This document shows, in pieces, positions 1-64,000 of a stretch of 64,000 bases of DNA. The position numbers and the translations under genes are program-made. Each line of letters starts with the position of its first letter. Position 1 is the stretch's first letter. Location of the stretch: NCBI GenBank assembly GCA_014843695.1, contig CM026403.1, forward strand, positions 42,374,572 through 42,438,571. Reading direction: 5' to 3'. The stretch is from Archivesica marissinica (lineage: Eukaryota; Mollusca; Bivalvia; Venerida; Vesicomyidae). The notes under the pieces were generated by a model that saw only the letters and a list, made by a program, of their open reading frames with translations, had not been told where the DNA came from and did no database searches.

Positions 1-115
1 AGTGAACATTATTTGTACAGCCTCGTTTTGGAACAAAAATACACAGGCTATTGCTTATGTTACCGGTATACCCAGGATACACTCAAATCTCACCCATGTA
101 ATCCAGCCCAGGGTC

Positions 116-252
116 GGAGGTTATAAAACGTTTCTCAAATCTCAAACTCAAGCTTAAGTGATATGATTGGTTGAGTCTGATATCTACACTTAGCTGAACC
201 AATCAGAAGCTTGAGACTGAGTCTGAGATTGGAGAACAGTTTTATAACCTCC
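116..252. mobile_element. Short foldback MITE
   Basis: The two ends are inverted copies of each other. The left end reads GGAGGTTATAAAAC and continues with CTCAAATCTCA; the right end gives the same words on the other strand, ending GTTTTATAACCTCC. The arms are about 55 bp, imperfect, with almost no spacer, so the whole unit folds into a hairpin. No coding capacity and no clear target-site duplication. Confidence 0.6.
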
Positions 253-299
253 AGGCCAGATCAATCACTGGCCAAGGAAGTATATTTGTTTGTTTGATT

Positions 300-480
300 G
301 TTTTGGGTTTTAAAGTCGTCAAATAGTCTATGTCATATGGCTATTCTCCAGTTATTATTGGCAGGGGAAGACCTTCCAAGCAATATTTCAGACATAGGCG
401 GGCGTCCGGGTTGTACCACCAACCTTCTGCAAGCCAGCTGGATAGCTTTCTCAAGTATATTTGTATGTGAGAATTGGTGA
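300..480 (-). mobile_element. Fragment of tRNA-derived SINE, family E
   Basis: The words GAAGACC, AATATTTCAG, GCAAGCCAGCTGGATAG and CTTTCTCA occur in the same order as in the more complete copy at 46692-46879, which has a tRNA-like head on its minus strand. Here the head is missing. A 60-codon open frame over this stretch has no protein-like character. Confidence 0.45.
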
Positions 481-719
481 CAGTAAGGTTTAAATTACAC
501 CTGACCTAAAAATAGTGAGACATGAGACAGCTCAGAGTGACAGTGTGTTACTCCACAATGACCCGGATTCAATTCAGATGTTCGTTCCGGTTAGTTGTGT
601 TATTCTATATGCTATAAAGAACACAGAAAAGGAGCCAATTTTATCCGAATTTAATGATAGTTTTGTCTTGGGGAAACACTGAACATATTTTTCGAAATAA
701 TGATCGGAAAGGAGAATGT
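481..719. other. No recognised feature
   Basis: AT-rich sequence between a SINE fragment and the hAT element. I see no reading frame, repeat or RNA gene that I can support. Confidence 0.5.
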
Positions 720-943
720 CAAATTACTAGGGATGGCAACGAATAGCGATTTAACTATCCGAATATTCGGTCAGTAAGGTATTCGAATATTCGAATATTC
801 GTTTTAATTATATTAAAAACTCAAAATCACTCAAAACTCAAGAAATGCCAAATTAAGCTACTTTTAAATTACTAAACGTCATCTTCTTCCTGTAAGGCCA
901 TGCAAATATGACGACGATTCATTCAGTTATTATCGACCACCAC

Positions 944-1460
944 TACCACACCATATACCATGAAAATGCCATGGATATCCCATGAAAAACCTGTGAAATG
1001 GTAAAATACCATTAATTTAGCAATGAATTTTTGTTGGAATTTTTTTAATGGGTACACCTCGAAAGACACAAAACCCATTAATATTTCATGTAATGGCCAT
1101 GAACCAGCCATGACTCTATGTATATACCCATGAAATACCTATGAATTTCACCGATCACGATTCTCAACAATGACCATGGCCATGAATATTTGTATCAATA
1201 TATTTTCATGGTTAAGTCATGGCCATTAATAAAGTATAATCATGGCCAGGAATTCAACTGCATTAATTTCATGGCAATTAACAGTTAATAATGGCCATGA
1301 ATCAAAAGAATGTTATGCAAGACAGAGCACTGTATAATTTCATGGCCATGAACAGATAATAATGGCCATGAATCATATGAATGGCATGCAAGACAGAACT
1401 CGGGAAATATCATCACCATGAAATTGAAATTCATGGCCATGAAAGCAATTTACAACAGCT
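944..1460. repeat. Zone rich in the palindrome-centred word ATGGCCATGAA
   Basis: The word ATGGCCATGAA and close variants (CATGAAATACC, ATGGCAATTAA, CATTAATTTCATGGC) recur at irregular spacing of about 20-60 bp. A matching zone lies at 2790-3135, so the two zones sit on either side of the element's central array. They may be subterminal transposase-binding repeats or simply an old degenerate tandem array. No coding potential. Confidence 0.5.
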
Positions 1461-1817
1461 GTTAAGTTAATGAATAAAAAATATGAACTCTCAAACTGGT
1501 CTTTAATATACACAATGTACATGCATGAGCAGTGCGATAAATTTACGCGGATCGTACGAGTGTCAGTCAGTCCATTGCTGAATCTGCATATATTACAGCC
1601 ACATCGCCTTCTCGCTTTAGGCATTCAACGTGTTCAAAACACAAATCATGAAATGCATTATCACCACCTCAAAAAGTTCACATTCTCCCGACTTTCACGT
1701 CCAGGACTTTTGCCGTTTTGGTGACGCCTGATGGAGTAGAATTCCTGCACGGGATCGTTCAGGTTCACTGGCGCAGGGCACGCCAGCGGGAAATATTCTG
1801 TGATTTATTGGGAGCAT

Positions 1818-2291
1818 TCATATAAATCCATGGGTCAATCCATGCACATAGAGGACAGTTTCATATATACCCATGGGTCAATCCATGCACATAGAGGACA
1901 GTTTCATATATACCCATGGGTCAATCCATGCACATAGAGGACAGTTTCATATATACCCATGGGTCAATCCATGCACATAGAGGACAGTTTCATATATACC
2001 CATGGGTCAATCCATGCACATAGAGGACAGTTTCATATATACCCATGGGTCAATCCATGCACATAGAGGACAGTTTCATATATACCCATGGGTCAATCCA
2101 TGCACATAGAGGACAGTTTCATATATACCCATGGGTCAATCCATGCACATAGAGGACAGTTTCATATATACCCATGGGTCAATCCATGCACATAGAGGAC
2201 AGTTTCATATATACCCATGGGTCAATCCATGCACATAGAGGACAGTTTCATATATACCCATGGGTCAATCCATGCACATAGAGGACAGTTT
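1818..2291. repeat. 43-bp minisatellite, about 11 units
   Basis: A head-to-tail unit of 43 bp containing ATATACCCATGGGTCAATCC, then ATGCACATAGAGGACAGTTT. The units are practically identical, which implies very recent expansion or homogenisation. The array lies wholly inside the hAT element 728-3231. Confidence 0.95.
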
Positions 2292-2329
2292 TCGCCATAC
2301 TTCAGCTGACCACACCGCCATTGAACAAA

Positions 2330-2600
2330 TCCCAGTCAGTAAGCCTATATCGGCCCGATATCGGCTAAGGATCGGAATATCGGCCAAATTTTCCGACGTC
2401 GGGCCGATATTAGTCAATGCCTAAACTTTGCATGATATTTTATTTCCATTGACTTATATATACCACAGCGTCATTTTGCATGCCCATGTGTGGTAGTTGC
2501 TGGCAAAGACCGGTATTTGTTTTACTTGGTGATTTCAATATCGGCCCGACATCGGCAAGAGATAGCTTTGCCGCCTTTGATAGCAGCCCAAGGTAGGTAA
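2330..2600. repeat. ATCGGCC-rich segment, possible nested inverted-repeat element
   Basis: The words ATATCGGCCCGATATCGGC, CGGGCCGATATTAG and AATATCGGCCCGACATCGGC occur in both orientations at 2348-2412 and 2538-2560, flanking about 130 bp of other sequence. This is the pattern of a small inverted-repeat transposon inserted in the hAT element. I could not define exact ends or a target-site duplication. Confidence 0.4.
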
Positions 2601-2789
2601 CTCGTGTTGTCTTACCATGGATTGTCTTTTATCAACGCAGTGAATAATAATATTTCATATAAACGAAATTATCACATAATATAAGTATTCAGTTATATCT
2701 ATTATATTATTTTGATTTATTACAATTGTTTTCATTGATATGTTTAATTGTTTTAAGTTTTTTAACACATTTGGATTAATGGATTAATT

Positions 2790-3135
2790 AATGGGCCTTA
2801 ATATGTTCCCGTTTAATGGGCATTTTCAAGGCCATGACTTCAGCATGCTCTTTAATGGCCATGAACAATCAAGACATTCCAACTTTAATGGCATTACTTA
2901 ATGGCAGTTGTGTTCAAGAACTCATGGGCATGAATTTGATATGGGGGTATTAATGGCCATGAATATCGGTCATTTTCATGGCATTGATTCATGGCATACA
3001 TGGGGATTTCATGGCAAATTCACAGCCTTTTGCAAAATTAATGGGCCTTAATATGGTCCCGTTTAATGGGATTTTAATGGATTTATTCATGGGTTGTACT
3101 CATGCGTTTTTCATGGTCAGTTCATGGGTTGATCT
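2790..3135. repeat. Second ATGGCCATGAA-rich zone of the hAT element
   Basis: Recurrent AATGGCCATGAA, TTCATGGCA and TTAATGGGCCTTAATATG words, matching the zone at 944-1460. The phrase AATGGGCCTTAATATG appears twice (2790s and 3040s). Confidence 0.5.
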
Positions 3136-3239
3136 GCAGTAGTGCACTGTACATTATTCAAACAGCCTGGGGCAATTTCTTTTGTATTGGAAGGTTTTGA
3201 GCGAATAGTCGAATGTTCGTTGGCATCCCTACAAATTAC

Positions 3240-3730
3240 TGATCATTTATTTATTGAAGATTGGTCAATGGTCATTCATTCCAACAGGCCCGTCGCCAGG
3301 CATACGCAAGTACGCACGTGCGTATCATTGGTCTTAGAAAATGAAAAAAAATTGAAAACCCCATGGGGGTAGTAGGGATACATACGTGATGTGTGGACTG
3401 GTGCAATAATTGAGACCATTGCAAATATGCATCTCGAAATTTAGTGTGTGCTATTTTACGTGCTTGTTTAATTGATAAGGGCGATAGATCATGTATATTA
3501 TACATCTAGCCTTAATTTGTACCTTTATACGGATTGTCGTAAGAACTTTAGTCCTGCAATTGTATGTTACAAAATGCATTGAAATGCAGGAAATTGCTTC
3601 CTCATTTCAAAAAATCTCCTGGGGGCATGACCCTGAACCCCCTAGCGTACTCGCCCGTGCGTATCATCAAAATAGCTCCAGCGACGGCCCTGTCCAAGAT
3701 ATATGAACAATACTGAAACCTTCACCCATA
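3240..3730. other. No recognised gene
   Basis: About 490 bp between the hAT element and the next MITE. Short open frames here overlap on both strands and show no family resemblance. The related words CGTCGCCAGGCATACGCAAG and CGTACTCGCCCGTGCG are suggestive of an old repeat with ends near 3290 and 3690, but I cannot define it. Confidence 0.4.
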
Positions 3731-3931
3731 TACAGTCTACATCCGTTATGTCAAAGTCGGTTATGTTGAATTCTCTGGTTATCTCGAAGTCGGATGAAAG
3801 TCCCGTTTCAGACACTATCAATTTACATATAACTGGATCTGTTTATATCGAATTTCGTTAAGTCAATCTTCAGTTATGTCGAAGTATTTTGTTCGGTCGG
3901 ACGGAATTCGACATAACGGATGTAGACTGTA
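3731..3931. mobile_element. MITE with TACAGTCTACATCCGTTATG ends
   Basis: The left end TACAGTCTACATCCGTTATG and right end CATAACGGATGTAGACTGTA are perfect inverted repeats, with TA at each outer edge consistent with a TA target as in Tc1/mariner-type elements. About 200 bp, no coding capacity. A partial relative lies at 33626-33682. The 20-bp array begins within 15 bp of the right end. Confidence 0.8.
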
Positions 3932-3944
3932 ATATTGCAACCAT

Positions 3945-4431
3945 ATGGGAGAAGGACCCGTATCCTGGAAGGAGGACCCGTGTCCTGGAAGGAGGACCTG
4001 TGTCCTGGAAGGAGGACCCGTGTCCTGGAAGAAGGACCCGTGTTCTGGAAGAAGGACCCGTGTCCTGGAAGGAGGACCCGTGTCCTGGAAGGAGGACCCG
4101 TGTTCTGGAAGGAGGACCCGTGTTCTGGAAGGAGGATCCGTGTTCTGGAAGGAGGATCCGTGTTCTGGAAGGAGGATCCGTGTTCTGGAAGGAGGATCCG
4201 TGTTCTGGAAGGAGGATCTGTGTTCTGGAAGGAGGATCCGTGTCCTGGAAGGAGGACCCGTGTCCTGGAAGGAGGATCCATGTTCTGGAAGGAGGATACG
4301 TGTTCTGGAAGGAGGATCTGTGTTCTGGAAGGAGGACCCGTGTCCTGGAAGGAGGACCCGTGTCCTGGAAGGAGGATCCGTGTCCTGGAAGAAGGACCCG
4401 TGTCCCTGGAAGAAGGACCCGTGTCCCTGTG
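3945..4431. repeat. 20-bp minisatellite, about 24 units
   Basis: The unit is TGTCCTGGAAGGAGGACCCG with point variants (ctgt, ttct, gatcc). Since 20 is not a multiple of three and the unit lacks stop codons, several overlapping frames stay open on both strands for 130-209 codons. They are all translations of the same unit and are not evidence of a protein. The array fills the space between a MITE and a SINE fragment. Confidence 0.95.
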
Positions 4432-4585
4432 ATCATTGTTTCAGACACGGACGAGCACCTGGGACAAACCACAAACTTTCCGACAGTCAGTTGGATAGCT
4501 TCCTCACTTAAAACTTAAAATCTGCTCGATGCAAATGATTTGAAGTGAATGGCCGTAACAACTCAGGCATGCAGAATGACAAGAG
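4432..4585 (-). mobile_element. SINE family E copy, degraded
   Basis: It shares CAGTTGGATAGCTTCCTCA, GATTTGAAGTGAA and GGCCGTAACAACTC with the copies at 7063-7215 and 46692-46879, in the same order and on the same strand. The tRNA-like head lies toward the high-coordinate end. Confidence 0.55.
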
Positions 4586-4806
4586 AGTGATTATTATGCG
4601 TAAAATGGTAAACTTGAGGTGTTACAAATCTCCTTGTTTTCATGTTTTGTGATATGGATTGCAAAATCTATACTGTTGTTACAATAATAGTAATGCAATA
4701 CCTTGCCATTTCCTTTCCAAACTGTAATGTAAAAATATTACAACAGGATATACAAAGGTTATTACAATGTAGCTCATTCATAACTGTAAACGCAGTTTTT
4801 TTCCAT

Positions 4807-5644
4807 ATTAAAGCGACACTACATCGGTGAAAACGCAAATTTCTACAGAATATAATTTTCACGCGTTTCGGTAGTAATAGCGTGAAAAGATGGTCTTAGC
4901 GTAGCGGGTTCACAATAGTTATTAATATTGGTCGTTTTGCAGGGGCACGTGTTTTGCATGGCAAATGTGTAATGTGTAGTGAAGTTATGGTCATTCTACC
5001 GGACGCTTTCACACAGCGTAGACCTAAGTTAATGTCTATATTAAAATTGTAGTATATGAAATATGCGTATTGTTTACGAGGCCCGTCGTAGAGTGGTATG
5101 ACATTGACAATCGGGCACAGGTTTCCAGCTGTATTTTTCTCTTAAAATTAAGAGTTGTTTATCTCTGGTTTTTCCTGGGAGAGTCGACCACATATTACCA
5201 TCATATACGTTTGTGTAACATTTTATATCAAAGCATATTGCTCAAAATTTGAACATAAATCTTATGTATATATAGCCTGTTATGAAATGCTATTACTCGT
5301 GGTAAAACATTACAAGTCGTGCGGCAATCTACACGTCGTGTCCAGCTAAGGCATATTGTGTTTTGTGTTTCTTTATGGTTTGTGATGAGCATAGTTAAGA
5401 CTGTATTTTCCTATTATACGGTGTAATTGTTTTCTGAATATTTGCCTCAAAAGTTGAGTATTTCAACTTATCAAACGTCATATACGATGTTTGTTGACAT
5501 AACAAAAAAATGTAAATAGGGTCAACATCCATGCATAATGCAATGTGTGTATCTTGAATAACACAGATTTATGGTACAGATTTACCGTTCTATCTCACCC
5601 TTTGTGCCTGTGCACATTTATTCTTAGACTAATATGATTTAAAA
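4807..5644. mobile_element. Diverged copy of the TTAAAGCGACACTACATC element
   Basis: It begins TTAAAGCGACACTACATCGG, as do the elements at 12377 and 35622. From about 5385 it matches the interior of those copies (GTTTGTTGACATAACAAAA, AAATAGGGTCAACAT, ATTTATGGTACAGATTTACC). About 500 bp of extra sequence lies between the terminus and that interior. The right terminus is not visible before the next MITE begins. Confidence 0.55.
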
Positions 5645-5911
5645 TACAGTTGAACTTCGTTGCCTCGAACTCGACGGGTCCGTGAGTAATGGTTCGAGTC
5701 ATGGGAGGTTCGAGTCAAGGGTAGTTGTGTGGGTTGACCCATAATATTCATAAATTAAATTGTGAACTTGACGGGTCCGTGAGTAATGGTTCGAGTCATG
5801 GGAGGTTCGAGTCAAGGGTAGTTGTGTGGGTTGACCCATAATATTTATAAATTAAATTGTGAACTTGACGGGTCCGTGAGTAATGGTTCGAGGCAACAAA
5901 GTTCAACTGTA
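5645..5911. mobile_element. MITE with TACAGTTGAACTTCGTTGCC ends
   Basis: The left end TACAGTTGAACTTCGTTGCC and the right end GGCAACAAAGTTCAACTGTA are inverted repeats with one mismatch, with TA at both borders. Inside are two tandem copies of a unit of about 106 bp (GACGGGTCCGTGAGTAATGG to AAATTAAATTGTGAA). No protein-coding potential. Confidence 0.75.
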
Positions 5912-6008
5912 CTTTATTATTCAATGCTAAGGACTTTGAATTCAAATGTTGCATGATAGACCTAGTCACTGACCATGAGCATAAGAATCCAAATTTTGAT
6001 TGTGTATC

Positions 6009-6130
6009 GCATTGGAGGTAACTGACCATAAACATAACAATCGGGGATGTGGCGTACATCATTGGAGGTAACTGAACTTAAACGTAACAATCGGGGATGT
6101 GGTGTACCGCATTGGAAGCCACTGACCTTC
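6009..6130. repeat. About 51-bp direct repeat, 2.4 copies
   Basis: GCATTGGAGGTAACTGA and ACATAACAATCGGGGATGTG recur at about 51-bp spacing, with the third copy partial. Confidence 0.7.
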
Positions 6131-6278
6131 AATGCAAGCAAGATACATAATGTTGTTAGCTGAAACAGAATGCGACCGATTTAACATTTGATTTTCGTGT
6201 TTGACACCATGCCTTATATGCAATGTCATATCCGAGCTGATTTGTAACTTTATGCAACATCTAATGTCCAAAAATCAT

Positions 6279-7062
6279 CTTGATGCAGTATTTCCACACA
6301 TTACACTAAACTGAACAGCTGAAAGTGAGGGGGGGAGTTGTGGCATTACACGGCGACGCTCAAGCTATTAATGGTGACAGAAGAATCTTGATGCAGTATT
6401 TCCACACATTACACTAAACTGAACAGCTGAAAGTGAGGAGGGGGAGTTGTGGCATTACACGGCGACGCTCAAGCTATTAATGGTGACAGAAGAATCTTGA
6501 TGCAGTATTTCCACACATTACACTAAACTGAACAGCTGAAAGTGAGGGGGGAGTTGTGGCATTACACGGCGACGCTCAAGCTAATGGTGACAGATTATGT
6601 TATGTTATATTTCGGGTTTTACGCCTGCATCAGCACCATTTTGGGCTATATCGCCGGCGGGCAGTTAACCTAGCAACACCTTTCCTGGGCAGGCTCCAGC
6701 GGTTAACTAATGGTGACAGAAGAATCTTGATGCAGTATTTCCACACATTACACTAAACTGAACAGCTGAAAGTGAGGAGGGGGGGTTGTGGCATTACACG
6801 GCGACGCTCAAGCTATTAATGGTGACAGAAGAATCTTGATGCTGTATTTCCACACATTACACTAAACTGAACAGCTGAAGTGAGGGGGGAGTTGTGGCAT
6901 TACACAGCGACGCTCAAGCTATTAATAGTGACAGAAGAATCTTGATGCAGTATTTCCACACATTACACTAAACTGAACAGCTGAAAGTGAGGAGGGGGGT
7001 TGTGGCATTACACGGCGACACTCAAGCTATTAATGGTGACAGAAGAATCTTAATGCAGTATT
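6279..7062. repeat. 108-bp tandem repeat, about 7 units
   Basis: The unit runs from CTTGATGCAGTATTTCCACA through CTAAACTGAACAGCTGAAAG, a variable run of G, GGCATTACACGGCGACGC and TAATGGTGACAGAAGAAT. Most length variation is in the G-run. One unit is split by a SINE fragment at 6594-6706. Confidence 0.9.
6594..6706 (-). mobile_element. SINE family C fragment inserted in the 108-bp array
   Basis: It is flanked by a 13-bp target-site duplication, ctaatggtgacag, at 6581-6593 and 6707-6719. The insert shares GTTAACCTAGCAACACC, TTTCCTGGGCAGGCTCC and AGCGGTTAA with the family C copies at 55043-55288 and 57000-57215. Only the 3' domain is present, so it inserted already truncated or lost its head later. 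Confidence 0.75.
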
Positions 7063-7215
7063 TCAGGCACCACAAGATAGAAACAACGACCTTCCACAAG
7101 CCAGCTGGAAATAATTTCACAGGGTGGGATTTGAACCTACAGCGGTGAGAGACAAATGATTTGAAGTGAACAACCGTAACCAATTGACCATTTCCGGCAT
7201 ACATACCGGTACAAA
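7063..7215 (-). mobile_element. SINE family E copy
   Basis: It shares CAGTATTTCAGGCACCA, CAAGCCAGCTGG, GGGATTTGAACCTA (the complement of a B-box-like stretch) and GATTTGAAGTGAACAACCGT with the copy at 46692-46879. The tRNA-like part is on the minus strand at the right-hand side. It joins the end of the 108-bp array. Confidence 0.6.
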
Positions 7216-7460
7216 ACCCAGAGATATTTTCCAATCTCTTATGGCAGTATTTGAATGCACATTCATATATGAACAACAATCGCCCGACATTAAAATATCT
7301 CAATAGAAGTTCATTATTGATTCACAAAAACCTAACATCTATCTACATTGTATAGCAGTACATCACTATAGTTTTCTGCTTCACTTTACCTAATCAATAA
7401 TGGTCTGTAACTCTGTGCACACCCTAGCAGTGAAAAAACCAGTGAAATATGTCATGCAAC

Positions 7461-7701
7461 TTAACCCATTCAACACCAAGTAACTCACATGGACTGGTCC
7501 ATGATATTCATAAACCAATAAATGAATCAGAAAATCACATTTGGACAAGTTCATTTATCAAAATGGGTAATTATGTCTAAAAATAGTCATATCACTGGCA
7601 AAAAGTGCAGATCCTGATGAGACGGCTCGTCACGAGCCAGCTCATCCGGATCTACACTTTTTGTAAGCCTATTTAGAGGTCTGTGGTGTTGAAAGGGTTA
7701 A
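7461..7701. mobile_element. piggyBac-like MITE, copy 1
   Basis: The ends TTAACCCATTCAACACC and GGTGTTGAAAGGGTTAA are inverted repeats carrying TTAA at both outer edges. TTAA plus a C-rich terminus is characteristic of piggyBac elements. About 241 bp, no coding capacity. The middle has an imperfect palindrome (GATCCTGATGAGACGGCTCG, then CGAGCCAGCTCATCCGGATC). Three more copies lie at 9848, 10151 and 21465. Confidence 0.8.
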
Positions 7702-7748
7702 TTAGAATTTTTGTCATAGCGACACAACTCTAATGAAATTCCATGACA

Positions 7749-7909
7749 TACAGTCAAACCTGCTTTAAGCAGCCAGCCATGGAAATCACAGAATGTGCTT
7801 AATAGAGAACAAATTGTATAATAAAACAACATATTGGGAATCTGGAAACTGGCTGCTTAATGCAGGTTGGCTGCTTAATAGAGTTGACCACTAACACAGG
7901 TTTGACTAT
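7749..7909. mobile_element. MITE with TACAGTCAAACCTG ends
   Basis: It starts TACAGTCAAACCTGCTTTAA and ends ACAGGTTTGACTATA, inverted repeats with a TA border. Internal GGCTGCTTAATAGAG-type words are themselves repeated. The termini resemble those of the nested element at 12433-12627, so the two may share a transposase type. Confidence 0.65.
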
Positions 7910-8039
7910 ATTTCTACAGTTTTCAGTTACAAATAAGAAAAGACCATTAATGAATTGTCGTTCGCTACAATTATTTGAACTATTATTAGCCTTTAATTTA
8001 CCCAGCAAGCAAAGAGTTATAACATAACAATCAGAGTCA

Positions 8040-9130
8040 ATTTGTCAACAATGGATGGATCAGTGTAGTCCAGTGGTAGAGCCAATCTGTTAACAACAGA
8101 CAGATCTGTAGTCCAGTGGTAGAGCCAATCTGTCAACAACAGACATATCTGTAGTCCAGTGGTAGAGCCAATCTGTTAACAACAGACGGATCTGTAGTCC
8201 AGTGGTAGAGCCAATCTGTTAACAACAGACAGATCTGTAGTCCAGTGGTAGAGCCAATCTGTTAACAACAGACAGATCTGTAGTCCAGTGGTAGAGCCAA
8301 TCTGTTAACAACAGACATATCTGTAGTCCAGTGGTAGAGCCAATCTGTTAACAACAGACGGATCTGTAGTCCACTGGTAGAGCCAATCTGTCAACAACAG
8401 ATGGATCTGTAGTCCACTGGTAGAGCCAATCTGTTAACAGACAGATCTGTAGTCCAGTGGTAGAGCCAATCTGTTAACAACAGACATATCTGTAGTCCAG
8501 TGGTAAAGCCAATCTGTCAACAACAGACGGATCTGTAGTCCAGTGGTAGAGCCAATCTGTTAACAACAGACATATCTGTAGTCCAGTGATAGAGCCAATC
8601 TGTCAACAACAGACGGATCTGTAGTCCAGTGGTAGAGCCAATCTGTCAACAACAGACGGATCTGTAGTCCAGTGGTAGAGCCAATCTGTCAACAACAGAC
8701 ATATCTGTAGTCCAGTGGTAGAGCCAATCTGTCAACAACAGACATATCTGTAGTCCAGTGGTAGAGCCAATCTGTCAACAACAGACGGATCTGTAGTCCA
8801 GTGGTAGAGCCAATCTGTCAACAACAGACGGATCTGTAGTCCAGTGGTAGAGCCAATCTGTTAACAACAGATGGATCTGTAGTCCACTGGTAGAGCCAAT
8901 CTGTTAACAACAGATGGATCTGTAGTCCACTGGTAGAGCCAATCTGTTAACAACAGATGGATCTGTAGTCCACTGGTAGAGCCAATCTGTTAACAACAGA
9001 TGGATCTGTAGTCCAGTGGTAGAGCCAATCTGTTAACAACAGATGGATCTGTAGTCCACTGGTAGAGCCAATCTGTTAACAACAGATGGATCTGTAGTCC
9101 ACTGGTAGAGCCAATCTGTTAACAACAGAC
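8040..9130 (+). repeat. 43-bp minisatellite of SINE A-box origin, about 25 units
   Basis: The unit is GGATCTGTAGTCCAGTGGTA followed by GAGCCAATCTGTTAACAACA and GAC. The segment TCTGTAGTCCAGTGGT is the 5' start of the family A SINE that directly follows the array at 9131. Each unit therefore repeats TAGTCCAGTGG, which fits the RNA polymerase III A-box consensus TRGYNNARNNG. There is no B box in the unit. Confidence 0.9.
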
Positions 9131-9401
9131 GGGTCTGTAGTCCAGTGGTTAACACGTTGGACTGGTAATCCAGGGATCTCCGTCTGACCATAATAATATT
9201 AACAGTCTTTCAGGGACTTTAAACCGAGCTCTTGTGTTGGTGCTTTACACCGTGCACGTAAAAGAACCAGAGGAGACTCTGGAATTGTTCTTCGTCTGTA
9301 TCATTGCACTATCCTCCAAAAATCTAAAATGACTCATCTCTTCAGGAGGCGTCGCTCATATGGACAACCAGTATTGATGATAAAGAAACATATCACACAC
9401 A
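9131..9401 (+). mobile_element. SINE family A, B box deleted
   Basis: The tRNA-like head has A-box TAGTCCAGTGG and an anticodon-arm-like CTGGACTGGTAATCCAG (loop CTGGTAA, which would read GGT, threonine). It then matches the family A body (TTTACACCGTGCACGTAAA, ATCTCTTCAGGAGGCG, GTCGCTCATATGG). Compared with the copy at 11091, the stretch carrying the B box GGTTCGATCCC is missing. The head is preceded by the 43-bp array built from the same head. Confidence 0.8.
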
Positions 9402-9847
9402 TAATATGTTAACATTCAAGTCTCTAGCAGTAATACACTAGGGTTAAATGTATGTACCTTGTCAAACAGTGTAACATGTTCACTGTGCTATGACTCACTG
9501 CAATACATACCTCCCAATAGGTTTACAGCAAGTAAATATCACAGATAGCTATTCTCACATCTCATCACCATGGAAACAAATCAACACTCTGTCATCTTGG
9601 TAACATCTTAATGTCCTGAAACACAAAAACAGTGAAGTTTGAACTTGCCTTGGTACAGCTGTATCAGTGACATCATAGGGCAGATGTTATAGGGCAGGGA
9701 AATTGAAAACAGAAAGAGCCCTGAGATACACTGAGGTGTATAGTTATCGTTAACATAACCTATGCACAAACAAAACACACAACTCGGTAAACGTAAATGC
9801 AGAATAAGTCATGACGGCTAAGTTAGTGATACTGAGAATTATTAATA
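9402..9847. other. No recognised gene
   Basis: About 450 bp of AT-rich sequence between a SINE and a MITE. I see no supported frame, RNA or repeat. Confidence 0.45.
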
Positions 9848-10091
9848 TTAACCCTTTCAACACCATAGACCTCTAAATTGGCTTACAAAAAAGTGTAGAT
9901 CCAGATGAGCCGGCTCATGACGAGCCGTCTCATCAGGATCTGCACTTTTTTCAAGTATTTTAACTATTTTTAGAATTTTTTTTACCCATTTTGATAAATG
10001 AACTGATCCAAATGTAACTTTGTTATTAATATATTGGTCTAAAAATATCATGGACCAGTCCATGTCAGTTACTTGGTGTTGAATGGGTTAA
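9848..10091. mobile_element. piggyBac-like MITE, copy 2 (inverted)
   Basis: The same element as 7461-7701 in opposite orientation: TTAACCCTTTCAACACC at the left and GGTGTTGAATGGGTTAA at the right, with the central GAGCCGGCTCATGACGAGCC palindrome. Confidence 0.8.
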
Positions 10092-10150
10092 AATACAAAT
10101 TACTGTACAGTCATTCATTCAAGTTCAGCCAAAGTAGCATCCAATCAAAA

Positions 10151-10548
10151 TTAACCCATTCAACACCAAGTAACTGACATGGTCCATGATATTTTTAGAT
10201 CAATGTAACTGACATGGTCCATGATATTTTTAGATCAATGTAACTGACATGGTCCATGATATTTTTAGATCAATGTAACTGACATGGTCCATGATGTTTT
10301 TAGATCAATGTAACTGACATGGTCCATGATATTTTTAGATCAATGTAACTGACATGGTCCATGATATTTTTAGATCAATAAATTAATCAGAAAATTACAT
10401 TTGGACCAGTTCATTTATCAAAATGGGTAATTTTGTCTAACAATAGTAATATTACAGGCAAAAAGTGCAGATCCTGATGAGCTGGCTCATCTGGATCTAC
10501 ACTTTTTTTGTAAGCCTCTTTAGAGGTGTGTGGAGTTGAAAGGGTTAA
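10151..10548. mobile_element. piggyBac-like MITE, copy 3, enlarged by an internal array
   Basis: The ends TTAACCCATTCAACACC and GGAGTTGAAAGGGTTAA match copy 1. It is about 398 bp instead of about 241 because the piece just inside the left end has been amplified into a 35-bp tandem array (10175-10380). Confidence 0.8.
10175..10380. repeat. 35-bp minisatellite inside a MITE, about 6 units
   Basis: The unit is ATGTAACTGACATGGTCCAT followed by GATATTTTTAGATCA. The same sequence occurs once in the unexpanded MITE copies, so the expansion happened in place. Confidence 0.9.
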
Positions 10549-10679
10549 CTGATTTTCAATGTTTCACCAAATTTGTGATTCCACCCTGTAGACTGTATAT
10601 CAGTGTAAAATTAACCAGATATCTCTTTGCACACTAGAGGTGAAAACAAGCAGTCAAATATGCAATTCTACAGCACAGG

Positions 10680-10839
10680 AACTTGAAATTTTATTCATAA
10701 GCCACCAAAGGTCTGGTACCTCCATAAGCCACAAAAGGTCTCGTACCTCTATCCTAGGACACCCCCTTCTATTAATAGAGGATGTGTCCTAGGATAGAGG
10801 TACGAGACCTTTGGTGGCTTATGGATAAAATTTCAAGTT
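10680..10839. mobile_element. Long foldback hairpin element
   Basis: The left arm CTCGTACCTCTATCCTAGGA and the right arm TCCTAGGATAGAGGTACGAG are perfect complements with a short spacer. The outer parts (AACTTGAAATTTTATTCATA on the left, ATGGATAAAATTTCAAGTT on the right) also pair. The left arm has an internal partial duplication (CATAAGCCACCAAAGGTC twice). A stem of over 60 bp is predicted. Confidence 0.8.
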
Positions 10840-11090
10840 TCTGTGTCTAAAGAAACTTCATGACATATTTCCTGGGTTTTCAGATACATGTATGCATAAG
10901 AAAAACAGATTAAATGAATTTTCATCTGCTACAATTATTTGAACTATTTATAGCCTTTATTTTACCCAGCATGCAAAAAGTTGGCATGCCCATGGACTTA
11001 CTTTGTAAATAATCCGATAAATACCCAATAACCTACCAAATTGTATATATATATATCAAGTGTTATATTGTCCACAATAAAAACAGACGC

Positions 11091-11371
11091 ATCTGTAGTC
11101 CAGTGGTAACATGCTGGACTGGTAATCCAGGGATCGCAGGTTCGATCCCCCGCCTGACAATAATAAAATTAACAGTCTTTCAGATGGGACGTTAAACGGA
11201 GGTCTCGTGTCGGTGCTTTACACCGTGCATGTAAAATAACTAGAGGAGACTCTGGAATGGGTCTCTGTCTGTATCATCCTCCAAAAATCTAAAATGACTA
11301 ATCTCTTCAGGAGGCGACGCTCATATGGGCAACCGATAGCGACGATAAATAAACGTAAAACACACACACAA
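11091..11371 (+). mobile_element. SINE family A, near full length
   Basis: A tRNA-Thr-like head: A box TAGTCCAGTGG, arm CTGGACTGGTAATCCAG, B box GGTTCGATCCC. It is followed by the body TAATAAAATTAACAGTCTTT, TCGGTGCTTTACACCGTGCA, AATCTCTTCAGGAGGCG, the 3' domain GACGCTCATATGGGCAACCG, and a GATAAATAAACGTAAAACAC tail running into (CA)n. It serves as the reference for the other family A copies here. Confidence 0.9.
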
Positions 11372-11594
11372 TAAATTGATAAATGTTTAAATTCCTACAC
11401 TTTTATAACTGGATCCTTGTAGAATTGATATTGAATAGTTGTATTGTTGACTCACTCATGTCTATCTTGGGTTATCTGTATAGGTCTGGTTAGTCACACT
11501 GATCAATACACTATAACATCATCATCATCATGTTCTGCACATTTCAGTTGCACACTAGCACATTTGGCTCACAAAATCAACACATTTGAGAACA

Positions 11595-12260
11595 GTGGAA
11601 TGTGCCTATGTGAGAGGAATGTGCATATGTGAGAGGAATGTGCCTATGTGTGTGGAATGTGCCTATGTGTGTGGAATGTGCCTATGTGACTGGAATGTGC
11701 CTATGTGAGTGGAATGTGCCTATGTGACTGGAATGTGCCTATGTGAGTGGAATGTGCCTATGTGTGTGTGGAATGTGCCTATGTGAGTGGAATGTGTCTA
11801 TGTGAGTGGAATGTGCCTATGTGAGTGGAATGTGCCTATGTGACTGGAATGTGCCTATGTGCATGGAATGTGCCTATGTGTGTGGAATGTGCCTTATGTG
11901 TGTGGAATCTGCCTATGTGTGTGGAATGTGCCTATGTGAGTGGAATGTGCCTATGTGTGTGGAATGTGCCTGTGTGTGGAATGTGCCTATGTGACTGGAA
12001 TGTGCCTATGTGAGTGGAATGTGCCTATGTGTGTGGAATGTGAATGTGCCTATGTGACTGGAATGTGCCTATGTGTGTGGAATGTGCCTATGTGACTGGA
12101 ATGTGCCTATGTGAGTGGAATGTGCCTATGTGTGTGGAATGTGAATGTGCCTATGTGACTGGAATGTGCCTATGTGAGTGGAATGTGCCTATGTGTGTGG
12201 ACTGTGAATGTGCCTATGTGAGTGGAATGTGCCTATGTGACTGGAATGTGCCTATGTGAG
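11595..12260. repeat. 19-bp minisatellite, about 35 units
   Basis: The unit is TGGAATGTGCCTATGTGAG with ACT/TGT/GCA variants of the last bases. The flanks are themselves related: CATTTCAGTTGCACACTAGC at 11543 and CATTTCAGTAGCACAATAGC at 12288, each followed by a similar 40-bp stretch. The array therefore lies between the two halves of an older duplication. Cys/Val/Met-rich open frames of 62-73 codons are just the unit translated. Confidence 0.95.
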
Positions 12261-12376
12261 CTTGTGAAATCAGCACATTAGCACACATTTCAGTAGCACA
12301 ATAGCACATTTTGCTTACAAAAACACCACATTGGAGATGCGTTAACTATGCTGTAACCATGTTTGAATTGTATGTT

Positions 12377-12861
12377 TTAAAGCGACACTACATCGGTGAA
12401 ATGGTAAATTTCTACAGACTGTATTTTCCTATTACAGTCAAACCTGTCTATAAAGGCCACCCTTGGGAAAGGCCACTCGGGAAAGTCAAAAAGTGGCCTT
12501 TGTTGGCAGGTGGCCTCTCAATAGAGGGTTAAAATGCATTGAAAATGGCTCGACGGGAGAGAAAAATGGTGGACTTTAGAGACAGGTTTTTCATATGCGG
12601 CCTTTATTCGGAGGTGGCTTGACTGTATATGGTATAATTGTTTTCCGTATATTGCCCCAAATGCTGAGTATTTCAACTAATAAACAAACGTCATATACGA
12701 CGTTTGTTGACATAACAAAATATACCTTGTAAATAGGGTCAACATTCATGCGTAATGCAACCTGTGTATCCTGAATAACACGATTTATGGTACAGATTTA
12801 CCGTTATATATCTCACCATGTGTGCCTGTGCATATTTATTTTTTAGATTACTAGTAACTAC
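12377..12861. mobile_element. TTAAAGCGACACTACATC element, 3' end lost at an array
   Basis: It starts TTAAAGCGACACTACATCGG and follows the copy at 35622-36104 through GTTTGTTGACATAACAAAAT, AAATAGGGTCAACAT and CATTTATGGTACAG-type words. It stops at about 12850, where the 15-bp array begins, so the right terminus is missing. A second MITE is nested in it at 12433-12627. Confidence 0.7.
12433..12627. mobile_element. Nested MITE with TACAGTCAAACCTG / GGTGGCTTGACTGTA ends
   Basis: The imperfect terminal inverted repeats TACAGTCAA and TTGACTGTA have TA borders. The related copy of the host element at 5390-5430 reads straight through at this point (CCTATTATACGGTGTAATTG), showing the empty site and confirming a later insertion at TA. 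Confidence 0.75.
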
Positions 12862-15800
12862 ATACACCATGTACAGCTACATCATGTACAGATACACCAT
12901 GTACAATTTACATCATGTACAGATACACCATGTACAGATGCATCATGTACAGCTACATCATGTACAGATACACCATGTACAATTTACATCATGTACAGCT
13001 ACAAACCATGTACATCATATACACCATGTACAGCTACACCATGTACAGATACACCATGTACAGCTACATCATGTACATATACATCATGTACAGATACACC
13101 ATGTACAGCTACACCATGTACAGATACATCATGTACAGATACATCATGTACAGCTACATCATGTACAGATACACCATGTACATATACACCATGTACAGAT
13201 ACATCATGTACAGATACACCATGTACAGCTACACCATGTACAGATACACCATGTACAGATACATCATGTACAGATACACCATGTACAGCTACACCATGTA
13301 CAGCTACACCATGTACAGATACACCATGTACATATACACCATGTACAGATACACCATGTACATATACACCATGTACAGATACATCATGTACAGATACACC
13401 ATGTACAGATACACCATGTACAGATACACCATGTACAGATACATCATGTACATATACACCATGTACAGATACACCATGTACAGATACACCATGTACAGAT
13501 ACATCATGTACAGATACACCATGTACAGATACACCATGTACATATACACCATGTACATATACACCATGTACAGATACACCATGTACATATACACCATGTA
13601 CAGCTACATCATGTACAGCTACATCATGTACAGCTACATCATGTACAGCTACATCATGTACAGATACACCATGTACATATACACCATGTACAGCTACACC
13701 ATGTACAGCTACATCATGTACAGATACATCATGTACAGCTACACCATGTACATCATATACACCATGTACAGATACATCATGTACAGATACACCATGTACA
13801 GCTACACCATGTACAGATACATCATGTACAGATACACCATGTACAGATACACCATGTACAGCTACACCATGTACAGCTACACCATGTACAGATACACCAT
13901 GTACAGATACACCATGTACAGATACATCATGTACAGATACATCATGTACAGATACACCATGTACAGCTACACCATGTACAGATACACCATGTACAGATAC
14001 ATCATGTACAGATACACCATGTACAGCTACACCATGTACAGATACATCATGTACAGATACATCATGTACAGATACACCATGTACAGATACACCATGTACA
14101 GATACACCATGTACAGATACACCATGTACAGCTACACCATGTACATCATATACACCATGTACAGCTACACCATGTACAGATACATCATGTACAGATACAC
14201 CATGTACAGATACATCATGTACAGCTACACCATGTACAGATACACCATGTACAGATACATCATGTACAGATACATCATGTACAGATACACCATGTACAGC
14301 TACACCATGTACAGCTACACCATGTACAGCTACATCATGTACAGATACATCATGTACAGCTACACCATGTACATCATATACACCATGTACATATACACCA
14401 TGTACAGATACATCATGTACATATACACCATGTACAGATACACCATGTACAGATACACCATGTACAGATACATCATGTACAGATACACCATGTACAGCTA
14501 CACCATGTACATCATATACACCATGTACAGATACATCATGTACAGATACACCATGTACAGCTACACCATGTACAGATACATCATGTACAGATACACCATG
14601 TACAGATACACCATGTACAGCTACACCATGTACAGCTACACCATGTACAGATACACCATGTACAGATACACCATGTACAGATACATCATGTACAGATACA
14701 TCATGTACAGATACACCATGTACAGCTACACCATGTACAGATACACCATGTACAGATACATCATGTACAGATACACCATGTACAGCTACACCATGTACAG
14801 ATACATATGTACAGATACATCATGTACAGATACACCATGTACAGATACACCATGTACAGATACACCATGTACAGATACACCATGTACAGCTACATCATGT
14901 ACATCATATACACCATGTACAGCTACACCATGTACAGATACATCATGTACAGATACACCATGTACAGATACATCATGTACAGCTACACCATGTACAGATA
15001 CACCATGTACAGATACATCATGTACAGATACATCATGTACAGATACACCATGTACAGCTACACCATGTACAGCTACACCATGTACAGCTACACCATGTAC
15101 AGATACACCATGTACATATACAGCTACACCATGTACATATACACCATGTACAGATACATCATGTACATATACACCATGTACAGATACACCATGTACAGAT
15201 ACACCATGTACATATACACCATGTACAGATACATCATGTACATATACACCATGTACAGATACACCATGTACATATACACCATGTACAGCTACACCATGTA
15301 CAGATACACCATGTACATATACATCATGTACATATACACCATGTACAGATACATCATGTACATATACACCATGTACAGCTACACCATGTACATATACACC
15401 ATGTACAGATACATCATGTACATATACACCATGTACAGCTACACCATGTACAGATACACCATGTACAGCTACACCATGTACAGCTACACCATGTACAGCT
15501 ACACCATGTACAGATACACCATGTACATATACACCATGTACAGATACATCATGTACAGCTACACCATGTACAGATACACCATGTACATATACATCATGTA
15601 CATATACACCATGTACAGATACATCATGTACATATACACCATGTACAGCTACACCATGTACAGATACACCATGTACATATACATCATGTACATATACACC
15701 ATGTACAGATACATCATGTACATATACACCATGTACAGATACACCATGTACATATACACCATGTACAGCTACATCATGTACAGCTACACCATGTACAGAT

Positions 15801-15958
15801 ACACCATGTACATATACACCATGTACAGATACATCATGTACATATACACCATGTACAGATACATCATGTACATATACACCATGTACAGATACACCATGTA
15901 CAGCTACACCATGTACAGATACATCATGTACAGCTACATCATGTACAGATACATCATG
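12862..15958. repeat. 15-bp minisatellite, about 206 units
   Basis: The unit is ACACCATGTACAGAT, with alternatives at two places: cacc or catc before ATG, and gata, gcta or tata after TGTACA. As 15 is a multiple of three and the unit has no stop, three forward frames and parts of the reverse strand stay open for up to about 1000 codons, giving runs such as HHVQI, MYRYT and CTDTP. There is no start context, splice pattern or composition suggesting a gene. Blocks of about 25 units recur in the same variant order, for example from about 13755 and again from about 14515, showing higher-order duplication. Confidence 0.95.
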
Positions 15959-16510
15959 CAATTTTCTGCACTATCTGATCACTCCCCTCCTGTTTGCCAC
16001 AACACTACTACCACATATTTTAATCAAAACATAAGGTTTGTGGTATACCAGCCAAGATAAAAAAGCATTAAATAACTTGAGATTAAATAGTTTGAGATAT
16101 GCAAGTCAAATGTTCATAAATAAAAATTGGCTTGTCAGATAAAGGTGGTAAGAAAGAATCAGATTATGTCTTACTTTGCCTACATGGACTATAGTTGGAG
16201 TGATAGCCATAACAATTGTTCACTTCTGGATAGAAGCAACAAACTTACCATGGTAATAGGTAAATACCAGAAGATTATATTAACATCGAGGCCCACTTCC
16301 AAAAATCAAGATGGCCACCAAAATGGCCACCAAAATAAAATAAATGTACGATTTATATGCCCTGTATAATTTCCAAAGGAAAAAAGTGAATCTAAAGCTA
16401 CAATGATGAAACATTTTATCAGATGGACACTATTGAATGACAGTGACTATGGCAAGTGGTGATTTTGTGTTGTAATTTCATTGTGGGTTATGATAGTGAC
16501 ACAAGTGTGG
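15959..16510. other. No recognised gene
   Basis: AT-rich unique-looking sequence after the 15-bp array. Short open frames only, with no motif I recognise. Confidence 0.45.
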
Positions 16511-16650
16511 CATCCATGGTCCAGTGGTAGAGCGTCGGATTTGGAATCGATCGGCCCCGGGTTTGATACTCGGTCAGGCCACATATGTAGTTTTCAAGGC
16601 ACCTCACACACGCCGCTTAAGTACTGGTTAACCAGTTAGGTCCGAGGGGT
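16511..16650 (+). mobile_element. tRNA-Pro-like SINE head or tRNA pseudogene
   Basis: GTCCAGTGGTAGAGC resembles a D-arm/A-box, GGATTTGGAATC would give a loop with TGG (proline), and CCCCGGGTTTGATACTCGG resembles a T-arm. The first seven bases (GGCATCC) do not pair with the expected 3' acceptor strand, so a functional tRNA is unlikely. It is followed by non-tRNA sequence, as in a SINE. Confidence 0.5.
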
Positions 16651-16901
16651 TTGACATTAATAGTGGAACATACATATTTAGGTAGTAGTTATGGTATCCA
16701 TTACATAAAATGTGACATTAATTTGGTGACAGTTCCAGAATATCAACAAATAACTATTTCTAGGAAGATACATTACACCTAATTATTTATTAAATGAAAA
16801 CAAAACAAACAGACATAAATCAAATTCCAACAAATAAATAGAAAATTCAACTCCCCCCCCCCCCTCCAATTTGTTCTTGTTGATAGTTTCTCGTCCAAAA
16901 G
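16651..16901. other. No recognised feature
   Basis: AT-rich spacer with a C homopolymer near 16853-16863. Nothing supported. Confidence 0.4.
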
Positions 16902-18378
16902 TCGACCTAGTATTTATTAACTTTCATCACATAGCCGGTCGGATGAGAAAAAACAACCTAGTACAAACTTTCATCACATAGCCAGTCGGATGAGAAAAAA
17001 TCAACCTAGTACAAACTTTAATCACATAGCGGTCGGATGAGAAAAAATCACCTAGTACAAACTTTCATCACATAGCCAGTCGAATGAGAAAAAATCAACC
17101 TAGTACAAACTTTCATCACACAGCCGTCGGATGAGAAAAAATCAACCTAGTACAAACTTTCATCACATAGCCAGTTGGATGAGAAAAAATCAACCTAGTA
17201 CAAACTTTCATCACATAGCCGGCCGGATGAGAAAAGGTCAACCTAGTACAAACTTTCATCACATAGCCGGCCGGATGAGAAAATATCGACCTAGTACAAA
17301 CTTTCATCACATAGCCGGCCGGATGAGAAAAAATCGACCTAGTACAAACTTTCATCACATAGCCAGCCGGATGAGAAAAAATCGACCTAGTACAAACTTT
17401 CATCACATAGCCAGCCGGATGAGAAAAGGTCAACCTAGTACAAACTTTCATCACATAGCCGACCGGATGAGAAAAGGTCAACCTAGTACAAACTTTCATC
17501 ACATAGCCAGCCGGATGAGAAAAGGTCAACCTAGTACAAACTTTCATCACATAGCCAGTTGGATGAAAAAATCAACCTAGTACAAACTTTCATCACATAG
17601 CCGGCCGGATGAAAAAGGTCAACCTAGTACAAACTTTCATCACATAGCCGGCGGATGAGAAAATATCGACCTAGTACAAACTTTCATCACATAGCCGGTG
17701 AGAAAAAATCGACCTAGTACAAACTTTCATCACATAGCCAGCCGGATGAGAAAAAATCGACCTAGTACAAACTTTCATCACATAGCCAGCCGGATGAGAA
17801 AAGGTCAACCTAGTACAAACTTTCATCACATAGCCGACCGGATGAGAAAAGGTCAACCTAGTACAAACTTTCATCACATAGCCAGCCGGATGAGAAAAGG
17901 TCAACCTAGTACAAACTTTCATCACATAGCCAGTTGGATGAGAAAAAATCAACCTAGTACAAACTTTCATCACATAGCCGGCCGGATGAGAAAAGGTCAA
18001 CCTAGTACAAACTTTCATCACATAGCCGGCCGGATGAGAAAATATCGACCTAGTACAAACTTTCATCACATAGCCGGCCGGATGAGAAAAAATCGACCTA
18101 GTACAAACTTTCATCACATAGCCAGCCGGATGAGAAAAAATCGACCTAGTACAAACTTTCATCACATAGCCAGCCGGATGAGAAAAGGTCAACCTAGTAC
18201 AAACTTTCATCACATAGCCGACCGGATGAGAAAAGGTCAACCTAGTACAAACTTTCATCACATAGCCAGCCGGATGAGAAAAGGTCAACCTAGTACAAAC
18301 TTTCATCACATAGCTGGCCGGATGAGAAAAGGTCAACCTAGTACAAACTTTCATCACATAGCCGGCCGGATGAGAAGA
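16902..18378. repeat. 48-bp minisatellite with higher-order structure, about 31 units
   Basis: The unit is CCTAGTACAAACTTTCATCA, CATAGCCGGCCGGATGAG and AAAAAATCGA. It is 16 codons long and open on both strands. Unit variants (aaatatcga, aaaatcga, aaggtcaa; ccggcc, ccagcc, ccgacc, ccagtt) follow a fixed order of about 9 units. That order is seen at about 17150-17570, again to about 17940, and again to about 18310. The order shows block duplication after unit divergence. Confidence 0.95.
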
Positions 18379-18555
18379 AGGCTGACTTATGGCCAAGAAT
18401 ATAATGGTAACTACTTTTGGGGTGAAAAATGGGCAACAATATTTTGTGTTAGCCATATGATTAATGGCCTGTGTACAGGGATAGTATGACTAGTGTACTG
18501 AGGACTATCACATTCTCATCTGTCATATGCTACAATAGGTAGCTGTATAATTAAT
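18379..18555. other. Spacer between arrays
   Basis: About 180 bp of non-repetitive sequence. The apparent continuation of an open frame from the 48-bp array into it has no support. Confidence 0.4.
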
Positions 18556-19755
18556 CGAAACAAGACACCCACAGTCCACATCGCAACTCTCTATATAACA
18601 ACAGAAACAAGACACCCACAGTCCACATTGCAACTCTCTATATAACAACACAAACAAGACACCCACAGTCCACATTGCAACTCTCTATGTAACAACACAA
18701 ACAAGACACTCACAGTCCACATCGCAACTCTCTATATAACAACAGAAACAAGACACTCACAGTCCACATTGCAACTCTCTATGTAACAACAGAAACAAGA
18801 CACTCACAGTCCACATTGCAACTCTCTATGTAACAACACAAACAAGACACTCACAGTCCACATCGCAACTCTCTATATAACAACAGAAACAAGACACTCA
18901 CAGTCCACATTGCAACTCTCTATATAACAACACAAACAAGACACTCACAGTCCACATTGCAACTCTCTATATAACAACAGAAACAAGACACCCACAGTCC
19001 ACATTGCAACTCTCTATATAACAACACAAACAAGACACTCACAGTCCACATTGCAACTCTCTATATAACAACAGAAAACAAGACATCACAGTCCACATTG
19101 CAACTCTCTATGTAACAACAGAAACAAGACACCCACAGTCCACATTGCAACTCTCTATATAACAGAAACAAGACACCCACAGTCCACATCGCAACTCTCT
19201 ATGTAACAACAGAAACAAGACACTCACAGTCCACATTGCAACTCTCTATGTAACAACAGAAACAAGACACCCACAGTCCACATTGCAACTCTCTATATAA
19301 CAACAGAAACAAGACACTCACAGTCCACATTGCAACTCTCTATGTAACAACAGAAACAAGACACTCACAGTCCACATTGCAACTCTCTATGTAACAACAG
19401 AAACAAGACACCACAGTCCACATTGCAACTCTCTATATAACGAAACAAGACACCCACAGTCCACATTGCAACTCTCTATGTAACAACAGAAAAGACACCC
19501 ACAGTCCACATTGCAACTCTCTATATAACAGAAACAAGACACCCACAGCCACATTGAATCTCTAATACAACAGAAACAAGACACCCACAGTCCACATTGC
19601 AACTCTCTATATAACAGAAACAAGACACCCACAGTCCACATTGCAACTCTCTATGTAACAACAGAATCAGGACACCCACAGTCCACATTGCAACTCTCTA
19701 TGTAACAACAGAAACAAGACACCCACAGTCCACATTGCAACTCTCTATGTAACAA
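18556..19755. repeat. 47-bp minisatellite, about 25 units
   Basis: The unit is GAAACAAGACACCCACAGTC, CACATTGCAACTCTCTATAT and AACAACA. Units between about 19400 and 19620 have scattered small deletions, which may be real decay or consensus errors. Confidence 0.95.
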
Positions 19756-20000
19756 TGATCCACATCCTTTGTACACTTTCATTGCAGGGTATATTTTAGT
19801 GCTTCATTTAACATCTCAATAACAAAACCAAGTACACCATAGCAACGTATAGTTTGTCTATATCAGCATTGGTTGGCTAGATAAATGGCATTCAAACTAA
19901 ATGTTTGACACTAGATTTTTAGTTAATGATCGTAATTCAACGAAGAGTTGTCACAATGAGACTTAGACAATTAGTTTGATCATTTTCAAACTAAGTGTTG
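19756..20000. other. No recognised feature
   Basis: Unique-looking AT-rich spacer. The words CAAACTAAATGTTTGACACTA and CAAACTAAGTGTTGACACTA hint that the next array grew out of this sequence. Confidence 0.4.
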
Positions 20001-21262
20001 ACACTATACCTTTATTTTGATTGTGAATATTGACACTAGGCCAAAGTTTGATTGTGAATATTGACACTAGGCCAAAGTTTGATTGTGAATATTGACACTA
20101 GGCCAAAGTTTGATTGTGAATATTGACTAGGCCATAGTTTGATTGTGAATATTGACTAGACCATAGTTTGATTGTGAATATTGACCCTATACCTTTATTT
20201 GATTGTGAATATTGACTAGACCATAGTTTGATTGTGAATATTGACCCTATACCTTTATTTGATTGTGAATATTGACTAGGCCATAGTTTGATTGTGAATA
20301 TTGACCCTATACCTTTATTTGATTGTGAATATTGACTAGGCCATAGTTTGATTGTGAATATTGACCCTATACCTTTATTTGATTGTGAATATTGACTAGA
20401 CCATAGTTTGATTGTGAATATTGACCCTATACCTTTATTTGATTGTGAATATTGACTAGACCATAGTTTGATTGTGAATATTGACCCTATACCTTTATTT
20501 TGATTGTGAATATTGACCCTATACCTTTATTTGATTGTGAATATTGACTAGGCCATAGTTTGATTGTGAATATTGGCCCTATACCTTTATTTGATTGTGA
20601 ATATTGACTAGGCCATAGTTTGATTGTGAGTGTTGACACTAGGCCCTAGATTGATTGTGAGTGTTGACACTAGGCCCTAGTTTGATTGTGAGTGTTGACA
20701 CTAGGCCCTAGATTGATTGTGAGTGTGACACTAGGCCCTAATTGATTGTGAGTGTTGACACTAGGCCCTAGATTGATTGTGAGTGTTGACACTAGGCCCT
20801 AGATTGATTGTAAATATTGACACTAGGCCCTAGATTGATTGTGAATGTTGACACTAGGCTAGATTGATTGTGAGTGTTGACTAGGCCCTAGTTTGATTGT
20901 GAGTGTTGACACTAGGCCCTAGATTGATTGTGAGTGTTGACACTAGGCCCTAGATTGATTGTGAGTATTGACACTAGGCCCTAGTTTGAGTGTGAGTGTT
21001 GACACTAGGCTCTAGATTGATTGTGAGTGTTGACACTAGGCCCTAGTTTGATTGTGAGTGTTGACACTAGGCCCTAGATTGATTGTGAGTGTTGACACTA
21101 GGCCCTAGTTTGATTGTGAGTGTTGACACTAGGCCCTAGATTGATTGTGAGTGTTGACACTAGGCCCTAGATTGATTGTGAGTGTTGACACTAGGCCCTA
21201 GATTGATTGTAAATATTGACACTAGGCCATAGATTGATTGTGAGTGTTGACACTAGGCCCTA
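20001..21262. repeat. Compound minisatellite, 28-32 bp units
   Basis: Two related blocks. The first, to about 20620, alternates TTTGATTGTGAATATTGACT + AGGCCATAG with TTTGATTGTGAATATTGACC + CTATACCTTTAT. The second uses the 31-bp unit GATTGATTGTGAGTGTTGAC + ACTAGGCCCTA. The shared GATTGTGA.T.TTGAC core shows common descent. Confidence 0.9.
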
Positions 21263-21400
21263 GACTGAATTGAATTGAACCGAAAGAAAGTAATTAAGAA
21301 TGTCTATATATTGCACACAGAACAAAATCTGAATTGAATTGAACCGAAAGAAAGTACATTGTAATTAAGATTGTCTATATATTGCACACAGAACAAAATT
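21263..21400. repeat. About 65-bp direct duplication
   Basis: CTGAATTGAATTGAACCGAA to ATTGCACACAGAACAAAAT occurs twice in tandem, the second copy with a small insertion (TACATTG). Confidence 0.85.
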
Positions 21401-21464
21401 TGCGCTCAATTTCTTTTTCATCTGCAACCAAAGTACACTTATAATATGGACGGTTTTCTTGGTC

Positions 21465-21695
21465 TTAACCCTTTCAACACTCCAGACCTCTAAATAGGCA
21501 TACAAAAAGTGTAGTTCCAGATGAGACAGCTCGACAGGATCTGCACCGTTTGCCAGTACGGCAATATTACTATTTTTAGACAAGATTACCCATTTTGAAA
21601 AATGAACTGGTCCATATGAAATTTTTTCAATAATTTATTGGTCAAAAAGTATCATGCACCAGTCCATGTCAGTTACTTAGTGTTGAATGGGTTAA
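21465..21695. mobile_element. piggyBac-like MITE, copy 4
   Basis: The ends TTAACCCTTTCAACAC and GTGTTGAATGGGTTAA with TTAA borders. It is in the same orientation as copy 2 (9848-10091) but has lost part of the central palindrome. Confidence 0.8.
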
Positions 21696-22817
21696 TATAC
21701 ACGTATAAGGCTAACAAGACACCAATGTCCCTGCTGTAGTTGTTTATATCAACATCTCTCCATGCATGCAACACTTATCAAGCTGAACCAACCTTTCTAT
21801 TTGAGGATAGAGCTGAGTGATGCATGAGACATGTTGTCATGTTATTCTATGGTGATCATCACTGCCAAGGTATTTAAAACATCCCCCAGTCTCTCACAAA
21901 TTTATTGAGTGGAAACCATTATTCTATATATACCTTCAGGTTTGAAACTGGATGATGCATGTGATGTTGTCATGCTACTGTGATCGCAATGTCATGTACC
22001 GATGTGCTATTGCTAGATCAGAACATATGTAGTTATTTCATATTCTAATACGACCCAGCTAATAACATACATACTTGTAGAGTAAAATCTAGCTCGGGTT
22101 ATTCTGCGATATACCTACCTTGAACTATGCTGCGCGCGCACCGTGTTTTGGCTATTCCATTTGTACAATGCGTATAAAGTTTTATGAATGAAAGTCACGT
22201 GATGTTTGTAAATACTATCGTGGGAATTCGAGGAAGTGAGCTATTTTTAGAATCAAATAATCTCTTGTCCGTCTTGTTTTTCTGTTAAGTAACATTTCAG
22301 TTACTATTCTGTACAGTTTTATTTGACAAAATAAATAAAATTATTGTTATCAGTTACAACTTTTTGTTCATTTATGCACTAGATTGATATTTTCCATAAA
22401 AAATAACGTCATCACATAGTTATTTCATAATATCTCTCAATATATTACAAATTACCATATTGACAGGAGAGCAGGAACGATTTTTCTATTTTAAGTAACA
22501 CTGAGCTTGACCCCCACCTGCTTGATCCCCCCCTGGTGTTGCATGTGACATATGTTGTTCATGCTATAGAGATGACTTTGTGTCAAGCTATTTCAAAATC
22601 CCTCAATGCATGACTAAATTTATTTAGCGGAAACCATTTTTATATATTTAGTAACAATGACCTTGACACAGAGTAGTCATATGATCACCACAAATATTTG
22701 AACGAAAGTTATTTTAATATCTCTCCATGCAATACAATATATATGTTATGACAAAATAATTAAGCAGAAACCATTTCTCTATTTTTAGCAACAATGACCT
22801 TGAACTCCAGTGTTATG
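21696..22817. repeat. Degenerate long-period repeat, no gene
   Basis: Related words return three or four times at roughly 200-300 bp spacing: GGAAACCATT...TCTAT, TAACAATGACCTTGAC, GCATGTGA(CA)TGTTGTCATG and AATATCTCTCCATGCA. This is an old, decayed tandem or dispersed repeat. The following 29-bp array starts from its ACATGTTGCTATGCTGAG segment. I find no coding sequence. Confidence 0.45.
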
Positions 22818-23163
22818 TAACATGTTGCTATGCTGAGCTGTCAATGTGACATGTTGCTATGCTGAGCTGTCAATGTGACATGTTGCTATGCTGAGCTGTC
22901 AATGTGACATGTTGCTATGCTGAGCTGTCAATGTGACATGTTGCTATGCTGAGCTGTCAATGTGACATGTTACTATGCTGAGCTGTCAATGTAACATGAC
23001 ATGTTGCTATGCTGAGCTGTTAATGTGACATGTTGCTATGCTGAGCTGTCAATGTGACATGTTGCTATGCTGAGCTGTCAATGTGACATGTTGCTATGCT
23101 GAGCTGTCAATGTGACATGTTGCTGAGCTGTCAATGTGACATGTTGCTATGCTGAACTGTCAA
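22818..23163. repeat. 29-bp minisatellite, about 12 units
   Basis: The unit is GTGACATGTTGCTATGCTGA followed by GCTGTCAAT, nearly identical throughout. Confidence 0.95.
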
Positions 23164-23238
23164 CAGTACAGTGTAAAGATGTCGACATTGTCCAAACATA
23201 CATTTGATTAGACCTGTGTTAATGACAAGTCAATCATA

Positions 23239-23571
23239 AACTTCTCTCCGAGAGTGAGTAAACTTCCCTCCCACAGAGTGTAAACGTCCCTCCCAGAAAC
23301 TTCCCTCTCACAGAGAGTAAAGATCCCTCCAACAGAGAGTAAACTTCCCTCCCACTGAGAGTAAACTTCCTTCCCACAGAGACTAAACGTCCCTCCCACA
23401 GAGAGTAAACTTCCCTCCCAGAAAGTAAACTTCCCTCCCAGAGAGTAAACTTCCCTCCCACACAGAGTAAACTTCCCTCCCACACAGAGTACACAGAGTA
23501 AACTTCCCTCCCACACAGAGTAAACTTCCCTCCCACACAGAGTAAACTTCCCTCCCACACATAGTAAACTT
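23239..23571. repeat. 22-bp minisatellite running into gap 1
   Basis: The unit is GTAAACTTCCCTCCCACACA + GA, more variable toward the low-coordinate side. It is cut off by the N run, so its true length is unknown. Confidence 0.9.
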
Positions 23572-24571
23572 NNNNNNNNNNNNNNNNNNNNNNNNNNNNN
23601 NNNNNNNNNNNNNNNNNNNNNNNNNNNNNNNNNNNNNNNNNNNNNNNNNNNNNNNNNNNNNNNNNNNNNNNNNNNNNNNNNNNNNNNNNNNNNNNNNNNN
23701 NNNNNNNNNNNNNNNNNNNNNNNNNNNNNNNNNNNNNNNNNNNNNNNNNNNNNNNNNNNNNNNNNNNNNNNNNNNNNNNNNNNNNNNNNNNNNNNNNNNN
23801 NNNNNNNNNNNNNNNNNNNNNNNNNNNNNNNNNNNNNNNNNNNNNNNNNNNNNNNNNNNNNNNNNNNNNNNNNNNNNNNNNNNNNNNNNNNNNNNNNNNN
23901 NNNNNNNNNNNNNNNNNNNNNNNNNNNNNNNNNNNNNNNNNNNNNNNNNNNNNNNNNNNNNNNNNNNNNNNNNNNNNNNNNNNNNNNNNNNNNNNNNNNN
24001 NNNNNNNNNNNNNNNNNNNNNNNNNNNNNNNNNNNNNNNNNNNNNNNNNNNNNNNNNNNNNNNNNNNNNNNNNNNNNNNNNNNNNNNNNNNNNNNNNNNN
24101 NNNNNNNNNNNNNNNNNNNNNNNNNNNNNNNNNNNNNNNNNNNNNNNNNNNNNNNNNNNNNNNNNNNNNNNNNNNNNNNNNNNNNNNNNNNNNNNNNNNN
24201 NNNNNNNNNNNNNNNNNNNNNNNNNNNNNNNNNNNNNNNNNNNNNNNNNNNNNNNNNNNNNNNNNNNNNNNNNNNNNNNNNNNNNNNNNNNNNNNNNNNN
24301 NNNNNNNNNNNNNNNNNNNNNNNNNNNNNNNNNNNNNNNNNNNNNNNNNNNNNNNNNNNNNNNNNNNNNNNNNNNNNNNNNNNNNNNNNNNNNNNNNNNN
24401 NNNNNNNNNNNNNNNNNNNNNNNNNNNNNNNNNNNNNNNNNNNNNNNNNNNNNNNNNNNNNNNNNNNNNNNNNNNNNNNNNNNNNNNNNNNNNNNNNNNN
24501 NNNNNNNNNNNNNNNNNNNNNNNNNNNNNNNNNNNNNNNNNNNNNNNNNNNNNNNNNNNNNNNNNNNNNNN
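23572..24571. other. Assembly gap 1 (1000 N)
   Basis: Exactly 1000 N, which is a placeholder size. A 22-bp array borders the left side and a 54-bp array the right. Open frames that appear to cross it are artefacts. Confidence 0.99.
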
Positions 24572-27500
24572 TGTGTATATAGAAGACAGGTGTGCTTTGG
24601 TTGTATAATGGGTGCTGGACAAACATATGTATATAGAAGACAGGTGTGCTTTGGTTGTATAATGTGTGCTGGACAAACATGTGTATATAGAAGACAGGTG
24701 TGCTTTGGTTGTATAATGTGTGCTGGACAAACATGTGTCTATAGAAGACAGGTGTGCTTTGGTTGTATAATGTGTGCTGGACAAACATGTGTCTATAGAA
24801 GACAGGTGCTTTGGTGGTATAATGTGTGCTAGACAAACATGTGTATATAGAAGACAGGTGTGCTTTGGTTGTATAATGTGTGCTGGACAAACATGTGTCT
24901 ATAGAAGACAGGTGTGCTTTGGTGGTATAATGTGTGCTAGACAAACATGTGTATATAGAAGACAGATGTGCTTTGGTTGTATAATGTGTCCTAGACAAAC
25001 ATGTGTCTATAGAAGATAGGTGTGCTTTGGTAGTATAATGTGTGCTGGACAAACATGTGTCTATAGAAGACAGGTGTGCTTTGGTAGTATAATGTGTGCT
25101 GGACAAACATGTGTCTATAGAAGACAGGTGTGCTTTGGTTGTATAATGTGTGCTGGACAAACATGTGTATATAGAAGACAGATGGGCTTTGGTAGTATAA
25201 TGTGTGCTGGACAAACATGTGTATATAGAAGACAAATGTGCTTTGGTAGTATAATGTGTGCTGGACAAACATGTGTCTATAGAAGACAGGTGTGCTTTGG
25301 TTGTATAATGTGTGCTGGACAAACATGTGTATATAGAAGACAGATGGGCTTTGGTAGTATAATGTGTGCTGGACAAACATGTGTATATAGAAGACAAATG
25401 TGCTTTGGTAGTATAATGTGTGCTGGACAAACATGTGTCTATAGAAGACAGGTGTGCTTTGGTTGTATAATGTGTGCTGGACAAACATGTGTATATAGAA
25501 GACAGATGGGCTTTGGTAGTATAATGTGTGCTGGACAAACATGTGTATATAGAAGACAAATGTGCTTTGGTAGTATAATGTGTGCTGGACAAACATGTGT
25601 CTATAGAAGACAGGTGTGCTTTGGTTGTATAATGTGTGCTGGACAAACATGTGTATATAGAAGACAGATGTGCTTTGGTTGTATAATGTGTGCTGGACAA
25701 ACATGTGTATATAGAAGACAGATGTGCTTTGGTTGTATAATGTGTGCTGGACAAACATGTGTCTATAGAAGACAGGTGTGCTTTGGTTGTATAATGTGTG
25801 CTGGACAAACATGTGTATATAGAAGACAGGTGTGCTTTGGTTGTATAATGTGTGCTGGACAAACATGTGTCTATAGAAGACAGATGTGCTTTGGTTGTAT
25901 AATGTGTGCTGGACAAACATGTGTATATAGAAGACAGGTGTGCTTTGGTTGTATAATGTGTGCTGGACAAACATGTGTCTATAGAAGACAGGTGTGCTTT
26001 GGTTGTATAATGGGTGCTGGACAAACATGTGTCTATAGAAGACAGGTGTGCTTTGGTTGTATAATGTGTGCTGGACAAACATGTGTCTATAGAAGACAGG
26101 TGTGCTTTGGTTGTATAATGTGTGCTGGACAAACATGTGTATATAGAAGACAGGTGTGCTTTGGTTGTATAATGGGTGCTGGACAAACATGTGTATATAG
26201 AAGACAGATGTGCTTTGGTTGTATAATGTGTGCTGGACAAACATGTGTATATAGAAGACAGATGTGCTTTGGTTGTATAATGTGTGCTGGACAAACATGT
26301 GTATATAGAAGACAGGTGTGCTTTGGTTGTATAATGTGTGCTGGACAAACATGTGTATATAGAAGACAGGTGTGCTTTGGTTGTATAATGTGTGCTGGAC
26401 AAACATGTGTCTATAGAAGACAGGTGTGCTTTGGTTGTATAATGTGTGCTCGACAAACATGTGTCTATAGAAGACAGATGTGCTTTGGTTGTATAATGTG
26501 TGCTGGACAAACATGTGTTTATAGAAGACAGGTGTGCTTTGGTTGTATAATGTGTGCTGGACAAACATGTGTTTATAGAAGACAGGTGTGCTTTGGTTGT
26601 ATAATGTGTGCTGGACAAACATGTGTTTATAGAAGACAGGTGTGCTTTGGTTGTATAATGTGTGCTGGACAAACATGTGTTTATAGAAGACAGGTGTGCT
26701 TTGGTTGTATAATGTGTGCTGGACAAACATGTGTTTATAGAAGACAGGTGTGCTTTGGTTGTATAATGTGTGCTGGACAAACATGTGTTTATAGAAGACA
26801 GGTGTGCTTTGGTTGTATAATGGGTGCTGGACAAACATGTGTTTATAGAAGACAGGTGTGCTTTGGTTGTATAATGTGTGCTGGACAAACATGTGTCTAT
26901 AGAAGACAGGTGTGCCTTGGTAGTATAATGTGTGCTGGACAAACATGTATTTATAGAAGACAGGTGTGCTTTGGTTGTATAATGTGTGCTGGACAAACAT
27001 GTTTCTATAGAAGACAGGTGTGCCTTGGTTGTATAATGTGTGCTGGACAAACATGTATTTATAGAAGACAGGTGTGCTTTGGTTGTATAATGTGTGCTGG
27101 ACAAACATGTATTTATAGAAGACAGGTGTGCTTTGGTTGTATACTGTGTGCTGGACAAACATGTATTTATAGAAGACAGGTGTGCTTTGGTTGTATAATG
27201 TGTGCTGGACAAACATGTGTATATAGAAGACAGGTGTGCTTTGGTTGTATAATGTGTGCTGGACAACATGTGTATATAGAAGACAGGTGTGCTTTGGTTG
27301 TATAATGTGTGATGGACAAACATGTGTTTATTGAAGACAGGTGTGCTTTGGTTGTATAATGGGTGCTGGACAAACATTTATTTATAGAAGACAGATGGGC
27401 TTTGGTTGTATAATGGGTGCTGGACAAACATGTGTCTATAGAAGACAGGTGTGCCTTGGTAGTATAATGTGTGCTGGACAAACATGTATTTATAGAAGAC

Positions 27501-30500
27501 AGGTGTGCTTTGGTTGTATAATGTGTGCTGGACAAACATGTTTCTATAGAAGACAGGTGTGCCTTGGTTGTATAATGTGTGCTGGACAAACATGTATTTA
27601 TAGAAGACAGGTGTGCTTTGGTTGTATAATGTGTGCTGGACAAACATGTGTCTATAGAAGACAGGTGTGCTTTGGTAGTATAATGTGTGCTGGACAAACA
27701 TGTGTCTATAGAAGACAGGTGTGCTTTGGTAGTATAATGTGTGCTGGACAAACATGTGTCTATAGAAGACAGGTGTGCTTTGGTTGTATAATGTGTGCTG
27801 GACAAACATGTGTATATAGAAGACAGATGGGCTTTGGTAGTATAATGTGTGCTGGACAAACATGTGTATATAGAAGACAAATGTGCTTTGGTAGTATAAT
27901 GTGTGCTGGACAAACATGTGTCTATAGAAGACAGGTGTGCTTTGGTTGTATAATGTGTGCTGGACAAACATGTGTATATAGAAGACAGATGGGCTTTGGT
28001 AGTATAATGTGTGCTGGACAAACATGTGTATATAGAAGACAAATGTGCTTTGGTAGTATAATGTGTGCTGGACAAACATGTGTCTATAGAAGACAGGTGT
28101 GCTTTGGTTGTATAATGTGTGCTGGACAAACATGTGTATATAGAAGACAGATGGGCTTTGGTAGTATAATGTGTGCTGGACAAACATGTGTATATAGAAG
28201 ACAAATGTGCTTTGGTAGTATAATGTGTGCTGGACAAACATGTGTCTATAGAAGACAGGTGTGCTTTGGTTGTATAATGTGTGCTGGACAAACATGTGTA
28301 TATAGAAGACAGATGTGCTTTGGTTGTATAATGTGTGCTGGACAAACATGTGTATATAGAAGACAGATGTGCTTTGGTTGTATAATGTGTGCTGGACAAA
28401 CATGTGTCTATAGAAGACAGGTGTGCTTTGGTTGTATAATGTGTGCTGGACAAACATGTGTATATAGAAGACAGGTGTGCTTTGGTTGTATAATGTGTGC
28501 TGGACAAACATGTGTATATAGAAGACAGATGTGCTTTGGTTGTATAATGTGTGCTGGACAAACATGTGTATATAGAAGACAGGTGTGCTTTGGTAGTATA
28601 ATGTGTGCTGGACAAACATGTGTCTATAGAAGACAGGTGTGCTTTGGTTGTATAATGTGTGCTGGACAAACATGTGTATATAGAAGACAGGTGGCTTTGG
28701 TAGTATAATGTGTGCTGGACAAACATGTGTATATAGAAGACAGATGTGCTTTGGTTGTATAATGGGTGCTGGACAAACATGTGTCTATAGAAGACAGGTG
28801 TGCTTTGGTTGTATAATGGGTGCTGGACAAACATGTGTCTATAGAAGACAGGTGTGCTTTGGTTGTATAATGTGTGCTGGACAAACATGTGTCTATAGAA
28901 GACATTGCTTTGGTTGTATAATGTGTGCTGGACAAACATGTATAGAAGACATGTGCTTTGGTGTAATGGTGGACAAACATTTCTAGAAGACAGGTTGCGT
29001 GGTTAATGTGGCTGGCAAACATGTGTATATAGAAGACAGGTGTGCTTTGGTTGTGTGTGCTGGACAAATGTGATAAGAGACAGGTGGCTTTGGTTGATAA
29101 TGTGGCTGGACAAACATGTGTTTATAGAAGACAGTGTGCTTTGGTTGTATAATGGGGCTGGACAAACATTTGTTTATAGAAGACAGATGGGCGGGTGTAT
29201 AATGTGTGCTGGACAAACATGTGTCTATAGAAGACAGTGTGCTTTGGTTGTATAATGTGTGCTGGACAAACATGTATTTATAGAAGACAGGTGTGCTTTG
29301 GTTGTATAATGTGTGCTGGACAAACATGTGTCTATAGAAGACAGGTGTGCCTTGGTTGTATAATGTGTGCTGGACAAACATGTATTTATAGAAGACAGGT
29401 GTGCTTTGGTTGTATAATGTGTGCTGGACAAACATGTATTTATAGAAGACAGGTGTGCTTTGGTTGTATAATGTGTGCTGGACAAACATGTATTTATAGA
29501 AGACAGATGTGCTTTGGTTGTATAATGGTGCTGGACAAACATGTGTATATAGAAGACAGTTGCTTTGGTGTATAATGGTGCTGACAAACATGTGTATAGA
29601 AGACAGTGTGCTTTGGTGTATAATGTTGCTGGACAAACATGTTTATTGAAGACAGGTGTGCTTTGGTTGTATAATGGGTGCTGGACAAACATGTATCTAT
29701 AGAAGACAGATGTGCTTTGGTTGTATAATGGGTGCTGGACAAACATGTGTCTATAGAAGACAGGTGTGCTTTGGTAGTATAATGTGTGCTGGACAAACAT
29801 GTTTTATAAAGACAGGTGTGCTTTGGTTGTATAATGTGTGCTGGACAAACTGTTTATAGAACGTGGCTGGTGTATAAGTGCTGGACAACATGTTGTGTGC
29901 TGGAAACATGTATTTATAGAAGACAGGTGTGCTTTGGTTGTATAATGTGTGCTGGACAAACCTGTGTCTATAGAAGACAGTGTGCTTTGGTTGTATAATG
30001 GGTGCTCGACAAACATGTGTTTATAGAAGACATGTGTGCTTTGGTTGTATAATGTGTGCTCGACAAACATGTATTTATAGAAGACAGGTGTGCTTTGGTT
30101 GTATAATGGGTGATGGACAAACATGTGTTTATAGAAGACAGGTGTGCTTTGGTTGTATAATGGGTGCTGGACAAACATGTATTTATAGAAGACAGGTGGG
30201 CTTTGGTTGTATAATGGGTGCTGGACAAACATGTGTCTATAGATGACAGGTGGGCTTTGGTTGTATAATGTGTGCTGGACAAACTTGTGTCTATAGAAGA
30301 CAGGTGTGCCTTGGTAGTATAATGTGTGCTGGACAAACATGTATTTATAGAAGACAGGTGTGCTTTGGTTGTATAATGTGTGCTGGACAAACATGTATTT
30401 ATAGAAGACAGGTTTGCATTGGTTGTATAATGTGTGCTGGACAAACCTGTGTCTATAGAAGACAGGTGTGCCTTGGTTGTATAATGTTTGCTGGACAAAC

Positions 30501-31930
30501 ATGTATTTATAGAAGACAGGTGTGCTTTGGTTGTATAATGTGTGCTGGACAAACATGTATTTATAGAAGACAGGTGTGCTTTGGTTGTATAATGTCTGCT
30601 GGACAAACATGTATTTATAGAAGACAGGTGTGCTTTGGTTGTATAATGTGTGCTGGACAAACATGTATTTATTGAAGACAGGTGTGCTTTGGTTGTATAA
30701 TGTGTGCTGGACAAACATGTATTTATAGAAGACAGGTGTGCTTTGGTTGTATAATGTTTGCTGGACAAACCTGTGTCTATAGAAGACAAGTGTGCTTTGG
30801 TTGTATAATGTGTGCTCGACAAACATGTGTTTATAGAAGACAGATGGGCTTTGGTTGTATAATGTGTGCTGGACAAACATGTATTTATAGAAGACAGGTG
30901 TGCTTTGGTTGTATAATGTGTGCTGGACAAACCTGTGTCTATAGAAGACAAGTGTGCTTTGGTTGTATAATGGGTGCTCGACAAACATGTGTTTATAGAA
31001 GACATGTGTGCTTTGGTTGTATAATGTGTGCTCGACAAACATGTATTTATAGAAGACAGGTGTGCTTTGGTTGTATAATGGGTGATGGACAAACATGTGT
31101 TTATAGAAGACAGGTGTGCTTTGGTTGTATAATGGGTGCTGGACAAACATGTATTTATAGAAGACAGGTGGGCTTTGGTTGTATAATGGGTGCTGGACAA
31201 ACATGTGTCTATAGATGACAGGTGGGCTTTGGTTGTATAATGTGTGCTGGACAAACTTGTGTCTATAGAAGACAGGTGTGCCTTGGTAGTATAATGTGTG
31301 CTGGACAAACATGTATTTATAGAAGACAGGTGTGCTTTGGTTGTATAATGTGTGCTGGACAAACATGTATTTATAGAAGACAGGTTTGCATTGGTTGTAT
31401 AATGTGTGCTGGACAAACCTGTGTCTATAGAAGACAGGTGTGCCTTGGTTGTATAATGTGTGCTGGACAAACATGTATTTATAGAAGACAGGTGTGCTTT
31501 GGTTGTATAATGTGTGCTGGACAAACATGTATTTATAGAAGACAGGTGTGCTTTGGTTGTATAATGTCTGCTGGACAAACATGTATTTATAGAAGACAGG
31601 TGTGCTTTGGTTGTATAATGTGTGCTGGACAAACATGTATTTATAGAAGACAGGTGTGCTTTGGTTGTATAATGTGTGCTGGACAAACCTGTGTCTATAG
31701 AAGACAAGTGTGCTTTGGTTGTATAATGTGTGCTCGACAAACATGTGTTTATAGAAGACATGTGTGCTTTGGTTGTATAATGTGTGCTCGACAAACATGT
31801 ATTTATAGAAGACAGGTGTGCTTTGGTTGTATAATGGGTGCTGGACAAACATGTGTTTAAAGAAGACAGGTGTGCTTTGGTTGTATAATGGGTGCTCGAC
31901 AAACATGTATTTATAGAAGACAGGTGTGCT
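24572..31930. repeat. 54-bp minisatellite, about 7.4 kb, about 136 units
   Basis: The unit is TGTGTATATAGAAGACAGGT, GTGCTTTGGTTGTATAATGT, GTGCTGGACAAACA. It is 18 codons long and mostly free of stops, so frames of several hundred codons occur on both strands. I do not regard them as genes. Units vary at tgta/tgtc/tgtt/tatt and ttgt/tagt. Ordered blocks recur: a three-unit pattern (caggtgtg, cagatggg, caaatgtg) repeats three times at about 25100-25640 and again at about 27760-28260. A block of about 970 bp at 29990-30680 recurs from 30960. Units at 28900-29900 have many small indels. The left end is the N gap. Confidence 0.95.
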
Positions 31931-32042
31931 TTGATTGATTAGCATATGCTTTATATTTTCCATAATGTTTTTATTATCAAAGCACATACCTCTGCTTCAT
32001 TTTCTTTACAGCACCCATTGGCCGCTATATCTCCTTGACAAA

Positions 32043-32301
32043 TGGGCGTCAGTGCGTGACCTGTCTTATGAAACCCTGACACCGCCACTTGTAACCGTCT
32101 GCATTGGGCGGCAGTGCGTGACCTGTCTTATGAAACCCTGACACCGCCACTTGTAACCGTCTGCATTGGGCGGCAGTGCGTGACCTGTCTTATGAAACCC
32201 TGACACCACCACTTGTAACCGTCTGCATTGGGCGGCAGTGCGTGACCTGTCTTATGAAACCCTGACACCACCACTTGTAACAGTCTGCATTGGGCGGCGG
32301 T
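32043..32301. repeat. 62-bp tandem repeat, about 4 units
   Basis: The unit includes GCAGTGCGTGACCTGTCTTA, TGAAACCCTGACACCGCCAC and TTGTAACCGTCTGCATTGGG. Confidence 0.95.
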
Positions 32302-32501
32302 GTACCAATTAATATGTAAACTATATTTTGTATTTGTTATATTTATGCTGTACATTGATGACACTGAAATAACAGCCCAACCGTTGACCAGAGTTGGCAA
32401 AATCCTAACCCTATTTTAGACAGAACGGACGAAAACATCACATGAACTATATACTCGGAAATATTTTTAAAAATATTATCACATATTATCACTTTAATTA
32501 T

Positions 32502-33051
32502 ACTGCTAACCTCGGGCTGGCGTCATATGTAGGATACATAACATAAAACAGTAAGTGCGGATACTGCTAACCTCGGGCTGGCGTCATACGTAGGATACAT
32601 AACATAAAACAATAAGTGTGGATACTGCTAACCTAGGGCTGGCGTCATATGTAGGATACATAACATAAAACAATAAGTGTGGATACTCCTAACCTAGGGC
32701 TGGTGTCATACGTAGGATACATAACATAAAACAATAAGTGTAGATACTGCTAACCTAGGGCTGGCGTGATACGTAGGATACATAACACAACACAATAAGT
32801 GTAGATACTGCTAACCTAGGGCTGGCGTCATACGTGGGATACATAACATAAAGTAATAAGTGTGGATACTCCTAACCTAGGGCTGGCGTGATACGTAGGA
32901 TACATAACACAACACAATAAGTGTAGATACTGCTAACCTAGGGCTGGCGTCATACGTGGGATACATAACATAAAGTAATAAGTGTGGATACTCCTAACCT
33001 AGGGCTGGCGTCATACGTAGGATACATAACATAAAACAATAAGTGTGGATC
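32502..33051. repeat. 60-bp tandem repeat, about 9 units
   Basis: The unit is TACTGCTAACCTCGGGCTGG, CGTCATATGTAGGATACATA, ACATAAAACAATAAGTGTGG. Within it, units 5-6 and 7-8 form a repeated pair (ACACAACACAATAAG followed by ACATAAAGTAATAAG). Confidence 0.95.
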
Positions 33052-33198
33052 TCCGTCCCAACGTCAGCTACACAGAATAACCACTCTGTACTAGAAGGAG
33101 TTAACAAACTGAAATGATGTGGGAAACAATCTATCTCTAAAGTGATACCCTGGGTGGCACATCCATACTGACCATTACATTAGAAGACCCCCCATCCA

Positions 33199-33375
<177 letters not shown>

Positions 33376-34910
33376 ACACGACACATATTCCCTATTTACT
33401 ATTATGACGTCGAATGCTGTCATCAATAACTCACCCCAACTTCTGTGTACGATCAAAAATCAAATCAAAACGAAAATGGATTAAATCGGAAGCTTAAAGC
33501 AGAGTATGTAGAGATTTATAATACTAATAATAATAATAAAGATTTTATTTTACGAGAGAACTCATTTAACAAAAGTTGATCTACCATGAGGCCCTCAACA
33601 TATATACAAATCAAATGCAATCAAAGATCCGTTATGTCAAAGTCGGTTATGTGGAATTTTCTGGTTATCTCGAAGTCGGATCAATGACGGACCGCCGTGC
33701 CTGTGCCAACAAACAATCAATAAAGATTGTTGAAGGTGCTTACCGTGACAGTATGTTCACTACAGGTACACGCGTATCGGCATTGGATAAATGGCTCATC
33801 GTAATAATTACGATTCAATTAACATATTTTAGGCAAACTTAATATTTAGGAATTGAAAAATAAAAACTTATCAAACTTGTCATGTAGACTGGCAGAAGCT
33901 GTGAACACAAAGAGATTAATGCAGTCAAAATTGACAGGTTACATTTGATTAATATGTAACCTACCTGTGCGACAATTACAATATGACAATAATACGGTGA
34001 CATGACATTTCGTTAGGAGATATTTCGGCCGAATGAGGCTACGAACAGAACAAGAACATGCTGTAAACATCATGCAATATGCGTAAGCCCTGTATTTTTT
34101 CGAACTTATGAGTCAAACGATTTTTTAATCAAAGTAAACAGAACAGGACATAACATAAGATTATATATGACGCATACATATTAAACATTCAATATACGTG
34201 CGGCTGTAGTAGTAGTAGTCGGATATGTAACAATTTCGGATATATTTATTCAGCTGAATTACTGCTGCATTTGTTACCAACTAACCATTGATGTTAAATG
34301 ATGTATGCGTCTTGGATTCATTTGCATTCGATGAGAGGAGAGGCTAAATTTAAAGTGTCAGAAAGCTATACATCATTATGATAAACAAAGCTTAGTAGAA
34401 GTTATCTTCTGAGCTAATTGTGTGTGGTCTAAAACATAAGTTGTGACCTGGTAGATCTGCTTCAAGAGTGAGGAACTTAGTTATTTTGAAATTTTGATCT
34501 CCTCTGAGAATAATGAATACTCTGTAAGAAATGGGTATCCACGTTTCGGTGTGATAAATCCATATTGCTCAAGGTTTAGTCATTGCAGAAAAGGACTAAA
34601 GCGGCTAGAAGCTCACATTTTACAAATACAAATAGGCAAAGAAAACCGGACAGAGAGGGGTACCGATCACTTCGTCCACAGAGATAAGTGGCTCCAACTG
34701 TGTTTGGTCCAGTGTGAGTCCTAGATCACTTATTCTCCTTAAAGAGTATTCAGGGAGCAGCAACTGACCAATGTCTCCGATTGTGAATGCTACATTTAGA
34801 CCATTTCTCATTCAAGCATCATCGTAATAGTACAAGATACCAATATACTTAGAGCAGTTCTTGTCATTGCTCTTGAATACATGCGTTTACAGTGTATGAC
34901 CCTACGAATG
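33376..34910. other. AT-rich region without recognised gene
   Basis: About 1.5 kb. It contains one fragment (33626-33682) of the MITE seen at 3731-3931 (ATCCGTTATGTCAAAGTCGG, TTATCTCGAAGTCGGAT). Otherwise only short overlapping frames without family resemblance. I see no RNA gene. Confidence 0.5.
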
Positions 34911-35210
34911 TGTGTGTGTGTCCTACGTTTATTTATCGGCGGTACCGGTTGCCCATATGAGCGACGCCTCCTGAAGAGATTAGTTATTTTAGATTATTGA
35001 TTATTGGAGGATAGTGCAATGATACAGACCGAGACCCATTCCAAAGTCTCCTCTGGTTCCCTTACGTGCACGGTGTAAAGCACCGACACGAGATCTCGGT
35101 TAAAAGTCCCATCTGAAAGACTGTTAATTTTATTAGGGTCAGACGGAGGATCGAAAGTTCGATCCCTGGATTCCCAGTCCATCGTGTTAACAACTGGACT
35201 ACGTATCTGT
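34911..35210 (-). mobile_element. SINE family A
   Basis: It reads as the complement of the copy at 11091: tail TACGTTTATTTATCGGCGGT, domain CCGGTTGCCCATATGAGCGA, body TACGTGCACGGTGTAAAGCA, and head with CTGGATTCCCAGTCCA and AACAACTGGACTACG. It is full length. Confidence 0.85.
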
Positions 35211-35621
35211 CTGTAGAAACTACGAGTAATCAATCGTTATAGCTTAAGCAGTATGGGCGACGGTAAGTGTTATTGTGTGGTATAAGGGAGACAGTTAAGA
35301 CAATTTAGCATTAGGCCTCAGTGTACCAACTCTCGACCGATTTTCGGATGACATTTCTATGGGAATGCACCATCAATATTTACTAAATAATAATTCAAAA
35401 GATTGAAGTTATACCGACACGTTTGACATGATTTCTGTTGTTTACTTGATACCTATTGTGTATTGTAATGTGATTAATACTGCTTAATTAATTTGCTCGA
35501 TCACACAAATGTTGAGGAAACCAATTCTCGACTTCCATTTACCAGGCAAATTGTCGCCAATATACAATTTGAAACAACATTTCAAAGACATCAGTTTATT
35601 TAGCAATGTCTTAATGTATGT

Positions 35622-36104
35622 TTAAAGCGACACTACATCGGTGAAAACGCACATTTATACAGAATGCCTCAAAAACTGAGTATTTCATCTAATAAACAAG
35701 CGTCGTATACGCGGTTTGTTGACATAACAAAATAATGTAAATAGGGTCGACATACATGCGTAATACAACCTGTGTATCCCGAATAACGAGATTTATGGCA
35801 CAGATACACCGGTATAGCTCACATGGGTGCATATGCATATTTATTTGTAGACTAATGTTAGTTAAATTTATCATCTCTAAGCGACAGTATCACGCGTTTA
35901 GTATTGACTACAATGACAAAGAAATGTCAATTCAGGAGTGTGGATGACCGGTATATGCAATCCTACATTCACTTTTGAAAGTTTGTAGACCACAAACACA
36001 TTGTTTATTGATTCAATATTTGTGTTCGAATGTATTCGGAAGAATTTGTAGTAGCAATGCATATTTCATTTATTTTTGGCTTTGTGCGATGTAATGTCGC
36101 TTTA
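35622..36104. mobile_element. Complete MITE with TTAAAGCGACACTACATCG ends
   Basis: The left end TTAAAGCGACACTACATCG and right end CGATGTAATGTCGCTTTAA are inverted repeats (one or two mismatches). The interior matches 5385-5640 and 12640-12850. At 483 bp it is the most complete member here and shows where the other two are rearranged. No coding capacity. Confidence 0.8.
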
Positions 36105-36245
36105 ATATTGCTAAATAAAATAAATGATATAAACTAAACATAAGACCCATTCATATAACAGTTACGTAACACTTCACAATTATATTCACTATGGACGTAC
36201 TAAACATATCAGTGACGGCTTAAGTTACTCTATCTGGCCCACGTA

Positions 36246-36537
36246 TGTGTGTGTGTTTTATGTTTATTTATCGTCGCTGCCAGTTGCCCATATGAGCGAC
36301 ACCTCCTGAAGAGATTAGTCATTTTAGATTTGTGGAGGATAGTGCAATGATACAGACAGAGACCCCTTCCAGATTCTCCTCTGGTTCGTTTACGTGCACG
36401 GTGTAAAGCACCGATACGAGACCTCGGTTTAAAGTCCCAACTGAAAGTCTGTTAATTGTATTAGGGTCAGACGGGGATCGAACTTGCGATCCCTGGATTA
36501 CCAGTTCAGCGTGTTTACCACTGGACTACAGACCCGT
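36246..36537 (-). mobile_element. SINE family A
   Basis: Tail TTTTATGTTTATTTATCGTC, domain CAGTTGCCCATATGAGCGAC, body TTACGTGCACGGTGTAAAGC, and head with GGGATCGAACTTGCGATCCC and CCACTGGACTACAGACC. Full length. Confidence 0.85.
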
Positions 36538-36994
36538 TTGTAATCTGGCCCACGATATCACTCAACGGTATATGTATATTGTTAGTGAAGTAATTCGATT
36601 AAATATCCCACAACTTCATGCATGTAAGTCATAAATAGAGAACGGCTATATTCGCAATTTATGTCAGTACATTCACTTTCAATCTTGATGACATACATTT
36701 TATAGATACAAATAAAACGTTTTCAGTAATATGTTACGGATATATGATTAAAGTACTTGGCAATAATTACCACATTTAAGTTTGAATCTCCTTTCTGGAA
36801 CTGAAAGAGTGTATTTTTAAAATTATTCCTCTGCAACGCCGAAATTCAAAGATATGTCAGAAACGTGGACATATGACCAACAGATGAGTTTACCTTTCCG
36901 TAAGCTTATTGTGAAAATAATGGGATTTATTGCATAAATCGGCAACAATTGAAAACTAGTCGAGAGTTGGTATCTGTCGAGTATTGGTACACTG

Positions 36995-38685
36995 TGGCTA
37001 ATTAAAGTCATGTTCTTGATCAGATATTCCATTGATATTATGATTTCTCTTTATGAAATGGAGCTACGAAGATATAAAAACGACATAAAAACGACATAAC
37101 GACTGTAATAGATACAATATGACTTTAAGTAAATAGTTCGATGTAATGCGATACATCTCTAATTTTCTATTACCTCCCTTTGCATGTAAAATCTGATTTA
37201 TCCCAACATGTAAATATGTTCTTTTAGTTGGAATCCTTTGTTTTTACTGTTGTTCCCTAACAAGATGTTGCGGTATGATACATGTGATTTTATCAAAATC
37301 TTGTTAATTAACTGATAGCATTGTTTTACAAACAAGTACCCATTGCATATACTGTAGGAGATCTGTCGAAATATAGTAATTTAATAATTATATGAAGCAA
37401 TAGTGGAATAAAATTGCTAGCATGTTGTGCAAAGGAAACAACGATACAAACAGAGGAAAACACTTAATAGGACCTATCTAAATTCAGGGAGTAGTCAGTG
37501 GCAGTGACTGACCGATGTATCTCAATAGAAAGTATGTATATGTTTGATTACGTTAGAACGGTTTAAGTAATATAGACTATGCATACCTTGTGCAAAACCC
37601 CAATTTGCACGAAATGTTTATTATTGTTATATATAAATAGTAATGTATTATATAAATACATTAAACTGTTTCTATATATGGCCAAATGTTTACCATGTAA
37701 TATATATATATTTGTATTATGCATAATCGTCTGCTATTATTTTCGCGCCTAAAATTATCAATCTCGCTTCGCGCGGGAAATGACTTAAGATGTTAGGCCT
37801 AATCTCAGTTTAGATACAGGCCGTGGTTGCAGGTGTCCAGTTATGTAATATAAAGGCACCGAACTGGTTTGATGGTGTAATATTAGATAACATAACAGAT
37901 GTTTAGGAATAACAGATGTTTTAGGAATTGTTATATCATATATACACTGATTCAATCATGTATATAAGAAATGGATTTTATTAACATAAATCAGACACAC
38001 TAGAGCCTAACTCCAGGAGCGAGAAAGGTCGTGATCTCAATCTAGTATATAGAACATATAAACTGTATTTATGATACTTAGATATTATGGACATTATAAG
38101 AAATATAACTTATAAAGATTTGTCGAATAATTAAATTGTTCAGCCATAGAAGAAACATAGAGTTTCGGCGAACCATATAGAAGGTGATTAAAAGTTAATC
38201 TAATCAGAAACAGTGATTAGATTATAGTGATATTGAGTAATGACGGATTAGAAAGATTGGATGTTAAATATACTGTGTAAGCGCATAGTCGGCTCACACA
38301 AATGGATTGTTAAATAAGCTTTTAATGATACGATGTATATATATATAGATCACTGATTATATATATATGGATATTTCTGATGCCAATTTAAACAAGATAT
38401 TATATAGAAGAAATGTAATACTGTGTTGAGTTATCATTAATACATATAATAACGAAGAAACCCCCTAGACAACTCCAGCGAGTCTACAATAGGATAGACC
38501 CTGGTAAGAGCCGTAGCAACCGAGACATATTATTACGAGAAGAAAAAGGAGAGTTTGCGACAACCTGACAACACGGCGTAGACAAGGCAGATACATAAAC
38601 TGAGATGTGCTGCCGCTGTCACTGAAAGAAACAGAGCATAATACCTCATTTGGTGGGCTTGTTTCACTTATTTACATATTAAAGA
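36995..38685. other. AT-rich region without recognised gene
   Basis: About 1.7 kb of AT-rich sequence, with TATATA runs at 37700 and 38336-38366. A small inverted pair CGCGCCTAAAATT...TTCGCGCGGGAA lies near 37743-37780. I find no supported coding sequence or RNA. Confidence 0.5.
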
Positions 38686-39111
38686 AGTAACTGAACGTAC
38701 CTATATACTGAAGAAACGCATCTACATAACGAAGTAACTGAACGTACCTATATAATGAAGAAACGTATCTACATAACGAAGTAACTGAACATACCTATAT
38801 AATGAAGAAACGTATCTACATAACGAAGTAACTGAACTTACCTATATAATGAAGAAACGTATCTACATAGCGAAGTAACTGAACTTACCTATATAATGAA
38901 GAAACGTATCTACATAACGAAGTAACTGAACATACCTATATAATGAAGAAACGTATCTACATAACGAAGTAACTAAACTTACCTATATAATGAAGAAACG
39001 TATCTACATAACGAAGTAACTGAACTTACCTATATAATGAAGAAACGTATCTACATAACGAAGTAACTAAACTTACCTATATAATGAAGAAACGTATCTA
39101 CATAGCGAAGT
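38686..39111. repeat. 47-bp minisatellite, about 9 units
   Basis: The unit is GAAGTAACTGAACTTACCTA, TATAATGAAGAAACGTATCT, ACATAAC. It ends directly against the tail of a family A SINE at 39112. Confidence 0.95.
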
Positions 39112-39289
39112 ACTGTGTGTGTTTTACGTTTATTTATCGTCGCTACCGGTTGCCCATATGAGCGACGCCTCCTGAAGAGATTAGTAATTTTAGATTTTGG
39201 AGGATAGTGCAATGATACAGACAGAGACGCATTACAGAGTCTCCTCTGGTTCTTTTACGTGCACGATGTAAAGCACCGACACGAGACCT
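39112..39289 (-). mobile_element. SINE family A, head lost
   Basis: It starts at the tail (TTTTACGTTTATTTATCGTC) and runs to CACCGACACGAGACCT, where it breaks off. The tRNA-like head is absent and is followed by an unrelated joint (GAAGTTGAAGTTTAACG) also seen at 39604. Confidence 0.8.
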
Positions 39290-39329
39290 GAAGTTGAAGT
39301 TTAACGCAGGCTCGATCCCCCGTCTGACG

Positions 39330-39601
39330 GATCTGTAGTCCAGTGGTAACACGCTGGACTGGTAATCCAGGGATCGCAAGTTCGATCCCCCGTCTGACCC
39401 TAATAAAATTAACAGTCTTTAAGATGGGACGTTAAACCGAGGTCACGTGTCGGTGCTTTACACCGTGCACGTAAAAGAACCAGAGGTTACTCTGGAATGG
39501 GTCTCTCTCTGTATCATTGCACTATCCTCCAAAAATCTAAAATAACTAATCTCTTCGCTCATATGGGCAAACGGTAGCGATGATAAATAAACGTAAAACA
39601 C
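39330..39601 (+). mobile_element. SINE family A, nearly complete
   Basis: ATCTGTAGTCCAGTGGTAAC with complete A box, CTGGACTGGTAATCCAG arm and B-box-like AGTTCGATCCC, followed by the body. A short deletion removes AGGAGGCGTC before GCTCATATGGGC. Preceded by a stray B-box fragment (GGCTCGATCCCCCGTCTGAC). Confidence 0.85.
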
Positions 39602-39611
39602 CAAATTGAAG

Positions 39612-39808
39612 TTTAACAGACGTATCTGTAGTTCAGTTGTTAACACGTTGGACTGGTAATCCATGGATCCCAGGTTCGATCCCCGACTGTCCCTAATAAA
39701 ATTAGCATTCTTTCAGAGGTCTCGTATCGGTGCTTTACGTCGTGCACGTAAAAGAACCAGTCTGAAAGACTGTTAATTTTATTAGGGTCAGACGGTGGAT
39801 CGAACCCG
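39612..39808 (+). mobile_element. Rearranged SINE family A pieces
   Basis: A plus-strand head and half body (TCTGTAGTTCAGTTGTTAAC to GTGCACGTAAAAGAACCAG) is joined at about 39760 to a minus-strand fragment (TCTGAAAGACTGTTAATTTT to GGTGGATCGAACCC). This looks like inversion or recombination between two copies. Confidence 0.7.
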
Positions 39809-39871
39809 CTGATGGTCAGCCCAGATCGTGTCTCTTTATATGAACACGTCAGCGGTTTCTTACATAGGATT

Positions 39872-40092
39872 AGACCGTCTCGTTGGTCGAGTGGTTACGG
39901 TCGCTTACCACTGTACATAACCTATCATCACTGATGGTCAGGAGTTCGAGCCCCGCTCATACCGTGCCTTTTTATATGAACAAGTTGGCAGTTTCTTACG
40001 GAGATTGGTGACAAAGTACTGGCTACCCGTTGGAACCTGTCCGTCGCTCATATGGGCATCCGGTAGCGACGTTAAATACGCACATTGTATTT
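39872..40092 (+). mobile_element. SINE family C with family A-type 3' domain
   Basis: The tRNA-like head has TGGTCGAGTGGTTACGGTCG and the B-box-like AGTTCGAGCCCC. The body ATATGAACAAGTTGGCAGTT and TACGGAGATTGG matches 55043-55288 and 57000-57215 in reverse. The 3' end CGTCGCTCATATGGGCATCC + GGTAGCGACG is the domain shared with family A. Confidence 0.75.
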
Positions 40093-40189
40093 ATTTTCTT
40101 GTTAAACTGAGATTACATAATTTGAGTTTCTATTCTGAAGGTATAATCAACGTAACTGTGAAAGTCGTGACCTGTGGTAGTGTGGTGGT

Positions 40190-42459
40190 AGAGGGGTGGA
40201 AACGCGGTGGTAGCGCGGCGGAAATGAGGTGGTAACCATGTGGAAGCGCAGTGGAAGCGCGCGGTGGTAACCCTGTGGAAGCGCAGTGGAAGCGCGCGGT
40301 AGTAACCATGTGGAAGCGCGGTGGTAACAATGTGGAAGTGCAGTGGAAGCGCGCGGTGGTAACCATGTGGAAGCGCAGTGGAAGCGCGCGGTGGTAACCA
40401 TGTGGAAGCGCAGTGGAAGCGCGCGGTGGTAACCATGTGGAAGCGCAGTGGAAGCGCGCGGTGGTAACCATGTGGAAGCGCAGTGGAAGCGCGCGGTGGT
40501 AACTATGTGGAAGCGCAGTGGAAGCGCACGGTGGTAACCATGTGGAGGCGCAGTGGAAGCGCGCGGTTGTAACCATGTGGAAACGCAGTGGAAGCGCGCG
40601 GTGGTAACCATGTGGAAGCGCAGTTGAAGCGTACGGTGGTAGCCATGTGGAAGCGCAGTGGAAGAGCGCGGTGGTAACCATGTGGAGCGCAGTGGAAGCG
40701 GCGCACGGTGGTGACCATGTGGGAGCGCAGTGGAAGAGTGCGGTGGTAACCACGTGGAAGCGCAGTGGAAGCGCGCGGTGGTGACCATGTGGGAGCGCAG
40801 TGGAAGAGTACAGTGGTAACCATGTGGAAGCGCAGTGGAAGCGCGCGGTGGTAGCCATGTAGAAACGCGGTGGTAACCATGCGGAAGCGCAGTGGAAGCG
40901 CACGGTGGTAACCATGTGGAAGCGCAGTGGAAGAGCGCGGTGGTAACCATGTGGAAGCGCAGTGGAAGCGCGCGGTGGTAACCATGTGAAAGCGCAGTGG
41001 AAGCGCGCGGTGGTAACCATGTGGAAGCGCAGTGCAAGAGCGCGGTGGTAACCATGTGGAAGCGCAGTGGAAGCGCGCGGTGGTAACCATGTGGAAGCGC
41101 AGTGGAAGAGCGCGGTGGTAACCATGTGGAAGCGCAGTGGAACCGTGGTAACCCTGTGGACGCGCAGTGGAAGAGCGCGATGGTAACCATGTGGAAGCGC
41201 AGTGGAAGCGCCGGTGGTAACCATGTGAAGCGCACGGTGGTAACCATGTGGAAGCGCAGTGGAAGAGCGCGGTGGTAACCATGTGAAGCGCGCGGTGGTA
41301 ACCATGTGGAGCGCAGTGGAAAGCGCGGTGGTAACCATGTTGAAACGCAGTGGAAGAGCGCGGTGGTAACCATGTGGATGCGCAGTGGAAGCGCGCGGTG
41401 GTAACCATGTGGAAGCGCACGGTGGTAACCATGTGGAAGCGCAGTGGAAGAGCGCGGTGGTAGCCATGTAGAAGCGCGGTGGTAACCATGTGGAAGCACA
41501 GTGTAAGAGCGTGGTGGTAACCATGTGGAAGCGCAGTTGAAGCGCACGGTGGTAACCATGTGGAAGCGCAGTGGAAGAGCGCGGTGGTAACCATGTGGAA
41601 GCGCAGTGGAAGCGCGCAGTGGTAATCATGTGGAAGCGCAGTGGAAGCGCACGGTGGTAACCATGTGGAAGAGCGCGGTGGTAACCATGTGGAAGCGCAG
41701 TGGAAGCGCGCGGTTGTAACCATGTGGAAGCGCAGTGGAAGCGCGCGGTGGTAACCATGTGGAAGCGCAGTGGAAGCGCGCGGTGTTAACCATGTGGAAG
41801 CGCAGTGGAAGCGCGCGGTGGTAACCATGTGGAAGCGCAGTGGAAGCGCGCGGTTGTAACCATGTGGAAGCGCAGTGGAAGCGCGCGGTGGTAACCATGT
41901 GGAAGCGCAGTGGAGGCGCGCGGTGGTAACCATGTGGAAGCGCAGTGTAAGCGCGCGGTGTTAACCATGTGGAAGCGCAGTGGAAGTGCGCGGTGGTAAC
42001 CATATGGAAGCGCAGTGGAATTGCGCGGTGGTAACCATGTGGAAGCGCGCGGTGGTAACCATGTGGAAGCGCGCGGTGGTAACCATGTGGAAGCGCAGTG
42101 GAAGCGCGCGGTGGTAACCACGTGGAAGCGCAGTGGAAGCGCAGTGGAAGCGCAGTGGAAGCGCGCGGTGGTAACCACGTGGAAGCGCAGTGGAAGCGCA
42201 GTGGAAGCGCGCGGTGGTAACCACGTGGAAGCGCAGTGGAAGCGCAGTGGAAGCGCAGTGGAAGCGCAGTGGAAGCGCAGTGGAAGCGCGCGGTGGTAAC
42301 CACGTGGAAGCGCAGTGGAAGCGCGCGGTGGTAACCACGTGGAAGCGCAGTGGAAGCGCAGTGGAAGCGCGCGGTGGTAACCACGTGGAAGCGCAGTGGA
42401 AGCGCAGTGGAAGCGCAGTGGAAGCGCAGTGGAAGCGCAGTGGAAGCGCGCGGTGGTAG
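40190..42459. repeat. 35-bp (11 + 24) minisatellite of likely SINE-head origin
   Basis: The main unit is GGTAACCATGTGGAAGCGCA + GTGGAAGCGCGCGGT. The GGAAGCGCAGT piece (11 bp) is itself repeated up to five times at the high-coordinate end. AGCGCAGTGGNNGCGCG matches the head of the family B SINE at 55410-55655, and a degraded family B copy follows at 42597. The array is rich in CpG and GCGC. Minus-strand frames of up to 542 codons (HGYHRALPLRF-type repeats) are translations of the unit. Confidence 0.9.
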
Positions 42460-42596
42460 AGCAATTTTAGTTTGATCATATTTTAGTTTGCTCTATTATG
42501 ACACAGAATCAACGTACAATATATACAAAGAAAGCAAAAGAGGGTCGAGCCACAAGTTCTGACAACATTAGAGACGGCTCTTCTCAGTGATATAGC

Positions 42597-42842
42597 AGTG
42601 GTAGCGCAATGATAGCGCGGTGGTAATGCAGCGGTAACGCGTTCACTTCAGGTGTGAGGGGCCCGGAGTTCGCACACAGTTGTAGCCGTTACGATTGAGC
42701 CTTAGGCACGGTACTTGCATCTTCTCTCTCCCTCGTAGTGATGGATTCCATCAGGAATGCGGTCTGAAGAGCGACTAAACTAATGTTGCAAGAACTTGTT
42801 TCGCAATCGGGCTAACATAAATATGTAGGCCTATAAACTATA
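42597..42842 (+). mobile_element. SINE family B, diverged
   Basis: The head has GTGGTAGCGCAATGATAGCG and CGCGTTCACTTCAGGTGTGA. The body CTTCTCTCTCCCTCGTAG, GGATTCCATCAGGAATG and AACTTGTTTCGCAATCG agrees with the better copies at 49723, 55410 and 61941. The B box is decayed. Confidence 0.75.
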
Positions 42843-43056
42843 GGGAATTGTGGCACTGATTGTGAACAGGAAAATGAATTTGTAATAACGAGAATGGGGT
42901 TTTTGGGGCTACCCTTTTTATGTTATTATATGTAGGGTCCAGTTTGTCTTCAAATCTTCTAGATACTGTTATTGACATTTCAGAAACCCATTCATATTAT
43001 TTATGGACAGCTGTAGCAAGTTATGTGTTTTTGCGTCATGCTAACACTTGATTTTA

Positions 43057-45380
43057 GTTCCTTGTTCCCGGACCTAGTCCAGTTCACAAACATCAATATC
43101 TAGCTCCTTGTCCCGGACCTAGTCCAGTTCATACACATCAATATCTAGCTCCTTGTCCCAGACCTAGTCCAGTTCACAAACATCAATATCTAGCTCCTTG
43201 TCCCGGACCTGGTCCAGTTCACAAACATCAATATCTAGCTCATTGTCAACATGGTCCAGTTCACAAACATCAATATCTAGCTCCTAGTCCAGTTCACAAA
43301 CATCAATATCTAGCTCCTTGTCCCGGACCTGGTCCAGTTCACAAACATCAATATCTAGCTCCTTGTCCCGGACCTAGTCCAGTTCACAAACATCAATATC
43401 TAGCTCATTGTCCCGAACCCAGTCCAGTGCATAAATATCAATATCTAGCTCATTGTCCCGGACCCAGTCCAGTTCATAAACATCAATATCTAGCTCCTTG
43501 TCCCGGATCCAGTCCAGTTCATAAACATCAATATCTAGCTCCTTGTCCCGGACCCAGTCCAGTTCATAAACATCAATATATAGCTCCTTGTCCCGGACCC
43601 AGTCCAGTTCACAAACATCAATATCTAGCTCCTTGTCCTCGGACCTAGTACAGTTCACAAACATCAATATCTAGCTCCTTGTCCCGGACCTAGTCCAGTT
43701 CACAAACATCAATATCTAGCGCATTGTCCAGGACCTAGTCCAGTTCACTAACATCACTGTCTAGCTCATTGTCCCGAACCCAGTCCAGTGCATAAATATC
43801 AATATCTAGCTCCTTGTCCCGGACCTAGTCCAGTTCACAAACATCAATATCTAGCGCATTGTCCAGGACCTAGTCCAGTTCACTAATATCACTGTCTAGC
43901 TCATTGTCCCGAACCCAGTCCAGTGCATAAATATCAATATCTAGCTCCTTGTCCCGGACCTAGTCCAGTTCACAAACATCAATATCTAGCTCCTTGTTCC
44001 GGGCCTAGTCCAGTTCATAAACATCAATATCTAACTCCTTGTCCCGGGCCTAGTCCAGTTCACAAACATCAATATCTAGCTCATTGTCCCGGACCTGGTC
44101 CAGTTCGCAACATCAATATCTAGCTCAATGTCCTCGGACCTAGTCCAGTTCACAAACATCAATATCTAGCGCATTGTCCAGGACCTAGTCCAGTTCACTA
44201 ACATCACTGTCTAGCTCATTGTCCCGAACCCAGTCCAGTGCATAAATATCAATATCTAGCTCATTGTCCCGGATCTATTCCAGTTCATAAACATCAATGT
44301 CTAGCTCATTGTCCCGGACCTAGTCCAGTTCACAAACATCAATATATAGCTCCTTGTCCCGGACCTGGTCCAGTTCACAAACATCAATATCTAGCTCCTT
44401 GTCCCGGACCTAGTCCAGTTCACAAACATCAATATCTAGCTCCTTGTCCTCGGACCTAGTACAGTTCACAAACATCAATATCTAGCTCCTTGTCCCGGAC
44501 CTAGTCCAGTTCACAAACATCAATATCTAGCGCATTGTCCAGGACCTAGTCCAGTTCACTAACATCACTGTCTAGCTCATTGTCCCGAACCCAGTCCATT
44601 CATAAACCTCAATATCTAGCTCCTTGTCCTCGGACCTAGTACAGTTCACAAACATCAATATCTAGCTCCTTGTCCCGGACCTAGTCCAGTTCACAAACAT
44701 CAATATCTAGCGCATTGTCCAGGACCTAGTCCAGTTCACTAACATCACTGTCTAGCTCAGCTCATTGTCCCGGACCCAGTCCAGTTCATAAACATCAATA
44801 TCTAGCTCCTTGTCCCGGACCCAGTCCAGTTCATAAACATCAATATCTAGCTCCTTGTCCCGGACCCAGTCCAGTTCATAAACATCAATATCTAGCTCCT
44901 TGTCCCGGACCCAGTCCAGTTCATAAACATCAATATCTAGCTCCTTGTCCTCGGACCTAGTACAGTTCACAAACATCAATATCTAGCTCCTTGTCCCGGA
45001 CCTAGTCCAGTTCACAAACATCAATATCTAGCGCATTGTCCAGGACCTAGTCCAGTTCACTAACATCACTGTCTAGCTCATTGTCCCGAACCCAGTCCAG
45101 TGCATAAATATCAATATCTAGCTCCTTGTCCCGGACCTAGTCCAGTTCACAAACATCAATATCTAGCGCATTGTCCAGGACCTAGTCCAGTTCACTAACA
45201 TCACTGTCTAGTTCATTGTCCCGAACCCAGTCCAGTGCATAAATATCAATATCTAGCTCCTTGTCCCGGACCTAGTCCAGTTCACAAACATCAATATCTA
45301 GCGCATTGTCCAGGACCTAGTCCAGTTCACTAACATCACTGTCTAGCTCATTGTCCCGAACCCAGTCCAGTGCATAAATA
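43057..45380 (-). repeat. Array C, copy 1: 45-bp repeat grown from the vWA2 exon end
   Basis: On the minus strand the unit is GATGTTTGTGAACTGGACTA, GGTCCGGGACAAGGAGCTAG, ATATT. The last bases of the vWA2 exon are GATGTTTGTGAACTGGACTA as well, and the array runs directly into that exon at 47248 (interrupted by the hAT element at 45381-47155). At 45 bp it is exactly 15 codons. In the exon's frame it reads ELD-stop-VRDKELDIDV, but units with TGG in place of TAG read through as ELDWVRDKELDIDVY, for example five consecutive units at 43430-43640. Subtypes (GCGCATTGTCC, TCACTGTCTAGC) recur in a three-unit order. Confidence 0.9.
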
Positions 45381-45387
45381 ATGCTGA

Positions 45388-46501
45388 GACTGTGTGTCCG
45401 AGTTTGGACTTACCGACAAGGTGGTGATGTGTGTGCATGACAATGCAAGGAATATAGAGTGTGCCGGCAATCTGTGTGAGGATTGGGAGGATTTGGGGTG
45501 CTTCGCCCATACCCTGCAATTGTGTGTGAAACCTGTGTTCGAGTTACCAAGTGTTTCTAAGGTAGTCTCTAAGTGTCGCAAACTTATTGGTCACTTTAAG
45601 CACTCCACGACAGTGTCCGCAGAGATGCGGAAACGCCAAGAGCTTCTCGACGAGCCACGGCACGAGTTGGTACAGGATGTACCTACTCGTTGGAATTCAA
45701 CGCAAATGATGCTGGAGCGTCTCACAGAGCAGCGTCGTGTTTTGACAGACCGCATGCTGGACACTCGTGTCACCAAGAAGATCGACACCAACCTTCTTCC
45801 AAAGAACCACGAGTGGGAGCTTATCAGTGAGCTATCCAGTGTGCTTGCTGATGTGACCGCCGTCACAACATATATGAGTGGGGAGAAGAGTGTGTCATGC
45901 TCCCAAGTGTATCCTATAGTGTGTGGACTTATGATGAACAGTCTCTGCCAGAACCCTGACGACTCTCATACAGTCAGTCGAGTGAAGGACGTGCTTCGCC
46001 AGCAGTTGGATCGTCGTTTCCGGCCAACGTTACTGGAGTCCGCTACCTCCATACCTATGGTTGCATCATTGCTCGACCCCCGCTACAAACGCTTGTTATT
46101 CGCTACCAAGGAACAGCGACGTGCATGTGAAGACCAGCTTGAGAGTCGTATGGACGAGATCCCCCTGCGACTTCCGGTGCACAACGAGTGTGACCAGATG
46201 CCATCGAAACGTAGGAAGTTGGACTTTATGGTGTTTGGTTCCCCGGAGAAAGAAGACTGTGATGAACTCAGGTGCTATATTGGTGAGAAATCTTATCCAG
46301 ATGCTGACTTGGTGGCGTCGTAACTCTCACAAGTATCCTAAGTTGGCAATCATCGCGAGAAAGCTTCTGTCGGTCCCAGCGACATCTGTGCCATCTGAAC
46401 GTGTGTTTTCGGCAGCAGGACTTCTTGTGAACAAACTCCGAAACCGCCTGTCTAGCGAAATCGTGGACCAGATAATCTTTCTGAATAAGAACAAGGTGTA
46501 A
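45388..46501 (+). pseudogene. hAT transposase (Ac/ZBED-like), truncated and frameshifted
   Basis: This is the C-terminal two thirds of an RNase-H-like hAT transposase, which cuts and pastes elements with these termini. Visible landmarks in order: VMCVHDNARNI (acidic catalytic-site region), CFAHTLQLCV (insertion-domain C..H), DVPTRWNSTQMMLERL, LDPRYKRLLF, and then, in a second frame, LTWWRRNSHKYPKLAIIARK and PSERVFSAAG, the hATC dimerisation motif. The frames are 1 base apart, with the switch near 46300-46310. The first frame ends with a stop at 46321-46323 and the second at 46499-46501. The N-terminal BED zinc finger and first catalytic aspartate are missing. An in-frame TGA lies at 45385-45387 at the array junction. 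It cannot make an active enzyme. Confidence 0.9.
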
Positions 46502-46691
46502 TTGAAAATGTGTGTTATGAAAGTTGTGAACTGTAACCCAGGATTTTACTAGGACTGAACTGAAATACGACGAAAATATTATGTATTTTGTGTACACAAT
46601 GAATTTTGCAGATGCTTTTATTCTTTTAAAGATTTCATCGTATAATTCTAATAAATATGCCTATATGTAGTTCAAAGTTGTTCGTTTTTAT

Positions 46692-46879
46692 ATTGGTGGA
46701 GGAAGACCCCGAGTGCCCCTCCGTGCAGTATTTCAGGCACCATGTAGAACCACCACAAGCAAGCTGGCTGGCTTCCTCACATGAAAATCCGACACCCCCA
46801 GTGGGATTCGAACATGCAGCAGTGATGGGCAAGTGATTTGGAGTCAACGACCGTAACAACTCGGCGACGGAGGCCCCAG
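46692..46879 (-). mobile_element. SINE family E, nested in the hAT element
   Basis: It is flanked by a 10-bp duplication, tcgtttttat, at 46682-46691 and 46880-46889. The minus-strand head reads GGGGCCTCCGTCGCCGAGTT, TTGACTCCAAATCAC (a loop that would read CCA, tryptophan) and ATGTTCGAATCCCACTGG (B box). It inserted into the hAT 3' untranslated region, so it is younger than the hAT insertion or was carried in with it. Confidence 0.8.
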
Positions 46880-47155
46880 TCGTTTTTATGGTTTAATGTC
46901 GCACCCATTTATACTTCTGTTCATTAAACAATAGAAACAACCCTTGATATAGACCTCACAAGTCGTAACCAAATCCATGTCAATATAAGTTAATTTCACG
47001 ACGTGTAAAATACACGCGTGTACCGGTGAACCGGTGAATAGGTCAGGTTTGAAAAAGTTTGGATTTGTTGTGAAATATTCATCGAATATTCGAATACTAT
47101 TCGAATACCACTTTCGAATATTCGAATACCATTTAGCTATTCGGTCCCATCCCTA

Positions 47156-47247
47156 ATAAATATCAATATCTAGCTCCTTGTCCCGGTCCTAGTCCAGTTC
47201 ACAAACATCAATATCTAGGTCATTGTCCCGGTCCTAGTCCAGTTCAC
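47156..47247 (-). repeat. Array C, copy 1, last units before the exon
   Basis: The two units between the hAT right border and the end of the vWA2 exon continue the 45-bp array (GGTCATTGTCCCGGTCCTAG variants). The matching units in copy 2 are at 59640-59773. Confidence 0.85.
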
Positions 47248-47814
47248 AAACATCAAAGTACAGTGAGCCAATCATTGAATACAACACATTGTAGTTGGTG
47301 TTGGCCTCATTTCCTAGTACATATACATGCGCAGGACTTGAAGCAATGTGCAGCAGTGACGTCATATTAATATCGGGTGGGACACCAATCGCCATAGTGA
47401 CAAGTGTAACACCAGTGTTCTTTAGATTTTCCGCTTCAGTCATTAATTCTTGCAGATTATCATTTGTGAATTTCCCATTCGTGAAAAGCAATGCTAGTTT
47501 TCGTTTGCCAGTCCTTGCACCCGTTGAAGAATGAAACGCAGATTGCTTCAAATGTCGTAGAGCGTTTGTGACATTTGCAGCAGACGAGTCATCCTGTGCA
47601 TGTGCACAATCATATCTGAGACAGTGGAGTACTCGTTGAAGTGGAAAATATGTTCAATATTAGCTGCAAACTGGGTACAGCTAATGTGCACGTCATCTGT
47701 TCCGACAGGAATCCTCTCCATTAAGACATCCAATCTGAGTGTAATACTTCACAAGAGTTATATCATTGGACGCATCGATCATCAGGGCAACGTCAGTGGT
47801 ACCATGGTAACAAT
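47248..47814 (-). pseudogene. vWA2 domain exon, copy 1, broken by two deletions
   Basis: This is the counterpart of the intact exon at 59774-60358. It starts after the acceptor gtgtttcag (47816-47815) with CYHGTTDVALMIDAS and ends ...SLYFDV at a possible weak donor, T|gtgaac. Relative to copy 2 it lacks 8 bp at 47733/47734 and 10 bp at 47588/47589. The total of 18 keeps the final frame but shifts the frame between the two points, giving a TGA at 47693-47695. A protein from this copy would stop about 40 residues into the domain. The deletions may be real or consensus errors. Both lie in stretches with short direct repeats. Confidence 0.8.
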
Positions 47815-49233
47815 CTGAAACACGAGAGCATTAAAACAACGTCACGATGGTACCATGGTAACAATCTGAAACATGAGATCATTAAATTACGTCACGATGG
47901 TACCATGGTAACAATCTGAAACAGAAGATCATTAAAACAACGTCACGATGGTACCATGGTAACAATCTGAAATATGAGATCATTAAAACAACTTCACGAT
48001 GGTACCATGGTAACAATCTGAAACACGAGATCATTAAAACAACGTCACGATGGTACCATGGTAACAATCTGAAACACGAGATCATTAAAACAACTTCACG
48101 ATGTTACCATGGTAACAATCTGAAACCGAAGATCATTAAAACAACGTCACGGTGGTACCATGGTAACAACATGCAACACGAGTTCACCAGAATAACGTCA
48201 CGGTGGTACGATAGTAACAATCTGAAACAGGAGATCGTCTGACCAACGTCAGTAGTACCATGGTAACAATCTGAAACATGAGACCATCAGAGCAACGTCA
48301 GTGGTACCATGGTAACAATCTGAAACATGAGACCATCAGAGCAACGTCAGTGGTACCATGGTAACAATCTGAAACATGAGACCATCAGTGCAACGTCAGT
48401 GGTACCATGGTAACACTCTGAAACATGAGACCATCAGTGCAACGTCAGTGGTACCATGGTAACAATCTGAAACATGAGACCATCAGTGCAACGTCAGTGG
48501 TACCATGGTAACAATCTGAAACAGGAGACCATCAGTGCAACGTCAGTGGTACCATGGTAACAATCTGAAACAGGAGACCATCAGTGCAACGTCAGTGGTA
48601 CCATGGTAACAATCTGAAACAGGAGACCATCAGTGCAACGTCAGTGGTACCATGGTAACAATCTGAAACAGGAGACCATCAGTGCAACGTCAGTGGTACC
48701 ATGGTAACAATCTGAAACAGGAGACCATCAGTGCAACGTCAGTGGTACCATGGTAACAATCTGAAACAGGAGACCATCAGTGCAACGTCAGTGGTACCAT
48801 GGTAACAATCTGAAACAGGAGACCATCAGTGCAACGTCAGTGGTACCATGGTAACAATCTGAAACAGGAGACCATCAGTGCAACGTCAGTGGTACCATGG
48901 TAACAATCTGAAACAGGAGACCATCAGTGCAACGTCAGTGGTACCATGGTAACAATCTGAAACAGGAGACCATCAGTGCAACGTCAGTGGTACCATGGTA
49001 ACAATCTGAAACATGAGACCATCAGTGCTACTTCAGTGGTACCATGGTAACAATCTGAAACATGAGACCATCAGTGCAACGTCAGTGGTACCATGGTAAC
49101 AATCTGAAACATGAGACCATCAGTGCAACTTCAGTGGTACCATGGTAACAATCTGAAACATGAGACCATCAGTGCAACTTCAGTGATACCATTGTAACAA
49201 TCTCAAACACGTGATCGTCAGAGCAACGTCAGT
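47788..49233 (-). repeat. Array A, copy 1: repeated 3' splice site plus exon start
   Basis: On the minus strand the 49-bp unit is ATTGTTACCATGGTACCACT, GACGTTGCACTGATGGTC, TCCTGTTTCAG. The first 38 nt equal the beginning of the vWA2 exon (36 of 38 identical), and the last 11 nt are a pyrimidine-rich tract with AG, as directly before the real exon. About 28 units are present. Units next to the exon are a 51-bp subtype (ATCGTGACGTTGTTTTAATG), those farther away the 49-bp subtype. Each unit is a potential acceptor. Use of an upstream unit would shift the frame (49 bp) or meet TAA (51-bp type). Confidence 0.9.
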
Positions 49234-49252
49234 CGAAACTTGCCTCACCTGA

Positions 49253-49418
49253 TTTCGTCGATTACTCGTGACATTAGAATTTCCTGAATTGACTTACGTC
49301 CATTATGCGTATACGCGTGACATTAGAATGTCCACCTTTGACGTTCGTCCATTACGCATGGTACCATGGTAACAATTACGCGTGACTTTAGAATTTCCTC
49401 ACTTGACTTTCGTCCAAA
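49253..49418. repeat. About 60-bp degenerate repeat, 3 units
   Basis: CGTGACATTAGAATTTCCTG, CGTGACATTAGAATGTCCAC and CGTGACTTTAGAATTTCCTC, each followed by TTGACNTNCGTCCA. The third is preceded by an array A fragment (CATGGTACCATGGTAACAAT). Also present at 61456-61619. Confidence 0.8.
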
Positions 49419-49475
49419 ATTAATTTGTATAAGCTATGCAATATAGCTTTTGACCGACATATAATGAAACAATCA

Positions 49476-49680
49476 CGTTTGTTTTAAACTTTATTTATTT
49501 TAAAACGAATGCGAAACAAGTTCTAATAACTTATATTAATAACTCTCGTTGGCGCGGATGAACGCGTAAACGTGGTCATTCGTATGGGGGGGGGGGGGAC
49601 CGGAGTACCCGGAGAAAACCCACCTGTCCGATCTGGCGACCACCGTACCATCTCACACATTGCATTGATCGTCAAATATA
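49476..49680 (-). mobile_element. SINE family D, head truncated
   Basis: It shares AAACTTTATTTATTTTAAAA, AACTCTCGTTGGCG, CGTAAACGTGGTCATTCGT, CGGAGAAAACCCACCTGTC and GGCGACCACCGTACCATCTC with the fuller copy at 55347-55860. The tRNA-like head is missing after TTGCATTGATCG. A G homopolymer at 49587-49598 differs in length from copy 2. Confidence 0.75.
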
Positions 49681-49722
49681 GCCATACTACATACCACAAT
49701 AGTCACTTAAATGTGTAAAATA

Positions 49723-49953
49723 GAAGTCGTGATAGCGCCGTGGATGCGCGTTCGCTTCAGGTGCGAAAGGTCCGGGGTTCGAGCCCCACTGGAGCCGTTA
49801 CGATTGTGCTCTTAGGCAAGGCATTTAAATTCCACGTTGCCTCTTCTCTCTCCCTCGTGGCGATGGATGCCATCAGGAATGTGGTCTCGAGAGTGATTTA
49901 TATAAGTTGAAATAACTTGTTTCGCAATCGAGTTAAAATAAATTTGTATAAAC
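49723..49953 (+). mobile_element. SINE family B with TSD, copy 1
   Basis: The head has A box TAGCGCCGTGG, arm TTCGCTTCAGGTGCGAA (loop TTCAGGT, CAG, leucine-like) and B-box region GGGGTTCGAGCCCC. The body has CTTCTCTCTCCCTCGTGG, CATCAGGAATGTGGTCTCG and ACTTGTTTCGCAATCGAG. Flanked by taaatgtgtaaa(a/g)ta at 49708-49722 and 49954-49968. Confidence 0.9.
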
Positions 49954-50156
49954 TAAATGTGTAAAGTAAGTATACAAGACTATTCTTCCAGTGTATGTGG
50001 TATTAGCACTGATTACATATATAATACAACATGGGTTACGGTTGGTTTAAAATTGCGTAATGGAAATAGTTATCAAGGCATTCTTTCATTATGTCTAAGC
50101 ATATATAGAATCACATTTGTCCAGTGCATCTGACATTGTAAATGTTTTGCGTGAAT

Positions 50157-52800
50157 CGTAGTACATACCTGGACATCGTAGTACATACCTGTACATCGTA
50201 GTACATACCTGGGCATCGTAGTACATACCTGGACATCGTAGTACATACCTGTACATCGTAGTACATACCTGGGCATCGTATGGGCATCGTAGTACATACC
50301 TGGACATCGTAGTACATACCTGGACATCGTAGTACATACCTGGGCATCGTAGTACATACCTGGACATCGTAGTACATACCTGGACATCGTAGTACATACC
50401 TGGGCATCGTAGTACATACCTGTACATCGTAGTACATACCTGGACATCTGGACATCGTAGTACATACCTGTACATCGTAGTACATACCTGGACATCTGGA
50501 CATCGTAGTACATACCTGGACATCTGGACATCGTAGTACATACCTACCTGGACATCGTAGTACATACCTGGACATCGTAGTACACCTGGACATCGTAGTA
50601 CATACCTGGACATCTGGACATCGTAGTACATACCTGTACATCGTAGTACATACCTGGACATCGTAGTACATACCTGGCATCGTAGTACATACCTGGGCAT
50701 CGTAGTACATACCTGGACATCGTAGTACATACCTGGACATCGTAGTACATACCTGGACATCTGGACATCGTAGTACATACCTGGACATCGTAGTACATAC
50801 CTGGGCATCGTAGTACATACCTGTACATCGTAGTACATACCTGTACATCGTAGTACATACCTGGACATCTGGACATCGTAGTACATACCTGTACATCGTA
50901 GTACATACCTGTACATCGTAGTACATACCTGGACATCTGGACATCGTAGTACATACCTACCTGGACATCGTAGTACATACCTGGACATCGTAGTACATAC
51001 CTGGACATCGTAGTACATACCTGGACATCTGGACATCGTAGTACATACCTGCACATCGTAGTACATACCTGGACATCGTAGTACATACCTGGACATCGTA
51101 GTACATACCTGGACATCTGGACATCGTAGTACATACCTGGACATCTGGACATCGTAGTACATACCTACCTGGACATCGTAGTACATACCTGGACATCTGG
51201 ACATCGTAGTACATACCTACCTGGACATCGTAGTACATACCTGTACATCGTAGTACATACCTGGACATCGTAGTACATACCTGGACATCTGGACATCGTA
51301 GTACATACCTGGACATCGTAGTACATACCTGGACATCGTAGTACATACCTGTACATCGTAGTACATACCTGGACATCGTAGTACATACCTGGACATCTGG
51401 ATATCGTAGTACATACCTGGACATCGTAGTACATACCTGGACATCGTAGTACATACCTGGACATCGTAATACATACCTGGACATCGTAGTACATACCTAC
51501 CTGGACATCGTAGTACATACCTGGACATCGTAGTACATACCTGGACATCGTAGTACATACATGGGCATCGTAGTACATACCTGTACATCGTAGTACATAC
51601 CTGTACATCGTAGTACATACCTGGACATCGTAGTACATACCTGGGCATCGTAGTACATACCTGTACATCGTAGTACATACCTGGACATCTGGACATCGTA
51701 GTACATACCTACCTGGACATCGTAGTACATACCTGGACATCGTAGTACATACCTGGACATCGTAGTACATACCTGGGCATCGTAGTACATACCTGGACAT
51801 CGTAGTACATACCTGGGCATCGTAGTACATACATGTACATCGTAGTACATACCTGTACATCGTAGTACATACCTGGACATCGTAGTACATACCTGGCATC
51901 GTAGTACATACCTGTACATCGTAGTACATACCTGGACATCGTAGTACATACCTGTACATCGTAGTACATACCTGGACTCGTAGTACATACCTGGACATCG
52001 TAGTACATACCTGTACATCGTAGTACATACCTGGGCATCGTAGTACATACCTGGGCATCGTAATACATACCTGTACATGGTAGTACATACCTGGACATCG
52101 TAGTACATACCTGGACATCGTAGTACATACCTGGGCATCGTAGTACATACCTGGGCATCGTAGTACATACCTGTACATCGTAGTACATACCTGGACATCT
52201 GGACATCGTAGTACATACCTGGGCATCGTAGTACATACCTGGACATCGTAGTACATACCTGGGCATCGTAGTACATACCTGGGCATCGTAGTACATACCT
52301 GGGCATCGTAGTACATACCTGGACATCGTAGTACATACCTGTCATCGTAGTACATACCTGGACATCTGGACATCGTAGTACATACCTGGGCATCGTAGTA
52401 CATACCTGGACATCTGGACATCGTAGTACAACTGTACATCGTAGTACATACCTGGACATCTGGACATCGTAGTACATACCTGGCAACAACCCCAGTACAT
52501 ACCTGGGCATCGTAGTACATACCTGGGCATCGTAGTACATACCTGGACATCGTAGTACATACCTGTACATCGTAGTACATACCTGGACATCTGGACATCG
52601 TAGTACATACCTGGGCATCGTAGTACATACCTGGACATCGTAGTACATACCTGTACATCGTAGTACATACCTGGACATCTGGACATCGTAGTACATACCT
52701 GGACATCGTAGTACATACCTGTACATCGTAGTACATACCTGGACATCTGGACATCGTAGTACATACCTGGACGTCGTAATGTATATCTGGACGTCGTAAT
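50157..52800 (-). repeat. Array B, copy 1: repeated 5' splice-site-like unit
   Basis: On the minus strand the 20-bp unit is ATGTCCAGGTATGTACTACG, giving CAG|gtatgt in every unit. There are about 125 units, with variants gtacag and gcccag and an 8-10-bp insert (ATGTCCAG doubled). It lies just inside the intron after vWA1, whose real donor is CCTG|gtatgc at 52875/52874. The first degenerate units begin about 40 bp downstream (ACGTCCAGGTATATATAACG). Repetitive frames such as CTTMSRYVLRCPGMYYDVQV are translations of the unit. Confidence 0.9.
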
Positions 52801-52874
52801 GTATACATGGACGTCGTTATATATACCTGGACGTTCGTTTATGGAACTTAGAATCATACAATTGAAATGCATAC

Positions 52875-53438
52875 CAGGACACGCGTCCATTACTTGTGAT
52901 TTTAGAATAACGTTGACGGCATCTGTGCTGCTGACAGGAAACACGTTCTTCCAATGACTGGCAATGTGTAGCAGCTCTTCGTGCCTCACCTGGCTACCTA
53001 CGCCAATTGAAATCACTGTAACGCCACCTTGTTTCAAATAGTCTGCCTGCTGTATTGTATCAACGGGATCTGATAACAGGCCGTCACTCAGAACGATCAC
53101 GTATTTATCCGCATCCAGACGGGCACCTTTGGTAGCTGTCAATACATCGTCTCGTATGATTTGGAGACCTTTTCCTGTAAAGCTCGGTCCATTTTCATAC
53201 AGTACATTATCTACTGCGGACATAACAGACGTATGTGTAGCATACTTGTTCAGATAGAATTGTACCGCTGTATTTAGGGAAACAGTTACTAAGGCGATTT
53301 GGAAATCGTTTGGTCCGAGTGTAAGTTTTGAAACAAAGTCGTTGACATATTGTTTCTGTGTTTCAAATTGTTCCGGAAGTTGACTGTAAGACGCATCCAA
53401 TAGAAACACTACTTCCGCACCAGCTGGCTTGCACATAT
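52875..53438 (-). CDS. vWA1 domain exon, copy 1
   Basis: One exon codes for a complete von Willebrand factor A domain, an extracellular adhesion or matrix module. It has 564 nt, acceptor accttctag before 53438, donor CCTG|gtatgc at 52875, phase 1 at both ends. Residues: Cys2, the MIDAS motif DASYS at 14-18 in FLLDASYSQ, Thr87 in SFTGKG, Asp118 in VLSDG, and Cys186 near the end to pair with Cys2. The metal-binding set is complete. Upstream on the same strand are EGF exons 54873-54982 and 56433-56546, and downstream is vWA2. The order suggests a secreted mosaic matrix protein of matrilin or collagen VI type. The exact family cannot be told from these exons. Open sequence beyond both splice sites is intron. 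Confidence 0.85.
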
Positions 53439-53531
53439 CTAGAAGGTACGAAATGCGATTATGCATATCAGAAATAAGTTTGAATAAGAACTGAAAAGAA
53501 CTGACCAATTTGAAACTCCAATGTATATGGG

Positions 53532-53716
53532 GCGCCGTTTTGCTATTTATTCAGTATTTATGGATATCCAAATAAATCGATTTTTGGATATTCATAATTC
53601 GATTTTTGGATATACATAAATCGATTTTGATTATTGGATATCCATAATTCAATTTTGGGATAACCATAATTCTATTTTTGGATATCCATAAATGCTGAAT
53701 AAATAGCAAAACGGCG
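53532..53716. mobile_element. Foldback element with GGATATCC words
   Basis: The left end CGCCGTTTTGCTATTTATTC continues AGTATTTATGGATATCC. The right end gives the inverted copy, TGGATATCCATAAATGCTGA then ATAAATAGCAAAACGGCG. The arms are about 40 bp with one mismatch. The interior is a string of TGGATATCCATAATTCGATT-like words, continuing past the right arm to about 53810. It lies in the intron about 95 bp before the vWA1 acceptor. Confidence 0.75.
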
Positions 53717-53989
53717 AGCCTGGAATTATGGATATCCAAAAATCGAAATATGGATATCCAAAATTACAATTATGGATTTCCAAAACAAGATTATTGGATA
53801 TCCATAAATAGCTTAGTGAAATGGGGACTGGTGAATTGGGAACTTTTTTAAAATTATTTATATATACAGTGATTTAAGCAAACCGGCAAAGGTATAATTC
53901 ATAGCATCTGTTAATTTAGTTGTGTACAGATTATACATGCAATATGCAAAGTAGAAATACAGATTGGAAATGGAATGTTATACAGGGTT

Positions 53990-54258
53990 CGTGTGTTTTA
54001 CGTTTATTTATCATCGCTACCGGTTGCCCATATGAACGACGCCTCCTGAAGAGCTTTGTCATTTTAGATTTATTTTGTGGAGGATATTGCAATGATACAG
54101 ACAGAGACCCATTCAAGAGTTCCTCTGATTATTTTACGTGCATGGTGCATGGTGCACAGACACGAGACCTCGGTTTAAAGTCCCATCTGAAAGACTGTTA
54201 ATTTTATTAGGGTCAGAGGGGGGGTCGAACCTGCGATCCCTGGATTACCAGTCCAGCG
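53990..54258 (-). mobile_element. SINE family A
   Basis: Tail TTTTACGTTTATTTATCATC, domain CCGGTTGCCCATATGAACGA, body with a small GCATGGT duplication at 54138-54152, and B box GGGTCGAACCTGCGATCCC. The A-box end is truncated after CCAGTCCAGCG. Confidence 0.85.
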
Positions 54259-54420
54259 CCCTTCGGATAAGTGTGTTTTACATGAAAAACAATATAACTA
54301 TATAAATACATAGTTTTAAACATTTTGGAATATTTTTAGTTGTTCAGTTTGTGTTTTGTAATAAAGATTTGATATATTTTTGATTGAATCCTTCGTATTT
54401 CGTTTTCATGTAATAATAAT

Positions 54421-54775
54421 CATATAATGTAGATGTGCGTTTTCTATGTCCTCTAGTATATAATGTAGATGTGCGTTTTCTATGTCCTCTAGTATATAAT
54501 GTAGGTGTGCGTTTTCTATGTCCTCTAGTATATCATGTAGGTGTGCGTTTTCTATGTCCTCTAGTATATAATGTAGGTGTGCGTTTTCTATGTCCTCTAG
54601 TATATCATGTAGGTGTGCGTTTTCTATGTCCTCTAGTATATCATGTAGATATGCGTTTTCTATGTCCTCTAGTATAGCATGTAGGTGTGCGTTTTCTATG
54701 TCCTCTAGTATATCATGTAGGTATGCGTTTTCTATGTCCTCTAGTATATCATGTAGGTGTGCGTTTTCTATGCAT
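54421..54775. repeat. 36-bp minisatellite, about 9.5 units
   Basis: The unit is TATATAATGTAGGTGTGCGT + TTTCTATGTCCTCTAG with ATA/ATC and GGTG/GATA variants. It lies in the intron between the EGF exon 54873-54982 and vWA1. Confidence 0.95.
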
Positions 54776-54872
54776 GCAAACTGGATATAACTGGTTTATA
54801 AAGAATACAATTGTTTGATCCTGTTTTATACAAGGACACCGTTTATAAACAAGATTTTATAAACATACTGAC

Positions 54873-54982
54873 CTGTCTCGCAGTGAGCGCCGGGAACCCT
54901 TCACTACACATGCACGTGTATCCTGTTGCATTTTCCTGACACGTTGCCCCATTATGACACGGCGCACTGGTACATTGGATTT
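54873..54982 (-). CDS. EGF-like domain exon with one base missing
   Basis: Acceptor ag at 54984-54983, donor ACAG|gtcagt at 54873/54872. Reading in phase 1 gives IQCTSAPCHNGATCQENATG, then YTCMCSEGF. That is five of the six EGF cysteines with the usual GYTCMCSEGF end. The exon is 110 nt, one short of a multiple of three. After GGGTTCCC the frame must move by one base for the rest to read PGAHCET with the sixth cysteine. The missing base lies in a C run, so a homopolymer consensus error is likely. A real frameshift is possible. Corrected, the exon would be phase 1-1 like its neighbours. Confidence 0.75.
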
Positions 54983-55042
54983 CTAAATGTAGTTTTAAAA
55001 AATATTTAGTATTACTCTTTCTATATCGATTTGTTTTTATTT

Positions 55043-55288
55043 TATTTTATTTAGCGTTGCTACTGGGTGCCAATTTGAGCAAAAGGCAGTTTACCTAGCA
55101 ACACCTTTCCTGGGCAAGCTCCGGCGGTTAACCAGTACTTGGTGCACCAACCTCCGTAAGAAACTGCCAATGTTTTCATATAAAGAGACACAGTCTGAGC
55201 TCGGCTCGAACCCGTGACCAACATTGATGATAGGCTACAGTGGTATACAAGTCAGCGACCTTAACCACTAGACCACGTAGGCGGCATT
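55043..55288 (-). mobile_element. SINE family C
   Basis: On the minus strand it has the head CCTACGTGGTCTAGTGGTTA + AGGTCGCTGAC and B box CACGGGTTCGAGCCGAG. The body has CTTTATATGAAAACATTGGC, TTTCTTACGGAGGTTGG, CCAGGAAAGGTGTTGCTAGG and GTAGCAACGCTAAATAAAA. Full length. Confidence 0.8.
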
Positions 55289-55346
55289 CTCGCATTCTCT
55301 CCCAATGTGTGCGCTAACACCCTCATAATTACCATGGGAGGGGGTC

Positions 55347-55860
55347 TAAAGTTTAAACTTTATTTATTTTACAACGATTGCGAAGCAAGTTCTAACAACT
55401 TATATTAATTATTAATTATATTGGAAGTCGTGATAGCGCAGTGGGTGCGCGTTCTCTTCAGGTGCGAAAGGTCCGGAGTTCGAGCCCCGCTGGAGCCGTT
55501 ACGATTGTGCCCTTACGCAAGGCATTTAAATTCCACTCTGCCTCTTCTCTCTCCCTCGTTGCGATGGATTCCATCAGGAATGAGGTCTCGAGAGTGATTA
55601 TTATAAGTTGAAAGAACTTGTTTCGCAATCGAGCTAAAATGAATGTGTATAGACTAACTTATATTAATCGCTCTCGTTGGCGAATGAAAGCGTAAATGTG
55701 GTCATTCGTGTGGGAGGAAACCGGAGTACCAGGAGAAAACCCACCTGTCTTATCTGGCGACCACCGTACCATCTCACATACCTCCCAGTCCGAGAATCGA
55801 ACCCGGGTTGCATTGATGAGAAGCGAGCGCGCTAACCACTGCGTTAATTGGACAGGGGGT
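55347..55860 (-). mobile_element. SINE family D, split by a family B SINE
   Basis: On the minus strand the head is TTAACGCAGTGGTTAGCGCG + CTCGCTTCTCATCAATG, with B box GGGTTCGATTCTCGG. The body includes GAGATGGTACGGTGGTCGCC and CCGGTTTCCTCCCACACGAA. The 3' part (55347-55409) is separated from the rest by the insert at 55410-55655. Confidence 0.75.
55410..55655 (+). mobile_element. SINE family B inserted in family D
   Basis: Flanked by a perfect 13-bp duplication, aacttatattaat, at 55397-55409 and 55656-55668. The head has the perfect A box TAGCGCAGTGG, arm region TTCTCTTCAGGTGCGAA and B-box region GGAGTTCGAGCCCC. It serves as the best reference for the head from which the 40190-42459 array seems to derive. 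Confidence 0.9.
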
Positions 55861-55919
55861 GTTATGAGGGTCTCACGAGAAAATCCAAGATTATTCTTCA
55901 TAAAACAAACAAACATCTA

Positions 55920-56432
55920 GTTACATTCTAATAATCCAATCAGAACGCTCGTTTCAACGCGAACTGCGCCGCTTGAGAAATTTTCAAAACAAATTGAAAA
56001 ATTCTACGAAATCTCTTTTTGACGTACATTTTTGCCGAATAAACCTACACGTTAGTGGAAACACATTTTATTGATAATGTTATTCACTGTTAAAACTCTC
56101 CCGTCGAAGATTTTTTTATTGCTGACAGAACCCGTGTCCTAGTATGGAAATGTGACCTGCTATGGCCAATGTCTGTGGCAATTGTTTGCAAAGTATACAT
56201 GCATGCAGCTTAAAGTTGTGTTTTATTTGAAGAACAATATAAAGAATCGGGATAGGCGTTATATTTGGACAGATTTGTTCAAAATTGTTTCAGATAGGGC
56301 CATTTTACTGATCGATGCGAAATCTGACATCCCACAGAGTAGAATCCCTGTACTTAAATATATATACTAGTACCCCCAAACGTGCCGAATCCCTGTGGCT
56401 CAAATATATGAAAGTGTGCGACCATTTATCAC
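55920..56432. other. Intronic sequence, no recognised feature
   Basis: About 500 bp between a SINE and the EGF exon. Plus-strand frames here overlap the exon on the opposite strand and have no support. Confidence 0.45.
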
Positions 56433-56546
56433 CTGTCAGTTCACAGTTATGTCCCTTGTACCCTTGCCAACATTTGCATGTGTATGTATTTCCACCCGAC
56501 TCATTACAGCTGCCGAAAATGCACGGGAAGCTTGAACACGAACCGT
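56433..56546 (-). CDS. EGF-like domain exon
   Basis: Acceptor tttgcag before 56546, donor ACAG|gtgata at 56433/56432; 114 nt, phase 1-1. The translation is GSCSSFPCIFGSCNESGGNT, YTCKCWQGYKGHNCELT. It has six cysteines in EGF spacing, with the typical YTCKCWQGYKGHNC end and no calcium-binding D-x-D/E start. It is a typical shuffled extracellular module. The next exon of the same gene toward the 3' end is EGF 54873-54982. Exons further 5' would lie beyond gap 2 or outside the window. Confidence 0.85.
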
Positions 56547-56999
56547 CTGCAAACAGTTTTCAAGGTCGACATTATATACATGTATATAACAATATTGATT
56601 ATCAATACGATTCTATTTAACGAGACAAGACATTTGAACAACTAAATCAACATACAAGGAGGCAATCAACAAAGCATGAATTGTCACATTGCAACAGGCG
56701 CAAACGATAACTGGATTAGAAAGTATATAAAGATGGTTTTTTTCTTTGCATTTTTTAAATTTAAGTTTATTTATCGTCGCTACCCAGTACCGTAGCCAGG
56801 CGCAAATTTCAACCGAGGCAATCTAGGAGGTCAGGAGGCATGCTCCCCCTATTGGGGTATAGAAGCGATTTCCTGCGTTTTCTGATTTAATGAGTTTAGA
56901 CGTATAATTATGTACAGTCAACATTTTATACAGCAAAGGGATATTTTTACATTTTATTTATTTAATTTTTCATTTTATTTTATTTTTTGCTTTGGAAAT
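56547..56999. other. Intronic sequence, no recognised feature
   Basis: AT-rich, with a piece near 56760-56830 (AAGTTTATTTATCGTCGCTA) resembling a family A SINE tail without a body. Confidence 0.4.
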
Positions 57000-57215
57000 T
57001 TTAACCGTTTGCTACGGGCCTGCTACCGATTCCCCATTTAAGCGACGGCTAGTTTACCTAACAACACCTGTCCTAGGCAGGCTCCAGTGGTCAAACAGTA
57101 CGTGATCCACCAACCTCCGTAAGAAACTGGCAACCTGTTCATATAAAGAGACACGGTCTGAGCTAGTCTCGAACCCGTGACCATCAGTGATGATAGGTTA
57201 CAGTGGTATGGTGGA
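57000..57215 (-). mobile_element. SINE family C, head partly lost
   Basis: It shares ACCTAACAACACCTGTCC, CCTCCGTAAGAAACTGGCAA, CATATAAAGAGACACGGTCT and CTCGAACCCGTGACCA with 55043-55288. The A-box end is cut near 57210. Confidence 0.75.
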
Positions 57216-57222
57216 CACAATC

Positions 57223-57300
57223 AATGCATTTGCTAGCTCAGGGTACCAACTCTCGATCGATTTGCTAGCTCAGGGTACCAACTCTCGATCGATTTGCTGA
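57223..57300. repeat. 32-bp direct repeat, about 2.3 copies
   Basis: GATTTGCTAGCTCAGGGTAC + CAACTCTCGATC in tandem. CAGGGTACCAACTCTCGATC resembles the terminus of the possible element at 35319. Confidence 0.85.
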
Positions 57301-57360
57301 CGAAATATGTATTGAAAAACTACATAAGTATACAATTAATAATATGTGTAACTATTTCAG

Positions 57361-57875
57361 TAGACCGACCGTACGTACACTGCATTGTTTACCTATTTAG
57401 ACCGACCGTACGTACACTGCATTGTTTACCTATTTAGACCGACCGTACGTACACTGCATTGTTTACCTATTTAGACCGACCGTACGTACACTGCATTGTT
57501 TACCTATTTAGACCGACCGTACGTACACTGCATTGTTTACCTATTTAGACCGACCGTACGTACACTGCATTGTTTACCTATTTAGACCGACCGTACGTAC
57601 ACTGCATTGTTTACCTATTTAGACCGACCGTACGTACACTGCATTGTTTACCTATTTAGACCGACCGTACGTACACTGCATTGTTTACCTATTTAGACCG
57701 ACCGTACGTACACTGCATTGTTTACCTATTTAGACCGACCGTACGTACACTGCATTGTTTACCTATTTAGACCGACCGTACGTACACTGCATTGTTTACC
57801 TATTTAGACCGACCGTACGTACACTGCATTGTTTACCTATTTAGACCGACCGTACGTACACTGCATTGTTTACCT
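57361..57875. repeat. 37-bp minisatellite running into gap 2, 14 units or more
   Basis: The unit is AGACCGACCGTACGTACACT + GCATTGTTTACCTATTT, all units identical by eye. It is cut by the N run. Confidence 0.95.
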
Positions 57876-58875
57876 NNNNNNNNNNNNNNNNNNNNNNNNN
57901 NNNNNNNNNNNNNNNNNNNNNNNNNNNNNNNNNNNNNNNNNNNNNNNNNNNNNNNNNNNNNNNNNNNNNNNNNNNNNNNNNNNNNNNNNNNNNNNNNNNN
58001 NNNNNNNNNNNNNNNNNNNNNNNNNNNNNNNNNNNNNNNNNNNNNNNNNNNNNNNNNNNNNNNNNNNNNNNNNNNNNNNNNNNNNNNNNNNNNNNNNNNN
58101 NNNNNNNNNNNNNNNNNNNNNNNNNNNNNNNNNNNNNNNNNNNNNNNNNNNNNNNNNNNNNNNNNNNNNNNNNNNNNNNNNNNNNNNNNNNNNNNNNNNN
58201 NNNNNNNNNNNNNNNNNNNNNNNNNNNNNNNNNNNNNNNNNNNNNNNNNNNNNNNNNNNNNNNNNNNNNNNNNNNNNNNNNNNNNNNNNNNNNNNNNNNN
58301 NNNNNNNNNNNNNNNNNNNNNNNNNNNNNNNNNNNNNNNNNNNNNNNNNNNNNNNNNNNNNNNNNNNNNNNNNNNNNNNNNNNNNNNNNNNNNNNNNNNN
58401 NNNNNNNNNNNNNNNNNNNNNNNNNNNNNNNNNNNNNNNNNNNNNNNNNNNNNNNNNNNNNNNNNNNNNNNNNNNNNNNNNNNNNNNNNNNNNNNNNNNN
58501 NNNNNNNNNNNNNNNNNNNNNNNNNNNNNNNNNNNNNNNNNNNNNNNNNNNNNNNNNNNNNNNNNNNNNNNNNNNNNNNNNNNNNNNNNNNNNNNNNNNN
58601 NNNNNNNNNNNNNNNNNNNNNNNNNNNNNNNNNNNNNNNNNNNNNNNNNNNNNNNNNNNNNNNNNNNNNNNNNNNNNNNNNNNNNNNNNNNNNNNNNNNN
58701 NNNNNNNNNNNNNNNNNNNNNNNNNNNNNNNNNNNNNNNNNNNNNNNNNNNNNNNNNNNNNNNNNNNNNNNNNNNNNNNNNNNNNNNNNNNNNNNNNNNN
58801 NNNNNNNNNNNNNNNNNNNNNNNNNNNNNNNNNNNNNNNNNNNNNNNNNNNNNNNNNNNNNNNNNNNNNNNNNNN
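57876..58875. other. Assembly gap 2 (1000 N)
   Basis: Exactly 1000 N. A 37-bp array lies on the left and array C copy 2 on the right. The order and distance of the two sides cannot be trusted from this sequence. Confidence 0.99.
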
Positions 58876-59773
58876 ATATCTAGCTCATTGTCCCGGACCC
58901 AGTCCAGTTCATAAACATCAATATCTAGCTCCTTGTCCCGGATCCAGTCCAGTTCATAAACATCAATATCTAGCTCCTTGTCCCGGACCCAGTCCAGTTC
59001 ATAAACATCAATATATAGCTCCTTGTCCCGGACCCAGTCCAGTTCACAAACATCAATATCTAGCTCCTTGTCCTCGGACCTAGTACAGTTCACAAACATC
59101 AATATCTAGCTCCTTGTCCCGGACCTAGTCCAGTTCACAAACATCAATATCTAGCGCATTGTCCAGGACCTAGTCCAGTTCACTAACATCACTGTCTAGC
59201 TCATTGTCCCGAACCCAGTCCAGTGCATAAATATCAATATCTAGCTCCTTGTCCCGGACCTAGTCCAGTTCACAAACATCAATATCTAGCGCATTGTCCA
59301 GGACCTAGTCCAGTTCACTAACATCACTGTCTAGCTCATTGTCCCGAACCCAGTCCAGTGCATAAATATCAATATCTAGCTCCTTGTCCCGGACCTAGTC
59401 CAGTTCACAAACATCAATATCTAGCGCATTGTCCAGGACCTTGTCCAGTTCACTAACATCACTGTCTAGCTCATTGTCCCGAACCCAGTCCAGTGCATAA
59501 ATATCAATATCTAGCTCCTTGTCCCGGACCTAGTCCAGTTCACAAACATCAATATCTAGCGCATTGTCCAGGACCTTGTCCAGTTCACTAACATCACTGT
59601 CTAGCTCATTGTCCCGACCGAACCCAGTCCAGTGCATAACTATCAATATCTAGCTCCTTGTCCTTGGACCTAGTCCGGTTCACAAACATCAATATCTAGG
59701 TCATTGTCCCGGTCCTCGTCCAGTTCACAAACATCAATATCTAGGTCATTGTCCCGGTCCTAGTCCAGTTCAC
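58876..59773 (-). repeat. Array C, copy 2
   Basis: The 45-bp unit as in copy 1, starting mid-array at the gap and running into the vWA2 exon end. The first units match 43440-43870 almost base for base, including the read-through TGG units. At about 59632 the unit reads GTGCATAACTATCAATATC without the hAT, giving the empty site. Confidence 0.9.
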
Positions 59774-60358
59774 AAACATCAAAGTACAGTGAGCCAATCA
59801 TTGAATACAACACATTGTAGTTGGTGTTGGCCTCATTTCCTAGTACATATACATGCGCAGGACTTGAAGCAATGTGCAGCAGTGACGTCATATTAATATC
59901 GGGTGGGACACCAATCGCCATAGTGACAAGTGTAACACCAGTGTTCTTTAGATTTTCCGCTTCAGTCATTAATTCCTGCAGATTATCATTTGTGAATTTC
60001 CCATTCGTGAAAAGCAATGCTAGTTTTCGTTTGCCAGTCCTTGCACCCGTTGAAGAATGAAACGCAGATTGCTTCAAATGTCGTAGAGCGTTTGTGACAT
60101 TTGCAGCAGACGAGGCATCGTGCGTCATCCTGTGCATGTGCACAATCATATCTGAGACAGTGGAGTACTCGTTGAAGTGGAAAATATGTTCAATATTAGC
60201 TGCAAACTGGGTACAGCTAATGTGCACGTCATCTGTTCCGACAGGAATCCTCTCCATTAAGACATCCAACACATCGATCTGAGTGTAATACTTCACAAGA
60301 GTTATATCAGTGGACGCATCGATCATCAGGGCAACGTCAGTGGTACCATGGTAACAAT
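59774..60358 (-). CDS. vWA2 domain exon, copy 2 (intact)
   Basis: A single exon of 585 nt codes for a von Willebrand factor A domain. The acceptor is gtgtttcag before 60358. The proposed donor T|gtgaac at 59774/59773 is weak but makes the exon phase 1-1. Otherwise translation ends at TAG a few codons later (59760-59762). The first residues are CYHGTTDVALMIDAS. The MIDAS position reads DASTD (13-17), and the later aspartate is replaced by Asn118 in LLFTNGK, so two metal-site residues are lost and ligand binding through a metal is unlikely. The domain ends HVYVLGNEANTNYNVLYSMI, then GSLYFDVC. Cysteines at the two ends match vWA1. The exon's first 38 nt are amplified in array A and its last bases in array C. 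Confidence 0.85.
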
Positions 60359-61440
60359 CTGAAACACGAGATCATTAAAACAACGTCACGATGGTACCAT
60401 GGTAACAATCTGAAACATGAGATCATTAAAACAACGTCACGATGGTACCATGGTAACAATCTGAAACAGAAGATCATTAAAACAACGTCATGATGGTACC
60501 AGGGTAACAATCTGATACAGAAGATCATTAAAACAACGTCACGATGGTACCATGGTAACAATCTGAAACATGAGACCATTAAAACAACTTCACGATGGTA
60601 CCATGGTAACAATCTGAAACACGAGATCATTAAAACAACGTCACGATGGTACCATGGTAACAATCTGAAACATGAGATCATTAAAACAACTTCACGATGT
60701 TACCATGGTAACAATCTGAAACCGAAGATCATTAAAACAACGTCACGGTGGTACCATGGTAACAACCTGCAACACGAGTTCACCAGAATAACGTCACGGT
60801 GGTACGATAGTAACAATCTGAAACAGGAGATCGTCTGACCAACGTCAGTGGTACCATGGTAACAATCTGAAACATGAGACCATCAGAGCAACGTCAGTGG
60901 TACCATGGTAACAATCTGAAACATGAGACCATCAGAGCAACGTCAGTGGTACCATGGTAACAATCCGAAACATGAGACCATCAGAGCAACGTCAGTGGTA
61001 CCATGCTAACAATCTGAAACATGAGACCATCAGTGCAACGTCAGTGGTACCATGGTAACAATCTGAAACAGGAGACCATCAGTGCAACGTCAGTGGTACC
61101 ATGGTAACAATCTGAAACATGAAACCATCAGTGCAACGTCAGTGGTACCATGGTAACAATCTGAAACAGGAGACCATCAGTGCAACGTCAGTGGTACCAT
61201 GGTAACAATCTGAAACATGAGACCATCAGTGCAACGTCAGTGGTACCATGGTAACAATCTGAAACATGAGACCATCAGTGCAACGTCAGTGGTACCATGG
61301 TAACAATCTGAAACAGGAGACCATCAGTGCAACGTCAGTGGTACCATGGTAACAATCTGAAACATGAGACCATCAGTGCAACTTCAGTGGTACCATTGTA
61401 ACAATCTCAAACACGTGATCGTCAGAGCAACGTCAGTCGA
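60332..61440 (-). repeat. Array A, copy 2: repeated 3' splice site plus exon start
   Basis: About 22 units with the same two subtypes as copy 1: 51-bp units close to the exon (to about 60770) and 49-bp units beyond. Every complete unit has TGTTTCAG|ATTGTTACCATGG on the minus strand. It is about 330 bp shorter than copy 1, mainly in the 49-bp block. Confidence 0.9.
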
Positions 61441-61455
61441 AACTTGCCTCACCTG

Positions 61456-61868
61456 ATTTCGTCGATTACTCGTGACATTAGAATTTCCTGAATTGACTTA
61501 CGTCCATTATGCGTATACGCGTGAAATTAGAATGTCCACTATTGACGTTCGTCCATTACGCATGGTACCATGGTAACAATTACGCGTGACTTTAGAATTT
61601 CCTCACTTGACTTTCGTCCAAAATTAATTTGTATAAGCTATGTAATATAGCTTTTGACCGACATATAATGAAACAATCACGTTTGTTTTAAACCTTATTT
61701 ATTTTAAAACGAATGCGAAACAAGTTCTAATAACTTATATTAATAACTCTCGTTGGCGCGGATGAACGCGTAAACGTGGTCATTCGTATGGGGGGGGACC
61801 GGAGTACCCGGAGAAAACCCACCTGTCCGATCTGGCGACCACCGTACCATCTCACACATTGCATTGAT
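61456..61868 (-). mobile_element. 60-bp repeat (3 units) and SINE family D, copy 2
   Basis: 61456-61619 matches 49253-49418, and 61693-61868 matches the head-truncated family D SINE at 49476-49680. The G homopolymer (61790-61797) is shorter here. Confidence 0.75.
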
Positions 61869-61940
61869 CGTCAAATATAGCCATACTACATACCACAATA
61901 GTCACACAGTGCGTACGCCCGATCTTAAATGTGTAAAGTA

Positions 61941-62171
61941 GAAGTCGTGATAGCGCCGTGGATGCGCGTTCGCTTCAGGTGCGAAAGGTCCGGGGTTCGA
62001 GCCCCACTGGAGCCGTTACGATTGTGCCCTTAGGCAAGGCATTTAAATTCCACGTTGCCTCTTCTCTCTCCCTCGTGGCGATGGATGCCATCAGGAATGT
62101 GGTCTCGAGAGTGATTTATATAAGTTGAAATAACTTGTTTCGCAATCGAGTTAAAATAAATTTGTATAAAC
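61941..62171 (+). mobile_element. SINE family B with perfect TSD, copy 2
   Basis: The same insertion as 49723-49953. Here the duplication taaatgtgtaaagta is perfect at 61926-61940 and 62172-62186. About 20 bp (CACAGTGCGTACGCCCGATC) upstream are absent in copy 1. Confidence 0.9.
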
Positions 62172-62376
62172 TAAATGTGTAAAGTAAGTATACAAGACTA
62201 TTCTTCCAGTGTATGGGGTATTAGCACTGATTACATATATAATACAACATGGGTTACGGTTGGTTTAAAATTGCGTAATGGAAATAGTTATCAAGGCATT
62301 CTTTCATTATGTCTAAGCATATATAGAATCACATTTGTCCAGTGCATCTGACGTTGTAAATGTTTTGCGTGAATCG

Positions 62377-63265
62377 TAGTACATACCTGGACATCGTAGG
62401 TACATACCTTACATCGTAGTACATACCTGGACATCGTAGGTACATACCTTACATCGTAGTACATACCTGGACATCGTAGTACATACCTGGACATCGTAGG
62501 TACATACCTTACATCGTAGTACATACCGGACACGTAGGTACATACCTTACATCGTAGTACATACCTGGACATCGTAGTACATACCTTACATCGTAGTACA
62601 TACCTGGACATCGTAGTACATACCTTACATCGTAGTACATACCTGGACATCGTAGTACATACCTACATCGTAGTACTACCTGGACATCGTAGTACATACC
62701 TGGACATCGTAGGTACATACCTTACTCGTGTACATACCTGGACATCGTAGTACATACTTACATCGTAGTACATACCTGTACATGTAGTACATACCTGGAC
62801 ATCGTAGTACATACCTGGACATCGTAGTACATACTGTACATCGTAGGTACATACCTGTACATCGTAGTACATACCTGGACATCGTAGTACATACCTGTAC
62901 ATCGTAGTACATACCTGTACATCGTAGTAATACCTGGACATCGTAGTAATACCTGACTCGTAGTACATACCTGTACATGTAGTATATACCTGGACATCGT
63001 AGTACATACCTGGACATCGTAGTACATACCTGTACATCGTAGTACATACCTGGACATCGTAGTATATACCTGGACATCGTAGTACATACCTGGACATCGT
63101 AGTACATACCTGGACATCGTAGTATATACCTGGACATCGTAGTACATACCTGGACATCGTAGTACATACCTGTACATCGTAGTACATACCTGTACATCGT
63201 AGTATATACCTGGACATCGTAGTACATGCATGGATATCGTAGTACATACCTGGACGTCGTAATGT
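62377..63265 (-). repeat. Array B, copy 2: repeated 5' splice-site-like unit
   Basis: The 20-bp unit is as in copy 1 (CCAGGTATGTACTACGATGT on the minus strand), but there are only about 42 units. Between 62380 and 62990 many units have single-base indels (GTAGGTACATACC, TACCTTACATC, CATGTAGTAC), unlike copy 1. Confidence 0.9.
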
Positions 63266-63337
63266 ATACATGGACGTCGTTATATATACCTGGACGTTCG
63301 TTTATGGAACTTAGAATCATACAAATGAAATGCATAC

Positions 63338-63901
63338 CAGGACACGCGTCCATTACTTGTGATTTTAGAATAACGTTGACGGCATCTGTGCTGCTGACAG
63401 GAAACACGTTCTTCCAATGACTGGCAATGTGTAGCAGCTCTTCGTGCCTCACCTGGCTACCTACGCCAATTGAAATCACTGTAACGCCACCTTGTTTCAA
63501 ATAGTCTGCCTGCTGTATTGTATCAACGGGATCTGATGACAGGCCGTCACTCAGAACGATCACGTATTTATCCGCATCCAGACGGGCACCTTTGGTAGCT
63601 GTCAATACATCGTCTCGTATGATTTGGAGACCTTTTCCTGTAAAGCTCGGTCCATTTGCATACAGTACATTATCTACTGCGGACATAACAGACGTATGTG
63701 TAGCATACGCGTTCAGATAGAATTGTACCGCTGTATTTAGGGAAACAGTTACTAAGGCGATTTGGAAATCGTTTGGTCCGAGTGTAAGTTTTGAAACAAA
63801 GTCGTTGACATATTGTTTCTGTGTTTCAAATTGTTCCGGAAGTTGACTGTAAGACGCATCCAATAGAAACACTACTTCCGCACCAGCTGGCTTGCACATA
63901 T
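63338..63901 (-). CDS. vWA1 domain exon, copy 2
   Basis: 564 nt with the same splice sites and phases as 52875-53438. Four bases differ and all change the protein: Lys64 to Ala (two bases), Glu81 to Ala, Leu121 to Ser. MIDAS residues DASYS, Thr87 and Asp118 are kept. Its 5' neighbours (EGF exons) would lie beyond the window end. The next exon downstream is the intact vWA2 at 59774-60358, across an intron holding arrays B and A. Confidence 0.85.
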
Positions 63902-64000
63902 CTAGAAGGTACGAAATGCGATTATGCATATCAAAAATAAGTTTGAATAAGAACTGAAAAGAACTGACCAATTTGAAACTCCACTGTATATGGGGCGCCG

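What the first reader, a model, noticed from the sequence alone, without database searches (positions are those of the whole stretch)
47788..49233. A minisatellite made of repeated 3' splice sites plus exon start
Each ~49-51-bp unit joins a polypyrimidine-AG acceptor (TGTTTCAG) to the first ~38 nt of the adjoining vWA2 exon. The real exon start is simply the last unit. About 28 near-identical acceptors therefore precede one exon, and about 22 do so in the second copy. An upstream unit used as acceptor would give a frameshift or early stop, so the array could reduce correct splicing in a length-dependent way, or the spliceosome must choose the most distal AG. I know of no described family of this kind. 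Its functional meaning is inference.
Basis: partly seen in the sequence, partly recalled or inferred. Interest (0 to 1): 0.88.

Follow-up and report, generated by a model that had tools for sequence, protein, structure and literature searches.

The report
Repeated splice signals flanking one exon
In a clam-like gene the start of one exon, with its splice signal, has been copied head to tail over twenty times, and the signal at the other end of the intron and the stop codon have multiplied too; it is a real and unusual natural test of how cells pick one splice site among many look-alikes, but the arrays are probably tolerated repeats and not a dedicated device.

Summary
On the minus strand 28 tandem 49-51-bp units (copy A; 21 in copy B) precede the last coding exon (vWA2) of a bivalve gene; each joins an acceptor, mostly GTTTCAG, to the exon's first ~38 nt. 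A Mercenaria 'collagen alpha-4(VI) chain-like' protein (57% identity) runs without a gap through the predicted junction VMDACPD|CYHGTTDVAL and ends where this gene stops, so the last AG is the ancestral acceptor and the exon is older than the array.

All 49 upstream acceptor units would end the protein early.

Against a special mechanism: arrays fill 52% of the window, their closeness to exons is not above chance (35 of 138 shifts), and donor-side arrays of this kind are known (ABCA7, IFI6). Copy A's vWA2 frame is broken. Verdict: exon-edge minisatellites, probably tolerated; the acceptor and stop forms look new. RNA untested.

The parts
47815..49233 (-). acceptor array, copy A: 28 upstream units of 49-51 bp, each an acceptor (mostly GTTTCAG) + first ~38 nt of the vWA2 exon
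47234..47814 (-). vWA2, last coding exon, copy A (true acceptor at its high end; stop TAG at low end); lacks 8 bp and 10 bp present in copy B, frame broken
60359..61437 (-). acceptor array, copy B: 21 upstream units
59760..60358 (-). vWA2, last coding exon, copy B, intact, ends FDVCELD-stop
52875..53438 (-). vWA1 exon, copy A (acceptor CCTTCTAG|ATATG, donor GTGTCCTG|GTATGC)
63338..63901 (-). vWA1 exon, copy B
50155..52834 (-). donor-like array, copy A: 20-bp unit GTATGTACTACGATGTCCAG, main TRF row 50155-52747 with 127.2 copies, an overlapping weaker row reaching 52834; 111 exact CAG|GTATGT
62373..63295 (-). donor-like array, copy B: 47.0 copies; 26 exact CAG|GTATGT
47158..47256 (-). stop-codon array, copy A, exon-proximal 2.2 units of 45 bp (unit spans DVCELD-TAG and following 3' sequence)
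43055..45378 (-). stop-codon array, copy A, continuation (51.8 copies) beyond an inserted element; in part of the units the TAG is changed
58876..59782 (-). stop-codon array, copy B, about 20 units seen, cut by the assembly gap
45379..47157 (+). hAT-like element remnant inserted in copy A's stop-codon array; no such insert in the units seen in copy B
   Evidence: (ORF 45388-46323), (borders; ATAAATA on both sides); the hAT label is recalled, that ORF had no Pfam match
54885..54977 (-). EGF2 exon (core), same gene; by eye its frame slips near the end
56440..56547 (-). EGF1 exon (core), same gene
   Evidence: tblastn E 1.2e-6; Pfam EGF 20.4 bits, just under the curated cut-off of 21.5

Best explanation
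A duplication spanning the intron/exon border of the last coding exon (vWA2) seeded a minisatellite that grew outward into the intron by ordinary tandem-repeat expansion. The same probably happened at the donor of the preceding exon, and happened across the stop codon. Each array is tolerated because the exon-proximal signal is kept: the first donor, the last acceptor and the first stop. The cell most likely picks those by exon definition. Leakage to acceptor decoys would give a small set of secreted proteins cut off just after vWA1. Shown by sequence: unit make-up, position, true junction and stop (by orthology with one annotated Mercenaria protein), decoy products, copy-number differences between A and B. 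Inferred: the donor seed, exon-proximal choice, tolerance, absence of a dedicated function.
For: Units translate to the exon's own start: tblastn with the Mercenaria protein matches many single units, for instance DCYHGTTDVALMV against DCYHSTSDVAIIV (these unit matches are weak, E 0.02 to 6), so the exon is ancestral. Junction and C-terminus agree with Mercenaria. A and B differ in copy number for the acceptor (28 v 21 upstream units) and donor (127 v 47) arrays; units align in the same order with blocks gained or lost, and one 49-bp unit occurs 10 times identically in A against 3 in B. Arrays of TRF score 100 or more cover 33,584 of 64,000 bases (33 merged arrays), and exon-flank contact is not above chance: 3 of 8 flanks of copy A's four exons have an array within 50 nt, a count reached in 35 of 138 shifts that put at most 120 coding bases in arrays, and in 2,087 of 2,556 shifts without that condition. 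The 32 non-overlapping arrays are not enriched for donor-like units overall (KS p 0.21).
Against: Three successive signals of one gene are affected, which the shift test only loosely evaluates (one window, one gene). By a recalled human-like matrix the true donor CTG|GTATGC scores 2.37 bits and the decoy CAG|GTATGT 5.65. Of the distal 49-bp units, 17 of 20 in A and 11 of 12 in B have two CTGA(C/T) branch-like motifs upstream of their AG, at -28 and -17; the true site has only one YTNAY motif, at -17. So site strength alone would favour decoys, and tolerance is not obvious. Copy A's vWA2 frame is broken, so relaxed constraint could explain the arrays there. The 491-nt RNA fold of the array is no better than shuffles (z +1.09), so no structure that hides decoys is indicated. 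The donor array does not touch the exon: about 40 nt (A) and 42 nt (B) lie between, and the unit resembles the true donor without being identical.
Confidence: 0.68

Rival explanations
1. Splicing rheostat: the donor and acceptor arrays compete with the true sites, so array length sets the ratio of full-length (vWA1+vWA2) to vWA1-only protein.
For: All 49 upstream acceptor units (28 in A, 21 in B) give early stops, with few distinct tails (13 of 28 in A share one tail exactly). Decoy donors are many and strong. ABCA7's donor VNTR shows a length effect on exon skipping (PMC5954066, abstract and passages).
Against: No RNA evidence. In ABCA7 the length effect was on skipping of the next exon; retention of a repeat unit was not affected by length. 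Copy A cannot make intact vWA2 anyway.
Confidence: 0.15
2. Arrays mark a decaying gene copy: selection on correct splicing has lapsed and the arrays grew freely. (Compatible with the main reading for copy A, so the odds overlap.)
For: Copy A lacks 8 bp and 10 bp in vWA2, has an element inserted in the 3' array and an EGF2 frame slip read by eye.
Against: Copy B carries all three arrays with vWA1 and vWA2 intact and in frame; its EGF exons lie outside the window and were not seen. The vWA1 stretches are 99.0% identical.
Confidence: 0.25
3. Assembly artefact: array lengths, deletions or the A/B duplication come from collapsed or mis-joined long reads.
For: A 1,000-N gap separates A and B; B begins at the gap inside its 45-bp array; several units of B's donor array are missing a few bases.
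Against: The arrays occur in both copies with ordered, diverged units, which collapse does not create. Only lengths and the A/B duplication are in doubt.
Confidence: 0.1
4. Dispersed satellite that landed at this exon by chance.
For: Little: a lone 18-nt core copy lies at 49358-49375 and, in the other copy, at 61562-61579.
Against: Units encode the ortholog's exon start; in the window the core lies only in the two arrays and at that one place and its copy.
Confidence: 0.03

Closest known systems
ABCA7 intron 18 VNTR (human; PMC5954066, abstract and passages)
   Same: Minisatellite directly flanking an exon, whose 25-bp unit includes that exon's splice donor; unit retention and a length effect on splicing are described.
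   Different: Donor side only; here the acceptor side with exon-start coding sequence, plus a donor-like array on the same intron and a stop-codon array. No RNA data here.
IFI6 / 6-16 (G1P3) minisatellite, Turri et al. 1995 (title seen in reference lists; paper not held; gene name partly recalled)
   Different: Donor sites in the title; no acceptor or stop array known to me.
[quoted passage not shown]
   Same: A VNTR across an exon border, reported there as affecting alternative splicing.
   Different: The passage does not say which signal is repeated or how many copies.
Tandem repeats near intron ends in plants and green algae (PMC3887541, abstract and passages)
   Same: Tandem repeats significantly more frequent near intron-exon junctions.
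   Different: A statistical enrichment of motifs of 1-50 bp; the passages make no claim that units copy a splice site with exon sequence.

Membership tests
Exon-edge splice-site minisatellite (ABCA7/IFI6 kind) | Tandem units immediately flank an exon and include its splice signal (acceptor side) | tested here: met
Exon-edge splice-site minisatellite (ABCA7/IFI6 kind) | The same on the donor side | tested here: inconclusive
   the exon's GTGTCCTG|GTATGC resembles, and is not identical to, the unit's ATGTCCAG|GTATGT; about 40 nt (A) and 42 nt (B) lie between exon end and array edge
Exon-edge splice-site minisatellite (ABCA7/IFI6 kind) | Copy number varies between alleles | tested here: inconclusive
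   A and B differ, but whether they are alleles or paralogues is unknown
Exon-edge splice-site minisatellite (ABCA7/IFI6 kind) | Repeat sites used, or splicing altered, in RNA | not testable with these tools
   no RNA data at hand
Mercenaria-type collagen alpha-4(VI)-like EGF-EGF-vWA-vWA gene | Collinear similarity to the Mercenaria protein, including junction and C-terminus | tested here: met
   (vWA1, vWA2, EGF1 and EGF2 matched; the protein's first ~120 residues were not found in the window)
Dispersed satellite | Many copies unrelated to this exon | tested here: inconclusive
   in the window one lone 18-nt copy and its duplicate; genome search unanswered

The most novel reading that the evidence does not exclude
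A gene whose donor, acceptor and stop have each been multiplied into arrays works as a copy-number-tuned splice switch: the arrays hold U1 and the 3' splice-site machinery, and their lengths set how much full-length vWA1-vWA2 protein is made against a vWA1-only secreted form. Most of the 49-bp decoys give one and the same short tail, so the output would depend on how many decoys there are more than on which is used.
Probability: 0.1. Interest if true: 0.8.

Novelty: new variant of a known kind. Interest (0 to 1): 0.52.

Why it matters
In copy A one intron carries over a hundred strong donor decoys at one end (111 exact CAG|GTATGT) and 27 acceptor decoys with AG kept at the other; copy B has fewer of each. 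It is a natural experiment on splice-site choice: nearly identical sites differ mainly in distance from the exon, so the contributions of site strength, branch motif and exon definition could be read from cDNA of one locus. It also shows that exon-edge minisatellites can form at acceptors and stop codons, not only at donors.

Tried and rejected
Seeding preference for splice sites: a shift test gave 35 of 138 conditional shifts reaching the observed count at 50 nt (3 of 8 flanks), 90 of 138 at 30 nt (2 of 8) and 63 of 138 at 100 nt (3 of 8) (EGF exon borders were approximate); no excess. General enrichment of donor-like units among the window's arrays: KS p 0.21 over 32 arrays, with mononucleotide shuffles; only the 20-bp arrays (A and B) and the 47-bp array at 38680-39112 are below 0.05. 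RNA structure that hides decoys: a 10-unit stretch gave z +1.09 (88 of 100 shuffles as good); a 152-nt stretch with the last two upstream units and the true site gave z -1.87 (10 of 200 shuffles as good); not convincing. A coding role for the 45-bp array: judged unlikely, because the Mercenaria protein ends at the same residue as this gene's stop. An array at the vWA1 acceptor: the 22-bp arrays at 53556-53811 lie over 100 nt from the exon and, by eye, do not copy its start. Literature: ten searches; no title or abstract start that I saw describes an acceptor-plus-exon-start array. One search showed 25 of 106 papers, and most subscription papers are not held, so this is no proof of absence. The donor matrix is recalled and human-like, not from this organism.

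Full report
What is there. The window is dense in minisatellites: 33 merged arrays of TRF score 100 or more cover 33,584 of 64,000 bases. On the minus strand lies a gene with two EGF exons and two vWA exons (EGF1 is just under Pfam's cut-off). The closest of three protein hits is Mercenaria mercenaria 'collagen alpha-4(VI) chain-like' (582 aa), 57% identical over the whole 387-residue query. The region from vWA2 to vWA1 occurs twice, A (about 43-53.5 kb) and B (about 58.9-64 kb). The three compared non-array stretches are 96.3, 96.5 and 99.0% identical, and an assembly gap of 1,000 N lies between the copies. They may be two haplotypes or a tandem duplication; I could not decide.

The acceptor array. 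Before the vWA2 exon, copy A has 28 and copy B 21 upstream units. Each ends in an acceptor (mostly GTTTCAG) and starts with the exon's first ~38 nt (ATTGTTACCATGGTACC...). AG is kept in 27 of 28 and 20 of 21. The units code for the exon's own start: tblastn with the Mercenaria protein finds single units as DCYHGTTDVALMV against DCYHSTSDVAIIV (weak E-values as expected for 13-23 residues). The predicted junction, VMDACPD|CYHGTTDVAL, aligns without a gap to VMDECPDCYHSTSDVAI. So the last AG is the ancestral acceptor and the array derives from the exon, not the reverse. Only the Mercenaria protein was available, not its DNA, so the intron position there is not checked.

The same intron opens with a 20-bp array (GTATGTACTACGATGTCCAG; 127 copies in A, 47 in B) that begins about 40 nt after the exon. 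Its unit resembles the exon's donor GTGTCCTG|GTATGC; that this donor was the seed is an inference. Copy A holds 118 (A/T)G|GTAWRT sites, 111 of them exact CAG|GTATGT; copy B 39 and 26. At the other end, a 45-bp array repeats the last codons and the stop (DVCELD-TAG) plus following sequence. That this is the true end of the protein is supported by the Mercenaria protein ending FDVCEMD at the same place.

What decoys would do. Joined to vWA1, all 28 upstream units of A and all 21 of B give an early stop (these counts include the one AT unit of A and the one GG unit of B). One tail is shared exactly by 13 of 28 units in A and by 8 of 21 in B (one of these lacks AG); the other 49-bp units mostly differ by a residue, and the 51-bp units give a shorter tail. 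Because the stop lies in the last coding exon, such transcripts should not meet the usual junction-dependent decay unless an intron follows in the 3' UTR, which is unknown; a vWA1-only protein is then the expected product. This is an inference from general knowledge. Of the donor decoys, 9 of 118 (A) and 9 of 39 (B) would keep the full vWA2 frame when joined to copy B's intact vWA2 exon; in 99 of 118 and 14 of 39 the extension itself holds a stop. With a recalled human-like matrix the true donor (2.37 bits) is weaker than the decoy (5.65); 128 of 140 positive-scoring sites in A's intron and 47 of 63 in B's exceed it, 5 of each lying outside the donor array. Of the distal 49-bp units, 17 of 20 (A) and 11 of 12 (B) have two branch-like CTGA(C/T) motifs before their AG, the true site one YTNAY motif; pyrimidine content is similar (0.58-0.74) at all sites, the true one being 0.74 in A and 0.68 in B. 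So strength alone does not explain correct splicing; position relative to the exon must matter, if splicing is correct at all. No RNA evidence was available.

How it arose. Unit-level alignment of A and B shows shared order with gained or lost blocks, and one 49-bp unit ten times identical in A but three times in B. This is ordinary minisatellite growth. Copy A's stop array is split by a hAT-like remnant that is not seen in the units of copy B. A shift test gives no sign that arrays prefer exon edges (35 of 138 at 50 nt). With half the window in arrays, three arrays at eight exon flanks is unremarkable; what is unusual is that the units carry the signals themselves.

Doubts. Copy A's vWA2 lacks 8 bp and 10 bp present in B and, by eye, the EGF2 exon's frame slips near its end, so copy A may be a dying copy, a null allele or badly assembled. 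Copy B is intact for vWA1 and vWA2; its EGF exons are outside the window.

Known or new. Donor-side exon-edge minisatellites are known: ABCA7 (PMC5954066, abstract and passages) and IFI6/6-16 (title only). FAM20C has a junction-spanning VNTR (PMC5941971, one passage). In ABCA7, length raised skipping of the next exon, while retention of a repeat unit did not change with length, which counsels caution about a simple decoy-competition model. Ten searches (showing 25 of 106) gave no acceptor-plus-exon-start array in what I saw. I file this as a new variant of a known kind.

Noticed in passing
window 38680-39112: A 47-bp array (9.2 copies) whose minus-strand unit holds a near-perfect donor TAG|GTAAGT (shuffle p 0.007); no exon was identified beside it.
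   Followed up: partly
window 49358-49375 and 61562-61579: A lone exact 18-nt copy of the acceptor-array core (TTGTTACCATGGTACCAT) in the intron about 125 bp beyond the array, in different surroundings, in both copies.
   Followed up: no
window 47234-47814 against 59760-60358: Copy A's vWA2 exon lacks 8 bp and 10 bp present in copy B; together 18 bp, so the frame is regained after a stretch with stops.
   Followed up: partly
window 45379-47157: Remnant of a hAT-like element (label recalled) inside the stop-codon array of copy A: a terminal-inverted-repeat-like end is seen at the right border only, and ATAAATA stands at both borders.
   Followed up: partly
window 8828-9096: ARAGORN calls three tRNA-Val (aac) genes, 86 bp apart, inside a 43-bp tandem array; probably artefacts of the repeat.
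   Followed up: no
window 24572-31937: A very large 54-bp minisatellite (about 138 copies, 7.4 kb) that starts at an assembly gap.
   Followed up: no
window 50155-52834: The 20-bp donor unit starts with GT and ends with AG, so any run of whole units is a GT...AG stretch; reading from vWA1 stays open for 177 codons into the intron in copy A.
   Followed up: no
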